Below, one piece after another: positions 1 to 46,965 of a stretch of 46,965 nucleotides of DNA. A model generated the notes under the pieces. The model worked only from the letters and a program-made list of their open reading frames with translations. It made no database searches and was not told where the DNA came from. Source of the DNA: Corallococcus carmarthensis (GTDB lineage: Bacteria; Myxococcota; Myxococcia; Myxococcales; Myxococcaceae); assembly GCF_003611695.1 (NCBI RefSeq), contig NZ_RAWE01000059.1, positions 1 to 46,965 of the forward strand. Direction: 5' to 3'. A program made the position numbers and the translations under genes. Position 1 is the first letter of the stretch. Every line of letters starts with the position of its first letter.

Positions 1-40
1 GGGGAAACGGGGTAGGGACGCCGCTTTCGGAAAAAGGCCG

Positions 41-574
41 GTGACAGATTTCAGGGGCACCGGTGTTCCCCTGGCCAACCGGGAGGCGCGTGCGGTGTCC
101 GTCGATGTGGAGGCCTATTACCGACGCTATGGCCCCCAGGTGCTCCGGCGCTGCCGCTTCCTGCTGCGCGACGAGGAACAGGCCGTGGACGCCATGCATG
201 ACGTGTTCGTTCAACTGCTGCGCTACCAGGCCGCGCTGAAGGACGCGGGGCCTTCCAGCCTGCTGCATCAGATCGCCACGCGCGTGTGCCTCAACCGCCT
301 GCGCGGCGCGAAGCGGCGCCCCGAGGACCGCGACGACGAACTGGTCCTGCGCATCGCCGCGTCCGGCGACACCGAGGCGCGCACCGCCGCCCGGGGCCTG
401 CTGGACCGCCTCTTCGGCCGCGTCCCCGCGTCCAGCCGCGACATCGCCGTGCTCCACCTGGTGGACGGCATGACGCTGGAGGAGACCGCCCGCGAGGTGG
501 GCCTGTCCGTGTCCGGAGTGCGCAAGCGCCTCCGGGCCCTGTCCGCTGTCCTGCAGGAGCTGGAGGCCGCATGA
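41..574 (+). CDS. ECF-type RNA polymerase sigma factor
   Basis: 177 aa from a GTG start preceded by an A-rich AAAAAGG ribosome site 4 nt upstream. Residues about 23-90 (AYYRRYGPQVLRRCRFLL...DAMHDVFVQLL) match sigma-70 region 2 with its DA-x-x-x-DVF core, and residues about 117-175 (LFGRVPASSRDIAVLHLVDG, then the TLEETAREVGLSVSGVRKRL helix-turn-helix) match region 4. The length is normal for an extracytoplasmic-function sigma factor. Its stop overlaps the next gene's start (ATGA), so it is translationally coupled to a membrane-anchored, anti-sigma-like protein and then to a caspase-fold protease, which are its likely regulator and target. A GGAAAC element at 3-8 resembles an ECF -35 box and would fit autoregulation, but no clear -10 is visible. 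Family call firm; regulon unknown. Confidence 0.9.
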   Translation: MTDFRGTGVPLANREARAVSVDVEAYYRRYGPQVLRRCRFLLRDEEQAVDAMHDVFVQLLRYQAALKDAGPSSLLHQIATRVCLNRLRGAKRRPEDRDDELVLRIAASGDTEARTAARGLLDRLFGRVPASSRDIAVLHLVDGMTLEETAREVGLSVSGVRKRLRALSAVLQELEAA

Positions 575-1410
575 CGTCCCCCCACCGCACCCCGGACTGG
601 CTGCTGGAGCGAATCGCCCTGGGGGAGCTGCCCCCGGACGAGCTCACCGCCGCCCGCGACCGCCTGGCCCGCGAACCCGACGGCCCCGCCCGCCTCGCCG
701 CCCTGGAGGCCGACTCGCGCGCCACCCTGGAGGCCCTGCCCCCGGACCGCGTCGCCCGCGAGGTGAAGGCCCGCTTCGCCCGCGCCGACACCTCCGCCGC
801 GCCCCGCGCCGAGGCCCCGCCGTCGCGCCCTTCCTGGCGCTTCCTGCCCGCCCTGGTGCCGGTGCTCGCCGCCGCCACCGTGGTCGTCCTCGTCAGCCGG
901 CCGGGGGCACAGGAGGCGCGCGACCCGTGGTCGGCGACCGGCACTGGAGGTACCCCCGGCGTCCTGGAGCCCACGCGCAGCAAGGGACTCCAGCCCCGGC
1001 TCGACGTGCACCGTCAGGTCGCCACCCGCACCGAGCGCCTCACCGACGGCGCCCCCGCCCAGGCCGGTGACGTGGTGCAGCTGTCGTACACCGCCGCCGG
1101 CCACGCCCACGGCGTCATCCTCTCCGTGGACGGCCGGGGCACCGTCACCCCGCACCTGCCCGCCCTGGGCGACACGTCCGCGCCCCTGGAGCGGAGCGGC
1201 GCGCACCTGCTGCCCCGCGCCTACGAGCTGGACGACGCCCCCGGCTTCGAGCGCTTCTTCCTCATCACCGCCGATGCGCCCTTCGAACTGGAGGGGGTGA
1301 TGGCCGCCGCGCGCGTCCTCGCCACCTCCCCCGAGGCGCGCACCGCGCCGCTGACCCTGCCCGCAGGCTTGGGCCAGACGTCCTTCCTGTTGGAGAAGCC
1401 CTCGCCATGA
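571..1410 (+). CDS. membrane-anchored anti-sigma-like protein with DUF4384-type domain
   Basis: 279 aa. The cytoplasmic N-terminus (residues 1-85: TPDWLLERIALGELPPDEL then charged helices) resembles the sigma-binding helical part of anti-sigma factors but lacks the HxxxCxxC zinc motif. One transmembrane segment follows at about 91-109 (FLPALVPVLAAATVVVLVS). The exported part (about 150-265) has GDVVQLSYTAAGHAHGVIL and ends in a beta-rich segment like the DUF4384 domains often found next to caspase-like proteins in myxobacteria. ATGA overlaps at both ends couple it to the sigma gene and to the caspase gene. I infer that it holds the sigma factor at the membrane and senses an envelope signal through the outer domain. 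An anti-sigma role rests on position and topology only. Confidence 0.7.
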   Translation: MTSPHRTPDWLLERIALGELPPDELTAARDRLAREPDGPARLAALEADSRATLEALPPDRVAREVKARFARADTSAAPRAEAPPSRPSWRFLPALVPVLAAATVVVLVSRPGAQEARDPWSATGTGGTPGVLEPTRSKGLQPRLDVHRQVATRTERLTDGAPAQAGDVVQLSYTAAGHAHGVILSVDGRGTVTPHLPALGDTSAPLERSGAHLLPRAYELDDAPGFERFFLITADAPFELEGVMAAARVLATSPEARTAPLTLPAGLGQTSFLLEKPSP

Positions 1411-3674
1411 GAGCGCTCGTCATCCTCCTGTTCGTGCTGGGCACGGCCCCCGTTGCCCACGCCGCGGAAGCCGCCGCCGTGCGACGGCTGGCCCTGTTCG
1501 TGGGCGTCAACGACGGCGGCCCGGAGCGCGTGCGGCTGCGCTACGCGGAGACCGACGCGAAGGCCTTCGCCCTGGTGCTGTCGGAGCTGGGCGGCGTGCT
1601 GCCCCAGGACCGCGTGCTCCTCACGGACGTGGACCGCGCGGGCGTGCTCGCCGGCTTCGACCGGGTGCGCGGCCTCGCGGAAGGCGTCCGCGCCGCGGGG
1701 GCCCGCCGCGTGGAGGTGCTGCTGTACTACTCCGGCCACTCGGACGACGAGGGGCTGCTGCTCAAGGGCCAGCGCCTGGACTACGGCGAGCTGCGCCGCT
1801 CGCTGGAGGGGCTGCCCGCGGACGTGCGCATCGCGGTGTTGGATTCGTGCGCGTCCGGCGCGTTCGCGCGCAAGAAGGGCGGCGTCGCGCGGCCCGCGTT
1901 CCTGGTGGACTCCGCCATCCAGGTGAAGGGCCACGCCATCCTCACCTCCTCCAGCGCGAACGAGGCCTCGCAGGAGTCGGATCGGCTGGGCGGCTCGTTC
2001 TTCACCCACCACCTGCTGTCCGGCCTGCGCGGCGCCGCGGACGTCACCCACGACGGCCGCGTCACCCTCACGGAGGCCTACCAGTTCGCCTTCCACGAAA
2101 CGCTCGCGCGCACGGAACGCACGCAGGGCGGCGCGCAGCACCCCAACTACGACATCGAGCTGGCGGGCACGGGCGACCTGGTGATGACCGACCTGCGCGC
2201 CACCACCGCGGGCCTGGTCCTCACCGAGCCGCTGGAGGGCCGCCTGTACGTGCGCGACGCGGTGGGCACGCTGGTGGTGGAGGTGCAGAAGGTGTCCGGC
2301 CGCGCCACCGAGCTGGGCCTGGCCCCCGGCGCCTACCGCGCCCGGCGCGAGTGGGACGGCGGGGTGTCCGAGGCGGCCTTCACGCTGAAGGAAGGCGTGC
2401 GCACGCCGCTCGCACCCGGCGACTTCCTGGGCGTGGGCCACGAGGCCACGGTGATGCGCGGCGGGGGGGGCGGTAGCGCACCGCTGTCCCCGCAGGGCCG
2501 GCGGATGCTGCCGGTGAACCTGAGCCTCGTGCCGAGCATGAGCACCAACACGCTGAGGGCCGGCCGCGCGCAGGTGGAGAACCGCTTCGCGCTGGGCGTC
2601 GTCAACGGCGGCGCGGCGCTGGGCGGCGGGCTGGCGCTGGGCCTGGCGGGCAACGTGTACGACGCGGAGGTGTCCGGCCTGGCCATGGCGCTGGGCTTCA
2701 ACACGTCCGGCGCGGACGTGTCCGGCGCGCAGCTGTCGCTCGTCACCAACGTGGCGGGCGGCGCGGTGCGCGGCGTCCAGGCGACGCTGGGCCTCAACGT
2801 GGCCAACGGGGACGTGGACGGCGTGGGACAGCTGGCACTGGGCGCGAACGTGGCGCGCGGCGCATTGGGCGGAGTGCAGGCGGCGCTGGGCGCCAACGTC
2901 ACCACCGCGGACGCCACCGGCATGCAGTTGTCACTGGGTATCAATCACGCCAACGGCACGATGAAGGGCGTGCAGTTCACGCTGGGCGTCAACTCCGTGG
3001 CGACGGCCGCGCGGGGCATCCAGGGGTCGGTGCTGCTCAACCGCGCCCCATCCCTCACCGGCATGCAGCTGGGGCTGATCAACGTGGGCGGCGACGTGTC
3101 CGGCATGCAGCTGGGGCTGATCAACGTGGCGGACACGGTGCACGGCATGCAGCTGGGGCTCGTGAACGTCTCCGACGAAGTGCACGGCGCGCCGGTGGGC
3201 CTGTTCACCTACGAGAAGAAGGGCCAGCTGCACCTGGAGGTGTACGGCAGCGACGTGCAGCTCACCAACCTGGCGCTGAAGTTTGGCGGCAAGCACTTCT
3301 ACACGACGCTGCTCGCGGGGATTGGGCCGGACGACCGCTTCCAGCGCTTCAGCCTGGGCCTGGGCCTGGGCGGGCACATCCCGCTGGGTTCACGCTTCTG
3401 GGTGGACGTGGACGTCGCGGCCAGCCAGGTGCTGTCCACGCGCGACCCGTTCTCCAGCAAGTCCAACAACCTGCTCTCGCAGGCGCGCGCCATGCTGGGC
3501 TTCCAGGTGATGCCGAGGCTGGCCGTGTTCGCGGGCCCCACCTACAACGTGGCGTTCATGTGGGGAGAGTCGGAGTTCTCGAAACTGACCACGCTGCCGG
3601 TGCGCTCGCACACCATCGACGCGGACACGCACATGCAGCGCTGGCCCGGCTTCCAGATGGGCGTGCGGCTCTAG
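1407..3674 (+). CDS. exported caspase-family protease fused to LA_2272-like surface repeats
   Basis: 755 aa with a Sec signal peptide (residues 1-20, ending AHAA). Residues about 26-255 form a caspase/peptidase C14 fold: beta strand LALFVGVNDGG, catalytic His111 in YYSGHSDDEG and catalytic Cys148 in VLDSCASGAF, both intact. A carboxypeptidase-regulatory-like beta segment (about 265-340) and a glycine linker (351-356) follow. Residues about 385-600 consist of 14-17-residue repeats of the GMQLGLINV type, the pattern of LA_2272-like surface-repeat proteins. The tail (about 630-755) alternates like outer-membrane beta strands and ends VRL. The protein is probably outer-membrane associated or surface exposed. 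It is the last gene of the sigma/anti-sigma cassette, so its expression is probably controlled by that sigma factor. Substrate unknown. Confidence 0.85.
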   Translation: MRALVILLFVLGTAPVAHAAEAAAVRRLALFVGVNDGGPERVRLRYAETDAKAFALVLSELGGVLPQDRVLLTDVDRAGVLAGFDRVRGLAEGVRAAGARRVEVLLYYSGHSDDEGLLLKGQRLDYGELRRSLEGLPADVRIAVLDSCASGAFARKKGGVARPAFLVDSAIQVKGHAILTSSSANEASQESDRLGGSFFTHHLLSGLRGAADVTHDGRVTLTEAYQFAFHETLARTERTQGGAQHPNYDIELAGTGDLVMTDLRATTAGLVLTEPLEGRLYVRDAVGTLVVEVQKVSGRATELGLAPGAYRARREWDGGVSEAAFTLKEGVRTPLAPGDFLGVGHEATVMRGGGGGSAPLSPQGRRMLPVNLSLVPSMSTNTLRAGRAQVENRFALGVVNGGAALGGGLALGLAGNVYDAEVSGLAMALGFNTSGADVSGAQLSLVTNVAGGAVRGVQATLGLNVANGDVDGVGQLALGANVARGALGGVQAALGANVTTADATGMQLSLGINHANGTMKGVQFTLGVNSVATAARGIQGSVLLNRAPSLTGMQLGLINVGGDVSGMQLGLINVADTVHGMQLGLVNVSDEVHGAPVGLFTYEKKGQLHLEVYGSDVQLTNLALKFGGKHFYTTLLAGIGPDDRFQRFSLGLGLGGHIPLGSRFWVDVDVAASQVLSTRDPFSSKSNNLLSQARAMLGFQVMPRLAVFAGPTYNVAFMWGESEFSKLTTLPVRSHTIDADTHMQRWPGFQMGVRL
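3058..3184 (+). repeat. 42-bp tandem repeat inside the caspase gene
   Basis: Three consecutive copies with 42-nt spacing begin with GCATGCAGCTGGGGCT at 3061, 3103 and 3145, encoding a 14-residue GMQLGLINV unit. Older, more diverged copies with 15-17-residue spacing extend upstream to about 2640. The near-identical DNA of the last units suggests recent expansion or gene conversion. Confidence 0.85.
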
Positions 3675-3682
3675 AGAGACAC

Positions 3683-3713
3683 CGCCGGGACCGCGCATGA
3701 AGCGGCCCCGGCG
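3683..3713. terminator. hairpin between convergent genes
   Basis: CGCCGGGACCGC pairs with GCGGCCCCGGCG (12-bp stem with one mismatch) around a 7-nt loop. It lies just after the caspase stop and before the end of the opposite-strand lipoprotein gene, so it could serve both strands. No T-run follows on either side. Confidence 0.45.
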
Positions 3714-3724
3714 CGGGACTTCCC

Positions 3725-4231
3725 TCAGCCGACGACGCGGGTGGCGCGCAGCACGATGGCGTCGCCCGCGGGGCCGGCCTTGAGCCGCTTGTCCAACGAG
3801 CCCTCCACCTTGAGGCCGGGGCCGCCCTTGAATGCCCGCTGCATGAGTTCGCCGGCCTTCTCGTTGTCCCCGCCGGTGACGGCGCTGAGGTCGATTTCGT
3901 GGAAGGACTGGATCTTCTTGTCCGGCGCGTCCGCGCTGAACAGGTCGTAGTGGTCGCAGGGCGGCGCGAAGCAGCGCTTCCCGTTGTCCTTGACGATGTA
4001 GACGGTGCTGGTGGTCATGGTGGCGTCTCCGGGTGAGGGGGTGGGGGCGGCCGTGCCGGGCTCGTTGGCGATGCCCTCGGGCGTCTGCACTTCGGTCCGC
4101 TTCAGGTCGGCGGGGGCCGCCGCGCCGGGCGCATCACCGCCGGAGGGCTGCGCGGTAGGAGAGGACGGCGTGCTGCACGCCACCGGGCCGAGCAGGAGCA
4201 CGGCGGACAACAGCAGGGAGCGGGCGTTCAT
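3725..4231 (-). CDS. putative lipoprotein, DUF6748-like
   Basis: 168 aa from the ATG at 4231, chosen because it starts directly with a lipoprotein signal (MNARSLLLSAVLLLGPVAC, Cys19) and has a GGAG ribosome site about 7 nt upstream; a longer reading from 4294 would bury the signal. After a Pro/Ala/Ser-rich linker (about 20-75) comes a compact domain, STVYIVKDNGKRCFAPPC then HYDLF, resembling the Cys-containing start of DUF6748 proteins common in myxobacteria. The remainder (SFHEIDLSA to the end) looks like a small alpha/beta domain. It is transcribed convergently to the caspase operon and divergently from dnaN. Function unknown; the DUF assignment is tentative. Confidence 0.75.
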   Translation of the reverse strand: MNARSLLLSAVLLLGPVACSTPSSPTAQPSGGDAPGAAAPADLKRTEVQTPEGIANEPGTAAPTPSPGDATMTTSTVYIVKDNGKRCFAPPCDHYDLFSADAPDKKIQSFHEIDLSAVTGGDNEKAGELMQRAFKGGPGLKVEGSLDKRLKAGPAGDAIVLRATRVVG

Positions 4232-4492
4232 GGCGACTCCGGAAAGGAGGACGGGGTGCCCTCCTTCAACGCGGGAGGACACGGCCGGGTCCACTCTGCC
4301 CGTCCGCGCGCCTGCCCACCAGGGCGCCAGGGGCGATTTTGCTCCATGTCCTACATGGGCCCGGAGAGTCGGGAAGAGAGCGAAGCCCGTCGCGAAAGGG
4401 GTACCAAGACGGTGGAAGGGGTTACCCGTTCGTTGTACACCCGCGCCCTAGGAGATCGGCCTTCGGGGCCGTGACCTGTAAGGACGCCCACG
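4232..4492. other. divergent intergenic region upstream of dnaN
   Basis: 261 nt separate the lipoprotein start from dnaN and must hold both promoters. I see no convincing sigma-70 pair and no good DnaA box; the closest 9-mer, TTGTACACC near 4434, matches the consensus poorly. AAGGAC at 4480-4485 is the probable dnaN ribosome site. Confidence 0.4.
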
Positions 4493-5599
4493 ATGGAATT
4501 CCGCATCGCCGCCGACGAGCTGAAGAAGGCCCTCTACCGCGCCCAGGGCATCGTGGAGCGCAAGACGACGATGCCCATCCTCGCCAACGTGCTGCTCACG
4601 GCGAACAAGGGCAGCATCACGGTCACGGCCTTCGACCTGGACATCGGCATCGTGTCCGAGCACGCCGCGGACGTGTCCAAGCCGGGCGCCGTCACGCTGA
4701 GCGCGAAGTACGTCTTCGACATCGTGCAGAACCTCCCGGACGCGGAGGTCACGCTCAAGAAGCTGGCGAACAACTACGTCGACATCTCCTCCGGCTCCGC
4801 GCACTTCAAGATCGTCGGCATGGCCGCCGAGGAGTACCCGAAGCTGCCCAAGGAGGAGAGCGCGCCGCTGGTGCAGATCTCCGGCAACGTCCTCCTGGAG
4901 ATGATCAAGAAGACCCAGTTCGCCATCTCCAGCGACGAGACCCGCTACATCCTCAACGGCGTCTTCTTCGAGCCCCAGTCCAGCGGCAAGGTCCGCATGG
5001 TGGCCACGGACGGCCACCGGCTGTCGCTCATCGAGCGCGAGATGTCCGGCGACTTCAAGCTCAAGAGCGGCGTCATCATCCCGCGCAAGGGCCTGATGGA
5101 GTTGAAGCGCCTGCTGGACGAGGCCCCGGACGCGGAGTGCCACCTGGGCTTCGCGGAGAACTCGGCGCTGTTCAAGAAGCCGGGCCTCACCATGGTGATG
5201 CGCCTCATCGACGGGCAGTTCCCGGAGTACCAGCGCGTCATCCCCAAGGAGGGCGAGAAGGTCGTCCTCGTGCCCAAGGTGCGCCTGCTGGAAGGCCTCA
5301 AGCGCATCGCGCTCCTGTCCGCGGACAAGAGCAACGCCATCCGCATCGGGTTGGAGAAGGGCAAGCTGCTCATCACCGCCAGCAACCCGGACCTGGGCGA
5401 AGCGCGTGACGCCCTGGACGTGGACTACAAGGGCAACGACATCACCATCGGCTTCAACGCCCGCTACCTGATGGACGTGCTGGGCGTGACGGACACGGAC
5501 GAGGTCAGCTTCGAACTGGGTGACGAGCACAGCCCGGGCGTGCTGCACGGCCCCGGCGACCGCAGCTTCACCGCCGTGGTCATGCCCATGCGCGTCTGA
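4493..5599 (+). CDS. dnaN: DNA polymerase III beta subunit (sliding clamp)
   Basis: 368 aa, the normal length for a bacterial beta clamp. It starts MEFRIAADELKKAL and shows the three clamp folds in order: domain 1 with KTTMPILANVLL, domain 2 with TRYILNGVFFE and VATDGHRLS, and domain 3 ending in the conserved VMPMRV tail. The dimeric ring encircles DNA and tethers Pol III and other replication and repair proteins. AAGGAC precedes the ATG. In many bacteria dnaN is adjacent to recF and gyrB; here recF lies about 18.6 kb downstream, separated by signalling, CBASS and toxin-like genes. Identification is certain. Confidence 0.98.
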   Translation: MEFRIAADELKKALYRAQGIVERKTTMPILANVLLTANKGSITVTAFDLDIGIVSEHAADVSKPGAVTLSAKYVFDIVQNLPDAEVTLKKLANNYVDISSGSAHFKIVGMAAEEYPKLPKEESAPLVQISGNVLLEMIKKTQFAISSDETRYILNGVFFEPQSSGKVRMVATDGHRLSLIEREMSGDFKLKSGVIIPRKGLMELKRLLDEAPDAECHLGFAENSALFKKPGLTMVMRLIDGQFPEYQRVIPKEGEKVVLVPKVRLLEGLKRIALLSADKSNAIRIGLEKGKLLITASNPDLGEARDALDVDYKGNDITIGFNARYLMDVLGVTDTDEVSFELGDEHSPGVLHGPGDRSFTAVVMPMRV

Positions 5600-5709
5600 G
5601 CTGGGTCTCCGTCCACCTTCCCACGTCGGTTTCGCGGCACCGTTCCACGTTCGACGCTCCGCGCCATGGGGAGGCCTGCGCCCGGCGCGGCGTCTCCTTA
5701 TGATGGGGC

Positions 5710-6930
5710 GTGGCCACCCGTCCGGACGACCTGAAAGCGCGGCTGGAGGACCGAGCGGACCTCCTGGAGGCCACGCGCCTGCGCTACCGCGCGCTCAAGG
5801 GCGTGCTGGAGTCCTTCTTCTGGAGGGACCGGATCCGCAACCACTTCGAGCTCCTGCGCGAGGTGGCCACGGCCCAGCCGGAGGTGGACGCGACGCTGGG
5901 CGCGCTGCGACGCCGCGTGGAGGCGGAAGGCTGGCCGCGCGACGCGGCACCCGTCCGGCTGATGCACGAGGTGGAGCGCCTGCGCGATGCGGTGGAGCGC
6001 GCGGCGGAGCGGCGGTTGTCCTCATCGGCTTCCTCGGCCTCCGACGACGCGGAGGAGGACGTGCCCGCCACGCTGGGGGAGCGGCTGTTGCGCCTGGAGA
6101 CGGAGGTGCTGGACGCGGCGCCATTCCTGGGCGGACGCGTCTGGGCCCAGGCGGTGGAGCTGTTGCCTCGCAACCTGCCGGAGCTGCGCGCCGCGTGCGC
6201 CGCGGGCGAGGTCTTCGAGCGCGTGTTCATGCGCCCCGTGCCGGAAGGGGCTCAGGCGTTCTCCGACGAGGAGGCGCGGGAGCTGGCGCGGGCGCTGCCC
6301 CTGGGCGCCGCCGCGCTGGTGGCGCTGTGGGAGCGGCTGGAGCGCTACGACAGCCGGGGGCGGGTGAAGGACTTCCTCCAGCGGCGCATGCGCCGTGCGC
6401 CGACGCGTGTGGCGCGCAGCGGGCCGGAGCTGCTGTTGCACGCGGCCTTCTGGCACGACGTGGCGCGGGTGCGCGTGCGCGCGGTGCTGGAGGCGGAGCT
6501 GGCGCCGGTGGTGCCGCGCGAGCCGGAGCTGCCCGCGCTCCTGTCCTGGCGGGCCGCGCTGTCGGAGGATCCGGCGTTGCGGCTGTCCGCGCGGAGCGTC
6601 TTCACGGAAGGGCGCGCGGGGCTGGTGGAGACGGCGGCGGCGCTGGCGGCCCTGTCGCGCGAGCGGCCCCGGGGCGCGTGGAGTGAAGAGGTCGCGTGGG
6701 CGCGGCTGGAGCAGGCCGCGCAGCGGGCGCGCACGGAAGAGGGACCAGAGGCGGAGGCCCTGCGGGACGCCCTGCGACTCTTCGTGATGCTGCGGGGCCA
6801 GGCGCGCACACCCGCGCGGCTGTTCTCGCCGGAGCACGCGAAGCCCGCGGGGGGCGACGTGGCCCGCAACGGGGACCTGGTGGCGCTGGTGCAGGCGGCG
6901 CGTCACGCGGCGCTGCGGCAGGGCGGCTGA
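5710..6930 (+). CDS. hypothetical helical protein
   Basis: 406 aa from a GTG start (GTGGCCACCCGTCC). Rich in Ala, Arg, Glu and Leu and predicted almost wholly helical, with no signal peptide or membrane segment. The N-terminus (residues 5-110) has heptad-like spacing, including LRYRALKGVLESFFWRDRIR, followed by a low-complexity Ser/Asp/Glu linker (about 104-117) and a long helical C-terminal domain. I recognise no catalytic motif or family. It follows dnaN by 110 nt on the same strand and is followed after 82 nt by the signalling operon. Coding is supported by length, strong third-position GC and absence of a better frame. Confidence 0.7.
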   Translation: MATRPDDLKARLEDRADLLEATRLRYRALKGVLESFFWRDRIRNHFELLREVATAQPEVDATLGALRRRVEAEGWPRDAAPVRLMHEVERLRDAVERAAERRLSSSASSASDDAEEDVPATLGERLLRLETEVLDAAPFLGGRVWAQAVELLPRNLPELRAACAAGEVFERVFMRPVPEGAQAFSDEEARELARALPLGAAALVALWERLERYDSRGRVKDFLQRRMRRAPTRVARSGPELLLHAAFWHDVARVRVRAVLEAELAPVVPREPELPALLSWRAALSEDPALRLSARSVFTEGRAGLVETAAALAALSRERPRGAWSEEVAWARLEQAAQRARTEEGPEAEALRDALRLFVMLRGQARTPARLFSPEHAKPAGGDVARNGDLVALVQAARHAALRQGG

Positions 6931-7012
6931 AGACAGACACCGGTTTGGGGCCGGTGGAAGGCTTCTGTTAGGTTGGGTGTGTCGCTTCCTTTTTTCGGTC
7001 GTCACCCCGCCC

Positions 7013-7747
7013 ATGACCCAGCCTGTTCCTCCGCCGTCCGCTGACGCGGCGCCGCTCCAGTTCGACCGCGCCGAGTTCACCGAAGCGCCTCCGGTGACGA
7101 AGTGCACCGTCTGCCAGCGCGCCATCCAGAGCGTCTACTTCGAGGTGAACCAGCGCCTGCTGTGTCCCGACTGCCGCGAGCAGGTGGAGGCGGCGATGAC
7201 GGGCGGCTCGAAGTCGAAGCGCTTCCTGACGGCGTCGGTGTTTGGCTTTGGCGCGGCCGTGGCGGGGGCGCTCGTCTATTGGGTGGTGAGCCTGACGGGC
7301 TACAACATCGGCCTCATCGCCATCGTGGTGGGGTGGATGGTGGGGACCGCGGTGTTCAAGGGTTCCGAGTCGCGCGGTGGCGGGGTCTACCAGGCGCTCG
7401 CGGTGCTGCTGACGTACTTCGCGGTGGCGGGCTCGCTCGCGCCGGATGTGTACAAGGAGCTCACGACGCAGCCTCCGGCCGAGGTGGCGGCCGGCACGCC
7501 GGCGGAGGAAGCGGTGGAGCCCTCCGCCGCGGGCAACGTGGTGCTCGCGGGAGTGATTTCCGTGGCGGCGCCGGTGCTCGTTGGAATCAACAGCCCCATG
7601 TCGGGGCTCATCTACGGCTTCGCGCTGTTCGAGGCGTGGCGCCGCACGAAGCGGACGGCGCTGAACATCGCGGGGCCGTTCAAGCTGCAGGAGGCACCCG
7701 CCGAGGGTGAGGCCGCGCCCGCGGAGCCGGAGCGGTCCGTTGGCTGA
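7013..7747 (+). CDS. zinc-ribbon integral membrane protein
   Basis: 244 aa starting at the ATG of MTQPVPPPSA. A cytoplasmic zinc ribbon is formed by Cys31/Cys34 (CTVC) and Cys51/Cys54 (CPDC). Hydrophobic segments follow at about 71-94, 97-115, 126-143 and 174-206, so it is probably a four-pass inner-membrane protein. The C-terminus is Ala/Glu/Pro-rich. It overlaps the next gene (M50 protease) by 8 nt and opens the operon running to 13914. The protease also begins with a zinc ribbon, suggesting that the two act together. No specific family recognised. Confidence 0.8.
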   Translation: MTQPVPPPSADAAPLQFDRAEFTEAPPVTKCTVCQRAIQSVYFEVNQRLLCPDCREQVEAAMTGGSKSKRFLTASVFGFGAAVAGALVYWVVSLTGYNIGLIAIVVGWMVGTAVFKGSESRGGGVYQALAVLLTYFAVAGSLAPDVYKELTTQPPAEVAAGTPAEEAVEPSAAGNVVLAGVISVAAPVLVGINSPMSGLIYGFALFEAWRRTKRTALNIAGPFKLQEAPAEGEAAPAEPERSVG

Positions 7748-8810
7748 GGCGCTCGCGGTTCAGCTCCTCACGCAGCGGTGTGAGGGGTGTGGTTCGGAGC
7801 TCGCGCCCCGGCTGCTCACCTGTCCGTCGTGCCGGAAGCTGGTGCATGGGAAGCGGCTGACGCAGCTGGCGGCGGATGCGCAGGCGGCGTCGGAGCGGGG
7901 CGCGCCGTTGGAGGCGCTGGCACTGTGGCGCGAGGCTTTGGAGTTGTTGCCACCGGGCACTGCGCAGCACTCGCAGGTGACGGCGCGGGTGACGGCGCTG
8001 AGTCAGCAGGCGGATGCGCACGGGCTGGCGGTGCCGCTGGCGGAGGCGGAGCGCAAGCGTTCGGGAATGCCGAAGGTGTTGGCCAGCATGGGCGCGGTGG
8101 GCCTGATGCTGTGGAAGTTCAAGTTCGTGCTGGCGCTGCTCTTGGGCAAGGGGAAGTTGCTGCTGCTCGGGCTCACGAAGGCGAGCACGCTGTTCTCCAT
8201 GCTGTTCGCGGTGAGCGTGTACTGGACGATGTGGGGTTGGAGCTTCGCGCTGGGGTTGGTGGCGTGCATCTACGTGCATGAGATGGGGCACGTGGCGTCG
8301 CTGCGCCGTCTGGGCATGAAGGCGGACGCGCCCATGTTCATCCCGGGGTTGGGCGCGTTCGTGCGCCTGAAGCAGGTGCCGGTGGATGAGCGCGAGGACG
8401 CGCGCATCGGATTGGCGGGGCCCATCTGGGGCACCGCGGCGGTGGTGGTGGTGCTGGTGGCGGCGGTGCTCACGGGATGGAAGGCATTGGGAGCCATCGC
8501 GCACGCGGCGACGTGGCTGAACCTGTTCAACCTGGTGCCGGTGTGGCAGCTGGACGGCTCGCGAGGCTTCCGGGCGCTGGCGCGCAAGCAGCGGTGGATG
8601 GCGGTGGCCGTGCTGGGCGCGACGTGGTTCCTCACGGGAGAGAACCTGCTCCTGCTCATCGGAGGAGTGGCGGCGTACCGCGCCCTGCTCACACCCGCGT
8701 CGGAGAAGGGCGACCTGCGCACGCTGGTGGAGTACAGCGCGCTGGTGGTGGGATTGGGCGCGCTGGGCTGGGCCGCGCAGCACTGGACGGGGGCGACGGC
8801 GGCGCTGTGA
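7740..8810 (+). CDS. site-2 protease family (M50) metallopeptidase
   Basis: 356 aa if it starts at the TTG at 7740, which overlaps the previous stop and has GGAG upstream; a start at 7707 is also possible. Order: zinc ribbon (Cys14/17, Cys28/31), a short TPR-like helical stretch (about 40-95), then a multi-pass membrane core. The intramembrane zinc site is intact: His180-Glu181-x-x-His184 in YVHEMGHVASL, and the distal NLVPVWQLDGSRGF motif typical of M50 enzymes. Such proteases cut substrates within the membrane and often release regulators in envelope signalling. It is coupled downstream (GTGA overlap) to a membrane-spanning kinase and an ECF sigma factor. I infer a regulated-proteolysis role in that pathway; the substrate is unknown. 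Confidence 0.9.
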   Translation: MAEALAVQLLTQRCEGCGSELAPRLLTCPSCRKLVHGKRLTQLAADAQAASERGAPLEALALWREALELLPPGTAQHSQVTARVTALSQQADAHGLAVPLAEAERKRSGMPKVLASMGAVGLMLWKFKFVLALLLGKGKLLLLGLTKASTLFSMLFAVSVYWTMWGWSFALGLVACIYVHEMGHVASLRRLGMKADAPMFIPGLGAFVRLKQVPVDEREDARIGLAGPIWGTAAVVVVLVAAVLTGWKALGAIAHAATWLNLFNLVPVWQLDGSRGFRALARKQRWMAVAVLGATWFLTGENLLLLIGGVAAYRALLTPASEKGDLRTLVEYSALVVGLGALGWAAQHWTGATAAL

Positions 8811-11800
8811 ACGCACCTGAAGCGCCCATTCAGGTGGGTCCTTACCGGCTGGGCCGTCTGCTGGGGAGCGGCGGCATGGGGCAGGTTTTCGCGGCTGTTC
8901 GCGAGGAAACCGGGCAGGAGGTGGCCCTCAAGCTCCTGTCCCCTGAGTCCGCGGAGGATCCCCAGCTTGTCGCGCGCTTCCTTCAGGAAGCGCAGGCTCT
9001 GGCACAACTCGACCATCCTGGAGTGGTGCGTGTCCTCGACAGCGGGCGGACTGGCACCACCGCGTTCCTCGCCATGGAGCTGCTCCAGGGGCAGTCCCTG
9101 CGCGAATGGATGAAAGACGCCAGGGGCGACTTCCATGGGGCCCTGGCGCTGTGCCGTCAGCTTGCGAGCATCATGGTGGACGTCCACGCACGCGGCATCG
9201 TCCACCGCGACCTGAAGCCGGAGAACATCTTCCTCTGCCCGGATGGCGCGAAGGCCACGGGCCTGAGGGTGAAGCTGCTGGACTTCGGCATCGCCAAGCT
9301 GCCATTCCGGGACACGGGCCCCTTGGACCCGACCCATGTCCATACGCACGAGTCGACCCTCATCGGCACGTATGCGTACATGGCGCCCGAACAGTTTCGC
9401 AGCGCCGCGACCGTCGGGCCGCGCGCGGATGTGTACTCGCTGGGGGTGGTGCTCTTCGAACTGCTCGCGGGCCGCACGCCCTTCGCTTCCGCCGAGCCCA
9501 TCGAGTTGCTGACCGCGCATGCGCAGGAGGAACCTCCCGCCTTGCGGCAATGCGCTCCGGATGTGCCCGGGGCGCTGTCCGCGTTCGTGGCCACCCTTCT
9601 CGCCAAGGCGGCGGAGGTCCGGCCCACCATGGCGCGGTGCCAGCAGGTACTGGCTCGGCCCTGGACGCCTGAACCCGAGGTCTGCCCCATCCCGGGACTC
9701 GCCCCCTTCACCGAGTCCCAGGCCGCGCTCTTCTACGGCCGTGACGCGGAAGTGGCCGCATTGCTGGGGCTCCTGGAAGAAGCACGCGTGGGGGCTCGAC
9801 GCTGGGTTCAGGTGGAAGGCCCCAGTGGCGGAGGAAAGTCCTCGTTGATCCATGCGGGGCTGCTGCCCCGGCTGAGGACGTTGGATGCCCGAGAGGGCGC
9901 CCGATGGCGCATCGCGACGGTGCGCCCGTCGGCCAACCCTTGGGAGGGGCTGGCCCAGGCGCTCGCGACGGCCTTTGCCTCCGAGCAGGAGGATGTGTCG
10001 AAGGACGTCCTGCTTCGCATGCTGCGAGCGGGCCCCGTCGCGCTGCGGGACCTCGTCTTGGAGAAGACGCCCCCTGGCTTCCTCTTGCTGCTGGTCCTTG
10101 AGCCCCTGGAGGAACTGCTCACGCTCGACGCGGCGGACCGTCAGGCTTTCGATGTGTTGTTGGCCGAGTCCCTGCGGGGACGCGAGGTGCCACTGCGCCT
10201 GCTCACGGCGGTGCGCGGGGATTTCCTGCACCGCGTGGAACATCAGCTGCCCGCGCTGGCCCGGAGCCTTCCCGAAGCCGTGCGCTATCCATTGCCATCC
10301 ATGAGCGAGCTTGGCCTCGTGCAGGTCGTCCACGGCCTGTCACGCCACGCGGGGCTCCAGTTGGAAGGGCCGTTGGCCTCGCGGATGGTGGATGACGCCC
10401 GGGATGAAGACGGACGCCTGCCGCTGCTGGGGCATGCCCTGCGGGGACTGTGGGGGCTGCACGCGGAAGGCCCCCTGACGCTCGCGCACTATGACCGGAT
10501 GGGAGGCGTGGGCGGGGCGCTGTCCCGGCAGGCGGAGGGCTTGCTGGACGCCTTGGGACGGGAGGGGCGTGAACGGGCGAAGTGGCTTCTCCTCGACCTG
10601 GTGCAGGTGGGTCGGGGCGTGCCCGACAGTCGGCGCCCGCGTTCACGCCAGGAGGTGCTCGACGCCGCGGGGGGAGATGGGTTGGCGGAAGAAGTCCTGG
10701 CGCGCCTGTCGGGGACCTTCCCTGGCATGGAGCCAGGGCCCCGGCTCATCATGCTCTCGGGCGATCCCGAACCTTCGCGGCAGCGGGTGGATCTGGCGCA
10801 TGAGACGCTGTTGCAGCAGGTGCCCTCACTCGTGGGCTGGTTGGACCACGAGCGAACGCTGCTGGAGCGGCAGGCGGAGCTGGAGACCGCCGCGAGCGCC
10901 TGGGAGCAGGCCCAGCATCCGGAAGACGGGCTGCCCACGGGAGCGCTGCGGCTGCACTACCAGGGCGGGACGGATGCATTGGCGGAAGGCAGTCCCCAGG
11001 CAAGGAGGCTGAGTCGCCGCGCGGTGCGGTTCCTGGAAGCTGCACGAAGACTGGAGCAGCGACATGCGCGAACACAATGGATGTGGCGGTCCTTCGCGGT
11101 ACTGGCCAGCCTCCTCATCCTCATGTCCGCGGTGCGTTCGGAGCAGCAGCGTCAGCGAGCAGAGGCGAGCCTGCGCAGCTTCGTCCTGTCCACGGATGGT
11201 TTCGTGGACCAGGTGGACTGGAGCCTGAGCTGGCTGCCCTTCACCCTGGAGCCCCGCGAGAAGATGCTCCAGCGCTACCAGGAGCTGATCTCCTCGCTCT
11301 CCGACTCCGAACGTGAGCAGTCTGCGGTCCGCCTCACCCGGATCAAGCTCTTCCACCGGCTGGGGGACATGGCCTACATCGATGCGCGCCTGTCGGACTC
11401 GGAGGACGCACTGGCCAAGGCCCTGGCGGAGCTGCGCGCCGGGCAGGCCCTCCACCCGGAAGACAACGGCTTGCGGATGCAGAAGGGGCTCAACGACTCG
11501 AAGCGGGCCAAGGTGGCCTGGGCGCGGGGCCGCTGGGAGGAGGCGCGAGGTCTCCTGGAGGAGTCGCTCGAGCTGCTGAAGCACTCCGACACGGGGACGG
11601 ACCCGGAGGACACCCGTCGCAGTCTGGCGGTGAGCCTGACGGAGATAGGAGACCTGGAACTCGCGAACCAGCGGCTGGAGGCCGCCGTCAGCCGATATGG
11701 GGAAGCCATCGAGCTTCACGCGCAGAACCCTGGGACCTACAACAGCGCTCTTCTTGCCGAGACGCTGGCCGTCCGAGGAGCGGCCCTCCGGATGGAAGGC

Positions 11801-12217
11801 GATTTTGTCCGGTCGCGGGTAGACCTGGAACGGGCTCTGCGCTTGGCACGTGACTGCGTCCAAGCCGATAGGGGAAGGCAGTACTTTCAGTGGGTGCTGA
11901 CCCGAAGCCTAGTGGCGCTCGCCATGCTCGACACCGAAGAGGGGCACTCCGAACCCGCGCGGGATCGTTACGAAGAGGCCATCACGTTGGGTCAACAACT
12001 CCGGCAGGGGGAAATGCCCAGCAAGCGCCTCGCACTGGTCCTGCTGCAAGCCCTGTCGGGGTATGAGACCTGGGCGCGAACGCAGGGGCAGTCACCGCTG
12101 GAGCAGAAGCTCCGGCAGGAGCGCTGCGGTCTGGCGAGGGAGTTCCAGGAGAAGGACCCCGAGGACCTGAGGTTCCAGGCTGCAGGCTGTACCGGAGCGA
12201 TGCAAGGGGACGAATGA
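8807..12217 (+). CDS. Ser/Thr protein kinase with nSTAND1 NTPase and TPR sensor domain
   Basis: 1136 aa from a GTG start overlapping the protease stop. The N-terminal Hanks-type kinase (about 13-285) is complete: glycine loop LLGSGGMGQVF, Lys42, HRDLKPEN at 133-140, DFGIAK from 159, and the MAPEQ activation segment. A second module (about 295-740) opens with PFTESQAALFYGRDAEV and a Walker A GPSGGGKSS at 338-346, the layout of nSTAND1 NTPases. One transmembrane helix (about 760-777) separates this from an exported region with TPR-like helical repeats (about 850-1100). Its stop overlaps the next gene, an ECF sigma factor (ATGA). Kinase-STAND-TPR proteins are common in myxobacteria. I infer that it senses a ligand through the TPR part and signals to the coupled sigma factor. 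Confidence 0.9.
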   Translation: MNAPEAPIQVGPYRLGRLLGSGGMGQVFAAVREETGQEVALKLLSPESAEDPQLVARFLQEAQALAQLDHPGVVRVLDSGRTGTTAFLAMELLQGQSLREWMKDARGDFHGALALCRQLASIMVDVHARGIVHRDLKPENIFLCPDGAKATGLRVKLLDFGIAKLPFRDTGPLDPTHVHTHESTLIGTYAYMAPEQFRSAATVGPRADVYSLGVVLFELLAGRTPFASAEPIELLTAHAQEEPPALRQCAPDVPGALSAFVATLLAKAAEVRPTMARCQQVLARPWTPEPEVCPIPGLAPFTESQAALFYGRDAEVAALLGLLEEARVGARRWVQVEGPSGGGKSSLIHAGLLPRLRTLDAREGARWRIATVRPSANPWEGLAQALATAFASEQEDVSKDVLLRMLRAGPVALRDLVLEKTPPGFLLLLVLEPLEELLTLDAADRQAFDVLLAESLRGREVPLRLLTAVRGDFLHRVEHQLPALARSLPEAVRYPLPSMSELGLVQVVHGLSRHAGLQLEGPLASRMVDDARDEDGRLPLLGHALRGLWGLHAEGPLTLAHYDRMGGVGGALSRQAEGLLDALGREGRERAKWLLLDLVQVGRGVPDSRRPRSRQEVLDAAGGDGLAEEVLARLSGTFPGMEPGPRLIMLSGDPEPSRQRVDLAHETLLQQVPSLVGWLDHERTLLERQAELETAASAWEQAQHPEDGLPTGALRLHYQGGTDALAEGSPQARRLSRRAVRFLEAARRLEQRHARTQWMWRSFAVLASLLILMSAVRSEQQRQRAEASLRSFVLSTDGFVDQVDWSLSWLPFTLEPREKMLQRYQELISSLSDSEREQSAVRLTRIKLFHRLGDMAYIDARLSDSEDALAKALAELRAGQALHPEDNGLRMQKGLNDSKRAKVAWARGRWEEARGLLEESLELLKHSDTGTDPEDTRRSLAVSLTEIGDLELANQRLEAAVSRYGEAIELHAQNPGTYNSALLAETLAVRGAALRMEGDFVRSRVDLERALRLARDCVQADRGRQYFQWVLTRSLVALAMLDTEEGHSEPARDRYEEAITLGQQLRQGEMPSKRLALVLLQALSGYETWARTQGQSPLEQKLRQERCGLAREFQEKDPEDLRFQAAGCTGAMQGDE

Positions 12218-13026
12218 TTCCGGAACCGCAGGAGCCGTTGTCGACGCTGCCCACCTCCGAGCTGATCCGCCGGGCACGTGATGGCCAGCGCGATGCCTTG
12301 GAGGAGTTGCTGCGCCGCTACCAGGCGGTCCTGCGGAAGTGGGCACGAGGGGTCATCAAGTCGGACGCTCCTGGTGGGGCACGTCCCTCCGACGTGGCGC
12401 AGGATGCTTCACTGGCGGCCTTCCGGCACTTCCTGTCATTCAAGGGAGCGAGCCAGTCGGAATGGACATCGTGGCTTCGGAAGGTTGTGACCTCCAAGGC
12501 GAAGATGAGCCTTCGTCGTGCCCAGGGGGCAGAGCGGAACTCGTCGGGCAACGTTCCTCTGTACTCCCTGGACGAGACGCAGGAGGTGGCCTCACCCCGG
12601 AAGAGCCCGAGTCAGGTCACCGCCCATCGGGAGGAGTGGCGCCGGCTGTTGGTGCATTTCCACGGCCTGCCTGCGGACCAGCAGGAGGCACTGACCTTGC
12701 GACGCTTGAAGGAGTTGTCGGCGGCGGAGGTCGCAGAGCGGATGCACCGGAGCGAAGCCGCCGTGGATTCGCTGGTCCAGCGTGCGACCCGAACGCTTCG
12801 CGATCGCTTGGTAGGGGTGGAAGCGAAAGCCGTCACGCCAGAAGCCCGCAGGATCCGCAACATGGCGGACGCGGTCCTGGCCGAATATCTGCGCCGACGT
12901 GAATCCGGGGAGCGCGTCACCCTGGAGGAGGTCATCCGGGAGCATCCGGATTGCGCCGAGGAACTGCGGGGGTTGCTGCACGGAATGGAGCAGCTGAAGG
13001 TGCTCTGGCCCGGTGACCCTGCCTGA
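12214..13026 (+). CDS. ECF sigma factor with C-terminal extension
   Basis: 270 aa. Region 2 lies at about 12-85 (LIRRARDGQRDALEELLRRY; DVAQDASLAAFRHF) and region 4 at about 145-200 (LPADQQEALTLRRLKELSAA, EVAERMHRSEAAVDSLVQRA). Beyond region 4 is an extension of about 55 residues, TLEEVIREHPDCAEELRGLL, the ERPTLEEYxxxHPEL-type motif often linked with Ser/Thr kinases in planctomycetes and myxobacteria. It sits between two kinase genes: ATGA overlap upstream, 18 nt downstream. I infer phosphorylation-controlled activity, since no anti-sigma gene is beside it. Lower GC than dnaN suggests less constrained or acquired DNA. Confidence 0.88.
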   Translation: MIPEPQEPLSTLPTSELIRRARDGQRDALEELLRRYQAVLRKWARGVIKSDAPGGARPSDVAQDASLAAFRHFLSFKGASQSEWTSWLRKVVTSKAKMSLRRAQGAERNSSGNVPLYSLDETQEVASPRKSPSQVTAHREEWRRLLVHFHGLPADQQEALTLRRLKELSAAEVAERMHRSEAAVDSLVQRATRTLRDRLVGVEAKAVTPEARRIRNMADAVLAEYLRRRESGERVTLEEVIREHPDCAEELRGLLHGMEQLKVLWPGDPA

Positions 13027-13044
13027 GAGTAGGAACGCACTGTC

Positions 13045-13914
13045 ATGCTGCCATCGGGAACCCAGGTGGATGCCTATGTTCTGGAGCGCAGGGTCGCACT
13101 GGGCGCCACGAGTGAGGTGTACGCGGCTCGGCACCCAGTGCGGCATGAAGCAGTGGCCGTGAAGGTGCTGAGCACCCGATGGTGCGGTCATCCCGAGGTC
13201 GTCGCGCGCTTCCTCAATGAAGCCCAATCCCTGTTGGAGTTGCGCCATCCGCATCTGGTGCGGGCAATGGCATCGGGTGTCCTTCCGAATGGTCAGCAGC
13301 CCTTCCTGGTCCTGGAGTGGCTGCCCCTGGACCTGCACCAGTGGCTCCCGTTGGTCGGCGGTCGTCTCTCCGCAGAAGATAGCGCGCGAATCGTCGGACA
13401 GCTGGCGTCGGTCCTGGCCATGTTGCATGCGCGGGGACTGATCCATCGCGACTTGAAACCAGCGAACATCCTGATGGTCCGTGACGGAGCATCCGCGCCA
13501 GAGGTGAAGCTGGCGGACCTGGGCCTGGCGAAGCATGGGGAGACGGCTCGTCCCATGGCCCGGCATGTTTCGACGGCGGGAAGCGCCGTGCTGGGGACCT
13601 GGGACTACATGGCTCCGGAGCAGTGGACGCACTCCAAGCAAGTCGGGGTCGAAGTGGACATCTACGCCCTGGGCATCCTCTGGTTCCAACTGCTCGTGGG
13701 ACGGCTTCCGTTTCAAGGGGATGACGAGCAGTCGTTGATGGTCCGGCACGTCATGCAGCTACCTCCCCTGGTGCTGCTGGAGGGGCTTGCGCCTGATGCG
13801 CAGCGGACGTTCCTGGGACGGATGCTGGACAAGGTGGCTTCGAAACGCCCTTCGCTAATGGAGCTCCAGGCACTCCTGGCCAGCTCAGGGGCATTTCCGA
13901 GGGAGGCCGGCTAG
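13045..13914 (+). CDS. Ser/Thr protein kinase, stand-alone catalytic domain
   Basis: 289 aa, consisting of little more than a kinase domain. VAVKVL provides the ATP-binding Lys40, HRDLKPAN lies at 134-141, and DLG (158-160) replaces the usual DFG. The glycine loop is degenerate: VALGATSEVYAA keeps only one of the usual glycines, so ATP binding may be altered, although the catalytic HRD and metal-binding Asp remain. The activation segment contains GTWDYMAPEQW. No transmembrane segment, so it is a soluble partner of the upstream ECF sigma factor and membrane kinase. The ATG follows AGTAGGAACGC, and a hairpin terminator 35 nt after the stop closes the operon. Confidence 0.9.
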   Translation: MLPSGTQVDAYVLERRVALGATSEVYAARHPVRHEAVAVKVLSTRWCGHPEVVARFLNEAQSLLELRHPHLVRAMASGVLPNGQQPFLVLEWLPLDLHQWLPLVGGRLSAEDSARIVGQLASVLAMLHARGLIHRDLKPANILMVRDGASAPEVKLADLGLAKHGETARPMARHVSTAGSAVLGTWDYMAPEQWTHSKQVGVEVDIYALGILWFQLLVGRLPFQGDDEQSLMVRHVMQLPPLVLLEGLAPDAQRTFLGRMLDKVASKRPSLMELQALLASSGAFPREAG

Positions 13915-13948
13915 CCGCGCGAAAAGACGGGCACGGGAGAAAACGCAC

Positions 13949-13976
13949 AGCCCCGCGATGGGTTTCGGGGGCTTTT
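13949..13976 (+). terminator. terminator between kinase operon and CBASS locus
   Basis: AGCCCC pairs with GGGGCT around a 13-nt loop and is followed by TTT (13974-13976). Its position after the kinase stop and before the first CD-NTase marks the CBASS genes as a separate transcription unit. Confidence 0.55.
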
Positions 13977-14017
13977 CGCATCCTCTTTTCCTGAAGGTGG
14001 AAAGCGAGGAGCCGTGC

Positions 14018-14908
14018 ATGTGGAGCGTGCGTCATGCCGTTGAGCAGTTCATCCAGTCCCTGGAGCTGACCCCTGGCCAGCGCGAGGCCTGCAACGAAAA
14101 GCAGACCCGCCTGAGAGAGGCGCTGCAGGGGGGGCTGGGGGCCCAGACCACCTTCCTCTCCGGTTCCTACGGCCGAAACACCGCCATCCGGCCGCTGCAC
14201 GATATCGACATCTTCGTGGTGCTGCGGGAGATCTCTCTCGCTCCGCATGGAAGCGGGAAACCGCTGGAGGAGTCCCAGCATGAGCTGCTCCTGCGGGTTC
14301 ATGGGGTGCTTCGCAAGGAGTGGACGAACAAGGAGCCTCCGCACATCCAGCGGCGCTCGATCAACATCGAGTTCTCCGGAAAGGGCCTCGACTTCGACGT
14401 CGTGCCCGCCTTCAAGCTTTCGGGGCGGGACGCCTTCCTCATCCCCGAGCGGGGAACGAACCGCTGGATCCAGACCAATCCTCGGCTGCATGCGGAGCGA
14501 TGCAGGGAGGCGGACCGGGTCGCGGGGCACATGCTCAACCCCCTCATCAAGACGGTGAAGCACTGGAACCGGGAGCAGCAGTCCAGCCCGTTGCGTTCCT
14601 TTCACCTCGAAGCGATGAGCTACGGCGCCTTCCGTGCGCCGCCCGCCAACGGCGGCAAACTGGAGACGCTCAAGACCCTCTTCGAGCACCTGACCGCGAG
14701 CGTCCAGCGACCCTGCCCGGATCCCGCGCACCTTGGCGAGCACGTGGATGCCAACATGAGCGTGACCCAGCGTGTGGCCGCACAGCAGGTGCTGAACAGT
14801 GCGGCGGTGGAGCTGGGGCACGTGCTGCGGGAGGAGCCGTCCGATCCAGCCATGGCACACCGCCGGCTGCGAAGGCTTTTTGGCAACGCGTACCGAGACC
14901 ACGGCTGA
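14018..14908 (+). CDS. CBASS CD-NTase (cGAS/DncV-like nucleotidyltransferase) A
   Basis: 296 aa from the ATG at 14018, which has GAGGAG 7 nt upstream; an earlier in-frame ATG at 13958 lies inside the terminator. The active site is intact: Gly49-Ser50 in LSGSYGRNTAIRPL, metal-binding Asp62 and Asp64 in HDIDIFVVL, and the third Asp127 in DFDVVPAF. The C-terminal helical half (TVKHWNR, SFHLEAM) fits the OAS/CD-NTase partner domain. Such enzymes make cyclic di- or trinucleotides upon phage infection. The chain ends in glycine (YRDHG), as expected for a Cap2 conjugation target. First gene of the island; 35 nt before a SAVED protein. Clade and product cannot be told from sequence alone. Confidence 0.92.
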   Translation: MWSVRHAVEQFIQSLELTPGQREACNEKQTRLREALQGGLGAQTTFLSGSYGRNTAIRPLHDIDIFVVLREISLAPHGSGKPLEESQHELLLRVHGVLRKEWTNKEPPHIQRRSINIEFSGKGLDFDVVPAFKLSGRDAFLIPERGTNRWIQTNPRLHAERCREADRVAGHMLNPLIKTVKHWNREQQSSPLRSFHLEAMSYGAFRAPPANGGKLETLKTLFEHLTASVQRPCPDPAHLGEHVDANMSVTQRVAAQQVLNSAAVELGHVLREEPSDPAMAHRRLRRLFGNAYRDHG

Positions 14909-14943
14909 CCCCACGTCGCCTTCCTCACGCCCCTGATGGCTCC

Positions 14944-16746
14944 ATGAACATTCCCATCGACAAGAAAACGAATGCCCTCCTGCTGCGTTACGAGCACGAC
15001 CGTGCGGTCATTGAGCCGGCGGCGCGAGCAGCCATCGCCCAAGCGGGCATGGAAGCCCATCAGTACGTCGAAAGCGTGGCTGTTCACGAACGGGACGCGG
15101 ACTGGAACGTGCGCAAGCAGCGCCCCCAGGACTGGGCGGGCGCGTTCGCGGAGAATGACCGCTTCGCCGAAACGCTGACGCGCAAGGAGGGGGAGCTCGG
15201 TGTGAATCACCTGCCTGTCCACCTGTTCCCCCTGGCGCCGTTGATGCTGGGGATGCACCTGGCTTCGCGGCTGGAGCGCCGGCCGCTGTGCGTCTACCAA
15301 CAGAACCCGAATGGAGACTGGTGGTTGGGCTACCAGCGGGACCAGGCGCCCTCGGAGGAGCCCTACTTCGAAATAGATGGGTTGCCGACGGGACCCCAGG
15401 GGGGGCGGGGCCACGTCGCGCTCGTCATCGAGGTGACGCGCTCCATCCGTGAAAAGGCCCTCGCGCAGTTCAAGGAGCGGCATCCCGCGGCATTGCTGGC
15501 CACTGTCGTCTTGCGGCCCTTGCGCGGTATCTCTCCGACAGCGTTCGAGGGCCCGGCACAAGCCGCGAGAGCAGCTCGGCAGTTCCGGCAGGTGCTCGAC
15601 ACGCTCCACGAACATTTGGAGGGGTGCGAGTCAGTGCTGCTGGCGATGGATGGTCCTGGCTCACTTGCCGCCGCGCTGGGCACCGCAATCAACCCGGAGA
15701 CACAGCATCCCCTGCGATTGCATCACTTCGACCAGGGGACGAGCACGTACGTCCCTGTTCATCTCCTGCGCCCGCGTCGCAAGGAGGAGCGACCGGCAGC
15801 GCTCCTGACGCCGGAGTGGATGGCTGAAGCCACCCACGTTCTGGAGAAGGTTCGGGCTGTTCACCAGAAGCTGGTGACGTGGCTAAGGGAAACAGAACAG
15901 GCAGCCCTGGTGGAGCGCATCCAAGGGGCGGATCTTCTCCAGAGTCACATCGGTGTTGCTCCCGAGCTGTCCAGTGGTCCGCTCTATCGGCACGTGAAGG
16001 GCTCTTGGAACTTCCATGCCGACCTGTTGCTCAGGCTGGGCGCCCTGCGCCAACTGCTGGCGTCTGACGAGGACTGGAATGAGTGCGTGCGCCTGCTTCT
16101 GGTCCACGAGGCCTTTCACGTCGGGCAGGGCGGGCTGACCTCCTACAACTACAGTGGGAGCGGGCGCACGGGCTTCGTCTTGGAGGTGGCGGACTTCGAC
16201 GCGGACGAGATGGCCATCGAGGTGGCGCTGGCGTGGCGAAGGGCGAAGCACGGCGACGCCGTCAGGGAGAAGGGGGAAACCCGGACGGTGGAGCAGATCG
16301 TCTGGAACGTGGTGGAGTTCCTGCGCGTCTTCGAGCCGGACCGCCCCGTCATGGAATTGTCCGAGCGCAGGCTGCGGCGCTATCTCATCTGGTTCTTCCA
16401 TGCATGCCGACTCTCCGCGCTCGCCCGAAAGGCAAAGGACGCGCCTGGGCTGGGCCTGGTAACGATAGAGATCGCGGGCCTGCCGACCTTCCCGGATCCC
16501 GATGAGGAGTACGCGCAGCAGCGCATCCGGCTGGACTATTTCGACAAGGACACGCCGGTGGCGGTGGCGGTCTACTTCCGGCGTCGGCTGGTGCGTGAGG
16601 AGAACCACCGGGCATGGGTGGAACGCCTGTTCCAGGTGTTTCGCGACTGGGAGTCGACGCCTCTGGAGAAGGCACGCGATGACATGCGCCTTATCTTCGA
16701 GCAGTTGTTCAACCGCAATCGAGACCTCGTCGCATCCGGCTCGTAG
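14944..16746 (+). CDS. SAVED-domain CBASS effector with putative HExxH zincin domain
   Basis: 600 aa. Residues about 85-275 match a SAVED cyclic-oligonucleotide sensor: NHLPVHLFPLAPLMLGM, RPLCVYQQNPNGDWWLGY, GHVALVIEVT, ESVLLAMDGPGSLAAALG and a terminal TYVPVHLL strand. No nuclease, TIR or transmembrane module is visible. Instead residues about 290-590 hold His388-Glu389-x-x-His392 (LLLVHEAFHVGQGG) and, 25-32 residues on, DFDADEMAIEVAL, the spacing of HExxH zincins whose third ligand lies in an ExxAD or DE-type helix (M48/M78-like). I infer a ligand-activated metalloprotease effector. The ATG at 14944 lacks a strong ribosome site and may rely on coupling to the CD-NTase. SAVED call strong; the protease call is motif-based. 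Confidence 0.82.
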   Translation: MNIPIDKKTNALLLRYEHDRAVIEPAARAAIAQAGMEAHQYVESVAVHERDADWNVRKQRPQDWAGAFAENDRFAETLTRKEGELGVNHLPVHLFPLAPLMLGMHLASRLERRPLCVYQQNPNGDWWLGYQRDQAPSEEPYFEIDGLPTGPQGGRGHVALVIEVTRSIREKALAQFKERHPAALLATVVLRPLRGISPTAFEGPAQAARAARQFRQVLDTLHEHLEGCESVLLAMDGPGSLAAALGTAINPETQHPLRLHHFDQGTSTYVPVHLLRPRRKEERPAALLTPEWMAEATHVLEKVRAVHQKLVTWLRETEQAALVERIQGADLLQSHIGVAPELSSGPLYRHVKGSWNFHADLLLRLGALRQLLASDEDWNECVRLLLVHEAFHVGQGGLTSYNYSGSGRTGFVLEVADFDADEMAIEVALAWRRAKHGDAVREKGETRTVEQIVWNVVEFLRVFEPDRPVMELSERRLRRYLIWFFHACRLSALARKAKDAPGLGLVTIEIAGLPTFPDPDEEYAQQRIRLDYFDKDTPVAVAVYFRRRLVREENHRAWVERLFQVFRDWESTPLEKARDDMRLIFEQLFNRNRDLVASGS

Positions 16747-16757
16747 GGGTTTGCCTC

Positions 16758-17943
16758 ATGGGCGAACAGAGCGCATCCCGAATGGAAGGCGACCGCTACC
16801 AGCACCTCTACAGCTGGTACGTGCTGCTGCCGTTGCTTGACGGGGACAGTCCCTTCGAGACGGTCCTCGTCGAGCATCCGGAAGCGGGCGCGGCGGATGA
16901 CGTCACGCTGCATCCTTGTCCCGGTGCAAACGTGGCCCGCCAGTATGTGCAGGTGAAGTGGCACGTGGACCACCGTGCGCTCTACACGCTGGAGGGCCTG
17001 ACAGAGGGGGTTGGCCGCGGACAGTCGCTGCTCCAGAAACTCTTCGCGGCCTGGAGGATGTTGCGCGGAGAAGGGCCCGTGGAGCTGTGGCTGGTGAGCA
17101 ACTGGCCCGCGGATCCGGAGCTGGGTCGATACCTCGCAGCTGGACCGGGCGAAGCTCCAGCTGTTCATCCGGGACCGGGGGCTCCTGGAGCCGAAGAGCG
17201 ACACGCCGGGCGTGGGGCTATGGATCCACGGATGGTCCCGACGTCAGTGGCGCGAGCCACCGGCGGTGGAACTGGACTGGACGTCGCACTTCGACCGGGA
17301 CACCCGAGCGGTGCCGACGGAAACGGTCTGGCGCGAGCGGCTGCTTCCCGAACTACGCGAGGCGCGGCAGAGGCTGGCGTCCCGGCCTGCGGAGACAGTG
17401 ATCGACTTCCGGGGCAAGGTACTGCTGTCGGTCCCGCTGGCCGTGGGTGCCTGTTTCCCAGAGGTGGCGGGCGACCGTTTCCGGGTGGAGCAATCAACGC
17501 GGGGCGAGACAGTGCTGTGGCGCTCGGATGCGAAGCCAACGTGGCGGCGGCTCCAAGGCACCGAGCACGAAAGCGCTCCGGATGCGAAGGACCTGCTGGT
17601 GGTGTTCCAGCTCACAGGCGACGCGGGTCCGGACGTCGAACAGTTCCTGGCCGGTCATCCGCAGCGGTTCCGTGCGGTTCTCGTGCTGGAGCCAGAAGGT
17701 GGGCCCCACGACGGCGCAGTGGGCTCGGACGGGGACGCGGTCGCCTCCGCGGTACTCGCGCGCGAACGCATCCGCCAGGCCCGCGTGCGGTGGCGCACCG
17801 CCACCACGCACCTCATCCCCTACGCCCCGGCGGGCTGCTGCCTCTTCCTGGGCCAGCGCCTCAACGCGATGGGGGCGGTGGTGGCCTACGAGCGCACCGC
17901 CGCGGGCGGCTACGTCCCCTTCCTGACCGTGGAGACAGGGTGA
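16758..17943 (+). pseudogene. Cap4-like nuclease-SAVED effector, interrupted by +1 frameshift
   Basis: The first frame (from ATG 16758) encodes a Cap4/DUF4297-like PD-(D/E)XK nuclease: GDRYQHLYSWYVLLPLL, Glu39, AADDV with Asp48, and QVKW with Gln65/Lys67, then WRMLRGEGPVELWLVSNWP. At about 17123-17130 the reading moves to the +1 frame (TSQLDRAKLQLFIRDRGLL), which continues as a SAVED domain (DAKDLLVVFQLTGDAG, TTHLIPYAPAGCCLFLG, GGYVPFLT) to the stop at 17943. Removing one G from GGG at 17123-17125 would restore a 394-aa Cap4-sized protein. It sits 11 nt after the SAVED-zincin gene and 84 nt before CD-NTase B. It could be a true mutation, an indel error, or, less likely, recoding. Confidence 0.8.
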
Positions 17944-18027
17944 TGCATGAGGGGCACACCATGACGTGGTCGTCGGCTTCTTCGTGGGATTCCAGCCTTC
18001 ATCGCAGTCCTTCCTCAGGAGAACACC

Positions 18028-18987
18028 ATGCAGGTTCGACAAGCAGTTCATGACTTCATTTCCGCGCTTGAACTCACCCCTGCCGAGAGGGAGGCGGCCA
18101 GTGACCAGCACAAATTCCTGCGAGATGGACTGGCCAGCCGACTCAAGATTGAGCCTGACCTCTACCCATTCCTTACTGGCTCCTATGCGCGGAGCACGGC
18201 CATCCGCCCGCTCAAGGACATTGACTTGTTCTGCGTGCTGCAACGCACGCCCGTGCTCACCCCGGCCAGCAGCAAGCCGATGGACGCACTGGCGACGGTG
18301 CGACGAGCGCTTGAAGACCAATACCCGGGCAAGACCGCCGACCCCCAGAATCGCTCGGTGAACATCTCATTCTCCACCACCGGGATTGCCTACGACGTCG
18401 TCCCCGCGTTCCTCGACGAGGACAACAGCGAGGTCTTCTGGATCCCTGACCTCCAGGCGAAGACGTGGATCCGTTCCAATCCACGTATCCACGAACGCTT
18501 GTCGGTGGACGCCAACAAGGCCGCAGGCCAGGAACTCAAGCCTCTCACCAAGGCGGTGAAGCACTGGAACCGGCGGCAACCGGAAGGGGAGCGGCTGAGG
18601 TCGTTCCACATCGAGGTGATGATCTGGGATGTGCTCGTCGCGAAGCCAGAGGACCGGCTGGAGGGCCTCATCGAAATCTTCGAGGGCCTGGCTTCTCGCG
18701 TGCTTCTCGACACGCGGGACCCGGCGGCGTTGGGGCCATACATCAATCAGGGCATGACCGACGCGGCGAAAACCGCCGCGAGGACACGGTTGGGACGCGC
18801 AGCCTCGACGCTGAGAGCGGCGAGGGAACTCGCGCAGGCTGGCCATACGGAGCGGGCCCATCATCTCCTGTACGGGATGTTTGGGGATCCCTACCCGGAG
18901 AAAGGAAGGCAGGAGCGCCCGGTCGTCACGGGCGTTTCGGCATCCTTGCCGTCCGCCCCGGATGGTCATGGCTCCAGGTTCGGGTAG
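18028..18987 (+). CDS. CBASS CD-NTase B
   Basis: 319 aa from an ATG with AGGAG about 8 nt upstream. Clearly related to CD-NTase A (both have FI-x-x-LELTP near the start). Active site: Gly51-Ser52 in LTGSYARSTAIRPL, Asp64 and Asp66 in KDIDLFCVL, and third Asp123 in AYDVVPAFL. VKHWNRRQ and SFHIEVM match the C-terminal core of its paralogue. Beyond the fold is a tail of about 30 residues, longer than in A, ending HGSRFG with a C-terminal glycine suited to Cap2-type conjugation. Its TAG stop is in the same frame as the following E2-E1 gene, whose TTG start comes 6 nt later. Likely makes the signal for the neighbouring SAVED effector(s). Confidence 0.92.
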   Translation: MQVRQAVHDFISALELTPAEREAASDQHKFLRDGLASRLKIEPDLYPFLTGSYARSTAIRPLKDIDLFCVLQRTPVLTPASSKPMDALATVRRALEDQYPGKTADPQNRSVNISFSTTGIAYDVVPAFLDEDNSEVFWIPDLQAKTWIRSNPRIHERLSVDANKAAGQELKPLTKAVKHWNRRQPEGERLRSFHIEVMIWDVLVAKPEDRLEGLIEIFEGLASRVLLDTRDPAALGPYINQGMTDAAKTAARTRLGRAASTLRAARELAQAGHTERAHHLLYGMFGDPYPEKGRQERPVVTGVSASLPSAPDGHGSRFG

Positions 18988-18993
18988 ACGCCA

Positions 18994-20745
18994 TTGCCAT
19001 TCCCTGACCGTGGCCGACGGCGGTGGTTGAAGGAATTGTATGTCCTTCGCCAACGGCACCCTCACATCTTGCGGATTGAGGAGCATCCGGTGCCCTTCGT
19101 TGAAGGCATGGTCGATACCGCGGGCGGACCTCGGCGATATCGGCTCGCATGGCCTCCGGAGTTCCCCTTGAGACCGCCTGTCACCTGGGAGTTGTCGGCC
19201 GATGGCGCGAACATCATCGATCATCGCGACCATGGGTACACGTTCCCAGATCTGAGTTTGTGCTTGTTCGCGCATGACCCTCAGCGAGGATGGCGACCCG
19301 AGTTCACCGCTGGAGAGGCGCTTGATCGGCTCGTCTCGTATCTGGAGCAGGAGGCTCGAGGCGAATTTCCTCGAATCGAGGACATCCCCCTGACGACACA
19401 TGCCATCCGGGTCTCCTTGCCGCTGAGCATCTCGGAGGCCCTACGTCAGGGAGGGAGTTGGGGCATGTTGACGGCGCTTGTCCGGAAGGACGGGCGACTC
19501 CTGCGCGTGATGAGCGTGGATGGAACCTCACGCTCTCCAATCATCACCAGCCCTCTTGAGGCCGGTTTGGGGGCGTCGTGGATCGCCGCGCTGGGGTTGA
19601 ACCATCCGCGGAACGGCTTGTGGTGCCGGATCAACATGAGCGTGGAGCAGGTCCCTTCGTTGCGGAGGGACCTCGATGGCTGGATTCGACAGCAGCTCCC
19701 GCACGAACCCGCACGACAGTTGTTCATGGAGCAGGGATTGATCCTGCTGGTGTTGAACGATGGGTTTCGAATCGTCATGAGGGCTAGAGCCTCTTCGGAC
19801 ACGCGCCCTGACGAGAGACTGCTCTATGTAAAGCCTGTCGAGGAGAACCTTGAAGAACGTATTTTCCGGCGCGTTGAGGAGCGCCTGGCTGGAGGCAGGG
19901 GACTCCGGCGAGCGCAGGTCGCGATCGTCGGGGTCGGCAGCCTCGGCGGCAGTGTCGCGGTCGCACTTGCCAAGGCCGGCGTCGGGAGGTTCGTGCTCCT
20001 CGACCCGGAACTCCTTGACCCTGAGAACGTGGCACGACACGTGGGCGGCGTAGACGCGCTCTGTTTGCCCAAGGTGGAAGTCGTGAGCAGGGCGATTCAT
20101 CGCATCAACCCCGCTGCGGAAGTGGTCCCGGTACAAGCGGCGCTCTCGTTGGATCCGGTCGGCTGGGGAAGGGATACGACGCAGCACCTCATCCAGGTGA
20201 CACACAATCCATTGGGCATCGTCGTCTGCGCCACCGCCACGACCGAGGCGGAGAGCGTGGTCAACCATCTGTGCGTGACCGGCGCATGCCCTGGGATCTT
20301 CGCCGCCGTACTGGGGCGTGCGGAGCATGGGCGGGTATTCAGGGTCCTGCCGCGGTTGACGCCCTGCTATCAGTGTGTGCTGAACGCTCAACACGCGGAG
20401 CCTGGTCGATTTCCGCGCTTCGACCGCGCTGACATGGGTGTTCCCGCCTATCAGCAACCAGGACTCCCCGGGCTTGGGCTGGACGTTGAGCAGGTCGCGC
20501 TGCTCACCGCGCGGATGACATTGCAGACGCTCGGGGAGCGGATCGAGGGTGGGCTCGACTACCCGAAGGCCCATGGGGATCACCTGCTCTGGTCCAATCA
20601 CGGAGGGTGGGCCGTCGACGGTCCGCTCCAGGCGCGGGTGGAGCGTATTCCTCGGGACCGCGAATGCCCCGTATGTGGGGATGGAGATGAAAGCCCTCTG
20701 GCCTTGGAGGAGGAGGAAGAATTGGCTGCCCTGCAAGTGGTCTGA
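18994..20745 (+). CDS. cap2: E2-E1 fusion conjugating enzyme (CBASS Cap2-like)
   Basis: 583 aa from TTG 18994, the first possible start after the CD-NTase B stop; other in-frame TTG codons follow at 19027 and 19036. The N-terminal E2-like domain (about 10-125) has PPEFPLRPPVTWEL and a candidate catalytic Cys90 in DLSLCLF. After a linker domain (about 130-300) comes an E1/ThiF adenylation domain: Rossmann GVGSLGG from 313, LLDPELLDPENVARHVGG, and paired zinc cysteines CYQC (458-461) and CPVC (558-561). Cap2 attaches the CD-NTase C-terminus to targets and boosts second-messenger synthesis in type II CBASS. No JAB-type Cap3 follows. Visibly lower GC than dnaN or recF, consistent with transfer. 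Confidence 0.88.
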   Translation: MPFPDRGRRRWLKELYVLRQRHPHILRIEEHPVPFVEGMVDTAGGPRRYRLAWPPEFPLRPPVTWELSADGANIIDHRDHGYTFPDLSLCLFAHDPQRGWRPEFTAGEALDRLVSYLEQEARGEFPRIEDIPLTTHAIRVSLPLSISEALRQGGSWGMLTALVRKDGRLLRVMSVDGTSRSPIITSPLEAGLGASWIAALGLNHPRNGLWCRINMSVEQVPSLRRDLDGWIRQQLPHEPARQLFMEQGLILLVLNDGFRIVMRARASSDTRPDERLLYVKPVEENLEERIFRRVEERLAGGRGLRRAQVAIVGVGSLGGSVAVALAKAGVGRFVLLDPELLDPENVARHVGGVDALCLPKVEVVSRAIHRINPAAEVVPVQAALSLDPVGWGRDTTQHLIQVTHNPLGIVVCATATTEAESVVNHLCVTGACPGIFAAVLGRAEHGRVFRVLPRLTPCYQCVLNAQHAEPGRFPRFDRADMGVPAYQQPGLPGLGLDVEQVALLTARMTLQTLGERIEGGLDYPKAHGDHLLWSNHGGWAVDGPLQARVERIPRDRECPVCGDGDESPLALEEEEELAALQVV

Positions 20746-20774
20746 AAGTGAAACCTCACAGGCTTTCACCTTTC
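20744..20774 (+). repeat. imperfect hairpin after Cap2
   Basis: GAAAGTGAAACC pairs with GGCTTTCACCTTTC with two bulged C residues and a 5-nt loop, overlapping the Cap2 stop. It may act as a transcript-end structure for the CBASS unit. No T-run follows. Confidence 0.4.
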
Positions 20775-20875
20775 GTGCCGTTTCCCTCCGTTCCAGGTCG
20801 GCAAGTCAGCCCGCCCTGGTAGTCCTTGCCCCGCATGGCTGTGCGGAGGCTTCACGGAAGGTGAGGGGACTGTCC

Positions 20876-22288
20876 ATGAGCGGAAGGTGGTGCGTGGCGC
20901 TGTGTCTTCTGTCATGGGCGTGGCCTGCCCGGGTGGTCGCACAGGAACAGTCGCCAGATGCGACCGCCAGCGAGCCTGCCTCCATCTTTCGTAACGCCTC
21001 TCCGCCTACGAACAGGACTCGCCACCTGCGGGCCATGGACCTGGAACCGCCCACGGCCGTGGAGGACTGGCACTTCCTGACCCGGTTCGACGTGTCGACC
21101 CTGGCCCTGCTTCCTCGCGGCGACGGTGGAGCACGCGAGGGGTTCGTCCAGGTCGCTCCCACGCTGATGCTGGATGGTGGCGCGGAATTCGGCGTCAACC
21201 TGGGTGCTCCGGTGAGGCTGCGCCTGTGGGGCGGCGGGCGGAGCGCGGGTGTCATTCGCCGGGAGGACTGGGACAGCCTGTCGGACTGGGGGCAGGTGGT
21301 TCGAGCCCTCAAACTGGGGTCGAACGAGGCGCCTCTGGCGCTATGGCTGGGAGCGCTGGAGCGCTACAGCCTGCTGTCCGGGCACTTGGTGCGGCGCTAC
21401 TCCAACCGCGTCAACCCGGACTATCACCCGGCGGGAGGCTTCCTCACCGGGACGATTGGCCCCGTCTACGTGGAGGCCTTCGCCTCGGACATCCTTGGCG
21501 CGCGGCTCTTCGGCGCGGAAGCCGAGGTGGATCTGGAGTACGTCCTCTTCGGCCCGCCAGCGCAAGCCGGACGGTACTCGCTGGCCGTGTCCGCCGTGCA
21601 TGAGGGGGGCAAGGGGGAGGGAACCTCGTCCGAGAGCACCCTGACCCATCTGGACGGGACCGCAGTGGTGTGGACTCGCCCGGGCTTGGAACTGCACCTG
21701 CTGGCCGGCTGGGGTGGCCGTCCCAGAACGAGTGGCGCCTGGGGCGTGGTGGCTGGGGTGGGCGCGGACGCGGAGACACCGGGGTTGAACGCTCGGCTGC
21801 GCCTGGAGGCGCGGCGGCAACACGGAGGCTTTCGCCAAGGTGCCTTCGGCCCGGACTACGAACTGGCGCGCTTTCGCGCGGTGGGCGCTTCAGGCCAGTC
21901 CCTGGCGGAGGCCTCCTTTCCGGAGGGATCTTCCCTCTACGCCGAAGTGGACGTGGGCTGGGACGCGGAGCGTTTGGTGGGAAGGGTCCAGCGGCACCTG
22001 GCCTTCTCCTGCTCGCTGGAGGTCTTCAGCTGGGGCCGCGTGGATACGGATGGACGGCTCGCCCTCCAGTTATTCGAGCGCAACCTGGAACTCGCCACGA
22101 GCGTGCTGGCAATGGGCCTGGGGCGGCCGGGGGCCCGCTACCTCGTGTCGGGGGACCTGCGCTGGCGCTTCGCGGGCAGGATGTACGCGCTGGGGCAAGG
22201 AGGGACGCTGTTGTTCCCGGAGGCGGACGGAGCGCTGCGTCCGGGCATCTATGCCTCGCTGGGCGTGGGGGTGGACAATGCGCGCTGA
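20876..22288 (+). CDS. outer-membrane beta-barrel-like exported protein
   Basis: 470 aa. Signal peptide at residues 1-23 (MSGRWCVALCLLSWAWPARV, cleaved near VAQ). The mature protein has repeated amphipathic beta strands ending in aromatic residues or Arg/Leu, such as VRLRLWGGGRSAGV, RLRLEARRQHGGF and GDLRWRFAGRMYAL, and closes with LRPGIYASLGVGVDNAR. This is the pattern of an outer-membrane beta-barrel, though no named family is evident. GAGGGG precedes the ATG. Its end overlaps the next lipoprotein gene by 11 nt, so the two are coupled, and a small acidic protein follows. In a toxin/immunity reading it would be an accessory envelope component; that role is inferred from position only. Confidence 0.75.
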   Translation: MSGRWCVALCLLSWAWPARVVAQEQSPDATASEPASIFRNASPPTNRTRHLRAMDLEPPTAVEDWHFLTRFDVSTLALLPRGDGGAREGFVQVAPTLMLDGGAEFGVNLGAPVRLRLWGGGRSAGVIRREDWDSLSDWGQVVRALKLGSNEAPLALWLGALERYSLLSGHLVRRYSNRVNPDYHPAGGFLTGTIGPVYVEAFASDILGARLFGAEAEVDLEYVLFGPPAQAGRYSLAVSAVHEGGKGEGTSSESTLTHLDGTAVVWTRPGLELHLLAGWGGRPRTSGAWGVVAGVGADAETPGLNARLRLEARRQHGGFRQGAFGPDYELARFRAVGASGQSLAEASFPEGSSLYAEVDVGWDAERLVGRVQRHLAFSCSLEVFSWGRVDTDGRLALQLFERNLELATSVLAMGLGRPGARYLVSGDLRWRFAGRMYALGQGGTLLFPEADGALRPGIYASLGVGVDNAR

Positions 22289-23771
22289 GGTGCTGCTGAT
22301 GAGCGCGGTCCTGCTCACCACGGGGTGTGCTTCCGGGCACCTCAGCGTCCTGAAGCAAGGCTCGGGTGTCATGCCCTTGCGGCGTCACCACATCGAGCGC
22401 TCCCTGGACACGGAAGCCGCTAGGACCGTCGTGGAGGCAGATGCCTTCGAGCGCCTGCTGGTGCTCGCAGGGCTGGACCCCTGGGACGAACTGCCCCTGC
22501 GAGCATCCGCGCTGACGCCGACGCACGCCGCGCGACTGTTGTCTGCGTTGCTGAAGAAGCCTGTGACCCTGGGCAACTTCCCGCCTCGCATGGGTGCGAG
22601 CCTGCTGCTGCGCGAGGTGCTGGAGGGTGACCGCGTGTCGCGGGAAGAGCTCCTGCGGCGGATGACCCGGCTCGAACGGCTCGCGGTGTTGAGGCCTGAC
22701 GGCTGTCTCGCGTGGGTCATCAACGGACGCACGCAGCAGCGCGTGGGGCCGGTGGAGTGGAAGGACGGGGCCTTCGTTGCGCTGGGCTTCGAGTTGGGGC
22801 GCTTCTACGTCGACACCGGTGGCGTGTTCCGCCCGACGGATGCGCGGCTCCAGCCCGTGTTCAATGGGTTCGTCGTGGAGGTGTACGACGACGCGGACAT
22901 CTTCAGCCGGTCGCTGGACGGCGCCGCGGACGCGTTCTTCGAGCTGGCCATGTCCATCGGGAAGTTCTTCACCTCCCCAACGGATAGCCTCCTGGCACTT
23001 CAACATCTGCCAGAGGGCATCGCCGCCCTCGTCGCTTCCTCTCCCGAGTACCTGGAGCGCTTCACCTCCATGACGCGAGGCGAGCAGGTGAGGGCTGTCG
23101 CGAAGCTGTTGACGACGCTTTATGCGGGAGGCGGTGTCGCCAAGGGCTCTACTGGCGCCCTGGCCACGGCGATGGGAGGAACGGAAGCCATGCTCCCGGT
23201 GCTGTCCCTCACCCGCGAGGGCGCGCTGGTGATGGAGCGCGTCGCGGTGCCAGTGGGGCAGATGGCCACTGCGGTCGGAGCAGGCGTGGGCGGCCTCTAC
23301 GTCTTGTCGGTCGCCAGCTCCGCCACGGGCGGCGGCGCTCCCGTTATCGCGTCCGGTGGAGAGGGACGTTACCGGAACGTGGAGATTGTCGATCCCCGCG
23401 GAAACCCGCTGGGAGAGTTCGATGAGATCCAACCCGGAATGTTCATCGAGGACAAGTCGGCCAGGAGCCTGGACGTCCTGCATCCCAGGACGGGGCAGCC
23501 CGTGCAGACCGCCGAGCAATGGGCCGCGAAACAGATTTACGAGAAGACGACGGTTCGGATCAGGAACCTCATGACACAGGCCAGCGCCACGCGCCCTGCC
23601 GTTGGCGGGACTCCCAAGGTACCTCCGCTCTCGGAACTGAAGAAGTATCGAAGCATCCTCTTCAGGATCGAAGAAGGGAGTCCTGCGCTAAGAGAAGTCG
23701 TGTCGAAACAGCTCGCACGCTTGGCGCAGGAAAACCCGGGCTGGTCCTTCACCGCGACGTATGGTCCGTGA
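22278..23771 (+). CDS. lipoprotein with C-terminal PD-(D/E)XK-like domain, candidate polymorphic toxin
   Basis: 497 aa. Lipoprotein signal MRAEVLLMSAVLLTTGC with Cys17. A large N-terminal region (about 20-350) contains a Gly/Ala-rich hydrophobic stretch at about 325-350. After a Gly-rich joint (351-363) comes a C-terminal domain of about 130 residues with GEFDEIQPGMFIEDKSA (379-395): Asp382 and Glu391-Asp-Lys393 fit a PD-(D/E)XK nuclease core, as in REase-fold polymorphic toxins. Myxobacterial SitA toxins are lipoproteins with variable C-terminal toxin domains, passed between cells by outer-membrane exchange; this protein has that layout. The next gene, 23 nt downstream, is a plausible immunity gene. 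Toxin function is inferred. Confidence 0.7.
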   Translation: MRAEVLLMSAVLLTTGCASGHLSVLKQGSGVMPLRRHHIERSLDTEAARTVVEADAFERLLVLAGLDPWDELPLRASALTPTHAARLLSALLKKPVTLGNFPPRMGASLLLREVLEGDRVSREELLRRMTRLERLAVLRPDGCLAWVINGRTQQRVGPVEWKDGAFVALGFELGRFYVDTGGVFRPTDARLQPVFNGFVVEVYDDADIFSRSLDGAADAFFELAMSIGKFFTSPTDSLLALQHLPEGIAALVASSPEYLERFTSMTRGEQVRAVAKLLTTLYAGGGVAKGSTGALATAMGGTEAMLPVLSLTREGALVMERVAVPVGQMATAVGAGVGGLYVLSVASSATGGGAPVIASGGEGRYRNVEIVDPRGNPLGEFDEIQPGMFIEDKSARSLDVLHPRTGQPVQTAEQWAAKQIYEKTTVRIRNLMTQASATRPAVGGTPKVPPLSELKKYRSILFRIEEGSPALREVVSKQLARLAQENPGWSFTATYGP

Positions 23772-23794
23772 GCGGGTTCGCCAAAGGAGCTGGA

Positions 23795-24121
23795 ATGTCG
23801 ATCTGCATCCTCATGAAACAGCGTCCGGAAAGCGCGACGAGCGAGGAACTGATTCCACTGGCCTCCGAGGAGGTCTTCCGCCGGTATTGGGTTCCCGGCT
23901 GTGTGGCCCTTGGGCTGCGGTGGGTGCCCCTGTTCAGGACCGGCGTGCCTCTCCAGAAGGAAGACCTCGGTCCGGTGCTCACGGAGCTGCGCGCGCTTCG
24001 TCAGTGGATGGAGGAGCAGCCAGACGAGGGCACAGTCGCCGTGAGGTCCAGGTTGGATGAGGCGCTGATGATTCTTGAGCGCGCCGCTGCCCTGCCGGAG
24101 ACGGATATCTTCATCGGGTAG
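23795..24121 (+). CDS. small protein, candidate immunity protein
   Basis: 108 aa from an ATG with AAGGAG 6 nt upstream. Acidic and soluble, without signal or membrane segment: MSICILMKQRPESATSEELI, WVPLFRTGVPLQKEDLG, LTELRALRQWMEEQPDEG, LDEALMILERAAALPETD. No family recognised. Size, acidity and position immediately after a lipoprotein with a nuclease-like C-terminus fit a cytoplasmic immunity protein. It could instead be an unrelated small protein. It ends 44 nt before recF. Confidence 0.65.
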   Translation: MSICILMKQRPESATSEELIPLASEEVFRRYWVPGCVALGLRWVPLFRTGVPLQKEDLGPVLTELRALRQWMEEQPDEGTVAVRSRLDEALMILERAAALPETDIFIG

Positions 24122-24165
24122 TGGGACGCATGTAGTACGAAGCACTCCCCCTTCACGGTGACGCT

Positions 24166-25296
24166 GTGCGCCTCCTCTCGCTCCAGGTCCAGGACTTCCG
24201 CAACCTTCCGACGGTGCAGCTCGCACCCAGCCCGCACGCGACCATCGCCGTGGGCCAGAACGGACAGGGGAAGACCAACCTCCTGGAGGCGCTCTACTTC
24301 CTCGCCACCCTCAAGCCCCTGCGCGCGGGCCGCCTCTCGGAGCTCGTCCGCTGGGGCTCCCAGGCCGCCCGCGTCACCGGCCGCTTCCTCCTCAAGGGCG
24401 CCGAGCGCGAAATCTCCGTGGAGGTCGGCGGCGGCACCCGCCAGGCGCTCGTGGACGGAAAGAAGGCCTCCAGCCTGGAGGACTACTTCGGCGGGGTCTC
24501 CGTCGTCGCCTTCACTCCCGACGACCTGGAGGTCATCAAGGGCGGCCCCGACGCGCGCCGCGCCTTCCTCGACCGCGCCGTGTTCAACCGCTTCCCCGCC
24601 TTCCTCAAGGAAAGCCGCGAGTACGCCCGCGCCCTCAAGAACCGCAACCGCCTGCTCCGTGATGGCGCCTCCGTCGATGCCGCGTACCTCGACGCCTACG
24701 ATGAAACCCTCGCCCGCGCGGGCGCACGCCTCTACGCCCGCCGCCGCGCGCTGATGGCCGAGCTCGCGCCCCGCGCCCAGGCCACCTTCGCGTCCATTGG
24801 CCGCACCGCCGACCCCGCCCTCTACGGCTACCACCCCGCGCACCTGGGCGCCGACTTCGCCCACGCCGACGAGGCCTCGCTCGCCACCGCCCTGCGCGAA
24901 GCCCTCTCCGCGCGCCTGCGCCGTGACCTGGACCGCGGCTTCACCTCCGTGGGTCCGCACGTGGATGACGTCTCCGTGACGCTGGGCGGCCGCAGCGCGC
25001 GCGCCTATGCGAGCCAGGGGCAGCAGCGCGCCCTGGTGCTGGGCTGGAAGATCGCGGAGATTGAAAACCTGGAGGCCTGCATGGGCTTCCTCCCCCTGCT
25101 GCTGCTGGATGACGTCTCCAGCGAGCTGGACCCCGAGCGCAATGCCTATCTCATGGGCTACCTGGCCCGGAGCGGCGCGCAGGTCTTCCTCACCACCACC
25201 GACGCGGGGCTCGTGCGAGCCGCCGCCGCCAGTGACACCCTCTGGCTCACCGTCCACGGGGGACAGGTGGCCACCGAAGCCCCGTCACAACCCTAG
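24166..25296 (+). CDS. recF: DNA replication and repair protein RecF
   Basis: 376 aa from a GTG start (MRLLSLQVQDFRNL). The Walker A motif GQNGQGKTNLLEAL lies at 30-43, the signature region includes SQGQQRALVLGWKIAE, and Walker B LLLLDDVSSELD sits near 311-322, all typical of RecF, the SMC-like ATPase that loads RecA at gaps with RecO and RecR. FLDRAVFNRFPAFL and GPHVDDV are further RecF-conserved stretches. Full length. Its stop shares a CTAG palindrome with the stop of the opposite-strand gene. Confidence 0.97.
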   Translation: MRLLSLQVQDFRNLPTVQLAPSPHATIAVGQNGQGKTNLLEALYFLATLKPLRAGRLSELVRWGSQAARVTGRFLLKGAEREISVEVGGGTRQALVDGKKASSLEDYFGGVSVVAFTPDDLEVIKGGPDARRAFLDRAVFNRFPAFLKESREYARALKNRNRLLRDGASVDAAYLDAYDETLARAGARLYARRRALMAELAPRAQATFASIGRTADPALYGYHPAHLGADFAHADEASLATALREALSARLRRDLDRGFTSVGPHVDDVSVTLGGRSARAYASQGQQRALVLGWKIAEIENLEACMGFLPLLLLDDVSSELDPERNAYLMGYLARSGAQVFLTTTDAGLVRAAAASDTLWLTVHGGQVATEAPSQP

Positions 25297-25676
25297 TGCA
25301 CCCGCCGCCGCTGCCAGGGCCAGTGCACCGGCCCCCTGTGCGCGCGGTGTGGCAATTCCTGCCGCGTCACGTTCCCGAAGTACTCGAAGCGGAACTCCGC
25401 CCAGAGCAGCCCGAACGCCACCGCGAACAGGAACACCGCCAGCGTCAGCCACCACACGGTGCCCGTCGCCAACGCGACGATGAACAACACCCCCAACGCC
25501 GCGGACACCCCCAGCGACACATCGCGCAGGCGCTTCGACTCGCTGAAGGCCATCCCCATCGCCAGCACGGAAATCGCCAAGAGCGGCCACGCCAGCCAGT
25601 ACGCCGTGCGCGCGTACAGATTGGCAATCGATAGCAGGAACAACCCGAATCCGAATATCGCCAGTCCGCCGTCCAT
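25293..25676 (-). CDS. small integral membrane protein, unknown function
   Basis: 127 aa from the ATG at 25676, chosen because GAGGAGG lies 6 nt upstream and hydrophobic sequence begins at once; an extension to 25973 is Arg/Pro-rich and not protein-like. Four membrane segments: GLAIFGFGLFLLSIANLY, YWLAWPLLAISVLAMGMAF, SLGVSAALGVLFIVALA and VWWLTLAVFLFAVAFGLLW. The C-terminus is short and basic with several His (VHWPWQRRRVH). Tail-to-tail with recF, the two stop codons overlapping in CTAG. No family recognised. Confidence 0.75.
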   Translation of the reverse strand: MDGGLAIFGFGLFLLSIANLYARTAYWLAWPLLAISVLAMGMAFSESKRLRDVSLGVSAALGVLFIVALATGTVWWLTLAVFLFAVAFGLLWAEFRFEYFGNVTRQELPHRAHRGPVHWPWQRRRVH

Positions 25677-26014
25677 CGAATCCTCCTCGTGAGAATCCCC
25701 CCGGCTCCCGGCTGAACATGCGCCTTCCCCGGGCCCGGACGCATCCCGCCCCACCCAGTCCGACCGGGGACACGGCGGGAGAGCGGCCCCCGGCGCACCG
25801 CCTGGAATAGACAGCCCGCGTCCCCGGTCTCCTGCGTGTTCCCTCGAACGCATGCGTCCCTCCGCCCGGAGCCCTTTCGGGGCGCCGGGCCCTCGTCGGG
25901 CGCGCGTCCGTGAGTCGACGTTCGCTCCGACGAAGTTCTTGCGGACCCGGCGGGCGTGCACCATGACGGGCACGCCGTCCCACCGGGCCCCTCCGGGACG
26001 AACGAAATGGTGCC
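25677..26014. other. intergenic region without recognisable gene
   Basis: 338 nt between the divergent membrane-protein gene and the lipid-transport operon. It must contain two promoters, but I find no convincing -35/-10 pair. Open frames here give Arg/Pro/Gly-rich, low-complexity translations typical of non-coding GC-rich DNA. Confidence 0.45.
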
Positions 26015-26521
26015 ATGTCGCGTTTGCTGCTGACGCTCGTGCTGTCCGCCCTCCTCGCGGGGTGCCACCGCGCGACGTTCGAGGACTCGGTGCTCCAGAA
26101 GTCCGACGTGAAGTACCGCGTCGGCCCGCTGTCCAACGACGTCTGGGAGCGCCGCGGCTTCGACGACAACGACCTGGCCTTCGTGGAGCGCGGTGACACC
26201 GGCCGCGTCATCGCCACCAACTCCACCTGCAGGGACCACGACGACCCCTCCCTCCAGGTCCTCACGAAGCACCTGCTCATGGGCTTCACCGAGCGCCAGG
26301 ACCTGGGCCAGCGCGGCTTCACCCTGGATGGCCGTGAGGCCCTGCGAAGCCGCTACATCGCGAAGCTCGACGGCGTGCCCATCTCGCTGGAGCTGGTGGT
26401 CCTCAAGAAGGACAACTGCGTCTTCGACTTCAGCTACGTCGCCCCCGTGGGCACCGCCGACGCGCGCATGGCGGACTTCGAAAGCCTCTTCGAAGGCTTC
26501 CGTTTGGAGCACCGCCGATGA
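26015..26521 (+). CDS. small lipoprotein heading the MCE/Mla operon
   Basis: 168 aa with a clear lipoprotein signal MSRLLLTLVLSALLAGC (lipobox LLAGC, Cys17). The mature part is a compact alpha/beta domain with YRVGPLSNDVWERRGFDDND, two further cysteines (NSTCRDHD, KKDNCVFDF) and a C-terminal DARMADFESLFEGFRL helix. No named family, but small lipoproteins of this sort recur beside MlaEFD genes. Its TGA overlaps the MlaE start, so translation is coupled. It may be a periplasmic partner of the transporter; that is inference. Confidence 0.8.
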   Translation: MSRLLLTLVLSALLAGCHRATFEDSVLQKSDVKYRVGPLSNDVWERRGFDDNDLAFVERGDTGRVIATNSTCRDHDDPSLQVLTKHLLMGFTERQDLGQRGFTLDGREALRSRYIAKLDGVPISLELVVLKKDNCVFDFSYVAPVGTADARMADFESLFEGFRLEHRR

Positions 26522-27312
26522 TGCCCGGAGCGCGCATCGCGGGGCACGGCCCCAGCCTCAAGGAGCGCCTCCGCGAGCGCATGGAGTCCCTGGGCGCCCT
26601 GTCCGTGATGACGGGCCAGGTGTTCAGCCGCGCCGTGCGCCCGCCCTATGACTGGGCCGGCCTCATCTTCCACACCGAGTCCCTGGGCGTGCGCTCGCTG
26701 CCCATCGCGCTGCTCACCGCGACGTTCGCGGGGCTCGTCATCTCGCTCCAGTTCGGCTACTTCCTGGCCCGCTTCGGCGTGCAGTACACCGTGGGCCGCG
26801 TCGTCATCCTCACGCTGTTCCGCGAGCTGGCCCCCGTGCTCACCGCCCTCACCGTGGGCGCGCGCATCGGATCCGGCATCGCCGCGGAGCTGGGCTCCAT
26901 GACCGTGACGGAGCAGGTGGACGCCATCCGCGCGCTGGGCGCGGATCCGTTGCGCAAGCTGGTGGTGCCGCGCGTGTTCGCGTGCCTCATCGTGATGCCG
27001 GTGCTCACCGTGTTCTCGGACGTGGTGGGCCTGGTGGGCGGCGCGCTGGTGGTGAAGTCCCAGTACGGCATCTCCCTGGATCAGTTCTTCCAGGGCGCGC
27101 TGGACGCGGTGCTGATGGGCGACTTCGTCTCCGGCGTCATCAAGGGCGCCGTGTTCGGGCTCATCATCGGCCTGGTGGGTTGCTTCAAGGGGCTGGCGGT
27201 GGAGGGCGGCACGGAAGGCGTGGGCCGCGCCACCACGCAGACGGTGGCCATCACCTCCGTCACCGTGTGTCTCGCGGACTTCTTCATCACGAAAATCACG
27301 CTCTACTTCTGA
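26518..27312 (+). CDS. mlaE: MlaE-family ABC transporter permease
   Basis: 264 aa. The MlaE/DUF140 permease core is plain: SLGVRSLPIALLTATFAGL, ALTVGARIGSGIAAELGSM, VTEQVDAIRALGADPLRKLV and VPRVFACLIVMPVLTVFSD, with five to six membrane segments and the conserved EQVDA(I/L) loop that contacts the ATPase. It works with MlaF and MlaD to move phospholipids between inner and outer membranes. ATGATG at 26518 offers two adjacent starts. Followed after 14 nt by the ATPase gene. Confidence 0.93.
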   Translation: MMPGARIAGHGPSLKERLRERMESLGALSVMTGQVFSRAVRPPYDWAGLIFHTESLGVRSLPIALLTATFAGLVISLQFGYFLARFGVQYTVGRVVILTLFRELAPVLTALTVGARIGSGIAAELGSMTVTEQVDAIRALGADPLRKLVVPRVFACLIVMPVLTVFSDVVGLVGGALVVKSQYGISLDQFFQGALDAVLMGDFVSGVIKGAVFGLIIGLVGCFKGLAVEGGTEGVGRATTQTVAITSVTVCLADFFITKITLYF

Positions 27313-27326
27313 AGCCGCCCGCACCC

Positions 27327-28157
27327 ATGCGCAAGGCCCGCTCCGCTCACCGAGACCCCGCAGTCCCATTCGCGTTCCGCAAGCCCACGCCGGGCGAGGA
27401 GCTCATCCGCTTCGACGGCCTCATGAAGCAGTTCGGCGCCAAGCGCATCTACGACGGCGTGGACCTGGACGTGCGCGCTGGCGAGACGCTGGTGGTGCTG
27501 GGCGGCTCCGGCGTGGGCAAGAGCGTGCTGCTCAAGTGTCTCATCGGCCTGCTGCACCCGGACGGCGGCAGCATCCTGTTCGAAGGCTACGACCTCGCGA
27601 AGTTCTCCGAGGAGCAGTTCCTGGAGGTCCGCAAGCACGTGGCCATGGTGTTCCAGGGCGCGGCGCTGTTCGACTCGCTCAGCGTGGCGGAGAACGTGGC
27701 GTATCCGCTGCGGGAGCACTTCAAGAAGATGACGCGCGCTGAAATCAACAAGCGCGTGGCGGAGAAGCTGGAGCTGGTGGACCTGCCCAACACGGAGAAG
27801 CTGATGCCGTCGGACCTGTCCGGCGGCATGCGCAAGCGCGTGGGCCTGGCGCGCGCCATCGCCACGGACCCGGAGGTCATCCTCTGGGACGAGCCCACGA
27901 CGGGCCTGGACCCCGTCACCACGCAGACCATCAACGAGCTGATTGATTCGATGAAGCAGCGCCTGGGCGCGACTTCCATTGTCGTCACGCACGACATGGT
28001 GAGCGCCTTCGTGCTGGCGGACCGGATGGCCATGCTGGCCAACCGGAAGATCGTCCAGGTGGGCACCCCGGAGGAGATGCGACGCTCCCAGGTGCCGGAG
28101 GTGCGCGCCTTCATCGACGCGCGCCGCCTGGAGCTGAACCCCCGGGGAACACCATGA
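27327..28157 (+). CDS. mlaF: MlaF-family ABC transporter ATPase
   Basis: 276 aa from MRKARSAHRD. Walker A GGSGVGKSVLLK at about 58-69, Q-loop VFQGAALFDSLSV, signature LSGGMRKRVGLARA, Walker B EVILWDEPTTGLDPVT and the H-loop VVTHDM are all intact. GAALFDSLSVAENV is typical of the MlaF/Mkl subgroup. The N-terminus has about 25 residues of basic extension before the ABC fold. Energises the MlaE permease. Its TGA overlaps the ATG of the mlaD gene. Confidence 0.94.
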   Translation: MRKARSAHRDPAVPFAFRKPTPGEELIRFDGLMKQFGAKRIYDGVDLDVRAGETLVVLGGSGVGKSVLLKCLIGLLHPDGGSILFEGYDLAKFSEEQFLEVRKHVAMVFQGAALFDSLSVAENVAYPLREHFKKMTRAEINKRVAEKLELVDLPNTEKLMPSDLSGGMRKRVGLARAIATDPEVILWDEPTTGLDPVTTQTINELIDSMKQRLGATSIVVTHDMVSAFVLADRMAMLANRKIVQVGTPEEMRRSQVPEVRAFIDARRLELNPRGTP

Positions 28158-29356
28158 GTCTCTTCACCTCGACCTCGAAGGAAAAGCGCCTGGCCGTGAG
28201 GGCGGGCCTCTTCGTCGCCGTGGGCCTCGCCGTGGCTGGCGTCGTCGTCTTCTTCATCGGCCGTGAGTCCAACCTCTTCCAACGCCAGGTCATCTTCCAC
28301 GCCTACTTCCAGAGCGTGGACGGCCTGAGCGACCAGTCCCCCGTGTGGATTGGCGGCCTGAAGGTGGGCCGCGTGAACGGCGTGTCTTTCTCCCCGGACC
28401 TGAAGGACAGCCGCCTGCAGGTGGAGTTCCAGGTGGCCAGCGCCTACGCGAACCGCATCCGCGCGGACTCCGTGGCCCGGCTCACCAGCATGGGCGTGCT
28501 GGGCGACAAGGCGGTGGACATCTCCCTGGGCAGCGCGGACCAGCCCGCCGTGGAGCCCGGCGGCGTCATCAAGTCCAGCAGCGGCGGGGACCTGTCCACG
28601 CTCATGAGCAGCGCCAGCCGGGTGATGGAGAACTCGGTCGAAATCAGCGAGTCCCTCAAGGACGCCGTGAAGGTCTACACGAACCCGCAGCTGTCGCGGG
28701 ACCTGGCCAAGAGCGTCGCCTCGCTGCGCTCCATCATGGAAGAGGTGGAGAAGGGCAACGGCGCCCTGCACGCCCTCATCTACGACCCGCGCACCGGCCA
28801 GGAGGTGAACACGCTGCTGGCCAACGCGTCCGGCGCCGCCAGGCGCATGGACGGAGCCCTGGGTCACGTGGAGGCCATCCTGGGCGAGGTGCGCCGGGGG
28901 GACGGCACCGCGCACGCGCTCATCTACGGCCAGGACGGCGCGGTGGCCATGCGGGAGCTGGGCGAGGCCGCCGGCCAGCTGGCGGGCCTGCTGGAGGACG
29001 CGAAGAAGAGCCCCAACGGCGCCGTGCACCAGCTCATCTACGGCGACGCGAAGGGCATGTTCGCGGACCTGGGCAGCGCCGCCGCGGACATCAAGACCAT
29101 CACCGCCACCGTGGCCAAGGGCGACGGCACCCTGGGCGCGCTCGTCAACGACCCCACCGTCTATGACGACCTGCGCGAGGTGCTGGGCAACGTGAAGCGC
29201 AACCGCATCCTCCGCGCGCTGGTGCGCTTCTCCGTGAGCAACCACGAGTCCCTGGACCAGGTGGGCGCCCCGCAGACGGCGCCCACCCCGCTCACGCCCG
29301 CCGCGGACGCGGGCGCCGCCGCCGCCCCGGCCCCCGCGCCCGCGTCGACGCCCTGA
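28154..29356 (+). CDS. mlaD: MCE-domain (MlaD-family) lipid-binding protein
   Basis: 400 aa. A short cytoplasmic N-terminus, one membrane anchor (about 18-36, LFVAVGLAVAGVVVFFIG), then an MCE domain (about 42-125: AYFQSVDGLSDQSPVWIGGL, KVGRVNGVSF, GVLGDKAVDIS). The remainder is helical and contains four imperfect repeats built on GxGxxHALIY (GNGALHALIY, GDGTAHALIY, PNGAVHQLIY, GDGTLGALVN), each followed by a helix with LL or DL. Such long helical tails can form a tunnel across the periplasm in MCE assemblies. The C-terminus is Ala/Pro-rich low complexity. Much longer than E. coli MlaD (about 180 aa). Last gene of the operon. Confidence 0.92.
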   Translation: MSLFTSTSKEKRLAVRAGLFVAVGLAVAGVVVFFIGRESNLFQRQVIFHAYFQSVDGLSDQSPVWIGGLKVGRVNGVSFSPDLKDSRLQVEFQVASAYANRIRADSVARLTSMGVLGDKAVDISLGSADQPAVEPGGVIKSSSGGDLSTLMSSASRVMENSVEISESLKDAVKVYTNPQLSRDLAKSVASLRSIMEEVEKGNGALHALIYDPRTGQEVNTLLANASGAARRMDGALGHVEAILGEVRRGDGTAHALIYGQDGAVAMRELGEAAGQLAGLLEDAKKSPNGAVHQLIYGDAKGMFADLGSAAADIKTITATVAKGDGTLGALVNDPTVYDDLREVLGNVKRNRILRALVRFSVSNHESLDQVGAPQTAPTPLTPAADAGAAAAPAPAPASTP

Positions 29357-29376
29357 GTCAGCCGGCCGCGTCAGGA

Positions 29377-29424
29377 ACTCCGGGGGGCGAAACGCCTTCC
29401 CAGTGAAACGCGGCCCGGAGTCTT
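29377..29424 (+). terminator. possible terminator after the Mla operon
   Basis: ACTCCGGG (29377-29384) pairs perfectly with CCCGGAGT (29414-29421), with CTTT following. The long loop contains a smaller GGCG/CGCC hairpin. It lies 20 nt after the mlaD stop. Confidence 0.45.
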
Positions 29425-29487
29425 TCACGCGGTGGGACACCGTGTGAGCACATACGGTTTTGCTTTGTTTCCAGGACTGTCTGTGTA

Positions 29488-29517
29488 TTGACTCGGAAGT
29501 CACGAAGGTCGTATTCC
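29488..29517 (+). promoter_or_regulatory. sigma-70-like promoter of M43 protease gene 1
   Basis: TTGACT (29488-29493), an 18-nt spacer and TATTCC (29512-29517). The same TTGACT-18 nt-TAT arrangement stands before the tandem paralogue at 30614-30643, which supports its being functional. The TTGACT and start codon are 58 nt apart. Confidence 0.55.
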
Positions 29518-29550
29518 GGCTCCCCCCTACTTTTCGAGGAGTTGGGAACA

Positions 29551-30447
29551 ATGCTTCGTCACGTCGCGCAGCGCAGTGGCCGTGTCGCGGTGGTCCTTGG
29601 CACCCTGATGTCCCTGGCGGGCTGTAACAGCAACGCCCCGGCGCCGGAGGAGCAGGCCCCGGCGGAGGAGACCACCACCCAGCAGGCGATTCCGCACCGT
29701 GGCTGCTCGACCATCGAGCCGTCCGCCGACGAGAAGCTGGAGATTGAAGCGGCGATCGCGGGCCGCGTGCAGGCCAAGCGCGCCGTGGGCTCCGTGAACG
29801 TGCCCGTGTACTTCCACGTCATCAACAAGGGCACGGGCATCGCGAACGGCGACGTTCCGGACTCGCAGATCACCTCGCAGATGAACGTGCTGAACGCGGC
29901 GTACGCCAACACCCCGTTCAAGTTCACCCTGGCCGGCACGGACCGCACGACCAACTCGTCCTGGTTCGCCCTGTCGCAGGGCAGCACCAACGAGAAGAAC
30001 ATGAAGAACGCCCTGCGCAAGGGCGGCAAGGAGTCGCTGAACATCTACACCGCGAACCTCAGCGGTGGCCTGCTGGGCTGGGCGACCTTCCCCTCCAGCT
30101 ACACCAGCCAGCCGAAGATGGACGGCGTGGTCATGCTGTACAGCAGCGTCCCCGGCGGCACGGCGTCCCCCTACAACCTGGGCGACACGGCCACGCACGA
30201 GGTCGGTCACTGGGTGGGCCTGTACCACACGTTCCAGGGCGGCTGCGCCAGCCCGGGTGACTCCGTCAGCGACACGCCCCCCGAGGCCTCGCCCGCGTAC
30301 GGCTGCCCCGCGGGCCGCGACACCTGCTCCGGTGGCGGCGCGGACCCCATCTACAACTTCATGGACTACTCCGACGACAGCTGCATGAACACCTTCACCG
30401 CCGGCCAGAGCACGCGCGCGGACAGCCTGACCGCGACGTACCGCTAG
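29551..30447 (+). CDS. M43-family (pappalysin-like) zinc metalloprotease, lipoprotein, copy 1
   Basis: 298 aa from the ATG at 29551 with GAGGAG upstream. Lipoprotein signal [20 protein letters not shown] then SLAGC (Cys25), and a Glu/Ala/Pro-rich propeptide-like linker. The catalytic domain has [13 protein letters not shown], the metzincin zinc site His216-Glu-Val-Gly-His220 with the third His226 ([11 protein letters not shown]), and the Met-turn [11 protein letters not shown], with paired cysteines typical of M43 enzymes such as ulilysin. Secreted or surface-attached proteolysis, probably for feeding or processing. A paralogue follows in tandem. Own promoter upstream and terminator downstream. 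Confidence 0.92.
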
Positions 30448-30480
30448 AAAAATCACGCGGTACTGTGGCCGATGTGCCGA

Positions 30481-30515
30481 CGCCGGGGTCCCCGTTCAGG
30501 GGGCTCCGGCGTTTT
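30481..30515 (+). terminator. Rho-independent terminator after M43 copy 1
   Basis: CGCCGGGGTCCCC pairs with GGGGGCTCCGGCG (13-bp stem, two G-T wobbles) around GTTCA, followed by TTTT. It separates the tandem protease genes into independent units. Confidence 0.8.
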
Positions 30516-30613
30516 CCATTTTCTGGGATGAAACACAGACAGGCCGTCTCCCGGCCCTGTGACGCTTGGTCTGTCTCGGGTGTTTTGCCGAGAGTGCAAT
30601 TTTCTCGCGTCTG

Positions 30614-30643
30614 TTGACTTGGGCTGTTTCATCCCTGTATCAA
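30614..30643 (+). promoter_or_regulatory. sigma-70-like promoter of M43 protease gene 2
   Basis: TTGACT (30614-30619), an 18-nt spacer and TATCAA (30638-30643), a good match to the consensus and in the same arrangement as the promoter of copy 1. It lies 57 nt before the start region, with a TTGAGGAGTTGG ribosome segment shared with copy 1. Confidence 0.65.
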
Positions 30644-30676
30644 TATTTCACCCCTTTCTTGAGGAGTTGGGAAACG

Positions 30677-31576
30677 ATGCTTCGTCACGTCGCGCAGCGC
30701 AGTGGCCGTGTCGCGGTGGTCCTTGGCACCCTGATGTCCCTGGCGGGCTGCAGCAGCAGCGCCCCGGCTCCCGAGGAGCAGGCCCCGGCGGAGGAGACCG
30801 CCACCCAGCAGGCCACGCCGCACCGCGGCTGTGCGACCATCGAGCCGTCCGCCGATGAGAAGCTGGAGATTGAAGCGGCGCTGGCGGCCCGTGGCGTGAG
30901 CGCCAAGCGCGCGGTGGGCTCGGTGAACGTGCCCGTGTACTTCCACGTCATCAACCAGGGCGCGGGCATCGCCAACGGCGACATCCCGGACTCGCAGATC
31001 ACCGCGCAGATGAACGTGCTGAACGCGGCGTACTCCAACACCCCGTTCAAGTTCACGCTGGCGGGCACGGACCGCACGACGAACAGCACCTGGTACAACC
31101 TGCGCAGCGGCTCCGCGGCGGAGAAGAAGATGAAGGCCGCGCTGCGCAAGGGCACCGCCGCCGCGCTGAACCTCTACACGGCGAACCTCAGCGGCGGCCT
31201 GCTGGGCTGGGCGACGTTCCCCTCCAGCTACTCCAGCCAGCCCTCCATGGACGGCGTGGTCATCCTCTACAGCAGCGTCCCCGGCGGCACGGCCGTCCCC
31301 TACAACGAGGGTGACACGGCCACGCACGAAGTCGGCCACTGGGTGGGCCTGTACCACACGTTCCAGGGCGGCTGCACCGCCACGGGCGACTCCGTCAGCG
31401 ACACGCCTCCGGAGGCTTCCGCCGCGTTTGGCTGCCCCACCGGCCGTGACACCTGCTCCGGCGGCGGCGTGGACCCCATCCTGAACTTCATGGACTACAC
31501 GGACGACAACTGCATGAACCAGTTCTCCGCTGGCCAGGTGGCCCGCGCGGACAGCCTGACCGCGACGTACCGCTAG
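30677..31576 (+). CDS. M43-family zinc metalloprotease, lipoprotein, copy 2
   Basis: 299 aa, a tandem paralogue of the preceding gene. The first 25 residues, including the lipobox SLAGC, are identical at protein level. Zinc site His217-Glu-Val-Gly-His221 with His227 ([11 protein letters not shown]) and Met-turn [11 protein letters not shown] are intact. Differences cluster in a one-residue insertion near 62-66 (GVSAKR), in the stretch around 140-155 ([20 protein letters not shown]) and in the late variable loops, so the copies may differ in substrate or activation. Independently transcribed: own promoter and terminator. Confidence 0.92.
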
Positions 31577-31605
31577 TCAGCGCTCCCATTTCCCGCAGTC
31601 CCTGA

Positions 31606-31648
31606 CGCCGGAGTCCCCAATGTACGGGGGCTGCGGCGTCTTCCTTTT
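31606..31648 (+). terminator. Rho-independent terminator after M43 copy 2
   Basis: CGCCGGAGTCCCC pairs with GGGGCTGCGGCG (one mismatch, one wobble) across a short loop, followed by a T-rich tail (TCTTCCTTTT). The stem resembles the terminator of copy 1, so the duplicated unit probably included promoter and terminator. Confidence 0.7.
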
Positions 31649-31736
31649 CCAGCGTGGACAAGCCGGGCCCGCGCTGGCCACAGTGGGGGACCGCCCTCCG
31701 GTGCCCGGAAGGCGTGCTCCAGGAGGGTGTGGCGCC

Positions 31737-32897
31737 GTGAGAGACCTGTTGATGATTCCCGGGCCGGTGGACGTGGACGCGGACGTGTTGCAGGCGCTGT
31801 CGGCGCCGGTGCCCGGGCACCTGGACGCGGCCTTCATCGCCACCTTCGGCCGGGCCCTGAAGCGCCTGCGCGAGGTGTCGCTCGCCCCCGGCGCGCAGCC
31901 CTTCGTCGTCTCCGGCAGCGGCACGCTGGCCATGGAACTCGCCGTGGCCAACCTCGTCGAGCCCGGCGACCGCGCGCTGGTGGTGAACACCGGCTACTTC
32001 AGCGACCGCATGGCCCACATCCTGGAGCGCCACGGCGCCAAGGTGACGCACGTGCGCGCCCCCACGGGCGGCGCCCCGGAGGTGGCCCAGGTGGAGGCGG
32101 AGCTGCGCGGCGGCGGCTTCAAGCTGATGACCGTCACCCACGTGGACACCTCCACCGCGGTGCTCGCGCCCGTGGAGCCGCTGGTGAAGGCCGCGCGCCA
32201 GTACGGCGTCCTGGCCGTGGTGGACGGCGTGTGCGCCACCGCCGGTGAGGCCTTCCACCAGGACGCGTGGGGCGCGGACGTGTACCTCACCGCCAGCCAG
32301 AAGGCGGTGGGCGTGCCGCCGGGCCTGGCGCTCCTCACGGTGAGCCCCCGCGCGCTGGCCGCGTGGAAGCAGCGCAAGACCCCCGTGGCCAGCGTGTACG
32401 CGGACTGGGCGGAGTGGCTGCCGGTGATGGAGGCCTACGAAGCCGGCAAGCCCTCCTACTTCGCCACCCCGCCCACCTCCCTGGTGTGCGCGCTGGACGT
32501 GAGCCTGGGACAGATTCTGGCGGAGGGCATGGAGGCCCGCTTCGAGCGCCACCGCCGCATGGCCCGCGCCTTCCGCGCCGCCTGGAGCGCGCTGGGGCTG
32601 CGGCTCGTCCCCACCTCCGAAGCCCTGGCCGCCAATACCCTGAGCGCCGTGTACTACCCGGACGGCGTGGACGCGTCGCTCGTGGGCCGCGTGAAGGCGC
32701 AGGGGGTGGCCATCGCCGGGGGCCTCCACCCGGAAATCAAGACGCGCTACTTCCGCGTGGGCCACATGAACCGCGTCAGCGCCGGGGACGTGCTCGTCAC
32801 CGTGGGGGCCATCGAACGGGCCCTCCGCGCCGCCGGCCACCGCGCCGCCGCCTCGGGAACGGCCGTCGCCGCCGCCCAGGCCGCCCTCTCTGAGTGA
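31737..32897 (+). CDS. class V PLP-dependent aminotransferase (alanine-glyoxylate/serine type)
   Basis: 386 aa from a GTG start with AGGAGG 10 nt upstream. MIPGPVDVD at the N-terminus, SGSGTLAMELAVANL for cofactor phosphate binding, Asp163 in VVDGVCATAG and the PLP lysine Lys189 in TASQKAVGVPPG are typical of the alanine-glyoxylate/serine-pyruvate aminotransferase family, as is the C-terminal YFRVGHMN. It would interconvert small amino and keto acids (for example glyoxylate and glycine); exact substrates cannot be read from sequence. Monocistronic between terminators. Confidence 0.9.
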   Translation: MRDLLMIPGPVDVDADVLQALSAPVPGHLDAAFIATFGRALKRLREVSLAPGAQPFVVSGSGTLAMELAVANLVEPGDRALVVNTGYFSDRMAHILERHGAKVTHVRAPTGGAPEVAQVEAELRGGGFKLMTVTHVDTSTAVLAPVEPLVKAARQYGVLAVVDGVCATAGEAFHQDAWGADVYLTASQKAVGVPPGLALLTVSPRALAAWKQRKTPVASVYADWAEWLPVMEAYEAGKPSYFATPPTSLVCALDVSLGQILAEGMEARFERHRRMARAFRAAWSALGLRLVPTSEALAANTLSAVYYPDGVDASLVGRVKAQGVAIAGGLHPEIKTRYFRVGHMNRVSAGDVLVTVGAIERALRAAGHRAAASGTAVAAAQAALSE

Positions 32898-32904
32898 GAC
32901 TCGG

Positions 32905-32931
32905 AGTGTGGGCCCCGGCCCTCACTGTTTT
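32905..32931 (+). terminator. Rho-independent terminator after aminotransferase
   Basis: AGTGTGGGC pairs with GCCCTCACT (one T-T mismatch) around CCCG, followed by G and TTTT, 8 nt after the stop. Confidence 0.7.
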
Positions 32932-33166
32932 CTCAGGGTCCAAGAAACCCGTCTGTACGCCCATTAGATTTGTGTAAGCTCCCAGAAATCACAGATACTT
33001 CAGGTCTTACCGGGATTTCTTGTCGTTCCGGTGGAAATATGTGATTGGGCTGCACGGTGTGAGCGGGGCGTGGGCCCCGGCACCTGTGAGGGGGAAGGGC
33101 TGCGCTGGCGGAAGGGACCCAAACAACGGGGGGGCCGATTCCAGCGCCTGAGAAGTGGAGGTCGGT

Positions 33167-33796
33167 ATGGATCGCGGACCGGTGGAAGGTTCGTCGAGGG
33201 CGGTGGGCAGGGCGGATGAGAGCGCGGCGTGGCACCTGACGGAACGGTGCCTGGCCGCGACCCCGGAAGACGGGGCGCGCGGGATGTTCTTCCAGGGAGT
33301 GGTGGGCGTGGTGGGCTTCCTCCAGGGTGAGGAGGCCCAGGCGAAGTGCCTGGCGGCGTCCGGGCTGAAGGAGCTGAACGCCGCGGAGCTGTACCCGGTG
33401 ACGCGCTTCCTGGCGATGGCCGCCGAGGCGACGCGGCTGCTGGGCCCCCAGCTGGGGGATTGGGAGCAGTCGCTGCGGCACATCGGGACGCAGGCCACGG
33501 TGGACTTCCTGGCCTCCATGTTCGGCCGGGAGCTGATGCAGGCGGCCGCCCGCAATCCCCGGCGGATGCTCCAGCACATGATCGAGAACTACCGCGTCGC
33601 GGTGAGCTACGGCGATCGCAGCGTGCTCTGGACCGGAGACAACAGCGCCCGCTTCGTGATGCGCCGGGACTTCATGCCCGCGCCGTACCACGAGGGTGTG
33701 CTCCAGGCCGCCCTGGAGGCCGTGGGGGCCCAGGATGTCCAGGTTCACGGGCGGCAGTTGTCCCTGCTGGACACCGAATACGACGTTTCCTGGTAG
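33167..33796 (+). CDS. DUF2378/TIGR02265 family protein
   Basis: 209 aa from the ATG at 33167, chosen over a GTG at 33155 because the GGAG ribosome site overlaps the latter. ARGMFFQGVVGVV, LYPVTRFLAMAAEATRLLGP, SLRHIGTQATVDFLASMFGR, QHMIENYRVAVSYG and the C-terminal FMPAPYHEGVLQAALEAVGA are hallmarks of a paralogous family (DUF2378/TIGR02265) greatly expanded in Myxococcus and relatives. Function unknown; the family is a useful taxonomic marker. The fold resembles heme/NO-binding-like helical domains, but no heme ligand can be assigned. A terminator follows. Confidence 0.88.
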   Translation: MDRGPVEGSSRAVGRADESAAWHLTERCLAATPEDGARGMFFQGVVGVVGFLQGEEAQAKCLAASGLKELNAAELYPVTRFLAMAAEATRLLGPQLGDWEQSLRHIGTQATVDFLASMFGRELMQAAARNPRRMLQHMIENYRVAVSYGDRSVLWTGDNSARFVMRRDFMPAPYHEGVLQAALEAVGAQDVQVHGRQLSLLDTEYDVSW

Positions 33797-33815
33797 TTCC
33801 GAGCTCTGGAGCCAA

Positions 33816-33840
33816 CCCCACCCGCCGCGTGGGGCCTTTT
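33816..33840 (+). terminator. terminator after DUF2378 gene
   Basis: CCCCAC pairs with GTGGGG around a 7-nt loop, followed by CCTTTT, 19 nt after the stop. Confidence 0.6.
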
Positions 33841-33844
33841 CGCG

Positions 33845-33880
33845 GGACGTTCACCAGCCAGCGCTCGCTGGTGAACGTCC
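33845..33880. repeat. perfect 14-bp inverted repeat
   Basis: GGACGTTCACCAGC (33845-33858) is exactly complemented by GCTGGTGAACGTCC (33867-33880) with an 8-nt spacer that is itself partly self-complementary. No T-run follows. It lies between a terminator and the histidine kinase gene, about 105 nt before that start. Possible roles are a second terminator, a regulator-binding site or a transcript structure. Confidence 0.8.
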
Positions 33881-33985
33881 GCCATTTCTCCCGCTGGCGT
33901 GACAGGGAGGGCCACTAGCATGGGGTGAAAGAGGCCCACACCCCATGGGAGGCGTCACGCGAATGGAGACAGGCGGGGCCCGGGC

Positions 33986-35614
33986 ATGACGCCCTTCCGG
34001 GTGTTGCTGGTGGAGGACAGCGTCAACGACGCGGCGCTGGTGACGGCGGAGCTGGAGCAGGCGGGCTATCTGCCCACGGCGCGGCGCGTGGACACGCTCG
34101 AAGCGCTGCGGGACGCGCTGGCCACCGACGCCTGGGACCTGGTGCTGTGCGACTACCGGCTGCCGCGCTTCACCGCGCTGGACGTGCTGGCGCTGCTGCA
34201 CGCGCAGGGGCGGGACGTGCCGCTCATCGTCCTGTCCAGCCAGCTGAGCGAGGAGCAGGCCGTCACGCTGATGAAGGCGGGCGCGCGCGACTGCTTCTCC
34301 AAGGACCGGATGGCCCGGCTGGGCCCGGCGGTGGCGCGCGAGCTGGAGGAGACGCGCGTGCGGCACGAGCGCGCGCGGGCGGAGGTGGACCGCGACATCC
34401 TGGCCAAGGCCAGCGAGCTGCTCACCGCGTCCCTGGAGCAGGCGGCGCGGTTGGATCAGCTGGTGCAGCTGATGGTGCCCCGGGTGGCGGACTGGTGCGC
34501 CTTCTTCCTCCTGGACCCGGACCAGGGCGGCCTGCGGCTGGTGGCGCTGGCGCATCCGGACGCCGCCCGGCGCGCCCATGCCTGGAAGCTGGACCAGCGC
34601 TTTCCCCTGGACCCGCAGGCCCCCGCGGGCCCCTCGCACGTGCTGCGCACCGGCCAGCCGGAGTTCATGCCGGACGTGCGCAAGCGCCCGGAGCCCATCA
34701 CCCGGGACGTGGCGCACCAGCGCGCCATCGAAGGACTGGGGCTGCGCTCCGTGGTGAACGTGCCCCTGCCCGGCAACGAGGGCCGGCTGGGCGTGCTGTC
34801 CATGGGCACGCTGGGCGAGCGCACGCTGTCGCCGGTGGACCTGGCGCTGGTGCAGGAGCTGGCGCGCCGCACGGGGCTGGTGCTGGAGAACGCCCGCCTC
34901 TTCCAGGAGGCGCGTGAAGCCGTGCGCCTGCGCGATGAGTTCCTCACGGTGGCCGCGCACGAGCTGCGCACGCCGCTCACCACGCTGCGGTTGCAGCTGG
35001 GCACGCTGCTGCAGCGCTCGGAGGTGCACCACCTGGAGCCGGACGTGGTGACGCGCCTGGAGCGCAGCGTGCGCCAGGTGCGCCGGCTGGGCACGCTGGT
35101 GGAGGGGCTGCTGGACGTGTCGCAGCTGTCGAGCGGCGAGCTGTCGCTGATGCCCGAGCGCTTCGACTTGGAAGAGCTGGTCGCGGAGGTGCTGGAGCGC
35201 TACCAGGCGGAAGCCCGCGCGGCCGGATGTGAATTGCGCCAGTCTCCCCGCCGGGGTCTCTGGGGAATCTGGGACCGGCTCCGGGTGGACCAGGCAGTGG
35301 CGGCGTTGATATCCAACGCGCTCAAGTTCGGTCCGGGACGGCCGGTGGAGGTGGACGTGGGGCGGGAAGGCGGCTTCGCGCGCATCCAGGTGCGCGACCG
35401 GGGCATCGGTGTACCCGTGGATCAGGTGGAGCGCATCTTCGAGCGCTTCGGCCGCGCGGTCAGTTCGCATTCGTATGGAGGCCTGGGCCTGGGGCTGTAC
35501 CTGGCCCGCCGCGCGGCGGAAGCGCACGGCGGACGGGCCTGGGCGGAGCCTGCCGCCGGAGAGGGTGCGCGCTTCACGCTGGAACTGCCGCTGGAGAAGG
35601 AGACGCGCGAGTGA
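33986..35614 (+). CDS. hybrid receiver-GAF-histidine kinase
   Basis: 542 aa. The N-terminal receiver domain (1-125) has Glu10/Asp11 and phospho-acceptor Asp56 in VLCDYRLPRF. A coiled linker (about 120-150) leads to a GAF-like sensor domain (about 155-305), then HisKA with phospho-His325 in FLTVAAHELRTPL and HATPase_c with ISNALKFG, DRGIGV and GGLGLGLYLARR. Soluble, with no membrane segments, so it senses a cytoplasmic or protein-borne signal; the receiver at the front suggests it is itself a target in a phosphorelay. Its stop overlaps (GTGA) a single-domain response regulator, the likely partner. Confidence 0.93.
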   Translation: MTPFRVLLVEDSVNDAALVTAELEQAGYLPTARRVDTLEALRDALATDAWDLVLCDYRLPRFTALDVLALLHAQGRDVPLIVLSSQLSEEQAVTLMKAGARDCFSKDRMARLGPAVARELEETRVRHERARAEVDRDILAKASELLTASLEQAARLDQLVQLMVPRVADWCAFFLLDPDQGGLRLVALAHPDAARRAHAWKLDQRFPLDPQAPAGPSHVLRTGQPEFMPDVRKRPEPITRDVAHQRAIEGLGLRSVVNVPLPGNEGRLGVLSMGTLGERTLSPVDLALVQELARRTGLVLENARLFQEAREAVRLRDEFLTVAAHELRTPLTTLRLQLGTLLQRSEVHHLEPDVVTRLERSVRQVRRLGTLVEGLLDVSQLSSGELSLMPERFDLEELVAEVLERYQAEARAAGCELRQSPRRGLWGIWDRLRVDQAVAALISNALKFGPGRPVEVDVGREGGFARIQVRDRGIGVPVDQVERIFERFGRAVSSHSYGGLGLGLYLARRAAEAHGGRAWAEPAAGEGARFTLELPLEKETRE

Positions 35615-35988
35615 GCCGGCCGCTGTTGGTGGTGGACGACGACACGGACCTGCGGGAGGCGCTGGAGGAGGTCCTGCGCGACGCGGGCTACACCGTGCTG
35701 GGGGCGGGCAACGGTCTGCAGGCGCTGGAGGTGCTCCGCAAGGAGCCGGTGCCGCCGGCCCTGGTGCTGCTGGACATGATGATGCCGGTGATGGACGGCG
35801 CGACGTTCGGCCGCCAGATGCGCCAGGTGGACGCGTGGCGCGACATCCCCGTGCTCGTCTTCTCCGCCTCCGCCAACGCCCGCCAGGTCGCGGAGGAGAT
35901 GGGCGCCTGCAGCTACCTGCGCAAGCCGGTGGACGTGGACACGCTGCTCAAGGCCGTGGCGGCCCACAAGGCGCCAGAAGCCACCTGA
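35611..35988 (+). CDS. single-domain response regulator
   Basis: 125 aa, a receiver domain only. Acidic pair Asp10/Asp11 (VVDDD), phospho-acceptor Asp55 in VLLDMMMPVMDG, Ser85 in VFSASAN, and Lys105 in YLRKPV. With no output domain it probably passes phosphate or controls a partner by direct contact. The GTG start overlaps the kinase stop, so the two are made together. An inverted repeat GTGGGC/GCCCAC at 36011-36027 may end the transcript. Confidence 0.93.
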   Translation: MSRPLLVVDDDTDLREALEEVLRDAGYTVLGAGNGLQALEVLRKEPVPPALVLLDMMMPVMDGATFGRQMRQVDAWRDIPVLVFSASANARQVAEEMGACSYLRKPVDVDTLLKAVAAHKAPEAT

Positions 35989-36097
35989 TCCTTCGAGGTG
36001 TCCGTCCACGGTGGGCTGCCTGCCCACGCGAGCGTTGACGCTGCGCGAGAGGCCCTGGTAAGTGCTTCCTTAACACTCTCCCAGCGAGGCCTGTCAG

Positions 36098-38263
36098 ATG
36101 AACCCCCACATGCTCGCCCAGCTCCTGGTCCAACTCATCGTCATCATCGGGGTGTCGCGGCTGATTGGCCGTGGCGCACGCTGGCTGGGGCAACCCCTGG
36201 TCATCGCGGAGGTGGTGGCGGGCATCGCGCTGGGCCCGTCGTTGCTGGGCTGGTTGGCGCCGGACGCCATGCGCTGGCTGTTCCCGCCGGAGTCCATGCC
36301 GTTCCTGAAGATGCTGGCCGAGGTCGGCCTGGTGCTCTTCATGTTCCTGATTGGCCTGGAGCTGGACCCGAAGCTGTTGAAGGGGCGGGGTCACGCGTCG
36401 GTGGCCATCAGCCACTCCAGCATCATCGTCCCGTTCGGCCTGGGCGCGGCGGCCGGCGCGCTGTGGCTGTACCGGACGCTGTCCAGCCCGGACGTGCCGT
36501 TCTCGTCGTTCGTGCTGTTCATGGGCGTGTCCATGAGCATCACGGCCTTCCCGGTGCTGGCGCGCATCCTCACCGAGCGCGGGCTGATGCAGTCGAAGCT
36601 GGGCGCCATCGCCATCGCGTGCGCGGCGGTGGACGACGTGACGGCGTGGTGCATCCTGGCGTTCGTGGTGTCGCTGGTGCGCGCGTCGGACCTGGCGCAC
36701 GCGGGGCTCACCACGGTGTTCGCGCTGCTCTACATCGGCTTCATGCTGATGCTGGTGAGGCCGTTCCTCGCCCGGCTGGGCGCGCGCGTGGCCAACCGCG
36801 AGGGCCTCACCCAGAACGTGGTGGCCATCACGCTGGTCCTCCTGCTCGCGTCCGCGTGGACCACCGAATACATCGGCATCCACTCGCTGTTCGGCGCCTT
36901 CATGTTCGGCGCGGTGATTCCCAAGGAGGGCGGGCTGGCGGCGGCGCTGGCGGAGAAGCTGGAGGACGTGGCCGTCGTGCTGCTCCTGCCCGTGTTCTTC
37001 GCCTTCAGCGGCCTGCGCACGCAGCTGGGCCTGCTGGCCACTCCGGAGGCGTGGCTCACGTGCGGCGCCATCATCCTCCTGGCGTGCCTGGGCAAGTTCG
37101 GCGGCAGCGCGGTGGCCGCGCGCCTCACGGGCCTGCGGTGGCGGGAGGCGGGGGCCATTGGCATCCTGATGAACACGCGCGGCCTGATGGAGCTCATCGT
37201 GCTCAACCTGGGCCTGGACCTGGGCGTCATCTCGCCCACGCTCTTCACGATGATGGTCATCATGGCGCTGGTCACGACCTTCATGACCACGCCGTTCCTG
37301 CGCTTGATGTATTCGCCGGAGGAGCAGGCGCGCGAACAGATGGTGCAGACGCCGGAAGGGCCGCTGCCCCCGTCCGCGTACACGGTGCTGCTGTGCGTGT
37401 CGCACGGGCAGGCCGGCCCGGGCATGGCGGTGCTGTCGCGCGCGCTGGCGGGCGAGCGCAACGAGGCGAACCTCTACGCGCTGCACCTCCTGTCGCCGGA
37501 CCGCGCCCTCAAGGCCCGCGCGGACGGGGCGCTGGACCCGTCCGCCGCGTCCGGTGGCGCGCTGGCGCCCCTGCTGGGGCGGGCGGAGAAGCTGGGGCTG
37601 CCGGTGCGCACGCTGTCGTTCGTGTCGTCGGAGCCCGCGCGGGACATCTGCCGCACGGCGCAGGCGAAGCGCGCGGACCTGGTGATGCTGGGCTGGCACA
37701 AGCCGCTGTTCAGCCAGACGGTGCTGGGCGGCACGGTGCACGAGGTGATGCAGGAGGCGGGCGGCACGGTGGCGGTGCTGGTGGACCGCGGCCTGTCGCA
37801 GGTGCGCCGGGTGCTGGTGCCCTTCGTGGGCAGCCGGCATGACCGGGCGGCGCTGGGGCTGGCGCGGCGGCTGGTGAAGCAGGCCGGCGCGGAGGTGACG
37901 GTGCTGCACGTGACCTCTCCCGAAGGCGCGGGCACGGGCCGGGCGCAGGTGGAGGAGCTGTTCCCCGCGGACGAGGGCGCCGCCGTGAAGCTCAAGGTGG
38001 TGAGCCACGCGTCGCCGGAAGAGGCGGCGCTGGAAGAAGCGAAGGCGGGTTACGACCTCGTGGTGGTGGGCCTGGGGGCTGAATGGGGCCTGGAAGACCG
38101 GTTGTTCGGCGTGCAGCGCGAGCGAATCGTTCGCGACGCGCCCGCCTCGCTGCTGCTCGTGCGTCACCCGGAGGGGGCGACGGTGCTGGCCCAGACCCCG
38201 GAGCAGGCCCGGGCTCAGGGGACGCCCCAGGATGCGACGCAGCCGCTCGGCGCGCGGAGCTGA
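36098..38263 (+). CDS. CPA2-type cation:proton antiporter with universal-stress tail
   Basis: 721 aa. The first 410 residues form a 12-13-helix Na+/H+ exchanger domain: VIAEVVAGIALGPSLLG, MFLIGLELDPKLL and the ion-binding Asp179-Asp180 in CAAVDDVTAWC, a pair linked with electrogenic CPA2 exchange. The cytoplasmic C-terminus (about 425-700) contains two universal-stress-like halves, with YTVLLCVSHGQAGPGMAVLS and RRVLVPFVGSRHDRAALGLA. It exchanges Na+ or K+ for H+ in the inner membrane. A weak promoter-like TTGACG-18-TAAGTG lies at 36035-36064. Followed after 5 nt by a regulator gene, probably in the same operon. Confidence 0.92.
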   Translation: MNPHMLAQLLVQLIVIIGVSRLIGRGARWLGQPLVIAEVVAGIALGPSLLGWLAPDAMRWLFPPESMPFLKMLAEVGLVLFMFLIGLELDPKLLKGRGHASVAISHSSIIVPFGLGAAAGALWLYRTLSSPDVPFSSFVLFMGVSMSITAFPVLARILTERGLMQSKLGAIAIACAAVDDVTAWCILAFVVSLVRASDLAHAGLTTVFALLYIGFMLMLVRPFLARLGARVANREGLTQNVVAITLVLLLASAWTTEYIGIHSLFGAFMFGAVIPKEGGLAAALAEKLEDVAVVLLLPVFFAFSGLRTQLGLLATPEAWLTCGAIILLACLGKFGGSAVAARLTGLRWREAGAIGILMNTRGLMELIVLNLGLDLGVISPTLFTMMVIMALVTTFMTTPFLRLMYSPEEQAREQMVQTPEGPLPPSAYTVLLCVSHGQAGPGMAVLSRALAGERNEANLYALHLLSPDRALKARADGALDPSAASGGALAPLLGRAEKLGLPVRTLSFVSSEPARDICRTAQAKRADLVMLGWHKPLFSQTVLGGTVHEVMQEAGGTVAVLVDRGLSQVRRVLVPFVGSRHDRAALGLARRLVKQAGAEVTVLHVTSPEGAGTGRAQVEELFPADEGAAVKLKVVSHASPEEAALEEAKAGYDLVVVGLGAEWGLEDRLFGVQRERIVRDAPASLLLVRHPEGATVLAQTPEQARAQGTPQDATQPLGARS

Positions 38264-38268
38264 GCGCC

Positions 38269-39087
38269 ATGCACCTGGGAGCCACACTGCGTCTGCTGCG
38301 GGTGGACGCGGGCCTGTCCCTGCGCGACCTGGCGCGCCGCATTGGCGTGTCGAGCGCGTACCTGAGCCGCGTGGAGAACGGCGTGGACGCGCCGCCCACG
38401 CAGGAGCGGCTGACGGCCATCGCCCGGGAGCTGGACGTGCCCCCGGGGCTGCTCATGGACGTGGCCAACCGGGTGAGCCCGTACGTGGCGGGCTACCTGG
38501 AGGACGTGCCCGCCGCGGGGACGCTGATGCTGGACATCGCGCGCCGCAAGCTCACCGGCGCGCAGCTGGCGCGCGTGCGGGCCTTCCTGGACGCGGAGTT
38601 CCCCCTGCGCGAGGTGCGCGGCGATGAACCCGTGCCCCCGCTGGCGCCGCTCTTGAGCGCGGAGCGGGTGGTGGTGCAGCTCTCCTGCGGGGACTACGAG
38701 GACGCGCTCGACGTGGCGGCCGGCCGGCTGGCGTCAGCCCTGCCCGGCGTGGACGCGGCGGCCCTGGCGCAGGGGCTGCGCCAGCGCGAGGGCGAGGCCC
38801 CGTCCCAGGTGGGCAACGGCGTCTCGGTGCCGTACGCGTTCGTGGCCGGCGCGGCCCCGGTGGCGGCCCTGGTGACGCTGGCCCGGCCCCTGAAGGTCGA
38901 CGCGCCGGACGGCCAGCCCCTGCGGCTGGTGGTGGCGCTGGTGGATGGCCACGTGGGCCGCGCGCGGCTGATGCGGCTGGCGCACGTGGCACGGCTCGCG
39001 GGGCGCGGGCTGGCGGACAGGCTCCACGGCGCGGAGGAGCCCCAGCGGGTGCTGGAGACGCTGGAGGAACTGGAAGCGCTGCGCTGA
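38269..39087 (+). CDS. XRE-type regulator with PTS EIIA-like C-terminal domain
   Basis: 272 aa. A HTH-XRE domain at 7-60 (LRDLARRIGVSSAYLSRVEN) is followed by a domain like PTS EIIA of the nitrogen type (about 125-268): DALDVAAGRLASALPGV, AQGLRQREGEAPSQVGNGVSVPYAF. In EIIA-Ntr the segment reads GxGVAIPH with the phosphorylated His; here Tyr189 stands in its place, so phosphotransfer is unlikely and the domain may only bind partners or ligands. It is 5 nt after the antiporter gene and probably regulates ion homeostasis or its own operon; that is inferred. Alternative: a general stress regulator. Confidence 0.85.
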   Translation: MHLGATLRLLRVDAGLSLRDLARRIGVSSAYLSRVENGVDAPPTQERLTAIARELDVPPGLLMDVANRVSPYVAGYLEDVPAAGTLMLDIARRKLTGAQLARVRAFLDAEFPLREVRGDEPVPPLAPLLSAERVVVQLSCGDYEDALDVAAGRLASALPGVDAAALAQGLRQREGEAPSQVGNGVSVPYAFVAGAAPVAALVTLARPLKVDAPDGQPLRLVVALVDGHVGRARLMRLAHVARLAGRGLADRLHGAEEPQRVLETLEELEALR

Positions 39088-39116
39088 AAAAGCCTCGGCG
39101 CGCCTTCAGCGCATCT

Positions 39117-39869
39117 TCAGCGTCCTTGGGGCACCCAGTGCTCCCAGGGGCCGATGTCGCGGTAGCCCAGGTGCTTGTACACGCGGAGGCCCGCCGGGGT
39201 GGACTGGAGCACCGTCGCGGTGCACCCCCGCTGCCGGGCCCCGGAGATGAGCCCTCGCATCACCGCCGACGCGAGCCCCAATCCCCGGGCGTCCGGGTGG
39301 GTGGCCACCAGGTACACGCCCGCCGTGTCCGCCACGTCCACCGCCAGCCCGCAGGAGCGCGCCTTGCCGCCCTCGCGCGCCACCACCGTGTGCACCGGGC
39401 TGGGGGCCGGCCGCCGCCAGATGGAGAGGATGTCCCGCCACTCCGCGCCGTAGGTCTGGACGTTGATCTCCACCAGGTCGCCCATGTCCTCCACGGACTC
39501 CACCGGCACCCCGGGCGCCGCGTCCGGCAATTCGTGCAGCCAGGCCCCCATGCACACGACGGTGAAGTCCGGCCGGTAGCCCGCTGAGCCCAGCACCCGC
39601 GCCGCGTCCCGCTGGCCCGGCGTCAGGGTGACGCGCCAGCGCGGCAGCCCCAGCCCCCGGTAGAAGTCCGTGAGGGCCGGCAGCGCGGCGGAGAGCGCGT
39701 CCGCGTCCGTGAAGAGCACCTGCTGGAAGTGCGCGTCCTCGTAGTGGGGCAGGGCGAACGCGTCCACGCCGGGAAGCCGCAGGTGGCGCAGCGAGCCCCG
39801 CTCGGCCTGGAGGCACTTGAAGGCGATGAGGTTGGTGTGAAGTCGCAGGGTGAGTTCGGCATCCGTCAT
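39117..39869 (-). CDS. GNAT-family N-acetyltransferase
   Basis: 250 aa from the ATG at 39869 (MTDAELTLRLHTNL); a TTG start at 39905 would add 12 residues without a better ribosome site. The C-terminal GNAT fold is clear: VYLVATHPDARGLGLASAVM with the acetyl-CoA-binding RGLGLA loop, then STPAGLRVYKHLGYRDIG. The N-terminal half resembles a degenerate second GNAT lobe. Substrate unknown. Convergent with the XRE gene (29 nt apart) and divergent from the next gene. Confidence 0.85.
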   Translation of the reverse strand: MTDAELTLRLHTNLIAFKCLQAERGSLRHLRLPGVDAFALPHYEDAHFQQVLFTDADALSAALPALTDFYRGLGLPRWRVTLTPGQRDAARVLGSAGYRPDFTVVCMGAWLHELPDAAPGVPVESVEDMGDLVEINVQTYGAEWRDILSIWRRPAPSPVHTVVAREGGKARSCGLAVDVADTAGVYLVATHPDARGLGLASAVMRGLISGARQRGCTATVLQSTPAGLRVYKHLGYRDIGPWEHWVPQGR

Positions 39870-39980
39870 GCGGGCCGGCAGCCTAAGCGCGAGGACGACG
39901 GCCAAAGAACAGCCGTGGAGGAAAGGACGCGCGCACCGTGCGCCAGGGGGTTAGGTTTCCACCCCTTTCGACCGCTCCCC

Positions 39981-40436
39981 ATGACCCCGCGCTTCTTCTC
40001 TTTCGATCCGCGTCCCACCCGAATCTCCCTCATCCTGGGCGCGTGCCTGCTGGCGGTCCTCACCGCCTGGGCCCTGGCGGACTACCGGGGCGGCGGAGGG
40101 CTGGTCGCCATGGCGCGGGCCGGCATCAGCGCCGGCCTGATGCTGACCTTCCTCGTCTCCGTCCACCGCCTGCGCCCCCGGCCCCAGTGGGGCATCACCC
40201 TGGACAGCGCGGGCGTGCGGGTGGCCCGGCCCTTCAGCGGCCAGCCGCTCGAATTGCACTGGGGACAGATTGATTCCGTGCGCCGGGTCGGCCGGAAGGG
40301 GAGCGTGCTCGGGCTCTTTCTCAAGGAAGAGGGAAGGGTGCTCGTCACGCGACATCTTTTCGCCCGCAAGGCTGTTTATGAAGAGTTGTTCGCGGCGCTG
40401 GAGGACCGCCTCCCGCCCTCCCGTTTCGACGCCTGA
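39981..40436 (+). CDS. small membrane protein with PH-like domain
   Basis: 151 aa from MTPRFFSFDPRPTR. Two membrane segments (ISLILGACLLAVLTAWALA and an adjacent GISAGLMLTFLVSV) are followed by a cytoplasmic beta-rich domain, WGITLDSAGVRVARPFSGQP, LHWGQIDSVRR, GLFLKEEGRVLVTRHLF, like bacterial PH (bPH-type) domains. Function unknown. It precedes gyrB by 121 nt on the same strand. Confidence 0.78.
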   Translation: MTPRFFSFDPRPTRISLILGACLLAVLTAWALADYRGGGGLVAMARAGISAGLMLTFLVSVHRLRPRPQWGITLDSAGVRVARPFSGQPLELHWGQIDSVRRVGRKGSVLGLFLKEEGRVLVTRHLFARKAVYEELFAALEDRLPPSRFDA

Positions 40437-40443
40437 TTCATGA

Positions 40444-43011
<2,568 letters not shown>

Positions 43012-43041
43012 AGTCCCGCGCACGCCGCGCCTGAAGCACCT

Positions 43042-43086
43042 CGCCGGGCCCCGGGTACAAAGACCCGTGGGCCCGGTGCCGTTTTT
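43042..43086 (+). terminator. strong Rho-independent terminator after gyrB
   Basis: A long GC stem (43042-43056 with 43063-43078, one bulged T) closes the loop ACAAAG, followed after a few bases by TTTTT at 43082-43086. Confidence 0.88.
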
Positions 43087-43160
43087 CGGCTCCGCGCCCA
43101 CGTGCCCTTCCCATCCTTGTTGAGCCGGGCCGCGGATGAAGCACTGGGCCCCGTGAGCCC

Positions 43161-43718
43161 TTACGGAAGGAACCTGGCAATCAGTGACCAGCGCGAGGAC
43201 GCCCCCGCGCGCATGTTGAGGATGGCGGTGATGCCGATGACGCCCGCCATGGCGGCGATGTTCGCGATGCCGCCCACGTCCAGCGCGCGCATCGTCTTCG
43301 CGGCCTTCTCCGGCGTGCCCGCGGTGGGCGTCAGGCCCGTCTCCACGGGGACGGCGCCTTCCGGCGCCTGCTTCGCGAGGAAGGCCCCGCCGTAGATGTT
43401 CGCCGCGCCCAGCGCCACGGTGGCGCCCAGCAGCACGTCCTTCGCGATGACCAGCCCGCGCGTGGTGCGGTCGATCTCCCGGCCCGTCAGCTTCGAGCGG
43501 CCCACCAGCCAGGTGATGGCCGCCAGGCCCACGGACGCGGCGTTGACGATGTTGAAGCCGTTCCAGGCCGCGTTCACCACCTGCCCGCGCTCCGCCTTGG
43601 AGCCAATCACCTTCACCGCTGGGTTGAGGGCCACCTTGCCGAAGAGCGAACCGCCGAAACCGGCGGCGAGCCCCAGGTTGTGCAGCACCAGACCGGTGGA
43701 GGACAGGACAGGCATCAT
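43161..43718 (-). CDS. multi-pass membrane protein, unknown function
   Basis: 185 aa; the ATG at 43718 has GGAG 7 nt upstream. Hydrophobic segments are GLVLHNLGLAAGFGGSLFG, FNIVNAASVGLAAITWLVG, VIAKDVLLGATVALGAANIYG and VGGIANIAAMAGVIGITAIL, separated by short Lys/Arg loops (AERGQ, SKLTGREIDRTTRG). The lumenal or periplasmic side has a short Thr/Pro stretch. No family recognised. Convergent with gyrB; 149 nt upstream of it (in coordinates) begins the 3' end of the PEGA-domain kinase gene, also on the minus strand. Confidence 0.78.
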   Translation of the reverse strand: MMPVLSSTGLVLHNLGLAAGFGGSLFGKVALNPAVKVIGSKAERGQVVNAAWNGFNIVNAASVGLAAITWLVGRSKLTGREIDRTTRGLVIAKDVLLGATVALGAANIYGGAFLAKQAPEGAVPVETGLTPTAGTPEKAAKTMRALDVGGIANIAAMAGVIGITAILNMRAGASSRWSLIARFLP

Positions 43719-43866
43719 GGACGGACTCCAGTGGAGAAGAAGTGGATGTCCGTAAGGGTAGGCACGGGCCCCTCACGCGGGAGCAGCGCGCCGGGACGGG
43801 GCCGGGAGTGGATCAGACGCCCGCCTGCTGGACGTGCGCCCGGGCGGGAGCCCGGATGCCCGGCCG

Positions 43867-46692
43867 CTATCGCTCGGAGCTCTTCGCCCCGCGCAGCGCT
43901 TCCGCGCGCTCCTTGCGGGACATGTTCGTCACGTCGACGATGTCGAAGTCGAGCGCGCCCTGGTTGTCCCCCAGCTGGAGGTCGGGGAAGACGCAGCGCA
44001 GGTCCTGCACGCCGGACACCTGGTAGCGCTTGCCCGTCTCGAAGAGGCGGTGCGTGCTGCGCACGGACTCGGCCTGGGGGCCCTTCTCCACGCACAGCAC
44101 CGTGTGCACGCGGCCCTGGGCGCCGGAGCGCACTTCGGCGAAGTCGTCGCGCACGGTGAAGGCGTAGGTGGACTTGGGGTTGAGGCCGCGCAGCAGCATC
44201 TGGTGCTGGGGCTTCACCCGCAGGGCGTTCTTCTCGGGCTCGAACAGCACCGAGCGGGGCGGGACGTACGCGGACTGCCGCAGGTGCACGCGCACGGCGC
44301 CGCGGTTGTCCTCGAGGCCGGTGTCGTCCAGGGCGAAGAAGTGGAGCTTCTTCGCGCCCTTGATGGTGCGCGGCGCGTTGCTGATGAAGCCCACGGCGTT
44401 GTCGGCCGGCAGGTCGCCTTCCGCGTAGTACACGAGCGTGCCGGACGCGGTGCCGTCACCTTCCGCGAGCGCCGCGCTGCCCTCGGTCCACACGGAGTAG
44501 GCGGCCCCGGGCGACACGTCGATGGTGGCCGTCGGGTACTCCGGCAGCGGCAGCGCGTTGTACATGGGGCGCAGCACCAGCAGGCGCGTGGGGTAGTCCA
44601 CGAGGCGCATCTCGCGGTCCTTGTCGTCCGCCAGCGCGTCCTCGACGGCCGCGGCCCCCGCGTCGGTGGAGGCCAGGCCCCCGTCCGCCTCCGTGGTGGT
44701 ACCCCCGTCCGTCTCCGGGGAGGTGCCCCCGTCCTCGCTGGGGAGGCCCGCGGCGACGGCGGCAGGGCCCGCGTCCGGGGATGCGGCTCCGGCGTCGAGC
44801 GTGGCGGAGGTGGGAATCTCCGACACCATCTGGGTGGTGCCGGGCGCCACCTCCAGCTCCGCCTTGACGTGGACCTCCGGCTGGTTGGGGGTGAAGCGCC
44901 GCGTCCAGGCGCGGTAGCCCGGCCGGGTGATGACGATGGTGTGGGACGTCCGTTGATCCGAGCCGATGATGCGGCTGGGTGTGTTCCCCACCGGCCGGCC
45001 ATTGACGACGACGGCGGCCCCTTCCGGCTTGGAGGTGATCCACAGGACGACGGGCGCGTCCGAGCCCTCGCCCTCTTCCGCCGGGGACAGGAAGTGGATC
45101 AGCAGTCCGATGACGAGGAGCACGGCGGTGACGCCGAACACGACCATGCTCAGCAGGCGCACCTGCTTGGCGCGCTTCTGTTCGCGCTCGGCGGCCTCGG
45201 CGGCCAGCTTCTCTCTCGCGTCGTCCGCGGTGGTGCGGGCGCGGGGGGCTTCCTTCTCCTCGGGCTCCGGCGGGTCGGGCGCGATGGCCGTCTCCACCGG
45301 CGTGTCCCGCGGCGCGGCCAGCGTGGGCAGCGACCGGGGCATCGCCGTGGGCTCCATGCCGGAGTCGGTGTCCGGCTCGGGCGGAAGCTCCGGCGGGAGG
45401 GGACGGCGGCCGGTGCCGGTGTTCTCGCGGGTGCCCCCCGGCGTCACGCGGCGAGCGCCCGTGGTGCTCTTGCGCACGGCGGTGGCCTGGGTGGACGAGC
45501 GGCGCGGGGCGCTGCCATCCGTCGCGGGGCGCAGGCCGGACGCGCTGCTGGGAGACCGCACGCCGGGGCTGGAGGGGCGCACCACGCCCGGGCTGGACGG
45601 GCGGACCACGCCGGGGCTGCCGGGGCTGGAAGACCGGCCGTTGCTGGACGGCATCCGCGCGCGGCCCTGGGACGGCTCCGACCCCGGCGACTGCCACGCG
45701 GCCAGCTGCTCCTTGAAGCCGGGCGGCAGCTCCACCTTGCGTCCCTCGGCGGCCAGCTCCTCCGCGAAGAGGTACGTCATGAGCTGGCTCAGCATCGTGG
45801 GCGTGAAGCGCGGCGTGTCGCGGTAGAGCATCTCCACCAGCGACTCGCTCAGGTCCTTCGCCGTCTGGTAGCGCGCCTCGCGGTCCACCGCCATCGCGTG
45901 CGCGACGACGGTCTCCAGGTCCTCGCCAATGGCGGGGTTGATGGCGGACGGGGGCAGGCAGTCGCCGGTGATGATGCGGGGCAGCACGGTGACGAACTCG
46001 CCCTCGAAGGGGCGCCGGCCGCAGAGCATCTCGTAGAGGACGATGCCCGCGGCGTACACGTCCGTGCGCGCGTCCAGGTCCTGCCGCCCCTGCGCCTGCT
46101 CCGGGGAGAAGTACGGGTACTTGCCCTTGAGCGTGCCCGGCGACGTCCGGGCCTCCACGGCGCTCGTGGCCTTGGCGATGCCGAAGTCGATGACCTTGAC
46201 CTCGCCCTCGTAGGAGATGAGGACGTTGTCCGGAGAGACGTCGCGGTGGACCAGGCCCAGCATCTGGCCGTCCTCGCCCACGTGGCGGTGCGCGTAGTCC
46301 AGGCCCTCGCACAGCTTGCTGGCGATGTGCATGGCCAGCGGCTGCGGGAAGAAGCCGACGCCCGCGCGCGCCGCGCGCCGCAGCACCTTCGACAGGGGCT
46401 GGCCGTGCACCAGCTCCATGGCGATGAAGTACTGCCCGTCCACCTCACCGAAGTCGAAGACCTGCGCGATGTTCCCGTGCGTCAGGCCCGCCACGAGGCG
46501 CGCCTCGCTGATGAACATCTCCACGAAGTCGTGGTCGTCCACGAAGTGCGGGAGGATCTGCTTGATGACGCAGGGCTTGGTCACGCCCATCGCGCCCGTC
46601 ATACGCGCGCGGTAGGTGACCGCCATGCCCCCCGCGGCAAGCTTGGAGACCAGGACGTACTTGCCGAATTGCTGGGGACTGGGTTCTGCCAC
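43867..46692 (-). CDS. Ser/Thr protein kinase with PEGA domain
   Basis: 941 aa if it starts at GTG 46692 (VAEPSPQQFGKYVLVSKLA); the exact start is uncertain because no strong ribosome site is seen. Kinase domain about 10-290: LAAGGMAVTY loop, Lys44 (CVIK), HRDVSPDN at 149-156, DFGIAK from 169, SPEQAQG. A Pro/Ser-rich linker (about 335-430) contains tandem PSSPGVVR-type repeats. One membrane helix (about 512-534) is followed by a PEGA domain (about 547-620: ITSKPEGAAVVVNGRPVGNT) and a Cys-containing C-terminal extracytoplasmic domain. Typical myxobacterial receptor-type kinase; ligand and substrates unknown. Confidence 0.92.
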   Translation of the reverse strand: MAEPSPQQFGKYVLVSKLAAGGMAVTYRARMTGAMGVTKPCVIKQILPHFVDDHDFVEMFISEARLVAGLTHGNIAQVFDFGEVDGQYFIAMELVHGQPLSKVLRRAARAGVGFFPQPLAMHIASKLCEGLDYAHRHVGEDGQMLGLVHRDVSPDNVLISYEGEVKVIDFGIAKATSAVEARTSPGTLKGKYPYFSPEQAQGRQDLDARTDVYAAGIVLYEMLCGRRPFEGEFVTVLPRIITGDCLPPSAINPAIGEDLETVVAHAMAVDREARYQTAKDLSESLVEMLYRDTPRFTPTMLSQLMTYLFAEELAAEGRKVELPPGFKEQLAAWQSPGSEPSQGRARMPSSNGRSSSPGSPGVVRPSSPGVVRPSSPGVRSPSSASGLRPATDGSAPRRSSTQATAVRKSTTGARRVTPGGTRENTGTGRRPLPPELPPEPDTDSGMEPTAMPRSLPTLAAPRDTPVETAIAPDPPEPEEKEAPRARTTADDAREKLAAEAAEREQKRAKQVRLLSMVVFGVTAVLLVIGLLIHFLSPAEEGEGSDAPVVLWITSKPEGAAVVVNGRPVGNTPSRIIGSDQRTSHTIVITRPGYRAWTRRFTPNQPEVHVKAELEVAPGTTQMVSEIPTSATLDAGAASPDAGPAAVAAGLPSEDGGTSPETDGGTTTEADGGLASTDAGAAAVEDALADDKDREMRLVDYPTRLLVLRPMYNALPLPEYPTATIDVSPGAAYSVWTEGSAALAEGDGTASGTLVYYAEGDLPADNAVGFISNAPRTIKGAKKLHFFALDDTGLEDNRGAVRVHLRQSAYVPPRSVLFEPEKNALRVKPQHQMLLRGLNPKSTYAFTVRDDFAEVRSGAQGRVHTVLCVEKGPQAESVRSTHRLFETGKRYQVSGVQDLRCVFPDLQLGDNQGALDFDIVDVTNMSRKERAEALRGAKSSER
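45560..45650 (-). repeat. tandem repeats encoding PSSPGVVR units in the kinase linker
   Basis: Three to four copies of a roughly 24-nt unit (GGGCTGGACGGGCGGACCAC type) encode PGVVRPSS. They lie in the disordered Ser/Pro linker between kinase and membrane helix and may vary in copy number. Confidence 0.6.
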
Positions 46693-46965
46693 GGGCGGGG
46701 AGGCGGGGCCGGGATTGGGGAAGCCCCAGCATACTCGCCTTCCGTTGAAAGTCCCGGGCGCGCTCGCATGGCGCGCGAAGATTTCGCTCCGGGTGCTGGA
46801 CGGCGAAGGGGGCGCGTCCTGGTGGGTCGGAACGACCCTCGGGAATGACACGACGTTCCAGGTGGGTGGGAGGAGGATGTGAGGCGGACTGTTGCGCCGG
46901 TTCACACTTCTTCACGCTGCTTCGTTCAGCGCATTCCGGGGGCGGGGTTATCACCTGCGCCATTC
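46693..46965. other. upstream region of the PEGA kinase, window edge
   Basis: 273 nt without a convincing gene; it should hold the kinase promoter on the minus strand. An open frame continues upstream of the GTG start to 46905, but its translation is Pro/Arg-rich and unlike a domain. Confidence 0.4.

What the first reader, a model, noticed from the sequence alone, without database searches (positions are those of the whole stretch)
18994..20745. Cap2-like E2-E1 without a Cap3 (JAB) protease nearby
Seen: a full E2 (candidate Cys90) and E1 (GVGSLGG, zinc cysteines) but no JAMM motif gene from 14018 to 24121. Known: type II CBASS normally pairs Cap2 with the deconjugase Cap3. The zincin in the SAVED protein is the only peptidase-like domain in the island and could, speculatively, take over a deconjugating role.
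Basis: inference. Interest (0 to 1): 0.68.

Follow-up and report, generated by a model that had tools for sequence, protein, structure and literature searches.

The report
Cap3-less cyclase-Cap2 pair in myxobacteria
A myxobacterial anti-phage island carries a signalling enzyme with its own ubiquitin-like attaching enzyme but without the usual detaching protease; relatives carry the same two-gene pair in differently built defence islands, so the missing protease looks like a real variant and the neighbouring metalloprotease is probably an ordinary effector rather than its replacement.

Summary
18994-20745 encodes an intact E2-E1 (Cap2-like) protein, and no JAB/JAMM gene was found in the whole window. 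That is uncommon, not unique: of 10 other cyclase-Cap2 loci read in Myxococcota, 8 have a JAB beside Cap2. The two without are a second, unrelated Cap3-less pair (G081, G043). All 8 long plasmid matches listed have one, two with broken frames.

This Cap2 belongs to the adjacent second cyclase (CDN2), whose tail ends ...GHGSRFG in all four copies known here. CDN2-Cap2 recurs at 81-92% identity in three other myxobacteria, behind different modules. Three of the four loci have no linked JAB, and in the complete genome G047 no Cap3 was found. In C. exercitus a JAB stands before Cap4, but it is left over from an older operon whose own cyclase and Cap2 are mostly deleted. Both cassette genes are under purifying selection.

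The idea that the SAVED-zincin replaces Cap3 is not supported: in 22 of 22 other SAVED-zincin loci opened, neither Cap2 nor JAB was found, so it is most likely an effector. The window's genome has one Cap3 in another CBASS, so action in trans stays open. New variant of a known kind.

The parts
18994..20745 (+). Cap2-like E2-E1 fusion (583 aa): E2 Cys90 (codon 19261-19263), E1 nucleotide loop GVGSLG, zinc Cys 458/461/558/561; no Cys between 461 and 558 (V483 in the column of the canonical loop Cys)
18028..18987 (+). CDN2, CD-NTase with an extended tail ending ...GVSASLPSAPDGHGSRFG; ends 6 nt before Cap2; predicted Cap2 substrate
18925..18984 (+). codons of the last 20 residues of CDN2: the last 18 residues are identical in 4 of 4 genomes with several silent changes
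16758..17943 (+). broken Cap4-like PDDEXK-SAVED gene in two frames; 284 nt missing at 17126|17127 relative to C. exercitus
14944..16746 (+). SAVED-zincin (600 aa; PADLOC SAVED_peptidaseM48, 583 bits); HExxH at 388-392; most likely an effector
13958..14908 (+). CDN1, CD-NTase of the kinase/sigma-linked module, no extended tail
13045..13914 (+). Ser/Thr protein kinase of the CDN1/SAVED-zincin module
12214..13026 (+). sigma factor (region 4 over its Pfam cut-off) of the same module
8809..12217 (+). large kinase of the same module (kinase match 8831-9655; start approximate)
7731..8807 (+). upstream flank gene, 94.7% identical in G057: same chromosomal site
20876..22285 (+). downstream flank gene, 84.5% identical in C. 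exercitus and 83.4% in G057: same site

Best explanation
18028-20745 is a two-gene cassette, cyclase CDN2 plus its own E2-E1 conjugase Cap2, that works without a dedicated Cap3. Cap2 is predicted to adenylate the C-terminal glycine of CDN2, pass it to E2 Cys90 and join it to an acceptor, which primes CDN2. Its messenger would then act on whatever SAVED effector the host island supplies: here the SAVED-zincin, because Cap4 is broken. The cassette stands behind a kinase/sigma-linked CBASS module (CDN1-SAVED-zincin) that elsewhere does without conjugation. The JAB that precedes this Cap4 type in relatives is absent here, so priming is one-way or is reversed only by Cap3 from the separate CBASS on contig C344. 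Shown by sequence: gene content, tails, selection, recurrence, absence of JAB. Inferred: conjugation, its direction, messenger sharing, zincin as effector.
For: CDN2 and full-length Cap2 are found at over 80% identity in the same four genomes, side by side. dN/dS is 0.20-0.29 for Cap2 and 0.17-0.23 for CDN2 over 6 pairs each. CDN2 ends in Gly in 4 of 4; over all Cap2-linked Myxococcota cyclases read, 13 of 14 end in Gly/Ala, against 1 of 15 CDN1 in Cap2-free loci. Jenson 2023 (PMC10097602, passages) gives C-terminal Gly/Ala as the mark of cyclases in operons with Cap2 and Cap3. No linked JAB in 3 of 4 loci; no Cap3 found in complete genome G047. The C. exercitus JAB sits where G062 and G067 have CDN*-Cap2*-JAB-Cap4, with CDN* and most of Cap2* missing. 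A second, unrelated cyclase-E2-E1 pair without JAB exists in G081 and G043. Cap3 was dispensable or partly so in several tested systems (PMC11153139, passages).
Against: Only four loci of this pair were found, all in one family. Three of the four genomes hold a Cap3-type JAB somewhere, so function in trans is not excluded. The E1 half lacks the Cys that canonical Cap2 proteins have between the zinc pairs, so full activity is unproven. Cap4 is broken in the window, so part of the island is decaying, and in G057 the same site holds only scraps of cap2. CDN1 also ends in Gly, though without the tail. One Cap2-linked cyclase (L179) ends in Glu.
Confidence: 0.55

Rival explanations
1. Cap3 acts in trans: the JAB of the complete type II CBASS on contig C344 of the same genome removes CDN2 conjugates.
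For: C344 carries patatin-like effector (by eye), cyclase, Cap2 and JAB. G074 and C. exercitus also have a Cap3-type JAB. The CDN2 tail (SRFG) resembles the tails (GRFA in three of four) of the cyclases that go with the C. exercitus-type JAB.
Against: In G047, one contig, none was found (150 of 158 candidates scored). The C344 cyclase tail (SSSSA) is unlike SRFG.
Confidence: 0.22
2. The window locus is a decaying patchwork: Cap2 and CDN2 are leftovers that no longer do anything.
For: Cap4 broken by one 284-nt gap; cassette in scraps in G057; mixed modules at one site.
Against: CDN1, SAVED-zincin, CDN2 and Cap2 are all open full length, and Cap2 evolves at much the same dN/dS between window and C. 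exercitus (0.20) as in the other pairs (0.21-0.29).
Confidence: 0.14
3. The SAVED-zincin has taken over Cap3's deconjugating role.
For: It is the only intact protease-like gene seen in the island. Over the four loci, the three without JAB have a SAVED-zincin and the one with JAB has none.
Against: In 22 of 22 other SAVED-zincin loci opened no Cap2 and no JAB was found. The second Cap3-less pair showed no SAVED-zincin in L126 and L128 by eye. CDN1-type cyclases beside it mostly lack a Gly/Ala end. It carries a SAVED sensor domain like effectors. The two zincins concerned are only 27% identical.
Confidence: 0.05

Closest known systems
Type II CBASS (CD-NTase, Cap2, Cap3, effector)
   Same: cyclase directly before an E2-E1 Cap2; cyclase tail ending in Gly; SAVED effectors in the island
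   Different: no Cap3 gene linked; the other cyclase and the intact effector belong to another module; E1 lacks the loop Cys
Type II short CBASS (named in passages of PMC11153139; that it is E2-only and without Cap3 is recalled)
   Same: conjugation machinery without a Cap3 (recalled)
   Different: here a complete E1 half is fused to the E2
Second Cap3-less pair of G081 and G043 (L126, L128; found here)
   Same: cyclase ending in Ala directly before an E2-E1 protein, no JAB found in the locus or, as Cap3 type, in the genome
   Different: cyclase of another PADLOC model (PDLC00803), E1 without zinc CxxC pairs but with a Cys in the late loop
Myxobacterial kinase/sigma-CDN1-SAVED-zincin operon (15 CDN1-linked loci found here)
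   Same: left half of the island, same order
   Different: no CDN2 and no Cap2 found in those loci
CBASS on an Arthrobacter plasmid with split E2 and E1 (L175)
   Same: E1 without Cys between the zinc pairs, cyclase tail ending in Gly, SAVED effector
   Different: E2 (by eye) and E1 are separate genes and a JAB is present

Membership tests
Type II CBASS | CD-NTase encoded next to Cap2 | tested here: met
   CDN2 18028-18987 ends 6 nt before Cap2; SMODS 74 bits
Type II CBASS | Cap2 with E2 and E1 parts | tested here: met
   ThiF 96 bits; E2 by alignment only, Cys90 invariant in 8 rows
Type II CBASS | cyclase C-terminus Gly or Ala | tested here: met
   Gly in 4 of 4 CDN2
Type II CBASS | Cap3 (JAB) gene in the operon | tested here: not met
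   none found in the window; linked JAB in 1 of 4 CDN2-Cap2 loci
Type II CBASS | own effector gene | tested here: inconclusive
   Cap4 broken; intact SAVED-zincin belongs to the CDN1 module
Type II CBASS | covalent conjugation of the cyclase | not testable with these tools
   needs co-expression and mass spectrometry
Canonical Cap2 E1 | Cys between the two zinc CxxC pairs | tested here: not met
   absent in 4 of 4 cassette proteins; present in E. coli TW11681, C344, L129 and L132, and after the only CxxC of L121
SAVED-zincin effector (PADLOC SAVED_peptidaseM48) | profile match over most of the protein and HExxH | tested here: met
   583 bits over 62-597; HExxH in 22 of 23 ORFs found, the one without being the C. 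exercitus SAVED piece, and in L120
Cap3 substitute | occurs only, or mainly, with Cap2 systems | tested here: not met
   no Cap2 and no JAB found in 22 of 22 opened SAVED-zincin loci other than the three with the pair

The most novel reading that the evidence does not exclude
A plug-in module for one-way conjugation: a cyclase with a glycine tail and an E2-E1 lacking the E1 loop cysteine, which hands the cyclase adenylate straight to the E2 cysteine. It is maintained without any deconjugase and lends conjugation-based priming to CBASS islands that otherwise run without it, feeding their SAVED effectors with a shared messenger.
Probability: 0.25. Interest if true: 0.65.

Novelty: new variant of a known kind. 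Interest (0 to 1): 0.45.

Why it matters
What Cap3 is for is unsettled: it was needed, partly needed or dispensable depending on system and phage (PMC11153139, passages). A natural Cap2 that persists without a linked Cap3, in G047 without any Cap3 found in the genome, gives a system in which conjugation can be studied without its reversal. It also shows a cyclase and its conjugase travelling as a unit among different effector modules, and an E1 half without the usual loop cysteine.

Tried and rejected
Zincin as Cap3 substitute: rejected on its Cap2-free homes. CDN1 as Cap2's substrate: rejected because it lacks the extended tail, although it does end in Gly, and its relatives end variably. Loss of the E1 loop Cys as the reason for the missing JAB: rejected, because the Bradyrhizobium and Arthrobacter E1 proteins without it have a JAB in the locus. 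CDN2 as a recent copy of CDN1: not supported; CDN2 is its own clade and the deeper forks are open.

Mended on checking: I had first left L126 and L128 out of the Cap2 count because tblastn with four cyclases found no cyclase beside the E1 gene (L128 had only a weak cyclase match elsewhere). One search showed a cyclase-like gene directly before each, searches confirmed it (PADLOC cyclase 58 and 72 bits, Pfam DZF near its cut-off), and neither has a JAB; the count is therefore 8 of 10, not 8 of 8. Two weaker SAVED-zincin loci were opened late.

Failed or thin: structure prediction of Cap2 (mean pLDDT 29, two sequences), so no fold search was run. The genome-contig scan found only C. exercitus. 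The window Cap2 against plasmids gave 6 weak E1 matches, none covering 80%; four were opened, two not. The SAVED-zincin against plasmids gave none. PADLOC model PDLC00829 gave 8 of 195 genomes: G139 and seven E1 proteins with a JAB-like part fused in front (by eye). Left out of the Cap2 count: those fused proteins (L122-L125, L127, L130, L133, and L131), L135 (MoeB-like by eye), L032/G139 (no cyclase found by tblastn). Other E1 matches were not opened. In one search nothing rang and that call had no positive control; the same profile did match 3 of 5 genomes.

Full report
What is there. The window is contig C485 of a draft genome of 10.8 Mb in 530 contigs. Its genus is that of G059, whose contig has the length of Corallococcus exercitus NZ_RAVW01000075.1, so the host is a Corallococcus by inference. 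The island reads: upstream flank gene 7731-8807, large kinase, sigma factor 12214-13026, kinase 13045-13914, cyclase CDN1 13958-14908, SAVED-zincin 14944-16746, a broken Cap4-like gene 16758-17943, cyclase CDN2 18028-18987, Cap2 18994-20745, downstream flank gene from 20876. The Cap4-like gene matches the PADLOC model PDLC02007 in two frames (1-127, then 245-485). Against C. exercitus it differs by one gap of 284 nt at 17126|17127, which shifts the frame.

No JAB. A Prok-JAB search of the own genome listed 11 matches at E<=1, none on this contig; four pass the cut-off. They are one beside adenylylsulfate-kinase-like and LarE-like genes, with counterparts in four other genomes (by eye, gene names recalled), two on contig C144 among genes that look like a prophage (by eye), and one on C344. 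C344 holds a complete type II CBASS: patatin-like protein (by eye), cyclase, Cap2 and JAB. A profile from three Cap3-type JABs found nothing in the whole window, ORFs of 50 aa or more.

Is that unusual? In Myxococcota I read ten other loci with a cyclase next to an E2-E1 protein. Eight have a JAB right after Cap2 (L011, L121, L129, L132, L176, L177, L179, L180). Two, L126 (G081) and L128 (G043), have none: a 290-aa cyclase (PADLOC PDLC00803, 58 and 72 bits; ends TLA) overlaps the start of a 613-614-aa protein with a ThiF domain, and no JAB was found in the locus or, as Cap3 type, in either genome (L126 holds only 1.7 kb beyond the gene). So a Cap3-less pair exists at least twice, in unrelated forms. 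On plasmids, a search with E. coli Cap2 matched 168 records, 55 of them over at least 80% of its length; 24 were listed, eight of those long matches. In those eight a JAB is beside Cap2: three from the listing's annotation (H7, H9, H10), three intact on opening (H11, H12, H14), two with a broken frame as deposited (H8, H13). The other 16 listed and 144 unlisted records were not opened.

Relatives of this Cap2. At E<=1e-20, 6 of 145 genomes of the order have a match, its own included. Three are full-length orthologues at 90, 85 and 81% in alignment: G059, G047, G074. G057 keeps only scraps at the same site. G139 matches only in E1 (37%), and no cyclase was found beside it by tblastn. In 195 genomes of the phylum the other matches cover E1 only, at 28-42%. 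CDN2 at over 80% identity occurs in the same four genomes only, each time directly before Cap2. The genome-contig scan returned C. exercitus alone.

What stands around the pair differs. Window: kinase/sigma, CDN1, SAVED-zincin, broken Cap4. G047 and G074: kinase/sigma, another SAVED-zincin (27-29% identical to the window's in the aligned part), another cyclase, no Cap4; in G074 one more cyclase follows Cap2. C. exercitus: a cyclase, a protein with a SAVED domain, sigma, CHAT-like and caspase-like genes (by eye), a 199-aa E1 piece, JAB, intact Cap4. G062 and G067 explain the last: there the same genes run cyclase CDN*, full Cap2*, JAB, Cap4. The C. exercitus JAB is 87 and 71% identical to theirs, its Cap4 90 and 87%, and about 2 kb holding CDN* and most of Cap2* is missing; its E1 piece matches a PADLOC E1-E2 model in two stretches. 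So that JAB is a survivor of an older operon. The window's broken Cap4 is 82-91% identical to the G062 copy, so I infer that the JAB in front of it was lost or replaced in the window's line. Whether the surviving JAB serves CDN2-Cap2 in C. exercitus is open: CDN2 ends SRFG, and CDN* ends GRFA in three of four loci and GRFARE in the fourth.

Cap3 in the four genomes. With a five-row Cap3-type profile, a Cap3-type JAB was found in G000 (C344; plus a weak match on C144), G059 and G074, but not in G047 (150 of 158 first-look candidates scored) or G057. By Prok-JAB, G047 has one match over the cut-off, at the adenylylsulfate-kinase/LarE site, and two below it. G074's copy belongs to a second CBASS with cyclase, Cap2 and JAB (L121). 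So co-occurrence is 3 of 4 genomes with an intact pair.

Which cyclase is the substrate? Jenson 2023 (PMC10097602, passages only) reports a C-terminal Gly or Ala in 1,583 cyclases with Cap2 and Cap3, and no such conservation in other architectures. Here 4 of 4 CDN2 end in Gly, with the last 18 residues identical and silent changes beneath. Of the ten other Cap2-linked Myxococcota cyclases, nine end in Ala and one (L179) in Glu, giving 13 of 14. Of 15 CDN1-type cyclases in Cap2-free loci, 1 ends in Gly (L118) and the rest in Arg, Pro, Tyr or Ser, without an extended tail. The window's CDN1 also ends in Gly but lacks the extended tail. CDN2 is therefore the likely substrate. CDN1, CDN2, the G047 extra cyclase and the C. 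exercitus left-hand cyclase all match the same PADLOC model best (PDLC00823), whereas CDN* (L177) matches PDLC00822. This makes a shared messenger type plausible, not shown. In a tree of 38 cyclases CDN2 and CDN1 are separate well-supported clades and the deeper order is open; the program warned of long branches.

Selection. dN/dS (Nei-Gojobori, own script) is 0.20-0.29 for Cap2 and 0.17-0.23 for CDN2 over six pairs each; recF between the window and C. exercitus is 0.08 and the flank gene 0.29. The pair is thus kept as protein in three genera (g1, g3, g6) in loci without a linked JAB.

The SAVED-zincin. PDLC02018 matches in 35 of 195 genomes. I opened 22 loci beside those of the pair: the 18 strong matches (526 bits or more) that are not in the pair's loci, G080 with two weaker matches, a distant second SAVED-zincin of the own genome on C188, and two weak near-full-length ones, G083 and G073. 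Other partial matches were not opened as zincin loci. A CDN1-type cyclase is next to it in 15, another cyclase in 4, none was found in 3; four also have a Cap4 60-63% identical to that of C. exercitus; none of the 22 has a Cap2/E1 or JAB match. Two of these loci are short (10.5 and 4.4 kb). HExxH is present in 22 of 23 ORFs, the exception being the C. exercitus SAVED piece, which was left out of the alignment. A protease with a SAVED sensor that lives in Cap2-free CBASS is best read as a messenger-triggered effector. Against my reading stands the pattern over the four CDN2-Cap2 loci: zincin present where JAB is absent, and the reverse.

An odd E1. Canonical Cap2 proteins have at least one Cys between the two zinc CxxC pairs: E. 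coli TW11681 Cys513 and Cys525 (Cys513 is the one Jenson 2023 predicts from ThiF to be catalytic), C344 two, L129 two, L132 one; L121 has one after its only CxxC. The four cassette Cap2 proteins have none (window 461-558), nor have E1 proteins of Bradyrhizobium and Arthrobacter plasmids, which score highest among the nine compared with it and do have JAB genes in the locus. So this E1 type does not go with loss of JAB. A direct hand-over from adenylate to E2 Cys90 is my inference.

Literature. Krueger 2024 (PMC11153139: Main section read, passages) reviews that Cap3 was partly needed in B. cereus, essential against some phages in E. coli, and not required in V. cholerae and P. aeruginosa systems. 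PMC12355090 and PMC11354881 were seen as passages only. Ledvina 2023 is not held. In the listings I saw no title or abstract start describing a Cap3-less E2-E1 CBASS or a tested SAVED-zincin (one search returned 0 papers); full texts were not gone through and subscription papers are missing, so this is weak evidence of novelty.

Verdict. Observation confirmed. It works like type II CBASS but fails one defining feature (linked Cap3), so I describe it as a Cap3-less variant and do not file it as a standard member. The zincin-as-Cap3 idea is unlikely; trans-acting Cap3 stays possible in three of the four genomes.

Noticed in passing
L126 5488-8173 (G081), L128 6908-9614 (G043): A second Cap3-less cyclase-E2-E1 pair, unrelated to the window's: cyclase ends TLA, E1 without zinc CxxC pairs, no JAB found in the locus or genome; in L126 a nuclease-like ATPase-type gene precedes it.
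   Followed up: partly
window 16758-17943: Cap4-like nuclease-SAVED gene broken by a single 284-nt gap relative to C. exercitus; the two halves lie in different frames.
   Followed up: yes
L031 9239-9798 (G057): At the same chromosomal site only scraps of a CDN1-like cyclase and of Cap2 remain, between the same flank genes.
   Followed up: partly
L176, L177, L179, L180: Long islands: cyclase, SAVED protein, sigma, CHAT-like, caspase-like, then a complete type II CBASS (cyclase, Cap2, JAB), with Cap4 in L176 and L177: two cyclases in one island.
   Followed up: partly
L107, L109, L110, L114: CDN1-SAVED-zincin-Cap4 islands: one cyclase with two SAVED effectors and no Cap2 found.
   Followed up: no
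L120 8785-10993 (own genome, contig C188); also L197, L198: Distant SAVED-zincins next to another type of cyclase, without Cap2 or JAB; in L197 and L198 with sigma and kinase genes.
   Followed up: partly
L030 6083-7048 (G074): A third cyclase on the other side of Cap2 in G074.
   Followed up: no
L122-L125, L127, L130, L131, L133: E1 proteins with a JAB-like part fused at the N-terminus in one family of the order (by eye), no cyclase found nearby by tblastn.
   Followed up: no
window 22299-24121: Lipoprotein-like ORF followed by a small ORF overlapping its end, downstream of the island; no NCBIfam match.
   Followed up: no
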